A stretch of 36,445 bases of DNA from a bacterium (GTDB taxonomy: Bacteria; Verrucomicrobiota; Verrucomicrobiia; Limisphaerales; UBA11358): the NCBI GenBank assembly GCA_021780375.1, contig JAJXYT010000141.1, positions 1 through 36,445 on the forward strand, read 5' to 3'. The position numbers and the translations under genes were made by a program. How positions within the stretch are numbered: the first letter of the stretch is position 1; the number at the start of each line of letters is the position of its first letter. The notes under the pieces were generated by a model. It made no database searches. It had not been told where the DNA came from and was given only the letters and a program-made list of their open reading frames with translations. Below, piece after piece: positions 1 through 36,445 of the stretch.

Positions 1-986
1 TGCTCAATCATGCGACGCGCTTTTTCGATGACCATTTCGGCCACCTGCACGTGGCGTTCCGGCGGTTCGTCGAACGTGGAGCTTATGACTTCCGCGCCTT
101 TGCAGGTGCGCTCCATGTCGGTGACTTCCTCGGGCCGCTCGTCGATGAGCAGAATGAACAGGTAGGTTTCCGGATTGTTTTTCAAAATCGCGTTGGCGAT
201 TTTCTGCATGAGCACCGTTTTGCCCGTGCGCGGCGGCGCGACGATCAGGCCGCGCGTGCCTTTGCCAATCGGACAGACCAGGTCCAGCACCCGCGTGTTG
301 ACCTCGTCCGGCACGGTTTCGAGCAGGAACCGCCTGTCCGGGAACAACGGCGTGAGATTGTCGAAATGCGTTTTTTCCTTGGCCTTGTCCGGGTCTTCAC
401 CGTCCACGGCCTCGACCTTGAGCAGCGCGAAAAATTTTTCCTTTTCCTTGGGCGGCCGGATCTGGCCGGCGATGAGGTTGCCGGTCTGCAAATCGAACCG
501 CCGGATCTGCGACGGGGAAACGTAAATGTCCTCCGGGCACGGCAGGTAATTGAAGCTCTGCGAACGGAGAAAACCAAAGCCCTCCGGCAGGATTTCCAGC
601 ACCCCCTCGGAAAACAACACGCCCGCGCGCTCGGCGTTTTTCTGGAGGATGTGGAAAATGACCTCGTGCTTGCGCATCGTGCCGAAGTTTTCCACGCCCA
701 GATCCCTGGCCATGTGGTTCAACTCGCTCATCTGCATTGCCTGCAATTTGGCGATGTTGAGGGACGCGGCGATTTTGTCGCGCTGCGGGCCGCGGCGTTC
801 GTCTCCTTTCGGTTCCTCGGCGGTGGGCTCGACCGGCGTGGAGGGGGGCTGCAATTCCGGTTCGGGCGCGGGCAGCGGTTCGATGACGGCGGTTTCCGGG
901 GAAGCGCCACCATTCAATTCCGGCGATTCAACGGCGGCGGGTTCCACCGTTTTCACTTTGGTCTTTTTGGTTGAGACTCTTGGCAT
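1..986 (-). CDS. rho: Transcription termination factor Rho (3' end outside window)
   Basis: RNA-dependent hexameric ATPase/helicase that ends transcription of untranslated RNA in the cytoplasm. The frame opens at the ATG complementary to 984-986 and runs off the left edge after about 328 codons, so the last part of the motor domain is missing. The first ~75 residues are a low-complexity Pro/Glu/Lys tail, a common Rho insertion. A Rho N-terminal helix region follows (ELNHMARDLGVENFGTMRK), then the cold-shock-like RNA-binding domain (EGFGFLRS, YLPCPEDIYVSPSQIRRF). The Walker A motif is near residues 245-257 (APPRTGKT) and Walker B near 275-282 (LFILLIDERPEEV), followed by EVISSTFDEPPERHVQVAEM, which is diagnostic for Rho. 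The upstream region on this strand is the repeat-rich gap before the first sigma factor. Confidence 0.97.
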   Translation of the reverse strand, partial: MPRVSTKKTKVKTVEPAAVESPELNGGASPETAVIEPLPAPEPELQPPSTPVEPTAEEPKGDERRGPQRDKIAASLNIAKLQAMQMSELNHMARDLGVENFGTMRKHEVIFHILQKNAERAGVLFSEGVLEILPEGFGFLRSQSFNYLPCPEDIYVSPSQIRRFDLQTGNLIAGQIRPPKEKEKFFALLKVEAVDGEDPDKAKEKTHFDNLTPLFPDRRFLLETVPDEVNTRVLDLVCPIGKGTRGLIVAPPRTGKTVLMQKIANAILKNNPETYLFILLIDERPEEVTDMERTCKGAEVISSTFDEPPERHVQVAEMVIEKARRMIE

Positions 987-1127
987 AAATCAAATTGGTG
1001 AATTGGCCATGGTTTCGATTGCCGACGGTCCCTGGCGCGTCGTGAAAAGCAGTCACGCATTGGACGGCCTGCGACCGGAAAAGTTCAAAATGGATTTCTT
1101 AATCAGGCATCTAAGGCCATTCGGCCT

Positions 1128-1164
1128 TCAATACGGCAAGGGAAACTTTACAGTCAACTCAAGG
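1128..1164 (-). repeat. glyA 3'-end copy G1 (diverged)
   Basis: On the minus strand this stretch encodes LELTVKFPLPY followed by TGA, against [15 protein letters not shown] at the end of the true glyA (4601-4643). Several changes are synonymous (for example TTT CCC TTG against TTT CCG CTG), so peptide and stop are conserved better than the DNA. It marks the left limit of the sigma-factor module 1165-2770. Confidence 0.75.
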
Positions 1165-1290
1165 GGACTTTGGCGCACTTTGGCCGCCGTGTCAAATCCG
1201 ATTTTTAGACACGAATTTCACGAATTAACACGAATTTGTTTGTTGAGTTTTGAATTGGTGCAAATCGGTGTAATCTATGTCCCTTTTTCC

Positions 1291-1312
1291 TGTGCGCTTT
1301 CCGCCCCGGCGG
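1291..1312 (+). promoter_or_regulatory. Shared sigma-gene promoter-like motif, copy 1
   Basis: TGTGCGCTTT at 1291-1300 and GGCGG at 1308-1312, 17 bp start to start. The other three sigma genes have TGTC(G/C)GATTT then GGCGG at 17-18 bp (8082, 10613, 14600). This is the most diverged copy. The motif ends 16 bp before the ATG, which fits an ECF-type promoter with a short leader; autoregulation is inference. Confidence 0.5.
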
Positions 1313-1328
1313 GTGCTATAAGTTGAAC

Positions 1329-2777
1329 ATGACACCGGATTCAGAGTTGCTGGGCCGTTATGCTCGAACCCGTTCGGAGGACGCCTTTGCCGAACTGGTG
1401 CGGCGGCACGTCAATCTCGTCTATTCGGCGGCCCTGCGGCAGGTTAACGGCGACGCGCACCTGGCCCAGGACGTGGCCCAAACGGTGTTCACCGACCTGG
1501 CGCGGAAGGCTCGTTCGCTGGTCGGCCACGAATCGCTGACCGGCTGGCTTTATACCAGCGCGCACTTTGCCGCCGCGAAAATCGCGCGCACGGAAAATCG
1601 CCGGCTCGACCGCGAGGAGAAATTTATGCGCGAGCTATCCAACGAAAGCGCGGAGGCAGGGCGCGTCACTCCGTGCGCGCCGGATTGGGAGCAGGTCCGT
1701 CCTGCGCTCGACGAAGCCATGCACGAACTTAAGGAAAATGACCGTGAAGCGATTCTATTGCGGTACTTTGAGAACCGGCCGTTTGCCGAAGTCGGCGCAA
1801 AACTTGGCCTCAACGAGAATACCGCACGGATGCGAGTGGAGCGCGCGGTGGAAAAACTCCGCGCCATATTTGCCAAACGCGGCATCACCGCGTCAACGGC
1901 GCTGGCATCCGTGATTTCCGCGAACGCCGTTCAAATGGCGCCCGCCGGACTGGCGGCCACACTCACCAGCGCATCGCTTGCGGCGGCGGGAACGGGAACT
2001 GCCTTCACCCTTTTGAAAATTATGACTGCGTCTCACCTTAAACTCGGCCTCGGCGCCCTGGTTGTGGCTGGCGCAGCTACGGCAATGGTGGTGCAACATC
2101 TTACCCAAACGCGCTGGCGTGACGAAAAGGAATCGTTACATCAGAAAATTACGCAATTGCAGGCGAACAACGAAAGCCTTTCCAATCGTCTCTGGGCGGT
2201 TGGCCAGGCCAAATTGCTGACGGATGAGCAAATGAATGAATTAATGAAATTGCGCGGCGAAATTGGCGTCATGCAACGGCAACTTGACGAACTAGGAAAA
2301 TTGCGTGGAGAAAATCAACAGCTTCGTGAAGCAGAAACAAAGCTTCAAGCTTCCAATGAAAACATGGCAATGGCCTCAGCTTTGGCAAAATTTAAGGCAA
2401 ATGAAGTTCAAGTGGTCAATACCATGAAACAACTCGGTCTGGCGGAACGGGTTTATGGTGACGATAACAACGGGCAATATGCCACCAATTTCGAGCAAAT
2501 GACGAACGAACTTGGTGGTTTGTATAAAAAACCGCTCTTGGATAACATAGAATTTGTCAATGCTGGAGTCGCAACAGAACAATATCCACAAATGATTATT
2601 TTCCGCGAACGTAACCCGCGTCAATCCCCCGATGGCACTTGGCAGCGGGTTTATGGTTTGGCCGACGGCAGCGTGCAGGTCGCAGTCTCACCTAATGGAA
2701 ATTTCGACGCCTGGGAAAAATATGATTACAACGAAAAAGGAATCATTCTTTCACAGCCGCCTAATCCAGATCAATAA
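1329..2777 (+). CDS. Membrane-tethered ECF-like sigma factor with pseudopilin-like C-terminus
   Basis: A 482-residue sigma-70 family protein. Region 2 lies within residues ~5-75 (FAELVRRHVNLVYSAALRQV, LAQDVAQTVFTDLARKA) and region 4 around 125-175 (REAILLRYFENRPFAEVGAKLG, a helix-turn-helix). A hydrophobic Ala/Gly-rich segment follows, then a transmembrane helix near 235-258 (LGLGALVVAGAATAMVV) and a coiled coil to ~350. The last ~110 residues (MKQLGLAERVYGDDNNGQYA ... GLADGSVQVAVSP) resemble the globular part of verrucomicrobial pseudopilins, unlike the other three sigma factors here. ATG 1329 was chosen over an in-frame TTG at 1323. The stop codon lies inside glyA repeat G2. Likely a membrane-held regulator whose outer domain senses a signal; the sensing role is inferred. 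Confidence 0.85.
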   Translation: MTPDSELLGRYARTRSEDAFAELVRRHVNLVYSAALRQVNGDAHLAQDVAQTVFTDLARKARSLVGHESLTGWLYTSAHFAAAKIARTENRRLDREEKFMRELSNESAEAGRVTPCAPDWEQVRPALDEAMHELKENDREAILLRYFENRPFAEVGAKLGLNENTARMRVERAVEKLRAIFAKRGITASTALASVISANAVQMAPAGLAATLTSASLAAAGTGTAFTLLKIMTASHLKLGLGALVVAGAATAMVVQHLTQTRWRDEKESLHQKITQLQANNESLSNRLWAVGQAKLLTDEQMNELMKLRGEIGVMQRQLDELGKLRGENQQLREAETKLQASNENMAMASALAKFKANEVQVVNTMKQLGLAERVYGDDNNGQYATNFEQMTNELGGLYKKPLLDNIEFVNAGVATEQYPQMIIFRERNPRQSPDGTWQRVYGLADGSVQVAVSPNGNFDAWEKYDYNEKGIILSQPPNPDQ

Positions 2778-2807
2778 GGCAGCGGAAACTTCGCCGTCAA
2801 CTCGCGC
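2771..2807 (-). repeat. glyA 3'-end copy G2
   Basis: 37 bp identical to the end of glyA except one base. The minus strand still encodes [15 protein letters not shown], the change being a synonymous proline codon. On the plus strand the same base change creates the TAA at 2775-2777 that ends the sigma gene. The copy separates the sigma module from the VapBC module. Confidence 0.9.
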
Positions 2808-2819
2808 CTGCACCCGACG

Positions 2820-3242
2820 TTATTTTTTCGGCGTCAGCAGGTGCACCTTGGGAAAATATCGGGAGATGCGGTCGGCATCGCGCGTGGCCAGTTTCCATCT
2901 CATGATTTCCGCGTGCGCGCCGATGAAAAAATCCGGGAGCGGAATTTTTGGCGCCAAGCCGCCGCCGGAAGCGCGCCGCGCCATGGCATAGTGACGGTGC
3001 GCTTTGCCGCAAACCGCCGCCGCCGCAGCCGGAATGTCCAATACTCGCAGCTCCCAATTCAGCAGATCGGCTTCGACGGATTCGGGATCGCGATCTCCGG
3101 CACACAATTCCGCGACGGTCACGGCATTGACGGCCGCGCCATCGCCAGCCGCTGCTTCAATGAGCAAGCTGGAGGCCCATTTAAAATGCTCCGACTTTTT
3201 ATCCAGAGCATCCAGAATCACGCTGGTGTCGAATAGAATCAT
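2820..3242 (-). CDS. PIN-domain ribonuclease toxin (VapC-like)
   Basis: A 140-residue PIN-domain protein, the usual VapC size. The acidic metal-binding residues are visible: D5 in MILFDTSVILDAL, E45 in VTVAELCAG, D104 in PLPDFFIGAHAEI, and D122/D124 in LATRDADRI. VapC toxins are Mg2+-dependent endoribonucleases that cut tRNA or rRNA and are held inactive by the partner antitoxin. Its ATG overlaps the antitoxin stop (ATGA, 3239-3242), so the two are translationally coupled. The module sits between glyA 3'-end copies G2 and G3. The cleavage target cannot be told from sequence. Confidence 0.88.
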   Translation of the reverse strand: MILFDTSVILDALDKKSEHFKWASSLLIEAAAGDGAAVNAVTVAELCAGDRDPESVEADLLNWELRVLDIPAAAAAVCGKAHRHYAMARRASGGGLAPKIPLPDFFIGAHAEIMRWKLATRDADRISRYFPKVHLLTPKK

Positions 3243-3466
3243 TCCCGCGTGAGCTTGCGCAATTCATCCCAGGACATCATTGGCTGCATCCTGCTGTGAA
3301 GGATCGCCTGGCGGATCTGCGCCCTGGTCTTTTTTTTCGGCGGCGGCGGCGGATTCAACCGCGCGAGCCAGAAATGATTCTCATCGCGTTGCTCGCAGAT
3401 GAAAACGTCCCCCGGTCTTGCGCCTGGAACCACCACGCGCTTTTTGCTGTCAGCGGTAACCGTCAT
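3239..3466 (-). CDS. VapB-type antitoxin (AbrB/SpoVT-like N-terminus)
   Basis: 75 residues. The N-terminal half (MTVTADSKKRVVVPGARPGDVFICEQ) has the swapped-hairpin/AbrB look of VapB DNA-binding domains. A PPPPPKKK linker follows, then a basic/acidic tail (MSWDELRKLTRE) suited to occupying the toxin groove. It precedes and overlaps the toxin by 4 nt. A perfect 8-bp dyad lies directly upstream of its start (3467-3483), as expected for an autorepressing antitoxin. Family assignment is by overall pattern and pairing, so moderately sure. Confidence 0.75.
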   Translation of the reverse strand: MTVTADSKKRVVVPGARPGDVFICEQRDENHFWLARLNPPPPPKKKTRAQIRQAILHSRMQPMMSWDELRKLTRE

Positions 3467-3483
3467 GGTGGGATAATCCCACC
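3467..3483 (-). promoter_or_regulatory. Perfect dyad operator of the VapBC pair
   Basis: GGTGGGAT-A-ATCCCACC, a perfect 8-bp inverted repeat with a 1-nt centre, touching the antitoxin ATG. Its position suggests the VapB autoregulatory operator; binding is inferred. Confidence 0.6.
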
Positions 3484-3497
3484 GAAGGCCGGCTTTG

Positions 3498-3540
3498 TCA
3501 ATACGGCAGCGGAAACTTCGCCGTCAACTCGCGCACGCGC
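3498..3540 (-). repeat. glyA 3'-end copy G3 (43 bp, identical to native)
   Basis: All 43 bases are identical to 4601-4643, the last codons and stop of glyA ([17 protein letters not shown] on the minus strand). The two copies flank the RAYT unit as direct repeats, with 1060 bp between them. Confidence 0.95.
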
Positions 3541-3546
3541 CGGCGC

Positions 3547-3717
3547 GTGGTGGCGGGCATCCTGCCTGCCGTGGAGCCGTGGCGTCCCGCCCGGCGGATA
3601 AAACGCAACGAACGCACAAATTGCGTTGAACAAATCCCGAACCGTCAAACGTTCCACCGTTCTTTCCGGGCGGCGGGACGCCGGCCCTCTACGGCAGGCG
3701 AAGACGCCCGCCGCTAC
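3547..3717. repeat. 170-bp palindromic MITE/REP-like element, left copy
   Basis: The element has ~50-bp near-perfect terminal inverted repeats. One arm begins GTGGTGGCGGGCATC and the opposite end reads GCCCGCCGCTAC. A ~70-bp AT-richer core contains AAATCCCGAACCGTCAAACG. A second, highly similar copy at 4431-4600 is in the same orientation on the other side of the RAYT gene. Elements like this are mobilised in trans by RAYT proteins. Confidence 0.85.
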
Positions 3718-3759
3718 ATCCGCACTTGCCGCTTTCACCGGTTGCTGTCAATTTTTGTC

Positions 3760-4434
3760 GTGCCCGACGCTGACAACCAGCCGGCGGATTCGACCCCACC
3801 AAGTCCATTGGTTTCCGGTTTGCATTTTCGCGGACAGTTGCCGCATCTGAAAAACGAAGGCGCCGTTTATTTCGTTACTTTCCGGCTCAACGATTCCTTG
3901 CCCGCTCATGAAATCGCCCGGCTCAAACACGAACGCAGTGTCATCCTTGAACAAGCCCGCGCCGCCAAACGCCCGCTCACCTGGCACGAGGAACAGAACC
4001 TGGTTGCCTGGTATTGTGACAAGGTTGAAGGGCTGCTTGATGCGGGCAGAGGCGCGTGTTGGATGAGCCGGACGGACGTGGCCGATCTTGTTGCGCGTGC
4101 GTTGAAATTCTTCGCCGGCCAACGCTATGAACTGCGCGCGTGGGTCGTCATGCCCAATCACGTTCACGCCATCGTCTGGCCGCTGGCCGGGCATGCGTTG
4201 AGCGAAATCCTGCACAGTTGGAAATCCTTCACGAGCAAGGAGGCGAACCAACTTCTGCATCGCGTCGGCGGGACGTTCTGGCAAAAGGAATCGTTTGATC
4301 ATTGGATTCGTGACGACGCCGAACGCGCGCAGTTGGTGGCTTACGTGGAAAATAATCCCGTGAGGGCGGGACTCTGCAAACGGCCTGGGGATTGGAAATG
4401 GAGTAGCGCTCGCGAGCGGGCACGGGCGACGTAG
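3760..4434 (+). CDS. REP-associated tyrosine transposase (RAYT, Y1/HUH superfamily)
   Basis: About 224 residues from GTG 3760; the in-frame codons further upstream only translate the palindromic element. The HUH metal-binding motif is present (MPNHVHAIVWPL), as are the RAYT hallmarks GTFWQKESFDHWIRDD and AYVENNPVRAGL, whose tyrosine is the likely nucleophile. The N-terminal part has the usual YFVTFRLNDSLP. RAYTs cut and join single-stranded DNA at REP hairpins. The stop TAG (4432-4434) falls inside the first bases of the right-hand palindromic element. The unit, element-RAYT-element, sits between two identical 43-bp glyA 3'-end copies. The start is uncertain (TTG 3742 is also possible). All core motifs are present, so it may be active. 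Confidence 0.9.
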   Translation: MPDADNQPADSTPPSPLVSGLHFRGQLPHLKNEGAVYFVTFRLNDSLPAHEIARLKHERSVILEQARAAKRPLTWHEEQNLVAWYCDKVEGLLDAGRGACWMSRTDVADLVARALKFFAGQRYELRAWVVMPNHVHAIVWPLAGHALSEILHSWKSFTSKEANQLLHRVGGTFWQKESFDHWIRDDAERAQLVAYVENNPVRAGLCKRPGDWKWSSARERARAT

Positions 4435-4600
4435 CGGCGGGCATCCTGCCTGCCGTGGAGCCGGCGCGTCCCGCCCGGCGGATAAAACCCGACGAACACC
4501 CAAGCTGCGTTGAAAAAATCCCGCACCGTCAATCGTTTCACCGTTCTTTCCGGGCGGCGGGACGCCGGCCCTCCACGGCAGGCAAGATGCCCGCCGCTAC
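4431..4600. repeat. 170-bp palindromic MITE/REP-like element, right copy
   Basis: Same element as 3547-3717. The terminal repeats are clear: GTAGCGGCGGGCATC at the left end and GATGCCCGCCGCTAC at the right end. The right end abuts the complement of the glyA stop codon with no spacer. The left end supplies the RAYT stop codon. Confidence 0.88.
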
Positions 4601-4643
4601 TCAATACGGCAGCGGAAACTTCGCCGTCAACTCGCGCACGCGC
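4601..4643 (-). repeat. Native glyA 3' end, reference copy of the G repeat
   Basis: These are the last 14 codons and stop of glyA. They contain an imperfect dyad (arms ACGGC and GCCGT around a GC-rich centre). Copies are at 3498-3540, 2771-2807 and 1128-1164. Confidence 0.93.
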
Positions 4644-6778
4644 TGCCGGACCTTGTGCGCCGCCTCGACGTTTTTAATATCCATCAGCACTTCCGAAATC
4701 ATATCGGCGATGGCCGCCATTTCCGGTTCCTGCATGCCGCGCGTCGTCACCGCCGGCGTGCCCAGCCGGATGCCGCTGGCCTGAAACGGCGAGCGGGTCT
4801 CGAAGGGAATGGTGTTTTTGTTGACGGTGAGGCCGGCCTCGTCGAGCGCAATCTGGCACTCCTTGCCGGTCAGGTTTTTCACCCCCACGTCCACGAGCAT
4901 CAAATGATTGTCCGTGCCGCCGCTGACCAGCCGATAGCCGTTGTGCTTCATGCCTTCCGCCAGCGCCTTGGCGTTCTTCACGATTTGTTCCTGGTAAGTT
5001 TTGAATGCCGGTTGCAGGGCTTCCTGGAAACAAACCGCCTTGCCGGCGATGACGTGTTCCAGCGGCCCGCCCTGGATGCCGGGAAATACGGTGGAATCAA
5101 TTTCCTTCGCGAATTTTTCGCGGCACAAAATCAGCCCGCCGCGCGGCCCGCGCAAGGTTTTGTGCGTGGTGGTGGTCACGAAATCCGCATGCGCCATCGG
5201 GCTGGGATGGATGCCCACCGCCACCATGCCGGCAATGTGCGCGATGTCCGCCAGCAGGTACGCGCCGGCTTCGCGGGCGATTTCGCCCATGCGCTGAAAA
5301 TCAATGATGCGCGGATACGCGCTGGCGCCGACAGTGATCATGCGCGGCCTATGCTCGCGCGCCAGGGCGGCGAGTTGGTCGTAATCGATCCGTTCGTCGT
5401 CTTTGCGGACACCGTAATGAACGATTTCGAAAAATTTGCCGGAGAAGTTGGCCTTGTTGCCATGGGTCAGATGCCCGCCGTGGCTCAAATCCATCGTCAG
5501 CATCTTGTCGCCGGGTTTGAGCACGGCGAAATAGACGGCCATGTTCGCCTGGCTGCCGGAATGCGGCTGCACGTTGACATGTTCCGCGCCGAACAATTTT
5601 TTCGCGCGGTCAATCGCCAACTGCTCGATCGTATCAATGTTTTCGCATCCGCCGTACCAGCGTTTCTTGGGCAGGCCCTCGGCATATTTGTTGGTGAGCA
5701 CCGAACCCTGGGCCTCCAGAACCGCCGGGCTGACAAAATTTTCGCTGGCGATCAATTCGATGTTTTCCTGCTGGCGCAGGCGCTCGTGTTCGATGGCCTC
5801 GGCCACGATGGAATCCACGGCGCGCAGGCGCAATTGCGGCGGGACCGCATCTGCTTCGATTTTGTGGACCCGCCGTTCGTGACGGCCGCCTTCAAATTTT
5901 GCGTTCAGAAAGGCGTCGAGGATTTTCCGCCCCAGCTCGGGCGACGTCGTTTTGCCGGACAGGCAAAGGACATTCGCGCCGTTGTGCTGCCGCGCCAGGG
6001 CGGCGGCCTGCTCGTCGGTCACCAGCGCGGCGCGGACGCCGGGGACTTTGTTCGCCGCGATGCTCATGCCGACGCCGCTGGTGCACACCAGCAGGCCGAG
6101 TTCCGCCTGGCCCGCCGCCACGGCTTCCGCGACCGGCTGGGCAAAATCAGGATAATCATCGCCGGGTTCCTTTGATTTCGCGCCGAAATCCGCGAGGCTC
6201 AACCCGCGCTGCTGCAAATGCTGCTTCAGCGCTTCCTTCAATTCATAACCGCCGTGATCCGCGCCCAGGGCGAAGTTCACGGTCACCACGGGTTTCGGGA
6301 CGTGCGGGACCGACAGAATTTTGTGCTGTTCCATAAATTTCAACAACGAAGCGACCCCCTGCTCGATTTGATTGCGGCAATGCTCATAGATTTCGTAGGA
6401 ACCGCCGATCGGATCGCTGATGTCCTTTTCAAATTCTTCCAGCGTTTCGTCAAATTCGCGCAACAGAAAGGTTTTGTCCGCCGCCTGCGGATACAACAGC
6501 ACAATCGTGTCCACGTGGCTGTGCGTCATGCCGAAGATATAATCCGCGTCCCTGACCAGTTCCGCCGTCAGCGCCCGGCTGCGGTGCGCGGAAATATCCG
6601 TGCCCCATTCGCGCATGGCCTGGACCGAATGCGGAGTGGGCGGCTGGTCGTTCATCGCGCCCAACCCGGCCGACAAGGTGCGAAATTCCCCGCGCCCGTT
6701 CGTGGCGCGGCGAAAAAGCCCTTCGGCCATCGGGCTGCGGCAGACGTTTCCGGTGCAGACAAAAAGGACGGTTTTCAT
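4601..6778 (-). CDS. glyA: Triple fusion: LMW phosphatase - ribose-5-phosphate isomerase B - serine hydroxymethyltransferase
   Basis: One uninterrupted 725-residue frame holds three enzymes. Residues 1-155 are a low-molecular-weight phosphatase: P-loop CTGNVCRS with C8 and R14, and the general acid in DISDPIGGS (D122). Residues 168-300 are RpiB ([22 protein letters not shown] with C232; H265). Residues ~316-725 are SHMT, converting serine and tetrahydrofolate to glycine and methylene-THF, with the PLP lysine at K540 in [18 protein letters not shown] length (~410) is normal, so none of the parts looks truncated. In Bacillus, ywlE, rpiB and glyA are near neighbours, so this may be an operon collapsed into one gene. 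YwlE-type arginine phosphatases have Thr where this P-loop has Val (GNVC), which favours a tyrosine-phosphatase-like specificity. The 3' end is the source of repeats G1-G3. Confidence 0.95.
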
Positions 6779-6830
6779 TCAGCGCGGCTGCTCAAAGTGA
6801 GCGGTGAAGGGTGAATCGTCAACGCCGAAA

Positions 6831-7874
6831 TCACAGCCGGGATTCATGCACGATGGCCAGTCCCTTGATGAGATCCACCGCGCGCGCCAGAACCGGGTCT
6901 TGAATCACCGGTATGGGTGGTGATTTGCGGTGCGCCGGCACGACCGCGCCGGTATCATCGCCGTCCTTTAGCTTCTCCCGCACCAGATCCGCTTCGCTGG
7001 TGTGATCCACAAACGGTAGAAAATCGTTGGTGGTCACCGCGGGCGAAGTGTCGTTCTGCGCCAGTGCCACGTAGGGATTTTTCAAGTACGCGCGTTCATC
7101 GTCCGGACTCACCGCCACCGCGATGTCGGGCGAGACGTGTGCAATTGCCGCGCCGTTGCCCAGTTTGACGGGGTTGGTCGCGATGCGCAGGGATTCACCG
7201 TTGTTCAAGGGAAAATCCATGGTGGTCATGGCCAAACCCGCGGTGGGATTCCCGATGATCAATCCTGCGTCCGCTTCGCGCAAGGCTGCGGCCAGGGCCT
7301 CGGCGGCGCCGGTGGTTTCGCCGTTGACCAGCACCATTAACGGGCCGGGGATCGGTTCCCGGACGGGCTGCGATGATCCAATACCATCGCTCCATTTCAG
7401 CAGCGGCATCTTTTTCGTCACGAACAAGTCCGCCGTCGCCATGGCCGCCGCGTAATCGCTGCCGTCGGCAAAACGCAAATCGAGCGCCATCCCGACGACT
7501 TTGTTGGTGGCCGTCAGGGTGTGATACGCCGTCTTCAATTGATTTGCCAGGTCATCTCCAACCTGCCCCACAAGCAGATACGCCACATTACTTTCGAGGA
7601 CTGCTGATTTGATCAGCACCGGCCCGCCTGGTGAAATGGGTTTTTTCCCCTGTCCACCGACGAGAATCGCCCGGCCATGCAATTGGGACAGCAAGCCCGT
7701 GACGGCGGCCGAGTTCAACCCGGCGTCCGTCACGCCCGGAAGATTTGCCCGGAGCAATTCATAAACCTGTTTGAAATCGGGAGCAGCGTTGGTCGTTTCC
7801 GCGCGCAACCCGCCGCTGGCTGCCAGCAAACCTGTAAACGTCAGGACAAAAAGCCTTGAAAAACGTCGTGTCAT
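6831..7874 (-). CDS. Exported S41-peptidase-like protein lacking catalytic residues
   Basis: About 347 residues from ATG 7874, chosen because a signal peptide follows (MTRRFSRLFVLTFTGLLAA) whereas the upstream in-frame extension translates a palindromic repeat. The C-terminal half matches the tail-specific/C-terminal processing protease fold: GPLMVLVNGETTGAAEALAA and GLIIGNPTAGLAMT. In active S41 enzymes the first segment carries the catalytic Ser (S-A-S-E) and the second the catalytic Lys (FGKG). Here the aligned residues are Gly and Leu. No PDZ domain is evident. It is therefore probably a secreted or periplasmic non-enzymatic relative; its function is unknown. It diverges from the next sigma gene across a palindrome. 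Confidence 0.65.
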   Translation of the reverse strand: MTRRFSRLFVLTFTGLLAASGGLRAETTNAAPDFKQVYELLRANLPGVTDAGLNSAAVTGLLSQLHGRAILVGGQGKKPISPGGPVLIKSAVLESNVAYLLVGQVGDDLANQLKTAYHTLTATNKVVGMALDLRFADGSDYAAAMATADLFVTKKMPLLKWSDGIGSSQPVREPIPGPLMVLVNGETTGAAEALAAALREADAGLIIGNPTAGLAMTTMDFPLNNGESLRIATNPVKLGNGAAIAHVSPDIAVAVSPDDERAYLKNPYVALAQNDTSPAVTTNDFLPFVDHTSEADLVREKLKDGDDTGAVVPAHRKSPPIPVIQDPVLARAVDLIKGLAIVHESRL

Positions 7875-7942
7875 GACCGCCCAAAATGGTTCACAAACGA
7901 CGGGAAGTAAAGCGGCAACCAATTCTGGTAATGAGTCAGTTT

Positions 7943-8022
7943 GGTGGGGCGAGGCTACCGACGAGCCGTCGCCCTTTGCTTTGGCGTGCCGAGGTCCGGC
8001 TCGCGAGGACGCTCGCCCCACC
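7943..8022. repeat. Palindromic intergenic repeat, family B copy 1
   Basis: Starts GGTGGGGCGAGGCTACCGAC and ends GCTCGCCCCACC, with GACGAGCC and GGCTCGCGAGGAC as inner arms. Related elements lie at 29594-29700 and 31818-31866, all intergenic. It occupies the gap between the S41-like gene and the second sigma gene. Confidence 0.75.
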
Positions 8023-8081
8023 GGAATGGCAACAAGGTTCTGCCAGAACTCGCGGCTCGCGAACCAAAGCTTCCTGATTTT

Positions 8082-8104
8082 TGTCGGATTTCCGCCGTGG
8101 GCGG
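8082..8104 (+). promoter_or_regulatory. Shared sigma-gene promoter-like motif, copy 2
   Basis: TGTCGGATTT at 8082-8091 and GGCGG at 8100-8104, 18 bp start to start, 18 bp before the ATG at 8123. Same arrangement as at 10613 and 14600. Confidence 0.6.
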
Positions 8105-8122
8105 CGATATACTTTTAAAAGC

Positions 8123-9778
8123 ATGACAAGCGATTTGGATTTGCTGCGGCAATTTGCTCGCGAAAATGCGCAGGACGCGTTTGGCGAAATCGTCCGGCGC
8201 CATCTGAATCTGGTGTATTCCGCGGCGCTGCGCCAGGTCCGGTCGCCGCAACTGGCCGAAGAAGTCGCCCAATCCGTCTTCGCCGACCTCGCGCGCAGCG
8301 TCGGCAAAATCCTGCATGGCGGCGACGCCTCGTCGCCAAAAACTCTGACGCCGTGGCTTTACGCCGTCACGCGCCGGACCGCGATTGACGTGGTCCGCAA
8401 GGAATCGCGCCGGCAGTTGCGCGAACAAATCGCCGTGGAGATGAACAATATGAACGCGACTGCCAATGAATGGACGCAAATCGAACCGCTGCTCGACGAC
8501 GCGATGGCTGCGCTGGACGAAACCGACCGCAGCGCGGTTTTGCTCCGTTATTTTGAAAACAAAAGCCTGCGCGAAGTTGGCGAAGCGCTGAACGCATCCG
8601 AGGACGCCGCTCAAAAGCGCGTGAGCCGCGCCGTTGAACGGCTGCGCGAATTTTTTACAAAACGCAACGTGACGATTGGCGCGAGCGGACTGGCCGTTTT
8701 GATCTCCGGCAACGCCGTCCAATCCGCGCCAATCGGATTGGCCGGTGCCATTTCCACTGCCGTCGCTCTTGCCGGGACTACTGTTTCAACTTCAACTGCA
8801 ATCGCCGCAACCAAAGTTATCGCCATGACTACATTGCAAAAAACAGTTATCGGAGCGGCGCTCGCCGCGGCCGTTGGAACCGGAGCTTACGAAGCGCATC
8901 AAGCCTCGCAATTGCAAGGGCAAGTCCAGACGCTTCAGCAACAGCAAGCGCCGCTCGCCGAACAAATCCGTGAATTGCAGCGCGAGCGCGATGATGCGAC
9001 GAACCAAGTGGCCGGGTTGCTGGCGGAAATCGCTCAATTGAAGTCCAACTCAAATGAAAATGAACTTCTCAAATTGCGCAGTGAAGTAACGAAGCTGCAA
9101 AATCAAGCAAACGATCCAACGGCTGTTGCCGCAAAGGACTGGCTGGAGCGATTCAACCAGCTCAAACAATGGGCGGAGCAAAACCCCGCGGCTGCGATCC
9201 CGGAATTTCAGCTTCTTACCAAGCAGGATTGGCTGAACGCAGCCCAAAAACCGCTCAATACCGACGTGGATTATCGCCGCGCCATGAGTTCTTTGCGGGG
9301 CGCTGCGGGAAGCAAATTTGAGAACATGCTAGAGCAAGCGTTAGCCAAGTATATGCAAGCCAACAACGGGCAATTCCCCACCGCTCTCTCCCAACTTGAG
9401 TCCTTCTTCGATTCGCCGGTGGATGAAGACATTTTACAACGGTGGGAAATCGTATCGTCAAAAGGCGTTCCCGGTTTCGGTGCGCCGCCAGGAGAAAACA
9501 TAATAACCGAAAAAACAGCCGTGGACGACTTCCTGGATTCGCGCATCATCATTGGTCCAGGCGGAGGTTATACCGTTGGAGATTGGCTATCCGGAGAACT
9601 CGCGGATACTTTGTTTCCCGTTTACCGAGCGTTTGACAAGGCAAATCCGCAATCAAATGGCCCATTACAATTTCAAAATATTAAACCTTCCCAATATCTG
9701 CCCTACGCGACAACGCCGGCACAACGAGCCGCCGTCCAAAAGCTGATCGAGCAACAGCAGTTGCGGTCAGCACCGTAG
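8123..9778 (+). CDS. Membrane-tethered ECF-like sigma factor 2
   Basis: 551 residues. Region 2 is at ~8-75 (FGEIVRRHLNLVYSAALRQV, LAEEVAQSVFADLARSV) and region 4 at ~135-185 (RSAVLLRYFENKSLREVGEAL, AQKRVSRAVERLREFF). The block NVTIGASGLAVLISGNAVQS is shared almost word for word with sigma factors 3 and 4. A transmembrane segment (~245-262, TVIGAALAAAVGTGAY) and a Gln/Glu-rich coiled coil (~265-340) follow. A shared C-terminal module ends in ALAKYMQANNGQFPTALSQL then DSPVDEDILQRW; a diverged second copy may form the last 50 residues. The start is ATG 8123, directly after the conserved promoter-like motif. A membrane-anchored design suggests self-regulation by an outer or membrane domain; no separate anti-sigma gene is adjacent. 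Confidence 0.85.
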   Translation: MTSDLDLLRQFARENAQDAFGEIVRRHLNLVYSAALRQVRSPQLAEEVAQSVFADLARSVGKILHGGDASSPKTLTPWLYAVTRRTAIDVVRKESRRQLREQIAVEMNNMNATANEWTQIEPLLDDAMAALDETDRSAVLLRYFENKSLREVGEALNASEDAAQKRVSRAVERLREFFTKRNVTIGASGLAVLISGNAVQSAPIGLAGAISTAVALAGTTVSTSTAIAATKVIAMTTLQKTVIGAALAAAVGTGAYEAHQASQLQGQVQTLQQQQAPLAEQIRELQRERDDATNQVAGLLAEIAQLKSNSNENELLKLRSEVTKLQNQANDPTAVAAKDWLERFNQLKQWAEQNPAAAIPEFQLLTKQDWLNAAQKPLNTDVDYRRAMSSLRGAAGSKFENMLEQALAKYMQANNGQFPTALSQLESFFDSPVDEDILQRWEIVSSKGVPGFGAPPGENIITEKTAVDDFLDSRIIIGPGGGYTVGDWLSGELADTLFPVYRAFDKANPQSNGPLQFQNIKPSQYLPYATTPAQRAAVQKLIEQQQLRSAP

Positions 9779-9803
9779 GTGGCACATTTCGGTTATTTCG
9801 CGG

Positions 9804-9887
9804 TCAGAACGCCTTCGCCGCGATGTCGCGGCGGAAATGCGCGCCGTCGAAATGGATTTTCTCCCCGGCGGCGTAGGCGGCGGCTTG
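9804..9887 (-). repeat. purD 3'-end copy P1 with stop codon
   Basis: The minus strand encodes AAAYAAGEKIHFDGAHF, then RRDIAAKAF and TGA, matching the C-terminus of purD at 16396-16490 (AAYAAAEKICFEGAQF, RRDIAAKALE). Most differences are at third codon positions. It is nearly identical to P3 (13901) and differs clearly from native purD. It contains the dyad CGCCGCGACATCGCGGCG. Confidence 0.92.
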
Positions 9888-9901
9888 ACGGGCGGGCATG
9901 G

Positions 9902-9919
9902 CTGTCTTAAACTGTCTTA
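9902..9919 (+). promoter_or_regulatory. Tandem CTGTCTTA repeats before the RHH antitoxin
   Basis: Two exact CTGTCTTA copies start 10 bp apart (9902 and 9912), one helical turn, and end one base before the antitoxin ATG at 9921. RHH antitoxins bind tandem half-sites, so this is a plausible autoregulatory operator. Confidence 0.5.
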
Positions 9920-9920
9920 C

Positions 9921-10139
9921 ATGAGAGCGACGTTGACCATCAGCCTGCCGCTTGCGCTGCGGCGAAATGTTTCGCGCGCTGCCAAGAGCCAGCGCGTGAC
10001 TGAGAGCGAGTTCGTGCGCGATGCCGTGCGCCGCCGGCTGGCACTGGATCGCTTTCGCGGGCTGCGGGATCGCGCGCAGGCGCAAGCCGAGGCGCAGGGC
10101 ATCTACACCGACGAAGACGTTTTCAAAATCGTTTCGTGA
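9921..10139 (+). CDS. Ribbon-helix-helix antitoxin
   Basis: 72 residues from ATG 9921; longer in-frame versions only translate repeat P1. The N-terminus MRATLTISLPLALRRNV is a typical RHH beta strand, followed by helices containing SEFVRDAVRRRLALDRF. The charged tail (RAQAQAEAQGIYTDEDVF) is the expected toxin-binding segment. It overlaps the PIN toxin start by 4 nt (GTGA). It forms the 660-bp module between purD copies P1 and P2. Confidence 0.85.
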   Translation: MRATLTISLPLALRRNVSRAAKSQRVTESEFVRDAVRRRLALDRFRGLRDRAQAQAEAQGIYTDEDVFKIVS

Positions 10140-10540
10140 GGGTTTTGTTCGACACGAATGTCCTGGCATCCGCCTTCACTTCATCCGGGCTTTGTCATCT
10201 GGCTTACGAACGCGCGATTATCCGCGCCGATCTCATCACCGCCCCGCGCTTGCTGGATGAACTTCAGCGCACGCTGGCCAACAAGATGAAAATCGAGGTC
10301 GGACTTGCCGGCGAAATCCGCGCGGAGTTGGAAACTGAACTGGAAATCATCGAGCCGGAAGCGCTGCCAGAACCCATTTGCCGTGACAAAGACGATGACT
10401 GGGTGCTGGCCACGGCCCTGGCTGGCAAAGCCGGCATCATCGTTTCCGGTGACAAGGACCTGCTCACGCTCAAGGAATTTGGCGGAATCAAAATCCTTAC
10501 GCCCCGGCAGTTTGTGGAACTGATTAACGCGCAAAAATAG
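10136..10540 (+). CDS. PIN-family toxin (COG1569-like)
   Basis: 134 residues from GTG 10136. PIN-domain acidic residues are D6 (RVLFDTNVLASAF), E42 (APRLLDELQRTL), D88 (RDKDDDWVLATAL) and D106/D108 (VSGDKDLL). The ending IKILTPRQFVELI is typical of the 'toxin component, PIN family' group. Probably an endoribonuclease neutralised by the upstream RHH protein, with which it is translationally coupled. It is not closely similar to the VapC-like toxin at 2820-3242, so the two modules were acquired separately. Confidence 0.88.
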   Translation: MRVLFDTNVLASAFTSSGLCHLAYERAIIRADLITAPRLLDELQRTLANKMKIEVGLAGEIRAELETELEIIEPEALPEPICRDKDDDWVLATALAGKAGIIVSGDKDLLTLKEFGGIKILTPRQFVELINAQK

Positions 10541-10550
10541 TTTGCTGCAT

Positions 10551-10593
10551 CGCCTTCGCCGCGATGTCACGGCGGAAATGCGCGCCGTCGAAA
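10551..10593 (-). repeat. purD 3'-end copy P2 (short)
   Basis: About 43 bp encoding SFDGAHFRRDIAAKA on the minus strand, one base different from P1 and P3 over the shared core and lacking the 5' half of the longer copies. It lies between the RHH/PIN pair and sigma factor 3. Confidence 0.85.
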
Positions 10594-10612
10594 GAAATGT
10601 TCACCATTTCTC

Positions 10613-10634
10613 TGTCCGATTTTAGCAATGGCGG
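10613..10634 (+). promoter_or_regulatory. Shared sigma-gene promoter-like motif, copy 3
   Basis: TGTCCGATTT at 10613-10622 and GGCGG at 10630-10634, 17 bp start to start, 14 bp before the GTG start at 10649. Confidence 0.58.
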
Positions 10635-10648
10635 TTACTGTTCAATGA

Positions 10649-12220
10649 GTGAATCATCTGACCGACCAACAGCTCCTGCGCGATTATGCCGGGCACCGGT
10701 CGGAGGCCGCTTTTGCGGAAATTGTGCGGCGGCACGTTGACCTGGTTTATTCCGCGGCGTTGCGCATGGTTTGCGATGCGCACCTGGCCGAAGACGTGAC
10801 GCAAGGGGCTTTCGTGGCCTTGGCCCAGAATGCCCGGCGACTCACGGATCATCCCGTCCTATCCGGCTGGCTGCATCGCACGGCACAGAACCTCGCGGCG
10901 AACGTCGTTCGTTCCGATGTCCGTCGCCGCGCCCGCGAACAGGAGGCCGTTACCATGAACGAATTGCTCGCCGCCGGACCTGAAACTAATTGGGAAGCCA
11001 TTGCGCCGCATCTTGACGCCGCGCTAAGTGAATTGAGTGAGGCCGACCGTGACGTTGTGCTGCTCCGATATTTTGAGAAGAAATCCGCACAGGAAATGGC
11101 CGGCCTGCTCGGCATCAGCGATGAAGCTGTGCAAAAGCGCGTAAGCCGCGCTGTGGAACGGCTCCGCGAATTTTTCTCAAAACAAAAGATTACGATTGGC
11201 GCAAGCGGACTGGCCGTTTTGTTTTCCGCCAACGCCGTCCAGTCCGCGCCGATTGGAATGGCCGCTACGATTACCGCTGCCGCCCTTCTGACGGGGACGG
11301 CAGTCTCGACTTCAACCGCCATCGCCACAACGAATGCTATTGCCATGACTACACTCCAAAAAACCATCGTTGCCGCGATGCTCACCGCCGCCGTTGGAAC
11401 CGGAGTTTACGAAGCGCATCAAGCCTCCCAAATGCGCGGGCAAGTCCAAACCCTCCAGCAACAGCAAGCGACGCTGGCCGAACAAATGCGCCAGTTGCAG
11501 CACGAACGCGATGACGCGACCAACCGGTTGGCCGGATTGTTTGCGGAAAACGAACAATTGCAGTCGGGTCAGAACGAAACCGAGCTATTGAAATTGCGCA
11601 GCGAAGTCGGAAGCCTGCGAAACGATTCTCAAGAATTAGCGCAATTGAGGTCGGCGATCACAAACGACCCGGCGGAATCCGCCGCGAAATCCTGGCTGAA
11701 TCGCGTCAGCAACCTCAAGCAAAGACTGGAGCAAATGCCGAACAGGAAAATTCCAGAAATGCAGTTTCTCACGGATCAGGATTGGCTGCGAATCACCAGC
11801 ACAGGCAATTTCGACACGGACGCTGATGTTCGTCGCGCCTTGTGCCATCTTCGCGAGGACGCCAAGGAATACCTTGCGCCCTTGATCGGGAAGGCGTTAG
11901 GCAAGTATGTCGCGGCGAACGCCGGCAGTTTGCCGACCGAGGTTTCGCAACTGGCGGCGTATTTCGAGCCCCCGATTGACGATTCCATCCTTCAGCGGTA
12001 CCAAATGTTAAAGACCGGCGACGCGAGTAACTTATCAATGAACGAAATGGTCATTGGCGAGAGGGGACCGCCGGTCGATAACGAATACGACACGGTCTTC
12101 CAAATCGGACTTGGCGGCTATAGATCGGAAGGGGTCGGCAATATCCATGCTACCAGCATGGGCAATTTCAGTGCCAGTTGGCATTACGATCCCAGATTCG
12201 ACCGGACTCTGGACAAGTAG
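10649..12220 (+). CDS. Membrane-tethered ECF-like sigma factor 3
   Basis: 523 residues from GTG 10649. An ATG 4 bp upstream is out of frame and closes at 10738. Region 2: FAEIVRRHVDLVYSAALRMV and LAEDVTQGAFVALAQNA. Region 4: RDVVLLRYFEKKSAQEMAGL and VQKRVSRAVERLREFF. The ITIGASGLAVLFSANAVQS block, a membrane helix near 240-258 (TIVAAMLTAAVGTGVY) and a QTLQQQQ coiled coil match sigma factors 2 and 4. The C-terminal module has ALGKYVAANAGSLPTEVSQL and EPPIDDSILQRYQML; this occurs once here. It lies between purD copies P2 and P3 and converges on the broken permease. Confidence 0.85.
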   Translation: MNHLTDQQLLRDYAGHRSEAAFAEIVRRHVDLVYSAALRMVCDAHLAEDVTQGAFVALAQNARRLTDHPVLSGWLHRTAQNLAANVVRSDVRRRAREQEAVTMNELLAAGPETNWEAIAPHLDAALSELSEADRDVVLLRYFEKKSAQEMAGLLGISDEAVQKRVSRAVERLREFFSKQKITIGASGLAVLFSANAVQSAPIGMAATITAAALLTGTAVSTSTAIATTNAIAMTTLQKTIVAAMLTAAVGTGVYEAHQASQMRGQVQTLQQQQATLAEQMRQLQHERDDATNRLAGLFAENEQLQSGQNETELLKLRSEVGSLRNDSQELAQLRSAITNDPAESAAKSWLNRVSNLKQRLEQMPNRKIPEMQFLTDQDWLRITSTGNFDTDADVRRALCHLREDAKEYLAPLIGKALGKYVAANAGSLPTEVSQLAAYFEPPIDDSILQRYQMLKTGDASNLSMNEMVIGERGPPVDNEYDTVFQIGLGGYRSEGVGNIHATSMGNFSASWHYDPRFDRTLDK

Positions 12221-12290
12221 TTCTCTGCTTGTCATCCACTTTACCCCTCCCGCACGGCGCCAGAACGTCTTGGTGGGATGTGTACCGTAT

Positions 12291-13836
12291 TCAGGAATTT
12301 CTGCTGGTGGCTGAACTCAGCTGGCTGCGCCGCAATCCGTAGGGAAAGTAGATCAGCAGTCCAAATCCGAGCCAGAGAATGAAGCGCCACCAGGTTACGC
12401 GCGGCAACTGGGCCATCAGCCAGCCGCAGGAAAGGATCGCGGCCAACGGTACCCACGGACACAGCTGCGCGCAACGACCGCCGGCGGTCGGGGTCCGTGT
12501 GCCGCAGAACCAAAATGCCGGCTGCCACCAGCACGAAGGCGAAAAGCGTGCCGATGTTGCAGAGCTCGACCACTTCATTAATGTTCATGACGCCCGCAAA
12601 GCCCGCCACCAGGACCCCGGTCAGGATGGTCGTCACGTGCGGCGTGCGGTGCCGCGGATGGACCTTTGCTGCCCAGGCCGACAACAAACCGTCGCGCGCC
12701 ATGCTGAAAAAAATGCGCGGTTGGCCGAGTTGAAAAACGAACAGCACCGAGGTGTTCGCCACCAGCGCTCCGACCGAGATAATGCCGACCGCCCAGTTCA
12801 GTCCCAGCCCCGAAAACGCCATGGCCAGTGGCTCGGCGGTGTCCAATTGGTTCCCGTGCATAAGGCCGGTCAGCACCACCGCCACCACGAAGTAGAGGAC
12901 GGTGCAAATGGCGAGGCTGGCGAGAATGCCGATCGGCACGTTTCGCTGCGGCTGGCGGGTTTCCTCGGCTGCGGTCGAAACCGCGTCAAAACCGATATAG
13001 CCAAAAAAGATGATCACGGCCGCACTGGTGATGTCGGCCCAGCCGTTGGGCGCGAACGGCGTCCAATTCTCCAGCTTCACGTAGAACGCGCCCAACGCCA
13101 TGAAGAAAACGAGGATGACGAGCTTCACGATCACCATCGCCGAATTGAACCAGGAGCTTTCGCGAATGCCGCGGACCAGATTCCAGGTCAACAGCATCAC
13201 AATGCTGAACGCGCGCACATTGAAGATGAGCGGCACACCGGCGAGGCGCGGCGCATCGGCAAACGCCTGGCCCGCCAGTCGCACACCCGCGTCCAGGGTC
13301 GCCGGACCGGCGCCGGCGGCCTTGGCGGCGGCGACCTACCTCGCCGCCTGCAGGGCGGAGCGAAAATCCACGCCCAGCCATAATGGCCGGTGGAGGCCAA
13401 ACCCGCGCAGCAGTTCCTGAAAGTATCCTGACCACGAGATCGCCACCGCGATGTTGCCGACGGCGTATTCGAGGATGAGGTCCCAACCGATAATCCACGC
13501 GACCAACTCGCCCAGCGTGACGTAAGCATAGCTATAAGCCAAACCCGATACCGGCACCATGGCGGCGAATTCCGCGTAGCACAGCCCCGCGAAGCCGCAC
13601 GCGATCGCCGACACCACAAATGACAGAATGATCGCCGGACCGGCGCCGGCCTGGTCCGTGCCGCCCGCCACTGCGGCGACGATGGAGGAGAAAATACCGG
13701 CGCCGATAACCGCCCCCACCCCGAGCAGCAGCAGGTGCACCGGGCCGAGCGCGGGTTTGAGTTGAAATTGCGGGGCAATCGTCTCCGCGGCCTGTTGGTC
13801 GAGCGACTTGCAGCGAAAGAGGCGGGAAAGCATCAT
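12291..13836 (-). pseudogene. Broken APC-family (cationic amino-acid-type) permease
   Basis: The two halves of the gene lie in one frame, separated by a single TAG (complement of 13336-13338) in the sequence FRSALQAAR-stop-VAAAKAAG. A second lesion, a one-base shift near 12470-12490, moves the C-terminus into another frame (CPWVPLAAILSCGW ... LIYFPYGLRRSQL). The start is likely MMLSRLFRCKSLDQ. The family signature GVGAVIGAGIFSSIV is intact, with ~12 hydrophobic segments and FFGYIGFDAVSTAAEETRQP. The full length of ~500 codons fits CAT-type permeases. Two independent lesions argue for a real pseudogene, although sequencing error cannot be excluded. It shares the P2-P3 interval with sigma factor 3. 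Confidence 0.85.
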
Positions 13837-13900
13837 CGCGTCAAATGGCCGGACAACCGACATGCACTATCCACGTCATCGAAAAATATTCTCGTGGCCA

Positions 13901-13986
13901 AAACGCTTTCGCCGCGATGTCGCGGCGGAAATGCGCGCCGTCGAAATGGATTTTCTCCCCGGCGGCGTAGGCGGCGGTTTGCGCGG
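13901..13986 (-). repeat. purD 3'-end copy P3
   Basis: The minus strand encodes QTAAYAAGEKIHFDGAHF then RRDIAAKAF, without a stop. It is almost identical to P1 (two or three differences) and differs from native purD at many synonymous sites and four residues. It lies between the permease pseudogene and the decayed toxin-antitoxin pair. Confidence 0.92.
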
Positions 13987-14032
13987 GTATCGTAGCGTTG
14001 ACCGCATTGACACATCCGGCTACCTTGGGTTC

Positions 14033-14362
14033 GTGCGGCACGAACTCACGGATGAAATTAGCCGGTCGCTGGGCCGTCGCGTGGCGGAGCGGTTGAGCCA
14101 ACAGCCGGAATTGCTTCAGGTCGCCCGCGACAATCTGGACCGCTGGAGCCGACGCAACGCGAGCGTCCCCAGCCTGCTGCGTTGCTACGCGGAATGGCGC
14201 GCGATTTTGGAGCGTCCGCTGGAAGAGATTTGCAGTCTTCTGAATTCCGACAGCGAGGAAGCCCGCCGGTTGCGCCAGAACTCGCCCTTCGCCGGCGTGT
14301 TAAGCCCGCGGGAAGTCTGGGAGTTGAAGCGGCGTTTCCGTCATGAAACGGCCGCAGCTTGA
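14033..14362 (+). CDS. Small antitoxin-like protein of a decayed nucleotidyltransferase-type pair
   Basis: About 109 residues from GTG 14033; upstream in-frame codons translate repeat P3. It contains RRVAERLSQQPELLQVARDN, CYAEWRAILERPLEEICSLL, and RQNSPFAGVLSPREVWELKR. I recognise the pattern as the small partner gene that precedes a nucleotidyltransferase-like protein in many bacterial two-gene modules. The following frame begins MKRPQLEHIIRAA inside this gene's 3' end, as expected for such a pair. A TTGACC...TACCTT pair (13998 and 14021, 17-bp spacer) could be its promoter. The partner is truncated, so the gene is probably an orphan. Function is by analogy. Confidence 0.6.
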   Translation: MRHELTDEISRSLGRRVAERLSQQPELLQVARDNLDRWSRRNASVPSLLRCYAEWRAILERPLEEICSLLNSDSEEARRLRQNSPFAGVLSPREVWELKRRFRHETAAA

Positions 14363-14463
14363 ACATATCATCCGCGCCGCCGCCCCGGCATCACGGGTGC
14401 GACAGAAATCGTCGTCATCGGCAGCCAGGCGGTGCTGGGGCAGTTTGAACCGCTAATGCAGCG
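14343..14463 (+). pseudogene. Truncated, frameshifted nucleotidyltransferase-like toxin
   Basis: It starts at ATG 14343 (MKRPQLEHIIRAAA), overlapping the partner gene by 20 nt. After ~14 codons a one-base shift is needed to continue into ITGATEIVVIGSQAVLGQFE (from 14390), the start of a nucleotidyltransferase fold. The original frame stops at 14454-14456. Coding similarity ends where purD copy P4 begins (about 14465), so most of the gene is gone. Confidence 0.7.
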
Positions 14464-14464
14464 A

Positions 14465-14543
14465 AACACCTTCGCCGCGAATGTCGCGGTGGAAGTGTGC
14501 GTCGTCGAAATGAATTTTCTCCACGGCAACGCAGGCGGCGGTG
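14465..14543 (-). repeat. purD 3'-end copy P4 (degenerate)
   Basis: The minus strand reads CVAVEKIHFDDAHFHRDI, then a one-base insertion shifts the remaining AAKVF. It is clearly purD-derived but the most decayed copy, so probably the oldest. It separates the toxin remnant from sigma factor 4. Confidence 0.85.
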
Positions 14544-14599
14544 GGTGCATTTCTCACCCCCCTGGCCAACAACGTCTTACCTGAATGGTTGAAAAACTT

Positions 14600-14621
14600 T
14601 GTCGGATTTTTACCGGGGCGG
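14600..14621 (+). promoter_or_regulatory. Shared sigma-gene promoter-like motif, copy 4
   Basis: TGTCGGATTT at 14600-14609 and GGCGG at 14617-14621, 17 bp start to start, 7 bp before ATG 14629. Such a short distance would give a nearly leaderless mRNA. Confidence 0.6.
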
Positions 14622-14628
14622 TTGTTTA

Positions 14629-16353
14629 ATGGGTGAGATGCAGGCAGAGTCAGATGCTCAACGGCTCCGGGACTACGCCGAACGCGGCAACGAAGCGGCA
14701 TTCCGCGAAATCGTCACGCGGCACACGGATTTGGTGTATTCCGCCGCCTTGCGACAGGTGGACTCCTCCGATCTGGCGGCGGACATTACCCAAAAAGTTT
14801 TTGTGGACCTGGCGCGCAAGGCCAAACCAGTGGCTGACCGGCTGGCGGCGGAGGCTTCCTTGGCCGGCTGGCTGCACCGCGCCTCGCGCTACGCGGCGCT
14901 AAATCATTTGCGCGACCACCGGCGCCGGCTCGCAAACGAAAGGCAAGCCATGAATCAACTTCTTACCAATGCCGAATCTTCTGCGGACTGGGAACAAATC
15001 CGGCCGGTGCTGGATGAAGCGCTCGACAGCCTCGGCGATGAAGACCGTGAGGCTTTGCTGCTCCGCTATTTCAAGAATCAGGATTTTCGCGCCGTCGGCC
15101 TGGCACTGGGTGTGAGCGACGATGCCGCGCAAAAGCGCGTCAGCCGTGCCGTGGACCGGTTGCGCGAATTTTTCAGCAAACGAAACGTGACGATCGGCGC
15201 GAGCGGGCTGGCGGTTTTGATTTCCGCCAACGCCGTTCAATCCGCGCCGATTGGTTTAGCTGCTGCCATTTCCACTGCCGTTCTTGCTGGAGCCGCCGTT
15301 CAAACCTCAACTGTCATTGCTGCAACCAAAACCATCGCCATGACTGCCCTGCAAAAAACTCTTATCACCGCTACTGTTGCCGTTCTGGCCGGAGGCGGAA
15401 TTTACGAAGCCAAGCAAACTGCGGATGCCCGCGCCGAAGTCCAGACGCTCCAGCAACAGCAAGCGCCGCTGGCCGGGCAAATCCGGCAATTGCGGCAAGA
15501 ACGGGATGACGCCACGAACCGATTGGCGGCCCTGGAAGCGGAAAACGCGCAATTGCAGGCTGACCAAAACGAGGCCGAGCTTCTGAAATTGCGCGGCAAT
15601 GTGGCGCGGTTGCAGGACACTGAAAATGACCCTTTCGTAAAACTGGCATTGGCCTTTAAAGCGAAGAAGGAAAAGTTACTGCAACTTTTTGCCGAACGGC
15701 CGGAATTTTATGTGCCCGAAATACAATTGCTCAACGACAAGGACTGGCTCGACATTATCAGAAAGGCGGACCGGGAATCCACAAACTGGTTCGACCAGAC
15801 AATTGCGGGAAAATCCGATGAAGAAATTAAGCAGAGCGGAATTGGTTCGGCATTGGGTGATGTAATACAGGCAGCCCTGAAGAAATTTGCTCCGATGGTG
15901 CAGGAAGCGCTGAAATCTTTTATGGATTCACATGCCGGACAGCGACCCGGTGCCATTTCGGACCTGAAACCTTACTTTGAACCGCCGGTGGATAATGCCA
16001 TGCTCAACCAGTACAAGTTGCTTTCCCCCGGAATAAAGAATCCCTTGTTTGGGGACAAAGATTTAACTGATAGCTATGTAGTGACAAGAAAAGAGGGAGT
16101 GGACTTTGCAAATCCTTTATGCATCGGTCCAAATGGTTACTATGATGTCCTGGCGGCTGAAGTCGCGGAGTTAAATGGCATTCTAAAACCGATCACGGGC
16201 GCATTTGCCGCTGCAAACCATAACGCCATGCCATCATCACTCAGCCAGATGGAGCCTTACATCATTACGCCAGACCAACAAAAAGCCTTCGATGACTACA
16301 ATAAATTACTGAAAAGTATTCAGATAAATTTTCCGTGGTTTCATTACCCTTAA
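14629..16353 (+). CDS. Membrane-tethered ECF-like sigma factor 4
   Basis: 574 residues from ATG 14629, the largest of the four. Region 2: FREIVTRHTDLVYSAALRQV and LAADITQKVFVDLARKA. Region 4: REALLLRYFKNQDFRAVGLAL and AQKRVSRAVDRLREFF. It shares the NVTIGASGLAVLISANAVQS block, a membrane helix (~255-272, LITATVAVLAGGGIY) and the QTLQQQQ coiled coil with factors 2 and 3. Two copies of the C-terminal module are visible: ALKSFMDSHAGQRPGAISDL with EPPVDNAMLNQYKLL, and later AFAAANHNAMPSSLSQMEPY. It converges on purD with a 42-bp gap between stop codons. Ligand and target promoters are unknown. Confidence 0.86.
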   Translation: MGEMQAESDAQRLRDYAERGNEAAFREIVTRHTDLVYSAALRQVDSSDLAADITQKVFVDLARKAKPVADRLAAEASLAGWLHRASRYAALNHLRDHRRRLANERQAMNQLLTNAESSADWEQIRPVLDEALDSLGDEDREALLLRYFKNQDFRAVGLALGVSDDAAQKRVSRAVDRLREFFSKRNVTIGASGLAVLISANAVQSAPIGLAAAISTAVLAGAAVQTSTVIAATKTIAMTALQKTLITATVAVLAGGGIYEAKQTADARAEVQTLQQQQAPLAGQIRQLRQERDDATNRLAALEAENAQLQADQNEAELLKLRGNVARLQDTENDPFVKLALAFKAKKEKLLQLFAERPEFYVPEIQLLNDKDWLDIIRKADRESTNWFDQTIAGKSDEEIKQSGIGSALGDVIQAALKKFAPMVQEALKSFMDSHAGQRPGAISDLKPYFEPPVDNAMLNQYKLLSPGIKNPLFGDKDLTDSYVVTRKEGVDFANPLCIGPNGYYDVLAAEVAELNGILKPITGAFAAANHNAMPSSLSQMEPYIITPDQQKAFDDYNKLLKSIQINFPWFHYP

Positions 16354-16395
16354 GCGCCTTTTTAATTTTTAAGAATTTACGGTTTGGCGTGAAAT

Positions 16396-16486
16396 TCATT
16401 CCAACGCCTTCGCCGCGATGTCGCGGCGGAACTGAGCGCCCTCAAAACAGATTTTTTCCGCAGCGGCATAAGCTGCCGTTTGCGCG
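16396..16486 (-). repeat. Native purD 3' end, reference copy of the P repeat
   Basis: The last 30 codons and stop of purD. It contains an 8-bp perfect dyad with 2-nt centre (CGCCGCGA-CA-TCGCGGCG) within the RRDIAA codons. Copies P1-P4 lie at 9804, 10551, 13901 and 14465. Confidence 0.92.
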
Positions 16487-17688
16487 GCTTTCAAATCCTT
16501 TCCCAGCGCGGTCACGCCCAGAACACGGCCGCCGTTCGTGACGATCTGTCCGTCCTTCGACGCCGTCCCCGCGTGAAAGACTTTCGTGTCCGGCAGTTTC
16601 GCCGCTTCATCCAAACCTCGGATGGGTTTGCCCTTGGGATAACCCCCGGGATAACCTCCACTGGCCATCACCACGCAAACCGACGCCCTCGGACTCCATT
16701 TCAATTCCACTTTGCCGAGCGTTCCATTCACGCTCGCGTCAAGTAGTTCAACCAGATCGTTTTCCAGCCGCGTCAGATAAACCTGCGTTTCCGGGTCACC
16801 GAAACGCGCATTGAATTCCAACACCTTCGGCCCATTTTTCGTGAGCATGATACCGGGATAGAGGATGCCACGGAAATCGATCCCCTCGACGGCACAACCA
16901 CGCATGAACGGCTCAAGAATCTTGCGGCCGGTTTCGGCCAATTCTGTTTCACTCAGGAATGGTGTTGGACAGTATGTTCCCATGCCGCCGGTGTTCAACC
17001 CCTGGTCGCCGTCGAGCGCGCGCTTGTGGTCCTGCGACGTCGGGAACAATTTTGCCGTTTGACCGTCACACAGCGCGTGCAGCGAAATCTCGATGCCTTC
17101 AAGAAATTCCTGAATGACAATTTTCGCGCCAGCCGCGCCAAAAGCCTTGCTGACGAGGATTTCGTCAATCGCCCTGTTTGCCTCGGCAACACCGGTGCAG
17201 ATCAGCACGCCCTTGCCCAGGGCCAGTCCGTCGGCTTTTACGGCGCACCTGCCGTCGAGGGATGCCGCGAAGGCCTTGGCCGGCCCGGCCGCCGAAAATG
17301 TTCCCGCCTTTGCCGTCGGGATGCCAAATTTTTCCATGAAATTCTGGGAGAAGACCTTTGAGGATTCAAACTGTGCCGCCTTTTGGTTTGGCCCCCAGAT
17401 CCGCAGGCGGTTTATCTGGAACAAATCCACGATGCCGAGTGCGAGCGGATTGTCCGGGCCGACGACGGTCAGTTCGATTTTCTTCTCCTGAGCGAACGCC
17501 AGCAGCTTCGGCAAATCTTCCGCGCCGATATTAACACACTCAACCGGCGCATCGTTTTTCACGAGCCGTTCCTGGGCGATGCCGACGTTGCCCGGCGCGC
17601 ACCAGAGTTGGGTGATGTGCGGCGATTGCGCGAGTTTCCAAACCAGCGCGTGTTCGCGTCCACCCGAACCGATGACCAGGAGTTTCAT
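16396..17688 (-). CDS. purD: Phosphoribosylamine--glycine ligase
   Basis: 430 residues, the normal length. It catalyses ATP-dependent joining of glycine to 5-phosphoribosylamine in purine synthesis. The N-terminal motif MKLLVIGSGGREHALVWKLA is diagnostic. The ATP-grasp segment includes AVKADGLALGKGVLIC and later GVEGIDFRGILYPGIMLT-type sequence (VEGIDFRGILYPGIML), ending with LEFNARFGDPETQ. The C-terminal AQTAAYAAAEKICFEGAQF then RRDIAAKALE is the source or target of repeats P1-P4. It is not in an operon with purM (21452-22557), which lies 4 kb away on the same strand. Confidence 0.97.
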   Translation of the reverse strand: MKLLVIGSGGREHALVWKLAQSPHITQLWCAPGNVGIAQERLVKNDAPVECVNIGAEDLPKLLAFAQEKKIELTVVGPDNPLALGIVDLFQINRLRIWGPNQKAAQFESSKVFSQNFMEKFGIPTAKAGTFSAAGPAKAFAASLDGRCAVKADGLALGKGVLICTGVAEANRAIDEILVSKAFGAAGAKIVIQEFLEGIEISLHALCDGQTAKLFPTSQDHKRALDGDQGLNTGGMGTYCPTPFLSETELAETGRKILEPFMRGCAVEGIDFRGILYPGIMLTKNGPKVLEFNARFGDPETQVYLTRLENDLVELLDASVNGTLGKVELKWSPRASVCVVMASGGYPGGYPKGKPIRGLDEAAKLPDTKVFHAGTASKDGQIVTNGGRVLGVTALGKDLKAAQTAAYAAAEKICFEGAQFRRDIAAKALE

Positions 17689-17693
17689 TTGAA

Positions 17694-17722
17694 TCGCAGA
17701 TTACGCGGATGACGCGGATTGA
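17694..17722. repeat. Short dispersed intergenic repeat upstream of purD
   Basis: ATCGCAGATTACGCGGATGA followed by CGCGGATTG, an internally repetitive phrase (CGCGGAT twice). It lies just upstream of the purD start, in the gap shared with divergent cydA. Confidence 0.45.
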
Positions 17723-17888
17723 AAAATAAAAAAGCCACCGGTTCAGACAAAATGGCGAGAACAGGCGAGCGCCTCTGCGGAGATGCCGGCGGCGTGCGGA
17801 AAAGCCGGCTTAAACATTTTACAAGCTCTGATAATACCTTTTTTGCCTGGTTGACAGCCAGTTCTGTCCTGCGCAATCTCCGGGGCGT

Positions 17889-19268
17889 ATGGATGTTCTA
17901 ACGCTGGCGCGCATCCAGTTCGGGGCTACCATCGCCTTTCATTATCTTTATCCGCCGTTGAGCATCGGCCTGGGCGTCCTGCTGGTTTGCATGGAAGGGT
18001 TGTGGCTCAAAACCAACAATCCGATCTATCACCAGATGGCCCGGTTCTGGACGCGGGTGTTCGCGCTCACCTTCGCCATCGGCGTGGCGACCGGCATCGT
18101 GATGGAATTCGAATTCGGCACGAACTGGGCGACTTACTCGCGTTTCGTCGGCGATGTATTCGGCAGCGCACTGGCGGCCGAAGGCATCTTCGCGTTCTTT
18201 CTCGAATCGGGTTTTCTGGCCGTGCTGCTGTTCGGCTGGGACAAGGTGAGCCGCAAAACCCATTTCTTTTCCACGTGCATGGTTTGCCTCGGTGCGCATT
18301 TCAGCGCGGTGTGGATTGTGGTCGCCAATTCCTGGATGCAAACGCCGGCGGGCTATCACCTGGTGATGCGGAACGGTGTGGAGCGCGCGGAAATCACGGA
18401 TTTCTGGCAACTGGTGTTCAATCCGTCCATGCTGGACCGATTGTTTCACGTGCTGTGCGGCGCGTGGCAGGCAGGCGCATTTCTCGTGGTGAGTGTCAGC
18501 GCCTGGTATCTGTTGAAAAAATGGTATCTGGATTTTGCCCGCGCCTCGTTGCGGGTCGGCTTGACCGCCGGCTTGATTGCTTCCCTGCTGCAATTGATCA
18601 GCGGCGACATCAGTGCGCGCGGCGTGGCGAAAAACCAACCAGCCAAACTGGCCGCCTTTGAAGGGCTTTACAATACCGAATCCAATGCACCGCTCACCCT
18701 CGTCGGTTATGTGGATGAAAGAAACCAAAGAGTTATCGGCTTGCAATGGCCGGGCATGTTGAGCTGGCTGGTGGCCCACAACACGCAGGCGACCGTCACC
18801 GGCCTGGATGCCTTCCCGCCGCAGGACCGGCCGCCGGTGGCAGCCTCGTTTATTTTCTTTCACGGCATGGTCGGCATCGGCTTTGCGCTGATTGCCATCG
18901 CGGCGCTGGGCTTTCTTTATTTTCGACATGGCTCGCTGCCTGAACGCCGCTGGCTGTTGTGGATTCTCGTCTTCTCTGTGCTCGGCCCGCAACTGGCCAA
19001 TCAACTCGGCTGGTTCGCCGCCGAGGTGGGCCGCCAGCCGTGGATTGTCTATGGCCTGATGCGCACGCCGGAGGGTCTTTCCAAGGTGGTCCAGGCAAAC
19101 GTCATTCTCACCTCGCTGATGTTGTTCACGTTCATTTATTTCCTGTTGTTTGCGGTGTTCATTTATCTGCTCAACGACAAAATCCAGCACGGTCCGGATG
19201 ACCAGGATTTGATTCCGTCCGGCAAACTCGCGTTGCCGACAGAATTAATCCACCACCCCAAGGCATGA
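17889..19268 (+). CDS. cydA: Cytochrome bd quinol oxidase subunit I
   Basis: 459 residues, nine or so membrane helices. It oxidises quinol and reduces O2 to water at haems b558, b595 and d in the inner membrane. Haem ligands are in place: H18 ([17 protein letters not shown]) and H187 ([18 protein letters not shown]). E98/E106 lie in [14 protein letters not shown], and the GRQPW motif in [20 protein letters not shown]. It is shorter than E. coli CydA because the periplasmic quinol loop is short, as in the cyanide-insensitive/short-Q-loop group. The start codon overlaps nothing; its stop overlaps the cydB ATG by 4 nt. A TTGACA at 17851-17856 may be the -35 element. Confidence 0.96.
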
Positions 19269-20287
19269 ATCTCGATTTGAACACAATTTGGTTCATTCTC
19301 GTCGGCGTGTTGTTCACGGGCTACGCGATGCTGGACGGGTTCGACCTCGGCATCGGCGCGCTGCACCTGTGTACCAAGGACGACACCGAGCGCCGCACGC
19401 TGATCAATGCCATCGGCCCGGTCTGGGATGGCAACGAAGTCTGGCTCGTGACCGGCGGTGGGGCGTTGTTCGCCGCGTTTCCGAACGTTTACGCCACCGT
19501 CTTTTCCGGATTTTATCTCGCGTTTGTTCTCCTGCTCGTGTGTTTGATTTTTCGCGCGGTGGCCATCGAATTCCGCAGCAAACAGCCGATGTCGTGGTGG
19601 CGGCAGATGTGGGACATCGGATTTTCCGCGGGCAGCCTGGTGTCGGGCCTGCTCATGGGTGTGGCGCTGGGCAACATCGCCTGGGGCGTGCCGGTGGGCG
19701 CCGACGGCGAATTCGCCGGAACTTTCCTTGGTTTGCTGAAACCGTATCCGCTGCTGGTGGGCGTCACCACCGTGGCGTTGTTCATGATGCACGGGGCGAT
19801 TTACGGCGTGATGAAAACCGAGGGCGCGCTCCACGACAAACTGCGCGTCTGGGCGATGCGCTGCATCATCTTCTTTGTGATTTGCGCCGTGACCCTCACG
19901 ATGGCCACGCTGCTTTATGTGCCGCATATGGCCGAACGCGTGCGCGGAAATCCGTGGCTCTTCACGGTCGCGCTGGTGAACATGCTGGCCATCGCCAACA
20001 TCCCGCGCGAATTTCATCACGGACGCGACCGGCTGGCGTTCCTGTCTTCGTGCGCGGCAATGATCACGCTGATGATGCTGTTCGGTTTGAACATGTACCC
20101 GAACCTCGTTTACAGCCTGCCCGATGCGGCCAACAGCCTGACGATTTATAATGCGTCGTCCTCGCCCAAAACGCTCGGCATCATGCTCGTCATCGCGTGC
20201 ATCGGCGTCCCGCTGGTGATTGCCTACACCGTCTGCATCTACTGGATTTTCCGGGGCAAGGTGAAGCTCGACCGGATGAGCTATTGA
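19265..20287 (+). CDS. cydB: Cytochrome bd quinol oxidase subunit II
   Basis: 340 residues with eight to nine predicted membrane helices. Family motifs: YAMLDGFDLGIGAL, NAIGPVWDGNEVWLVTGGGA, and FPNVYATVFSGFYLAF. It pairs with CydA to form the oxidase. Translation is coupled to cydA by an ATGA overlap. No cydX-like small gene or cydCD exporter follows in the window. Confidence 0.96.
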   Translation: MNLDLNTIWFILVGVLFTGYAMLDGFDLGIGALHLCTKDDTERRTLINAIGPVWDGNEVWLVTGGGALFAAFPNVYATVFSGFYLAFVLLLVCLIFRAVAIEFRSKQPMSWWRQMWDIGFSAGSLVSGLLMGVALGNIAWGVPVGADGEFAGTFLGLLKPYPLLVGVTTVALFMMHGAIYGVMKTEGALHDKLRVWAMRCIIFFVICAVTLTMATLLYVPHMAERVRGNPWLFTVALVNMLAIANIPREFHHGRDRLAFLSSCAAMITLMMLFGLNMYPNLVYSLPDAANSLTIYNASSSPKTLGIMLVIACIGVPLVIAYTVCIYWIFRGKVKLDRMSY

Positions 20288-20470
20288 GAATTGACGATTG
20301 ACGATTCGGTCCATTCAAAATCTCAGTCATTATTCCACTTGCGAAATGTCTTGCTGGAGGGCCGTTTTTGTGGATGCTGGCTCCGTTCACGCTAAGAATT
20401 AGACCGGCTGTCCAAACCCGGGTGATTCAAACCGGTCGGGAGGGTTGTCCGGTAATTTCGAAGGATCCAT

Positions 20471-21430
20471 TTGAAAAAAATCACGGCTCGTTCCGCGGTC
20501 AAAAGCATTGCCCGGCGCGCATTGATGCCCCGCAACTGGGGGCCGTTTCTCCAAAGTTTCCGCCGGCGAAACGGCAACCACAAGGCGGCGGACGATGCCC
20601 AACTGAAACTCTACAGCCAGATCCTGCCCGGCGGGTTTCTCAACTACGGCTACCACGAAGATATTTCCCTGTCGCCGGAAAAAATGAGCCTGGATGCGAT
20701 TCAGCGGGCGCAGACCCGCTACGCCGAACGGCTGGTGGATTTGGTGGGAGAGGCAGCCGGCCCGGTGCTCGATGCGGGGTGCGGCATGGGCGGGTTGGTG
20801 CAACTGCTGTTGCAGCGCGGCTTTGCGCCCACGGCGCTGACGCCCAATCGCGCGCAAATCCGCCACATGCGGACGGCGTTCCCGGCTGTGCCGCTCATTG
20901 AAGGCCGGCTGGAACAAATCCCGCTGGATACCTACCGCGGACATTTTCAGACGGTCATTACGTCGGAATCATTCCAATACATGGACCTGCGCTCCACGCC
21001 CGGCATCGTTGATAAAATATTGCGTCCGTCCGGCCGTTGGATTCTATGCGACTACTTTCGCATCGGTCCCACCCCGCGCCCCTCCGGCCATGCCTGGTCC
21101 GATTTTACGAGTGAACTCGACCGGCAAGGGTGGCGCATCGTTTCGGCCGAGGACATCACGCCGCATGTGCTGCCGACGATTGCCTATGTCAGCATGTGGG
21201 GACAACGGCTCGCCGTGCCACTCGCCGGTTTTGTCTCCGACCGGCTCGAACGCAAACATCCGGCGGTCCATTTCCTGTTCCAGGATTTATTGGCAGATTT
21301 GGACGCGTCCATGCGGGAACATCTCGATATGTCGGACCCGGCCATGTTCGCCCGGGGGAAAAAATACATGCAACTGGTGATCGAACGCGGAACTCCGGGT
21401 CCGGCGCAAAACGGAAACGGCCACCTGTGA
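20471..21430 (+). CDS. SAM-dependent class I methyltransferase
   Basis: 319 residues. The start is a TTG at 20471, supported by an AAGGA Shine-Dalgarno at 20461-20465. The Rossmann SAM-binding motif I is PVLDAGCGMGGLVQLLL (~97-112), with later strand motifs FQTVITSESFQYMDL and SGRWILCDYFRIGP. The arrangement resembles small-molecule methyltransferases (sterol/quinone/natural-product type), but the substrate cannot be told. The N-terminal ~35 residues are basic. It stands alone, 183 bp after cydB and convergent with purM. The extended pattern around FLNYGYHEDISLSPEKMSLD is not one I can assign to a named enzyme. Confidence 0.8.
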   Translation: MKKITARSAVKSIARRALMPRNWGPFLQSFRRRNGNHKAADDAQLKLYSQILPGGFLNYGYHEDISLSPEKMSLDAIQRAQTRYAERLVDLVGEAAGPVLDAGCGMGGLVQLLLQRGFAPTALTPNRAQIRHMRTAFPAVPLIEGRLEQIPLDTYRGHFQTVITSESFQYMDLRSTPGIVDKILRPSGRWILCDYFRIGPTPRPSGHAWSDFTSELDRQGWRIVSAEDITPHVLPTIAYVSMWGQRLAVPLAGFVSDRLERKHPAVHFLFQDLLADLDASMREHLDMSDPAMFARGKKYMQLVIERGTPGPAQNGNGHL

Positions 21431-21451
21431 AAATCCCAAGGAATTCCAGGC

Positions 21452-22557
21452 TCAAATCACCCGCGTCTCGCCTCTACCTTTTACAACTTCACCCATCAGC
21501 CACGCGTTGTGCTTCCAGGCGCGGATGAATTTCAAAATGGCATCCGCCTTGTCGGCCGACACGATGGCCACCATGCCGATGCCCATGTTGAAGACCTGAT
21601 AAAGCTCGGCCTCGGGTACGCCGCTGCTGGCTTCGATGATTTTGAAAATCGGCAGCATGTCCCAGGTGCCTTCCGGATGACGACCTCCAGATTTTTCGGC
21701 AGCACGCGCGGGATATTGTCCACAAACCCGCCGCCGGTGATGTGGGCGAAGGCTTTCACGGTATTTTCGGAGGGACGAGCTCCGCGAGTCCCTGACTTTT
21801 TGGATGGGGACTCGTGTAACTCGTCCCTCCGATTGAACTTCTTCAACAATTCCTGCACCAGCGGGCCGTAGCTGACATGGACTTTCAGCAATTCATCGCC
21901 CAGGGTGCCGGTCAATCCCGGCACGCGGCTGGCCGGTTTCAATTTCAATTGCTCGAAGAAAATTTTCCGGGCAAGTGAATAGCCATTCGTGTGCAGACCG
22001 CTGGAGGCGATGCCGATGACGGCGTCGCCGCGCTTTACGGTTTTTTGGCCGTTGAGCATTTTGGATTTCTCCACCACGCCCACAATCGTGCCGCTGACGT
22101 CATATTCGCCAGCCTGGTAGAAGCCCGGCATCTGCGCCGTCTCACCGCCGATAAGCGCGCAGTGGTTTTCCGCGCAGGCGCGGGCGAAACCCTTGATGAT
22201 TGCGGTGAACACGTGCGGCTCGAGTTTGCCCGTGCCGAGGTAATCGAGAAAAAACAGCGGCTCGGCGCCCAGCACGGCGATGTCATTGACACAATGGTTC
22301 ACGAGGTCGGCGCCGATGGTGTCGTGCCGGTCCAGCGCGAAGGCGATTTTGAGCTTGGTGCCGACACCGTCCACGGACGACACGAGCACCGGCTCGCGGT
22401 AGTTCTTGAGGTCGAGCGCAAACAAACCGCCGAAGCCGCCGACCTTGCCGAGCACCTCGCGGCGGTGCGTGGACGCGAGCAACTGCGGCAACGCCGCCTT
22501 GACCTTGTTGCCCAAATCAATATCCACGCCGGCGCGGGCGTAAGCCTTCTGTTTCAT
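21452..22557 (-). CDS. purM: Phosphoribosylformylglycinamidine cyclo-ligase, frameshifted and carrying an inserted palindrome
   Basis: Fifth step of purine synthesis: ATP-dependent closure of FGAM to AIR. The N-terminus is typical (YARAGVDIDLGNKVKAALPQ; GGFGGLFALD; SVDGVGTKLKIAF; CVNDIAVLGAEPLFFLDYL). Near 21669-21670 one base appears to be missing: the frame reads VIRKAPGTC whereas the next frame supplies the expected continuation TWDMLPIFKIIEA ... FNMGIGMVAIV. The gene is complete only if a G is restored to the GG run on the coding strand. Because purM is normally essential and the downstream codons are intact, a sequencing/assembly error is more likely than recent loss. In addition, ~20 residues (HESPSKKSGTRGARPSENT) are an in-frame palindrome insertion just before AHITGGG. 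Confidence 0.88.
21769..21830. repeat. 62-bp palindrome inserted within purM
   Basis: GGAGGGACGAG at 21769-21779 is the exact complement of CTCGTCCCTCC at 21820-21830, with inner arms GCGAGTCCC and GGGGACTCGTG. It replaces a short surface loop before the conserved AHITGGG of PurM and keeps the frame. Confidence 0.8.
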
Positions 22558-22812
22558 CTGCGGAGATTAAACCGGCAAAGGGCGGGACGAGCGAGAAAAT
22601 TTCGCGCGGCTGAGCACACAATCTCCTAAACGGTTCTTGATATTATCATATAATGCCAACAGGGGCAGGGTGTGGAAATGGCGCGGAAGCTGGCAGTGGA
22701 ATATTTCGGAGCGATTTATCATGTCATGAGTGCCAGGGTTTAGGAACGAGTCAAAACCGGTGACGGAATCGGGCAGTTGACTTAAATCTGACTGGTTATA
22801 TCGTATTTTGCC

Positions 22813-23274
22813 ATGCGGATTTCGAAAAGAACGGATTACGCACTGCGCGCCTTGTTCACGCTGCTGGACCACTACCGTGGCGCGCCAATCCCGATTCGGG
22901 AACTGGCCCGGCGCAACGATGTGCCCAAGCGCTTTCTGGAGCAAATCATGCTCGATCTCAAAGCGCAGGGGTGGGTGGACAGCGTGGCGGGAATCCGGGG
23001 CGGGTACGTGCTTGCCCGAAGCCCGGAAAAGATAACCATGGGCGAGGTCGTGCGGCATTTTGACGGTGTTTTAGCGCCCATTGAATGTGTTTCGGTGATG
23101 GGGTATAAACGTTGTTCTCAAGAGCCCGTATGCCGGTTTCGCCGGGTTTTCCTTGATACGCGGAACTACATCGCGGGTGTGATGGATCGCGCCACCCTGG
23201 CTGAAGTGGCCAAGGGCCTGCCCGTTTCCAGGCAGGAAATAAGCGCCAATTTCAACGGCGGCGAAGGTATTTAA
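22813..23274 (+). CDS. Rrf2-family transcriptional regulator
   Basis: 153 residues. The N-terminal winged helix is clear (MRISKRTDYALRALFTLLDH; IPIRELARRNDVPKRFLEQI; VAGIRGGYVLARSPEKITMG). Three cysteines follow in ECVSVMGYKRCSQEPVCRF, the region where IscR/NsrR-type members bind an Fe-S cluster. The spacing is not the canonical IscR pattern, and CymR/CysZ-like members of the family control sulfur uptake without a cluster. It is co-directional with, and just upstream of, the sulfate-uptake operon, so that operon is the probable target. It is divergent from purM across 255 bp. Confidence 0.88.
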   Translation: MRISKRTDYALRALFTLLDHYRGAPIPIRELARRNDVPKRFLEQIMLDLKAQGWVDSVAGIRGGYVLARSPEKITMGEVVRHFDGVLAPIECVSVMGYKRCSQEPVCRFRRVFLDTRNYIAGVMDRATLAEVAKGLPVSRQEISANFNGGEGI

Positions 23275-23299
23275 AGAGATAACTTTTCCAAAAAAACAG

Positions 23300-23349
23300 T
23301 TGACACTTTAACCAATACGTGGATAATAACGACATAAACGGTCGTTTAT
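23300..23349 (+). promoter_or_regulatory. Sigma-70-type promoter and palindrome ahead of the sulfate operon
   Basis: TTGACA at 23300-23305, a 16-bp spacer and GATAAT at 23322-23327 make the best vegetative promoter in the window. It is followed at once by the perfect dyad ATAAACG-GT-CGTTTAT (23334-23349), placed over the likely start site. This suits an operator for the adjacent Rrf2 repressor. The remaining ~240 bp to the porin start (23588) would be a long leader; I see no known riboswitch in it. Confidence 0.62.
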
Positions 23350-23587
23350 TATTGGATTGAGAATTGACGGTTGATTCGATAATCTAAAATTTGCAGTCGA
23401 TAGGGCAGAAAGAGACAGGTGTTTGGACTTTTTATTTGGCCATAAAGACGACCTGACGAGTCGCTATTCGTGACGCAGTCGGAAATGGGCGAAGTACAAA
23501 CGGACGGCAACGCGCAAAGCCGTGAGCGGACAAAGCCGGTGATAAAGCCAGTTGGGCCGGCCCGAAATCAGAACCACCAGAGCCAAC

Positions 23588-25057
23588 ATGAAACCGAACC
23601 AGTTGATACTCGCGGCCGCGGCCGGGGCACTGTTCATTCTTCCGGCGTGGGCCGCGGATAACGCCGCCACCAATTCCTCGGAAGCGGCAGAGATTGAAGC
23701 CTTGAAACAGCAGATTCAGGAATTGAATCAAAAAGTCCAGGCTCTGGAGCGACAACGCGAGTCGGAGCCGCAAACCGCCGCCAACACCAACCAGGCACAG
23801 ATTCAGGAACTCGACCAGAAAGTCCGGATTCTGGAACGCCAACACGAGTTGGACAAGGCGGACGCGGCAGCGGCGGTCAAAACGCAGCCCCGGTTGAAAC
23901 TGGATGCCAGCGGTTTTACACTCAGTTCCGCGGACACAAACTTTGCCATCAGTTTGCATGGTTTGGTGCAGTTGGACAGCCGGACGTTTTTTGCCGACCA
24001 TAATATTGTAAATGACAGTTTCCTGCTGCGCCGGGCGCGTCCGATCATTACCGGCACGGTGTTCCATGACTTTGATTTCAACTTCACGCCGGATTTCGGC
24101 GGCAGCACGGTGCAAATCCAGGACGCGTACTTGAACTACCGTTTCGTCCCTGAACTGCAATTGCAGGCCGGCAAATTCAAATCGCCGGTTGGCTTGGAAC
24201 AATTGCAGTCTGACCCGGTCACCTCCTTTAATGAACGGTCATTGGTGACGGATTTGGCGCCCAACCGTGATGTGGGCGTGGAGCTGCACGGCGACCTGTT
24301 CGGCGGCACAGTCAGTTACGCCGCCGGCATTTTTAACGGCGCACCGGACTACAACGGTACCACCGTGAATTCGGATTCCGACAATGACAAAGCCTTGGCC
24401 GGGCGTGTCTTCTTCCAGCCATGGAAGCCGACCAACGTGGATTGGTTGCGCGGATTGGGGTTCGGTGTGGGCGGCAGTTATGAATCCGACCGCAACGGTG
24501 CCACGGGATTGACCCCGGGCTACACCACGGATGGCCAGCAGAAATTTTTCGCCTACACGAACGGCGTCGTGGCCAACGGCCAGCACTGGCGGGTTTCGCC
24601 GCAGGGCTATTATTACTACGGGCCGTTCGGGATTCTCGGCGAGTACGTGGTCTCCGACCAGGACGTCAAAAACGGCGCCGCCCTGGCGGATTTGCAAAAC
24701 CGGGCCTGGGAAGTTTCCGCCAGCTGGGTATTGACGGGGGAAGATGCTTCGTATAATGGCGTGACGCCGCGCCATCCTTTCCATTTGCCTTCGGGCGGGT
24801 GGGGCGCCTGGCAGGTGGTGGGACGGTATGAGGAGTTGAACGTGGACCCATCGGCGTTCCCCACCTTTGCCAGTTCCACGGCTTCCGCTTCGTCGGCTCA
24901 TGCCTGGTCGGCCGGACTCAATTGGTATCTGAATCGAAACGTCCGGGTGAATGCCAGCTTTTCGCACACGGTGTTCTCCGGCTACACCGGCGGCACACCG
25001 GCAGTGCCGGCCCAGGCGGAAAATGTGTTTTTCACCCGAATGCAATTGGCGTTTTAA
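23588..25057 (+). CDS. OprO/OprP-type anion-selective porin
   Basis: About 489 residues from ATG 23588. A signal peptide (MKPNQLILAAAAGALFILPA, then WAAD) is followed by a coiled coil of Glu/Gln heptads (~30-95), then a 16-strand-type barrel. Barrel hallmarks of the phosphate-selective porin family are FLLRRARPIITGTVFHDFDF, QIQDAYLNYRF, QAGKFKSPVGLEQLQSD and a terminal aromatic (FFTRMQLAF). The family was named for phosphate, but here the gene is first in a sulfate-uptake operon. A sulfate or general anion channel is therefore the more likely role (inference). It would supply the periplasmic binding protein encoded 27 bp downstream. Confidence 0.88.
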   Translation: MKPNQLILAAAAGALFILPAWAADNAATNSSEAAEIEALKQQIQELNQKVQALERQRESEPQTAANTNQAQIQELDQKVRILERQHELDKADAAAAVKTQPRLKLDASGFTLSSADTNFAISLHGLVQLDSRTFFADHNIVNDSFLLRRARPIITGTVFHDFDFNFTPDFGGSTVQIQDAYLNYRFVPELQLQAGKFKSPVGLEQLQSDPVTSFNERSLVTDLAPNRDVGVELHGDLFGGTVSYAAGIFNGAPDYNGTTVNSDSDNDKALAGRVFFQPWKPTNVDWLRGLGFGVGGSYESDRNGATGLTPGYTTDGQQKFFAYTNGVVANGQHWRVSPQGYYYYGPFGILGEYVVSDQDVKNGAALADLQNRAWEVSASWVLTGEDASYNGVTPRHPFHLPSGGWGAWQVVGRYEELNVDPSAFPTFASSTASASSAHAWSAGLNWYLNRNVRVNASFSHTVFSGYTGGTPAVPAQAENVFFTRMQLAF

Positions 25058-25084
25058 TTGTCGCAAACACGAAAGGACAAACCC

Positions 25085-26077
25085 ATGAAAACTTTTCTGA
25101 CCCTGGTGCTGGCTTCATCGCTGGTCGCAGCGGCCGGTGCGAAGCAAATCAAACTTCTGAATGTTTCCTACGATCCAACGCGTGAACTTTATCAGGAATA
25201 CAACGCCGCCTTCGCGAAATACTGGAAAGCCAAAACCGGCGACGACGTGGTGATTTCCGAGTCGCACGGCGGCTCCGGCAAGCAGGCGCAATCCGTCATC
25301 AACGGGCTGGAGGCCGATGTGGTCACGCTGGCACTGGCGTATGACATTGATGCGATAGCGCAGCGGGCAAAGCTGTTGCCGGCCGACTGGCAAAAACGGC
25401 TGCCGGACAACAGCACGCCCTATACTTCGACCATCGTGTTTCTCGTCCGCAAGGGCAACCCCAAACACATCCAGGATTGGGATGATCTGGTGAAACCGGG
25501 CGTGAGCGTCGTGACCCCGAACCCGAAAACTTCCGGCGGGGCGCGCTGGACTTTTCTCGCAGCCTGGGCTTACGCGCTGGAAAAGAACAACCACGACGAG
25601 GCCAGGGCGCGCGATTTTGCGGCGCGCCTCTACAAAAACGTGCCGGTGCTGGATTCCGGCGCGCGCGGCTCAACCATCACCTTCGTCCAGCACGAAGTCG
25701 GCGACGTGTTGCTGGCCTGGGAAAACGAGGCGCACCTCGCCCGCAAGGAGTTCGGCGCGGACAAATTTGAAATCGTCACACCGTCGTTGAGCATTCTGGC
25801 CGAACCGCCCGTGGCGGTGGTGGACAAAACCGCCCGGCGTCACGGCAACGAGATCGTGGCTCAGGCGTACCTGGAATATCTGTATTCGGAGCAAGGCCAG
25901 GAAATTGCCGCGAAAAATTTTTACCGCCCGCGCAACGAAAAAATCGCCGCAAGGTATGCCGCGAATTTCGCGCAATTAAAGCTCGTCACGGTGGACGGGG
26001 AATTCGGCGGCTGGCAGAAGGCGCAGCGAAAGTTTTTCGGCGACGACGGAATCTTCGACCGGATTTATCAACCTTGA
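25085..26077 (+). CDS. Periplasmic sulfate-binding protein of an ABC transporter
   Basis: 330 residues; start ATG 25085 with AAAGGA at 25071-25076. Signal peptide [19 protein letters not shown]. Family signatures: [57 protein letters not shown], and [20 protein letters not shown]. These are typical of Sbp/CysP. It captures sulfate (or thiosulfate; the two subtypes cannot be separated here) and delivers it to CysT/CysW. The ending [15 protein letters not shown] ... [13 protein letters not shown] is normal, so it is full length. Confidence 0.93.
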
Positions 26078-26153
26078 AACATTTGTCATGACTTTGAAGA
26101 GGGAATCAGGGCAAACTGGTACGGTCGCCGGCCGGGCGGTGAAATTTTAATGC

Positions 26154-26987
26154 ATGTTACGGTTGCGCCAACGCGGTGTGTTGCCGGGGTTTCGTCTGAC
26201 GCTCGGTTGCGCGCTGCTTTATTTGAGCCTCATCGTGCTCATCCCGCTGGCGGCGGCATTTGTCAAGGCGAGCGAGTTGTCGCCGTGGCAATTCTGGCAC
26301 GACCTCACCACGCCGCGTGCGCTGGCGGCGTTTCGCCTGAGCTTCGGCGCGGCGTTTCTGGCTGCGTTGGCCAATTTATTCTTCGGCTTGCTCGTGGCTT
26401 GGGTGTTGGCGCGTTATCAGTTTTGGGGCAAGCGAGTTATGGACGCGCTGGTGGACCTGCCGTTTGCTCTGCCCACCCTGGTGGCGGGCATCACGCTGGC
26501 AACGTTGTTCGCGCAAAACGGCTGGATTGGCCGTTGGCTCGCGCCGTTGGGAATCAAGGTCGTTTACACGCAATTGGGCGTGTTTGTGGCGCTGCTGTTC
26601 ATCGGGCTGCCGTTCGTGGTGCGCACCGTGCAGCCGGTGCTCGAAGATCTTGATCTCGAACTGGAGGAGGCCGCCGCCAGTCTGGGCGCCAACCGCCGCC
26701 AGACCTTTCGCCGCGTCATCCTGCCCTCCGTGCGGCCCGCGCTGCTTACCGGTTTTGCGCTGGCCTTCGCCCGCGGGGTGGGCGAATACGGCTCGGTCAT
26801 TTTCATCTCCAGCAATCTGCCGGGAAAAACGGAAATTGTGCCGCTGCTCATTGTCACCAAACTGGAACAATTCGATTATGCGGGCGCAACGGCAATTGCG
26901 GTGGTCATGCTGTTGGCGTCATTTGCGCTCCTGCTGCTCATCAACTTATTCCAATGGCGGAGCAGCCGCTATCATGCCCGCATTTGA
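26154..26987 (+). CDS. cysT: Sulfate ABC transporter permease CysT
   Basis: 277 residues, six predicted membrane helices. The inner-membrane channel half contains [39 protein letters not shown] and the ABC-coupling EAA loop ([20 protein letters not shown]). The C-terminal [20 protein letters not shown] is characteristic of CysT/CysU. It partners CysW, encoded 3 bp downstream. The start is ATG 26154; an overlapping out-of-frame ATG lies 4 bp upstream. Confidence 0.94.
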
Positions 26988-26990
26988 TTT

Positions 26991-27854
26991 ATGAAATCCG
27001 CCGCCACACCCAATGTCGTGTCCGGCGTTCGCCACCGTTCGCCAACGGCGGAGTCGCCGTTTGTGCGCTGGCTATTGATTGGAGGCGCCCTGCTCTTTCT
27101 CGGTTTATTCCTCGTGGTCCCGTTGCTGGCGGTCTTTGCGCAGGCATTTGCCAAAGGCCCCGGCTTTTATTTCAAAACGCTCGCCGACCCACAGTCGTTA
27201 AGCGCCATCAAACTGACGTTGCTCACGGCTGGCATTGCGGTGCCGATGAACTGCGTGTTCGGCCTGGCGGCGGCCTGGGCAATCACCAAGTTCACTTTCC
27301 CCGGCAGGAACATTCTAACCACGCTGATGGATCTGCCCTTTTCCGTTTCGCCGGTGATTGCGGGTCTCGTGTATGTGCTGGTGTTCGGCGCCCAAGGCTG
27401 GTTCGGCCCGTGGCTGAACGCGCACGACCTGCGGATCATTTACGCGGTGCCGGGCCTCGTGCTGGCCACCACGTTTGTGACGTTCCCGTTTGTCGCGCGC
27501 GAATTGATTCCGCTGATGCAGGCGCAGGGCCGCGCCGACGAGGAGGCCGCGCGCGCGCTCGGCGCGGGCGGCTGGCAGACGTTCTGGCGCGTCACATTGC
27601 CGGCCATCAAATGGGGCCTGCTGTACGGCGTGATTCTGTGCAATGCGCGCGCCATGGGCGAATTCGGCGCGGTGTCGGTCGTCAGCAACAATACTCAAGG
27701 CCAAAACACCGTCACGTTGCAGATTGAAACGCTTTACAAGGATTTCAATCTAACCGGCGCGTTCGCCCTGGCCACGGTGCTGACGTTTCTGGCGCTCATA
27801 ACCATTGCGCTAAAGGCCTGGATCGAGCGCAAGGAAACCACTTTGAAATTGTGA
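26991..27854 (+). CDS. cysW: Sulfate ABC transporter permease CysW
   Basis: 287 residues with six membrane helices. It forms the second permease half: [40 protein letters not shown], the EAA loop [20 protein letters not shown], and the CysW-specific [20 protein letters not shown]. The N-terminal ~25 residues are a variable cytoplasmic tail. The gap to cysT is 3 bp and to cysA 16 bp, so all are one transcript. Confidence 0.94.
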
Positions 27855-27870
27855 AAAATCGGAGATTGGC

Positions 27871-28941
27871 ATGAGTGTTGAAGTCCGCAACATCACGAAA
27901 AAGTTTGGCGCCTATCCCGCGCTCTACGACGTAAGCCTCAAGGTTGGGACCGGCGAACTGGTGGCGCTGCTCGGGCCGTCCGGCTCCGGCAAAACCACGC
28001 TCTTGCGTGTCATCGCCGGTTTGGAATTTCCCGATACCGCCGAGGGGCGGGTTTTGTTTCACGGTGAGGACGTAACGGACATGCCCGCCCACAAACGCCG
28101 GGCCGGGTTCGCTTTTCAGCATTACGCGCTGTTCCGGCATCTGGATGTGTTTGAGAACGTCGCGTTCGGCCTGCGCGTGCGTTCGCGCCGGACGCGCCCG
28201 CGTGAAGCTGAAATCCGCGAGCATGTCGAAAGGCTTTTGAAACTGGTCCAACTCGAATCGTTTGCCAAACGATTTCCATCACAACTTTCCGGCGGCCAGC
28301 GACAGCGCGTGTCGCTGGCCCGCGCGCTGGCCATTGAACCGCAAGTGCTGTTGTTGGACGAGCCTTTCGGCGCGCTCGACGCCAAGGTGCGCAAGGAACT
28401 CCGCCAGTGGCTGCGCAAATTGCACGAGGAAATCCACGTCACGACCCTGTTCGTTACGCACGACCAGGAAGAGGCGCTGGAAGTGGCCGACCGCGTGGCG
28501 ATTTTGCGCGAAGGGCGCATCGAGCAAATCGGCACGCCGGACGAAATTTACGATCACCCGGCCACGCCATTCGTTTATGATTTTCTCGGCAACGTCAACC
28601 TGTTTGCCGGCCGGGCACGTGAAGGCGCCGTCATCATTGGGGAAATAAAAATCCCTGCTCCGGGGATGACCGGCGGGCCAGAAACACCCGCCGCCGCGTT
28701 TGTGCGCCCGCACGACATTCACGTCACCCGCGAGCGGAGCGGCACGGCGACGCTCGCGGCGCGTGTCAGACACAGTCACGCCGCCGGGGCGCTGGCGCAT
28801 CTCGAATTGGAGCGGCTGGACAATGGCGAACCGTTCACCGTGCAATTGAGCAAGGAACAGTTCCGCCAGTTGCGGCCGCGGCTCGGAGAGCGGGTCTATG
28901 TGGAATTGCGGAACGTGCGTGTTTTCCCGGAAGGGTCTTGA
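27871..28941 (+). CDS. cysA: Sulfate/thiosulfate ABC transporter ATPase
   Basis: 356 residues. It powers import through CysTW. Walker A is [18 protein letters not shown] (~34-51), followed by the Q-loop in [20 protein letters not shown]. The signature is [17 protein letters not shown], Walker [19 protein letters not shown], and the H-loop [17 protein letters not shown]. The C-terminal ~110 residues (from [12 protein letters not shown], with [13 protein letters not shown]) are the regulatory TOBE-like domain typical of CysA. It is the last transporter gene; DUF2061 follows after 109 bp. Confidence 0.95.
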
Positions 28942-29050
28942 GAAAAACTTCCGCCCAACCAAAAGGAAAAAATCAAAAAGTCTTTGCCTCCCGCGCAATC
29001 TTTGGCGACCTTTTAAATCAATTAAACTTACAGAGGAATAATTCTGAATT

Positions 29051-29278
29051 ATGGCTGAAAAACATTATCGCAGTCTCGTCAAGGCAATCTCCTGGCGACT
29101 CACGGGCAGTCTGGATACCATGATCGTTTCCTTCCTCATCACCGGCCGGCTCAAATGGGCACTGTCCATCAGTGGCATCGAATTGTTCACGAAGGTCTTC
29201 CTGTATTACGTTCACGAGCGGGTTTGGAACAACATTTCCTTCGGGAGAATCAAGGGCGAACCGCCTTATGAAATTTGA
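29051..29278 (+). CDS. DUF2061 small membrane protein
   Basis: 75 residues: RSLVKAISWRLTGSLDTMIV, then SFLITGRLKWALSISGIELF and TKVFLYYVHERVWNNI. Two hydrophobic helices and the conserved SWR(L/I)TG and YYxHERxW motifs identify DUF2061. From memory, this domain is often found near or fused to sulfate-activation genes (cysC/cysN). That fits its place at the end of the sulfate-uptake operon. Its molecular role is unknown; I do not assign one. Confidence 0.85.
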   Translation: MAEKHYRSLVKAISWRLTGSLDTMIVSFLITGRLKWALSISGIELFTKVFLYYVHERVWNNISFGRIKGEPPYEI

Positions 29279-29431
29279 GGGCTTCCGTTTTAAAACATAA
29301 ATCGGAAATCGTCAATCAACCATGAAGGCGGCCCGTCTTCGCTCCGCTCCGCGCTGCAAACATTGCCGGCCATTCCAGCCCGCCTTCGTGCTTCGCACTG
29401 GGGCGCGGCATTTTTCGCCTCGGGCGAAAAA

Positions 29432-29510
29432 TGGGGTGGTCAACGGGATTTGAACCCGCGACAGCCAGATCCACAATCTGGGGCTCTAACCGGGCTGAGC
29501 TATGACCACC
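29432..29510 (-). tRNA. tRNA-His (GTG)
   Basis: Complete cloverleaf on the minus strand. The acceptor GTGGTCA pairs with TGACCAC, and the extra G at position -1 (base 29510) faces a C discriminator, the identity mark of tRNA-His. D-arm GCTC/GAGC; anticodon stem CCAGA/TCTGG with loop TTGTGGA, anticodon GTG at 29472-29474; T-arm GCGGG-TTCAAAT-CCCGT. The 3' CCA is encoded (29432-29434). A perfect 11-bp hairpin (29409-29419 with 29423-29433) runs into the CCA end. It lacks a following T-run and is not a classic terminator. The gene stands alone. Confidence 0.97.
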
Positions 29511-29593
29511 AGCCAGTTTGTAGAGACTAGATTTTCAGACGCCGCGCGTCAAGTTTTGGACGGGTCAGGCAGGGGGTGCAATTTGCAGCTTTC

Positions 29594-29700
29594 GGTGGGG
29601 CGAGCGCCTGTCGCGCCGTAGCCCGGCGAAGGCTGATCCTCGCGAGCCGGACCTGGAGTCGGGCAAAGCGGCGCCGGCTCGTCCGTAGCCTCGCCCCACC
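29594..29700. repeat. Palindromic intergenic repeat, family B copy 2
   Basis: Begins GGTGGGGCGAGCGCC and ends GTAGCCTCGCCCCACC, with inner arms CTCGCGAGCCGG and CGCCGGCTCGTC. This is the longest of the three family B copies (107 bp). It lies between the tRNA and the small minus-strand frame. Confidence 0.75.
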
Positions 29701-29778
29701 AAATCATGCCACGACCAGGGTTCGGAGCGCAAAAAGGCAGAGGGGATTGGCGGACGGGCCGGTCAGGACCGGGAAACG

Positions 29779-29973
29779 TCAATTGGGGTTGTGCTCAATC
29801 ACGCGGACGACGTTTTGCAACTCCATCTTGCTGAACGGGCTCCGCCATTTGCCATGCTTGTCCCGAAAGGCCAGACACCGGAAATGTTTGCACTGCACCA
29901 GCACCAGCTCATCCACCGGCGGCGGGACGCCGTTTCCCGCTTCACCGTTCGCTGTCGAGGCCGGATTCGTCAC
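29779..29973 (-). CDS. Small hypothetical protein
   Basis: 64 residues from GTG 29973, stop at 29779. The core LVLVQCKHFRCLAFRDKHGK followed by WRSPFSKMELQNVVRVIEHN has a protein-like composition. It recalls short uncharacterised proteins with a V-x-C-x-x-F-R-C-L-A pattern. The first ~20 residues are low complexity (NGEAGNGVPPPVDE), so the true start may lie further in. No partner gene or named domain is evident. Confidence 0.5.
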   Translation of the reverse strand: MTNPASTANGEAGNGVPPPVDELVLVQCKHFRCLAFRDKHGKWRSPFSKMELQNVVRVIEHNPN

Positions 29974-30126
29974 ACTCCGAACATCGGCCGACGAACGACG
30001 GTTGGCTTGCCGGATTTTCTCAAAGTTTCCACGGCCTTTGGCCCGGCCGGTTTTTCCCGCCTTTGAACACCTGCTTCCGGCGTTGCCAACCGCCCGCCAA
30101 CGCCTTAGATTTTGTGTTCATTCGCA

Positions 30127-30972
30127 ATGGCGGAATATAAAGTCCAGTTCGAGGTCTTTGAAGGGCCTCTTGATTTGCTCCTTTATCTCATTAAAAAGGA
30201 GGAGGTGGACATTTATCAGGTCAACCTTACCAGACTCGCCACCCAGTTCATCGAATATATTGATCTGATGCGGCAGTTCGACCTCGAGCTTGCCGGCGAA
30301 TTCCTCGTCATGGCCTCGACGCTCATGTACATCAAAAGCCGCGAATTGCTGCCGGTGGACCAGCAGGTGGCCGTCGAAGGCGAGGAGGAAGGCGAAGACC
30401 CGCGCTGGGAACTCATCCGGCAACTGGTCGAATACAAGAAGTTCAAGGACGCCGCCACGCAATTGCAGACGCTCGAAGCCCGCCAGGAAAACGTCTTCCC
30501 GCGGCTGCCCGGCAAACTCGAATTTGAAAGCACTGCGCCGCCGCCCAAACCGGACGTCTCCATTTTCGACCTGCTGAACGCCGTCAATTCCGTTCTCCGG
30601 CGTTTTGAGAAACGCGACGGTAGCCGCGAAATTTTTGAGGACAAATGGACCGTCAGCGAAAAAATCGAGTTCATTCTCAAGGTGATTGCCGAGCGCGGCT
30701 CCGTGCGCTTCGCCGAACTGTTTGAAAGCGCCGCCAGCCGGTCGGAAGTGGTTTGCACCTTTCTCGCGCTGCTCGAATTGATCCGCCTGAAACAGCTTGT
30801 CTGCGTCCAGCCCGAAGCCTTTGCCGAAATCGAAATCCGCCGCGCAGAAACCTCTGCGCCCGCTGCCGGAACGCCGGTCTCCGACCCGGCGCGAAATGAG
30901 ATTGCCGCTCAACAAGTCGTCAGCCAAACAGCCGAAACCGGCACACCCTCCGATTCAGCACGTCCATCGTAA
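30127..30972 (+). CDS. scpA: Segregation and condensation protein A (kleisin)
   Basis: 281 residues from ATG 30127. ScpA bridges SMC heads with ScpB in the bacterial condensin complex. The N-terminal signature is textbook: VQFEVFEGPLDLLLYLIKKE followed by EVDIYQV. FLVMASTLMYIKSRELLP follows. The C-terminal winged helix includes FAELFESAASRSEVVCTFLA, LLELIRLKQL. The last ~45 residues are a low-complexity Ala/Pro/Ser tail. It lies 21 bp upstream of scpB in the same operon. Confidence 0.96.
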   Translation: MAEYKVQFEVFEGPLDLLLYLIKKEEVDIYQVNLTRLATQFIEYIDLMRQFDLELAGEFLVMASTLMYIKSRELLPVDQQVAVEGEEEGEDPRWELIRQLVEYKKFKDAATQLQTLEARQENVFPRLPGKLEFESTAPPPKPDVSIFDLLNAVNSVLRRFEKRDGSREIFEDKWTVSEKIEFILKVIAERGSVRFAELFESAASRSEVVCTFLALLELIRLKQLVCVQPEAFAEIEIRRAETSAPAAGTPVSDPARNEIAAQQVVSQTAETGTPSDSARPS

Positions 30973-30993
30973 ATCGTATATCGTAAATCCAAA

Positions 30994-31707
30994 ATGGAAT
31001 TGAAATTTATCCTCGAATCGCTGCTGTTCTCCGCGCAAAAACCGCTGAGCGTGAAAGAACTGCGCGACGTGTTCGCAGCGGCCGCCGGGGCCGAGGACGC
31101 CGACGCCACCGCTGAGTCGCTCGCCAAGGTGAAGGACAGCGAGTTGACCGCCGCGCTGGAACAACTGGCGCGCGAACACGAAGCCGCCGCGCGCAGTTAC
31201 CGGCTTGCGTGCGTTGCCGGCGCGTGGCAATTCGTTTCGCAGCCCGAATACGCGCCGTGGCTCAAGGCGCTGGTCGGCCAGAAAATCCGCCCGCCGCGAT
31301 TGTCGCAGCCGGCGCTGGAAACGCTGGCCATCATCGCGTATCGCCAACCCATCACGCGCGCCGAGGTCGAGCAGATTCGCGGCGTGAACGTGGACGCCGT
31401 CATGCAGACGATCATGGAGCGCGGTTTGGTGGAAGCGGTTGGCCGCGCCGAAGTCGTGGGCCGCCCGCCGACCTACGGCACCACCGCGTTGTTCCTCGAA
31501 TATTTCGGTCTGCGGGGTCTGGAAGATTTGCCCGCCGCGGACGAGCTCCGGAAGATTGTCGTTCAAAAACCGCCCGCGCCGGTCACGGTTGAACCCGGTT
31601 TGGCCACCACGCCGCCGGAGCAACTCGCGTTGGGAAATGCAGAAGGACAGAAGGAAGCGTCAAAGGCGGAAGCCCCGGAACCGGGCGGTTCACCGAGCCC
31701 GGAGTAG
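30994..31707 (+). CDS. scpB: Segregation and condensation protein B
   Basis: 237 residues with tandem winged helices. Signatures are LKFILESLLFSAQKPLSVKE, LSQPALETLAIIAYRQPITR, and AEVEQIRGVNVDAVMQTIME, then GRPPTYGTTALFLEYFGLRG. It forms the SMC-ScpAB condensin with the upstream gene. A low-complexity C-terminal tail (~35 residues) mirrors that of ScpA. The short gap between the genes holds near-repeats of ATCGTA(AA/TA). Confidence 0.96.
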   Translation: MELKFILESLLFSAQKPLSVKELRDVFAAAAGAEDADATAESLAKVKDSELTAALEQLAREHEAAARSYRLACVAGAWQFVSQPEYAPWLKALVGQKIRPPRLSQPALETLAIIAYRQPITRAEVEQIRGVNVDAVMQTIMERGLVEAVGRAEVVGRPPTYGTTALFLEYFGLRGLEDLPAADELRKIVVQKPPAPVTVEPGLATTPPEQLALGNAEGQKEASKAEAPEPGGSPSPE

Positions 31708-31817
31708 TATTCTTTCTTTGGCGGGGCGCGTCAGCCCGCTCGCGATTAATCGGAGTCCGTGCGCGCCGTTCTCATTTGGCGTATTTCGCGGTTTCTCCAG
31801 CGGATAGCGTACAGTTT

Positions 31818-31866
31818 GGTGAGGCGAGGCTGCTGACGAGCCGGCTCGCGAGTACGCTCGCCCCAC
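31818..31866. repeat. Palindromic intergenic repeat, family B copy 3 (short)
   Basis: GGTGAGGCGAGGCTG at the left, GTACGCTCGCCCCACC at the right, around GACGAGCCGGCTCGCGAG. A 49-bp minimal form of the repeats at 7943 and 29594. Confidence 0.75.
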
Positions 31867-31941
31867 CCAAAGCTACAAATATGCAAGTATCCTCCGGCGC
31901 TTTGACTTGCGTTCCTTTTCCGTTGTGCGCAAGAAAAGGGC

Positions 31942-32358
31942 ATGGTTTATCAAAAACAAATCCTGCTCGAAACCCGGGGTCACCGGCAAATGCACGACCT
32001 GACGGCGGACGTGGCGCAAATCATCCATGACTCCGGCGTGCGCACGGGCACGGCGCACGTGTTCAACGTCGGCAGCACCGGCGCGATCGGCGCCATCGAA
32101 TTCGAACCGGGCTTGATGGAGGACCTGCCGGACCTGCTGGACAAACTCATCCCGCCCAGCCGCAACTACGGACATGAACAGGCCTGGCACGACGGCAACG
32201 GGCATTCGCATTTGCAGGCCACGCTGCTCGGGCCTTCCTTGACCGTGCCGGTGGCCGATCGGAAACCGGTGCTGGGCGCCTGGCAACAGATTTTCCACCT
32301 GGAATGCGACATCAAACCCCGCCGCCGCACCATTGTGGTGACTGTCTCCGGCGAGTGA
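31942..32358 (+). CDS. YjbQ/UPF0047 family protein
   Basis: 138 residues, the normal family length. Conserved blocks are GTAHVFNVGSTGAIGAIEFE, HDGNGHSHLQATLLGPSLTV, and LGAWQQIFHLECD. The histidines of GNGHSHL and the acidic residues of the last block form the putative metal/phosphate site. YjbQ has been linked to thiamine-phosphate synthase side activity, but its main role is unsettled. It lies alone between scpB and pheA, flanked by palindromic repeats on both sides. Confidence 0.9.
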   Translation: MVYQKQILLETRGHRQMHDLTADVAQIIHDSGVRTGTAHVFNVGSTGAIGAIEFEPGLMEDLPDLLDKLIPPSRNYGHEQAWHDGNGHSHLQATLLGPSLTVPVADRKPVLGAWQQIFHLECDIKPRRRTIVVTVSGE

Positions 32359-32479
32359 AGGGTTTGACACGGATTTCACGAATTTGCACCAATTCAAGTG
32401 CGCTGAAGGTGCAACGGAAATTAGCCCGGTGTTGGTGCGCAGCGACTACGCCGGGTCACCGTCCCACAAAAAAATTCCT

Positions 32480-32498
32480 TCTCCCATCGGATGGGAGA
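32480..32498. repeat. Palindrome family C, copy 1
   Basis: TCTCCCATC-G-GATGGGAGA, a perfect 9-bp stem. A similar perfect stem (TCTCCCCGCC/GGCGGGGAGA) sits at 35413-35434, and the two share flanks (CCTTCTCC upstream, purine-rich downstream). A separate imperfect palindrome (CCCGGTGT ... CGCCGGG) lies at about 32424-32456 in the same 240-bp gap. Confidence 0.65.
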
Positions 32499-32598
32499 GC
32501 CTGGCCAGAGGCCGGATGAGGTGTCGAATTCATTTGTAGATTTCTACGCGCGAAACAGGTTTGATTCTTCCGGCTTGATTCTGCATTCTTCCCTGGCT

Positions 32599-33666
32599 GT
32601 GAACATTCCCAAACATCGCCAGGCGATTGACAAGCTGGACGCCCACATCGTCCGGCTGCTCAATGAGCGCACGAAACACGTGCTGGCCATCGGCGCCATG
32701 AAACTCAAAGCCGGCGAGGAGATTTACGCGCCGCACCGCGAACGCGCCGTGCTGCAACGCATCTGCCAGTTGAACCAGGGGCCGGTGACCGACGAGCAGC
32801 TCCGCGCGATCTACCGCGAAATCATGTCCAGCGCGCTCGCGCTCGAAAAGACGATGATCATCGCGTATTTCGGCCCGGAGGCGACGTTCACGCATCAGGC
32901 GGCCATTCAGAAATTCGGCGCCAGCCTGCGCTATGCGCCGCAAAAAACCATCGCCGACGTGTTCACCGAGGTCAGCAAACGCCGCGCGGATTACGGCGTC
33001 GTGCCGGTCGAGAATTCCACCGAAGGCGTCGTCACGCACACGCTCGACATGTTCGTGGACAGCGATTTGAAGATCGTTTCGCAGATTGTCCTGCCCATCC
33101 AGCAATGTCTGATGGTCCGGCCGGGCGGGACCCGGGCGCGGATGCAAAAACTGTTCGTGCATCCGCAGTCGCTCGCGCAATGCCGCGGCTGGATTCAAAA
33201 TCATCTGCCGCGCGTGGAAATCGTTGAGACCTCGTCCAACGCCCGCTCGGCGGAGCTGGCGGCGAAGGACAAAAACGCGGCGGCGATTGCCGGAATTCTG
33301 GCCGCTGAAAAATACGGTCTGGACGTGCTGGAACAGGACATCCAGGACAACGCCGCCAACGCGACGCGGTTCCTCGTGCTGGGCCGCCAATGCAGTCCGC
33401 CCACCGGCCATGACCGCACCAGCCTGCTGGTCAGCGTGGCCGACAAGGCCGGCGCGTTGCACGAGGCGATTGCCGCGTTCCGCCGGTACAAAATCAACAT
33501 GACGAAGATTGAGTCGCGTCCCAGCAAGCGGAAGGCGTGGGAATATTTCTTCTTCATTGACTGCGACGGCCACGCGCAGGACCGCAAGGTGGCCAAGGCC
33601 ATTGGGCTTCTGGGCCAGCACTGCAATTTCATCAAAGTCCTCGGCTCCTATCCGAACGGGGAATAA
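32599..33666 (+). CDS. pheA: Bifunctional chorismate mutase / prephenate dehydratase
   Basis: 355 residues from GTG 32599, chosen because it starts directly before the mutase helix (NIPKHRQAIDKLDAHIVRLL). Residues ~5-85 are an AroQ chorismate mutase. Residues ~95-275 are prephenate dehydratase (IAYFGPEATFTHQAAIQKFG; VPVENSTEGVVTHTLDMF; NATRFLVLGR). Residues ~285-355 are an ACT domain for phenylalanine feedback (TSLLVSVADKAGALHEAIAA; MTKIESRPSKRKAWEYFFFI). The KIESRP motif suggests the enzyme is Phe-inhibited. It converts chorismate to phenylpyruvate and stands alone. Confidence 0.95.
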   Translation: MNIPKHRQAIDKLDAHIVRLLNERTKHVLAIGAMKLKAGEEIYAPHRERAVLQRICQLNQGPVTDEQLRAIYREIMSSALALEKTMIIAYFGPEATFTHQAAIQKFGASLRYAPQKTIADVFTEVSKRRADYGVVPVENSTEGVVTHTLDMFVDSDLKIVSQIVLPIQQCLMVRPGGTRARMQKLFVHPQSLAQCRGWIQNHLPRVEIVETSSNARSAELAAKDKNAAAIAGILAAEKYGLDVLEQDIQDNAANATRFLVLGRQCSPPTGHDRTSLLVSVADKAGALHEAIAAFRRYKINMTKIESRPSKRKAWEYFFFIDCDGHAQDRKVAKAIGLLGQHCNFIKVLGSYPNGE

Positions 33667-33827
33667 GAATCCGTAGCGGCGTCCCGGCAAAGCGCCGCCA
33701 GCTCCAAACCGAAAATGCGCCTTTCGACCGAAAGCCGCTACGCCGCGCGCGCAATCCAACTTCTTCATTTCAAAGCAGTTTCGAAAGCCGCGCGACGGCA
33801 GCAGTTTTTACTTTTCAATCGATTATC

Positions 33828-33836
33828 GGAGGTGAT
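33828..33836 (+). promoter_or_regulatory. Strong Shine-Dalgarno in odd register
   Basis: GGAGGTGAT is the strongest ribosome-binding site in the window. It fits ATG 33840 (7 nt after GGAGG), but that frame closes after 33 codons. The real gene frame has its first start, GTG, at 33848. Confidence 0.6.
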
Positions 33837-33847
33837 AGAATGGCATC

Positions 33848-34558
33848 GTGGAAGGCAAAGAAGTTTCAGAAGTTGCCAATGATTTTTTTATCTGGGGAAT
33901 CGACGAAGCCCCTTATGGTCCGGTCGAGCTGGCGGTGGTGACGGACTGGATCAAGGACGCGCGCGTTCTGCCCGACACGTGGATTTTTGCGCGGCGCACC
34001 GGCGCGTGGCAGCAGGCGGCGGACGTGCCCGAACTCAAAAAACTTTTCAACCAGCAGACCGAGGCCGTTTCCGGCGCCGGCACCCGCGCCGGCATCACGC
34101 CCGGGTCATTGCGCCGGATCAAAATCCTCGCGGAGTTGAACGACGCGCAGCTCGATCATCTGCTGAATTTTATGGAGCTGCAGCGGGTGTCGCAATGGTC
34201 GGCGGTGGTGAAGCAGGGCGAACAGGGCGACGCGATGTACCTGGTGCTGGCCGGAGAATTGCGCGCCCGGACCATGGCGGGCGATCGCGAGACCATTCTG
34301 GCGACGTTTACCGCCGGGGACTTTTTCGGAGACATGTCGCTGTTTGACCACGGCCCGCGCTCGGCGGACGTTGTCGCGAACGTGGACAGCACGGTGTTGC
34401 GGATTTCGGTGGCGGCCTTTGACCGGTTGACGCGGGAAGCGCCCGCCCTGGCCACGCCGTTTCTACGGGCAACGGCCCGAACCCTCTCGGCCAGAATCCG
34501 CGCCGACAACAAACGGTTGAATCAATTGACCCAGCAGTTCATCGCCAGCCGCGGCTGA
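33848..34558 (+). CDS. GYF_2-like plus cyclic-nucleotide-binding (Crp/CAP-type) domain protein
   Basis: 236 residues from GTG 33848. The N-terminal ~60 residues resemble GYF_2 domains (FFIWGIDEAPYGPVELAVVT, DWIKDARVLPDTWIF). Residues ~90-215 are a cyclic-nucleotide-binding domain (LAELNDAQLDHLLNFMELQR; VKQGEQGDAMYLVLAGELRA; GDFFGDMSLFDHGPRSADVV). No helix-turn-helix follows; the tail is a helix ending LNQLTQQFIASRG, so it is not a DNA-binding Crp. The cNMP pocket has G-D-M-S-L-F in place of the usual G-E-x-A-L, so ligand binding is uncertain. Probably a scaffold or second-messenger sensor; partners unknown. Confidence 0.82.
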   Translation: MEGKEVSEVANDFFIWGIDEAPYGPVELAVVTDWIKDARVLPDTWIFARRTGAWQQAADVPELKKLFNQQTEAVSGAGTRAGITPGSLRRIKILAELNDAQLDHLLNFMELQRVSQWSAVVKQGEQGDAMYLVLAGELRARTMAGDRETILATFTAGDFFGDMSLFDHGPRSADVVANVDSTVLRISVAAFDRLTREAPALATPFLRATARTLSARIRADNKRLNQLTQQFIASRG

Positions 34559-34590
34559 CGGCTGAGGTTCCCGGCACCGGTCAGCAGCGG

Positions 34591-35262
34591 TTACTTCCTC
34601 GACCAGGTCTTGATTTTTTCGGCCAGATTCGTTGCGGCGGGTGTCGCCTCCAGTTTTTTGTCGAACAGGATGTCGCGCATGGAGACGTACTGGCCATAGT
34701 ACACCCGGTTGTCATTCTCGTTGGGCGCCAACGCGCCGTTTTTGAAGGCCACGCCGCCGTAAAATCCGTTGTGTTCGTCATACACCAGCACGGATTGGAA
34801 CGGCGAGACAATTTTGCCTTCCGCCCCGGCGGAAGTGTCACCGGCGGTGCCTTGGGCTTCCGCGCCAAAATCCATGGCCGGTTTGAGCAGCACGCGGGTC
34901 GCGTTGGTGTTCATCAGCAGGATGACGTAAAAATTTTGTTCGCCGCCGGCCTGGAATCCGAAGCTGCCCTCGTTTCGGTTGAGGAATGCCACCGGACTCC
35001 AGTTTCCCCATTTGTCCTTGACCATGGCCACACCGTTGCCGCCTTGAAAGGCGAACATGAAACCGGCCTTGGTGGTGTCCAACAGGATGATGCCCTTTGC
35101 CTTGCGTAAAACATCCGCCGGCACGCGCTTGTCCGGCTGCGCCTGCAGCGCTTCGAACTTGCCGGTCAACATGCGGACGCGGTCATCCAATTCCGCGCGG
35201 TCCACGGCCCAAACCGGACTGACGAACCCAAACAACAACAACCCAAGTAACATTGCTTTCAT
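34591..35262 (-). CDS. Exported SYLF-domain (Ysc84/DUF500) protein
   Basis: 223 residues with signal peptide MKAMLLGLLLFGFVSPVWA. SYLF features are VLRKAKGIILLDTTKAGFMF, AFQGGNGVAMVKDKWGNWS, and FGFQAGGEQNFYVILLMNTN, then GKIVSPFQSVLVYDEHNGFY. SYLF proteins bind phospholipids, and bacterial members are usually periplasmic or outer-membrane. It converges on the GYF/cNMP gene with a 32-bp gap. Exact role unknown. Confidence 0.9.
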   Translation of the reverse strand: MKAMLLGLLLFGFVSPVWAVDRAELDDRVRMLTGKFEALQAQPDKRVPADVLRKAKGIILLDTTKAGFMFAFQGGNGVAMVKDKWGNWSPVAFLNRNEGSFGFQAGGEQNFYVILLMNTNATRVLLKPAMDFGAEAQGTAGDTSAGAEGKIVSPFQSVLVYDEHNGFYGGVAFKNGALAPNENDNRVYYGQYVSMRDILFDKKLEATPAATNLAEKIKTWSRK

Positions 35263-35558
35263 AGTTCAGATATCCAAAGTTCCGCGTTCTCCTTCATTCA
35301 ACGCGCAGATTTGACAGCAAAATGTGCGAGGCCGTTTAAAAAAACAAATCCGAACCGAAATCAAGCCGGACCCGGCATAGTTAACAACCCTCACGAGAAG
35401 CAAATAACTCCTTCTCCCCGCCCAGGCGGGGAGAGGGTGGAGCGAGGGGATTTTAAGGTCGATTATATTGACCGCCTCTCGCCACGGGGCAAGGACATAG
35501 GTAACATTTAAGGGCATAGACACGGGTAACAGAAACGGTAGGCATATCGGGTTGAGGT
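35263..35558. other. Intergenic gap with palindrome and possible IS-end fragment
   Basis: I see no gene here. The gap holds palindrome family C copy 2 (35413-35434, perfect 10-bp stem with a 2-nt loop). At 35494-35530 there are two related phrases, ACATAGGTAACA and GCATAGACACGGGTAACA. Paired GGTAACA-type motifs of this kind resemble the ends of some IS481-like insertion sequences (from memory, low confidence). The phage portal frame begins just to the right, so this may be the left border of inserted DNA. Confidence 0.4.
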
Positions 35559-36445
35559 GTGGCCGTTAATTCGACACATCCTGATTACGACGCAACCCTG
35601 CCAGCGTGGTTGAGGGCGCGTGATGTTTTGGCCGGCGAGGATGCGGTGAAGACTGCCGGGGAAAAGTATCTGCCACGGCTGGAATCGCAGTCGGACGACG
35701 AGTACAAGGCTTATCGAGCTCGTGCAGCTTTCTTCAATGCCAGCGCCAGAACGGCAGAGGGATTCATCGGATTGGTTTGCCGGCGTCCGCCGTTTATCAA
35801 GGTGCCAGCGGCATCGAGCGCAATCGGCAAGGCGTTGGGCGAGTTCATCAATGACGCCGACATGCTGGGAACGACACTGTCCAGTTACGGCCAGACGGTG
35901 GTGACGGAGTTGATTGCGGTTGGCCGAGCCGGGACGCTGGTGGATTGGGAAGGTGAGGTTGAGAATCGTGTTTATGTTTCACGCTACGTCGCGGAAGACA
36001 TTTTGAATTGGAAGACGGAACGGATCAACGGCCGGAATCTGCTGAAGTTGGTTGTCCTACGCGAACTGGCGGAAGTTCCGAAACAGGGCCGGAGTGATAA
36101 ATTTGTAGTGGATTTCGTGGAGCAAATTCGCGTCCTAAAATTGGTTGCAGGAAGAGGGCAGGGAGTTGGGAACAAGCGGAAACGGTCCTTCGAGTGCCAG
36201 GTTGAAATCTGGCAATTGCTGCCGCAAGGGCGTCAGATAGGACAGAAGGCCGGCGGGAAAAAGGAATGGAGGTTGGTGGAGACGCGGATTCCTTTGCGGC
36301 GCGGGAAACCGCTGCCGTTGATTCCATTTGTGTTTCATGGGCCGCGCAATTCGCTGCCGGAGGTTTGCAAGCTGCCGCTGGGTGACATCGTGTTCGTGAA
36401 TCTCGATCACTACAGGCTGGATGCAGATTACAAGCATGGGATGCA
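35559..36445 (+). CDS. Phage portal protein, DUF4055 family (3' end outside window)
   Basis: The frame is open from GTG 35559 to the window end (295 codons). An in-frame TGA at 35553-35555 fixes the 5' limit. It reads VNSTHPDYDATLPAWLRARD, followed by VLAGEDAVKTAGEKYLPRL, RTAEGFIGLVCRRPPFIKVP, YGQTVVTELIAVGRAGTLVD and, near the edge, NSLPEVCKLPLGDIVFVNLD then HYRLDADYKHGM. These are the blocks of DUF4055 portal-like proteins of tailed phages, the ring through which DNA enters and leaves the capsid. No terminase or integrase lies to the left, so this is either a remnant or a prophage extending rightwards. Confidence 0.85.
   Translation, partial: MAVNSTHPDYDATLPAWLRARDVLAGEDAVKTAGEKYLPRLESQSDDEYKAYRARAAFFNASARTAEGFIGLVCRRPPFIKVPAASSAIGKALGEFINDADMLGTTLSSYGQTVVTELIAVGRAGTLVDWEGEVENRVYVSRYVAEDILNWKTERINGRNLLKLVVLRELAEVPKQGRSDKFVVDFVEQIRVLKLVAGRGQGVGNKRKRSFECQVEIWQLLPQGRQIGQKAGGKKEWRLVETRIPLRRGKPLPLIPFVFHGPRNSLPEVCKLPLGDIVFVNLDHYRLDADYKHGM

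Follow-up and report, generated by a model that had tools for sequence, protein, structure and literature searches.

We found that small cassettes, many of them carrying toxin-antitoxin pairs, lie between duplicated ends of housekeeping genes in a Verrucomicrobiota genome and its relatives. These cassettes suggest a recombinase-free way for toxin-antitoxin pairs to spread. The window, the whole stretch of 36,445 nucleotides that we analyzed, comes from genome G000 (G- and L-numbers are our working labels for genomes and loci). An earlier note on this DNA had described such an array at purD and the same arrangement at a second housekeeping gene, which is glyA. That observation was right and is general, extending beyond these two genes to other genes and to relatives.

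The purD array

We located all five purD ends that had been described as dividing this region, the four copies c1 to c4 and the native end (Table 1). With c1 as query, a search of the 4.01-Mb assembly gave five matches at E <= 0.001 (range 1.6e-14 to 3.1e-41), all inside the window. All five ends run in the sense of purD, that is, on the minus strand. The copies can be aligned to the gene over 43-85 bp and end 6-7 bases short of the end of the stop codon, and the intervals are 0.5-3.3 kb.

Table 1. Features of the purD and glyA arrays (positions in the window)
Feature	Position	Strand	Basis
glyA-end copy, diverged	1128..1175	-	alignment
ECF-type sigma factor at glyA array	1323..2777	+	Pfam
glyA-end copy, overlapping sigma stop codon	2771..2807	-	97% over 37 bp
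VapBC-type pair between glyA ends (PIN 2820-3242, small partner 3239-3466)	2820..3466	-	PF01850 E 7.3e-12; partner unmatched
glyA-end copy	3498..3540	-	100% over 43 bp
RAYT (REP-associated tyrosine transposase; 3547-4434) between glyA ends, 154-bp direct repeats on both sides	3546..4583	+	Pfam/NCBIfam
LMWP-RpiB-GlyA fused gene, 3' end (4601-4643) reused	4601..6778	-	repeat scan and Pfam
Array-anchoring ECF-type sigma factor, left of c1	8081..9778	+	Pfam; groups with purD-adjacent sigma genes of G001 and bog_1418
purD-end copy c1	9808..9887	-	95% to G001 purD end; 82.5% to own native
Predicted RHH antitoxin, upstream region abutting c1	9921..10139	+	PF01402 below cut-off; junction kept in 3 genomes
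Predicted PIN-domain toxin	10136..10540	+	PF13470 E 1.6e-13; TIGR00305 above cut-off
purD-end copy c2, 43 bp	10551..10593	-	98% to c1
ECF-type sigma factor, c2-c3 unit	10649..12220	+	Pfam; groups with third sigma of UBA7542 purD array
Amino-acid permease remnant, broken	12241..13863	-	AA_permease_2 on 12244-13284 piece
purD-end copy c3	13902..13986	-	94% to c1; 92% to G020/G001/G010 purD ends; 84% to own native
ORF of uncharacterised family (c3-c4, interval D)	13985..14362	+	739 relatives
purD-end copy c4, 1-nt insertion	14465..14541	-	86% to c1, E 2.5e-18
ECF-type sigma factor, c4-native unit	14599..16353	+	Sigma70_r2/r4, TIGR02937
Native purD 3' end, reference copy	16403..16482	-	sequence search and alignment
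purD (GAR synthetase), host gene lending its 3' end	16396..17688	-	matches in 28/30 genomes searched, own included

The cargo was largely as the earlier note had described it. The interval between c1 and c2 is a predicted type II toxin-antitoxin module. Its PIN protein scored 58.9 bits against TIGR00305 (cut-off 29.15), placing it in a known toxin family, and the adjoining RHH ORF matched RHH_1 at E 0.0034, below the cut-off, with relatives that carry CopG/RHH names. Profile searches also recovered the sigma factor and permease pseudogene between c2 and c3, the sigma factor between c4 and the native end, and the further sigma factor to the left of c1. The exception was interval D (13985-14464), which had been called a decayed toxin-antitoxin pair: its ORF had no match in Pfam, NCBIfam or PADLOC. 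Among the 120 relatives of this ORF that were listed, all readable names were 'hypothetical protein'. The tail of interval D was interpreted by eye from the sequence, with no tool.

The same design at glyA and at other genes

A second housekeeping gene had been claimed to show the same arrangement and types of cargo, and the glyA copies at 1128, 2771 and 3498 and the native end at 4601 are real. The three intervals hold a sigma factor, a VapBC-type pair and a RAYT/REP element. In G001, a 28-bp glyA-end copy overlaps the stop codon of a sigma gene, as one of the copies does in G000.

The duplicated-edge design is not peculiar to these two loci; many genes unrelated to each other show it, and so do relatives. 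It was found in G000 or its relatives at pheS, mnmA, guaA, gamma-carbonic anhydrase, a leuC-like gene (repeat of 23 bp, score 41, under the filter) and others. Duplication of an edge or near-edge was seen at thirteen family-matched genes, with both 5' and 3' ends in use. The design is thus not limited to 3' ends, since 5' ends are duplicated at mnmA, at purD in G027 and at a phosphorylase gene. Repeats were mostly shorter than 150 bp; longer ones, for example that at L199 (280 bp), are low-complexity. A direct-repeat scan of G000 gave 66 pairs in 607,928 bases, many of them internal or paralogous.

We compared purD loci among relatives. A 3'-end copy lay downstream in 1 of 20 loci fetched (G001), and a 5'-end copy was present in another (G027). 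Four of 80 named purD loci were flagged: L326, L327, L382 (a self-match) and L386. Unit sets and positions vary among relatives; the RHH-PIN unit is fourth from purD in G000 and first in bog_1418.

Some assignments were made by eye: purQ (L156), a thrS-like gene (L176), a cas4-like ORF (L203; no Pfam match), and antitoxin and PIN-like ORFs at the purD 5' end in G027, where a 135-aa ORF had no Pfam match. The repeat pair at L091 may consist of nuclease-like fragments.

Direct repeats are enriched around toxin-antitoxin loci

Flanking direct repeats were found at 39 of 123 toxin-antitoxin loci, compared to 24 of 1000 random windows (Fisher 2e-24). The 39 comprise 7/15 loci from G000 itself, a set complete for PF01850 and PF07927, and 13/52 PIN and HicA loci from the genus, 11/29 ParE loci and 8/27 PIN_3 loci from the order, all three being best-scoring matches (at most 30 per search). 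Repeats that included the edge of an ORF flanked 32 toxin-antitoxin loci versus 8 random windows. The other 84 of the 123 loci had no such repeat. In controls, repeats flanked 1 of 22 cold-shock loci (22 of 24 used; L294 and L296 left out) and 0 of 9 operons of E. coli K-12. HicA loci from across the phylum (4/27 with repeats; L322 left out) were kept outside the 123, and the purD RHH-PIN pair also lies outside these sets. Near contig ends, 3/55 PIN and HicA loci, 2/29 PIN_3 loci, 1/30 ParE loci and 1/28 phylum-wide HicA loci were left unscored. Three of the repeats in G000 (L114, L123 and L126) resemble dispersed REP-type sequence; L123 and L126 were kept within the 7/15 by a mechanical filter.

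The number of unrelated genes, the relatives and the strong enrichment bear out the earlier note's view of a system rather than chance duplication. For the sigma intervals, tandem duplication is probable instead.

Possible recombinases acting in trans

A possible but unlikely alternative is site-specific integration, in which recombinases supplied in trans would use the gene edges as att sites and the cassettes would be cis-mobilizable remnants of integrative elements, reduced to addictive toxin-antitoxin genes. Att-like direct repeats, as in cis-mobilizable and integrative elements, are present at purD, at glyA and at those scored loci that have flanking repeats. The 3' ends of genes, guaA among them, carry blocks of identity of tens to ~150 bp that resemble att duplications, tandem units look like accretion, and the inner border at pheS is alike by eye in G000, G002 and G013. 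As in such elements with tandem accretion at 3' ends, each unit lies between directly repeated gene ends and leaves the gene whole. In contrast, the thirteen family-matched targets include 5' edges, the purD intervals are short, and several cassettes hold hardly more than one operon. A Pfam scan of 20 window proteins found no integrase, with the RAYT being the lone recombination-type protein.

We also looked for a shared recombination core. In a check of 16 edges, the 7-mer CGGCGAA was present in 6, a number reached by 5 of 300 random gene-edge sets. In 38 segments it was not enriched (4 versus 2.1 expected; 81 of 500 random sets reached 4), and this exact 7-mer was rejected as the core. The commonest 7-mers were GC-rich and in 6 of 38 segments, a count that has no null for comparison.

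Copies differ mostly at synonymous sites and, at two genes of G000, look foreign

Duplication in place would be another source of the repeats. A fragment captured at a staggered break would leave a long target-site duplication, and insertions at gene edges would survive as those in which the gene was restored. The variable length of the repeats fits this, as do near-identical pairs (glyA, 43/43; L252, 98%; L269, 97%). We consider this explanation quite improbable, based on three observations: the kind of differences between copies, the ancestry of some copies, and a junction shared by distant genomes.

The differences between copies and native ends are biased toward synonymous sites. In 22 pairs there were 150 differences, distributed 29/23/98 over the three codon positions. 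Of these, 63 were nonsynonymous, compared to 116 expected at random and ~93 (62%, by our own model) expected if the copy evolves neutrally next to a gene under constraint (p 8e-7; p 6e-6 without c2 and c3). The gamma-carbonic anhydrase pair, with 5/4/5 differences by codon position, looks like plain drift.

Foreign ancestry could be assessed for purD and pheS, the two genes for which ends from relatives were gathered, and in G000 the purD copies c1-c3 and the pheS copy show signs of foreign ancestry. The purD copies are 91-95% identical to the ends in G001, G010 and G020 but 82-87% identical to the native end of their own genome. The pheS copy is 97% identical to ends in G017 and G003, and its own native end ranks last of 21. 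The pheS copies in G013 and G002 are not strikingly foreign, with the own native end third and eleventh of 21, respectively. The G013 ends enclose a HicAB-like pair (HicB_lk_antitox above cut-off, HicA_toxin below) and differ at four sites only, all synonymous and all in the last 15 bp, the pattern that a crossover would leave. A test for clustered differences was modest overall (5 of 30 pairs at p<0.05, combined 3e-4; 4 more pairs were unsuited).

An arm-cargo junction is conserved across families

The junction between the purD end and the RHH gene is conserved in G000, bog_1418 and G045. G045 belongs to another family and its junction locus has no purD, indicating that purD homology did not place the unit there. 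Among the 120 RHH relatives listed, 17 of 48 with an N-terminal extension read a purD end antisense. In the interval-D family, 8 of 27 relatives do so, 6 of them clearly, including the window's own cluster; beyond that cluster, 5 clearly read a purD end at the N-terminus. A cassette common to G018 and G007 looks vertically inherited.

We searched for vehicles as well. Viral contigs had no match to one exact degenerate purD-end pattern and, in a protein-relative search, encoded no PIN_3 relative. PIN relatives were found in 14 plasmid records, all below 60% identity.

Sigma units and tandem duplication

The sigma intervals are homologous to one another, and other species have sigma units related to them, again with purD ends in between. 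At purD, these units seem to form an older array of tandem repeats, each made of a purD end and a sigma gene. Tandem duplication of a gene end with its cargo, followed by divergence and decay and with no mobility, probably accounts for part of these units. As an explanation of the whole it is very unlikely, although by our reading the gamma-carbonic-anhydrase copy is followed by an antitoxin-like remnant of the kind that tandem duplication leaves behind. Neighboring intervals have unrelated cargo (PIN pair, RAYT, sigma factor), the two HicAB pairs at mnmA are unlike by eye, the pheS copy is foreign-like, and in G045 the unit lies away from purD. Tandem duplication with all intervals homologous, named in the earlier note as the case against a system, probably applies to the sigma part.

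Joining of conserved gene ends from co-assembled species would fit the metagenomic origin of most loci and the foreign look of some copies but is highly improbable: one mis-join should yield a single gene end rather than a cassette between two, the junction recurs in independent assemblies, and G001 has purD and glyA copies on a 319-kb contig.

A possible mechanism

We lean toward the notion that these are homology-armed cassettes that lack a recombinase of their own, enter by homologous recombination and are stabilized by addiction. A cassette, typically one toxin-antitoxin pair and sometimes a RAYT element, would be joined to the outermost ~25-150 bp of a conserved gene, and most would encode no recombinase. 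This edge would serve as a homology arm. The cassette would arrive as free DNA or in another vehicle, and its arm would recombine, in a reaction of the RecA type, with the gene already present in the new genome. The gene would remain unbroken, and direct repeats would flank the cassette. For RecA, arms of 25-60 bp are short. Later cassettes with the same arm could land beside an existing copy, so that an array would grow. Recombination between repeats could remove a cassette, and addiction to the toxin-antitoxin pair would select against its loss. The sigma units at purD would be older, tandemly duplicated units within the same array.

Relation to known systems

Integron arrays also hold small cargo, often toxin-antitoxin genes, separated by a recurring sequence. 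Here, in contrast, the separators are ordinary gene ends that vary by locus, and the scanned window proteins include no integrase. In homology-facilitated illegitimate recombination, a single homologous anchor captures foreign DNA. The cassettes would likewise use one anchor, but their repeats are short and the RHH-purD junction is conserved. Among RAYT/REP elements, a RAYT with REP-like repeats is part of the cargo at glyA in G000, and a homolog of it lies at purD in G001, but gene-end copies also enclose cargo with no RAYT. Chromosomal type II modules (vapBC, hicAB, parDE) are the families from which the cargo comes; the flanks seen here were absent from the E. coli K-12 operons. A statement in a 2020 review has it that the mechanisms of movement and integration of chromosomal type II modules 'remain unelucidated' (PMC7167474). 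In a literature search judged on titles and the starts of abstracts, we recognized no paper describing cassettes flanked by gene ends in this way.

Tentatively, these cassettes may represent a new class of mobile unit, recombinase-less and addiction-stabilized, for which the conserved ends of universal housekeeping genes serve as homology arms and landing pads and which forms arrays. Were such arms enough, host recombination alone could spread selfish pairs, and conserved genes would be landing pads offered by any related genome. Within a single bacterial order, both ends of the insertion are visible at dozens of loci, making entry, choice of target and loss testable.

Duplicated gene ends at purD and other housekeeping genes

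As the earlier note had claimed, there are four copies of the purD 3' end beyond the native gene; all are in the purD sense. The window is an entire contig (C35) of a 4.01-Mb assembly (210 contigs, 84.7% complete), and a search of that assembly with the first copy reported no purD-end match outside the window. Each copy aligns with 43-85 bp of the gene and stops 6-7 bases before the end of the stop codon. The outer border may simply mark the end of coding conservation, so it is the intragenic border that is informative.

The purD array, in order outward from purD
Feature	Coordinates	Strand or sense	Remarks
purD	16396-17688	minus	host gene; four more 3'-end copies follow
sigma factor	14599-16353		unit nearest purD
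purD 3'-end copy c4	14465-14541	purD sense	
uncharacterised-family ORF	13985-14362		739 relatives
purD 3'-end copy c3	13902-13986	purD sense	
amino-acid permease			broken
sigma factor	10649-12220		between c3 and c2
purD 3'-end copy c2	10551-10593	purD sense	
PIN toxin	10136-10540		with RHH antitoxin
RHH antitoxin	9921-10139		between c2 and c1
purD 3'-end copy c1	9808-9887	purD sense	
sigma factor	8081-9778		far end of array

The sigma proteins of this array are ECF-type, 523-584 aa long, with their sigma domains within about the first 190 residues. Upstream of the genes at 8081, 10649 and 14599 are stretches that look alike by eye (TTTGTCGGATTTT-like), perhaps a candidate common self-regulated promoter. 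Proteins of the uncharacterised family are often ~109 aa, but in some relatives the N-terminus is extended by a reading of the purD end. Elsewhere in the window, purM (21452-22557) looks frameshifted: the AIRS_C match is limited to positions 1-90 of 156, and an apparent C-terminal part lies in a different frame at 21452-21658.

The same arrangement was present at a second housekeeping gene. At glyA (4601-6778), a sigma factor, a VapBC-type pair and a REP-associated tyrosine transposase (RAYT) lie between the native end and three copies of it. This glyA gene encodes three domains one after another, a low-molecular-weight phosphatase, RpiB and SHMT (GlyA), and the relative G001 has an equally long ORF (725 aa) at the matching position.

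A scan of 607,928 bases of the genome (the window and 40 other stretches) gave 66 direct-repeat pairs, the clearest besides purD and glyA being at mnmA (contig C12). There, the 5' end and upstream sequence are in three copies, and both intervals hold a HicA toxin and a partner that is HicB-like by eye. In the relative G027, duplicated purD 5' ends flank two small ORFs, which we read as a putative antitoxin/PIN pair although the larger has no Pfam match. Genes with a family match and a duplicated edge or near-edge were purD (from matches found in the genomes searched), glyA, mnmA, pheS, gamma carbonic anhydrase, aconitase/3-isopropylmalate dehydratase, guaA, an SDR enzyme, CCA tRNA nucleotidyltransferase, hisS, a phosphorylase (5'), a ThiS-family gene (5') and a DUF1501 gene. 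Separately, a Nitrospinaceae genome (not Verrucomicrobiota) has a 39-bp purD 5'-end repeat ~1.35 kb upstream of purD (L386:4550-4587), and at L203:1394-2264 a PIN_3 gene lies between two copies of an apparent cas4-like 5' part, an ORF without a Pfam match.

Flanking repeats are enriched at toxin-antitoxin loci

In the reverse test, we sought flanking direct repeats (repeat score at least 45, with a complexity filter) at toxin-antitoxin loci, counting those returned by searches, not every match. Repeats flanked 7 of 15 PIN and HicA loci in the same genome (two of the seven look REP-like, not like gene edges), 13 of 52 PIN and HicA loci and 11 of 29 ParE loci in the genus, 8 of 27 PIN_3 loci order-wide and 4 of 27 HicA loci phylum-wide. 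Controls gave 1 of 22 for cold-shock genes and 24 of 1000 for random windows. Pooling all but the phylum-wide set, 39 of 123 loci were flanked (odds ratio 19 against random windows, p = 2e-24), and the repeat included an ORF edge in 32 cases versus 8 for random windows. The arrangement is general, not confined to the two loci of the window. None of nine E. coli K-12 toxin-antitoxin operons had flanking repeats; compared with 39/123 this gives just p = 0.06, which makes confinement to this lineage likely but not proven.

The arrays had been taken as a system and not chance duplication. Recurrence at other genes and the toxin-antitoxin enrichment favor that claim, but it probably does not extend to the sigma units. 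These are homologous and in part common to several species, and are better explained by an old tandem duplication of the purD end plus sigma gene.

Ancestry of the copies

Sequence comparisons indicate that the copies are not merely decayed in-situ duplicates. Among 22 copy/native pairs there were 150 differences (29, 23 and 98 at the three codon positions). Of these, 63 were nonsynonymous, versus 116 expected if random and ~93 (62%, our own model figure) expected for a neutral copy drifting beside a constrained gene (p = 8e-7). The deficit persisted without c2 and c3, which have history in common with c1 (p = 6e-6).

In this genome (G000), the pheS copy matches the ends of this gene in relatives G017 and G003 at 97% identity and its own native end at 82%, the native end ranking last among 21 ends; the own native end ranked 3rd in G013 and 11th in G002. 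Likewise, purD c1-c3 are 91-95% identical to the ends of G001, G010 and G020 and 82-87% to their own native end; over the whole purD gene, G000 and G001 share 75.5% identity. In G013, pheS ends around a HicAB-like pair differ at four synonymous sites only, all in the last 15 bp. Clustering of differences was modest: 5 of 30 pairs had p<0.05 (combined 3e-4), and four more pairs had too few differences.

Arm and cargo in relatives

Comparison of relatives suggests that arm (the gene edge) and cargo travel together. Outward from purD, bog_1418 has PIN-RHH, copy, a further interval, copy, sigma, copy and sigma; UBA7542 has sigma, copy, sigma, copy, sigma and copy. The RHH-PIN unit is fourth from purD in G000 and first in bog_1418. 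Its two ends, which take in the purD ends, align between these genomes over 203 and 242 bp at 75-78%; the proteins in between are 50% (PIN) and 62% (RHH) identical. G045, from a different family, has sigma, purD end, RHH and PIN in matching order, and shares the purD-end/RHH junction of G000. The 19.9 kb read at this site held no purD beyond the fragment and no glyA, S41, cydA or purM.

We found 262 RHH relatives. Among the 120 listed, 48 were extended at the N-terminus by 10 residues or more. By our own score rule, 17 of the 48, P0141 included, read the purD end antisense; since the RHH query itself contained this reading, the numbers are evidence of presence and not of frequency. For the uncharacterised family, the purD end was read in 8 of 27 such extended proteins (among 120 listed of 739 relatives); six were clear, one being the window's own cluster. 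Thus, one arm is common to two unrelated cargos. In G001, a homologue of the window's RAYT element with REP-like ends (L052:10807-11853) has the native purD end on one side and a 55-bp copy on the other.

A possible route of entry

A 2020 review (PMC7167474) states that the mechanisms of toxin-antitoxin movement and integration "remain unelucidated", and that insertion is seemingly not at random places. In the literature searched, we recognised no description of toxin-antitoxin cassettes bounded by housekeeping-gene ends. The cargo types and array logic are already familiar; such boundaries are not.

The strongest rival is a recombinase acting in trans, but the target edges are many and unrelated, the one candidate 7-mer was not enriched, and the 20 window proteins scanned included no recombinase except the RAYT. 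The best reading is that a cassette carries a housekeeping-gene edge that would serve as a homology arm, and enters by homologous recombination at that arm. Loss of the cassette between the repeats would then be opposed by addiction.
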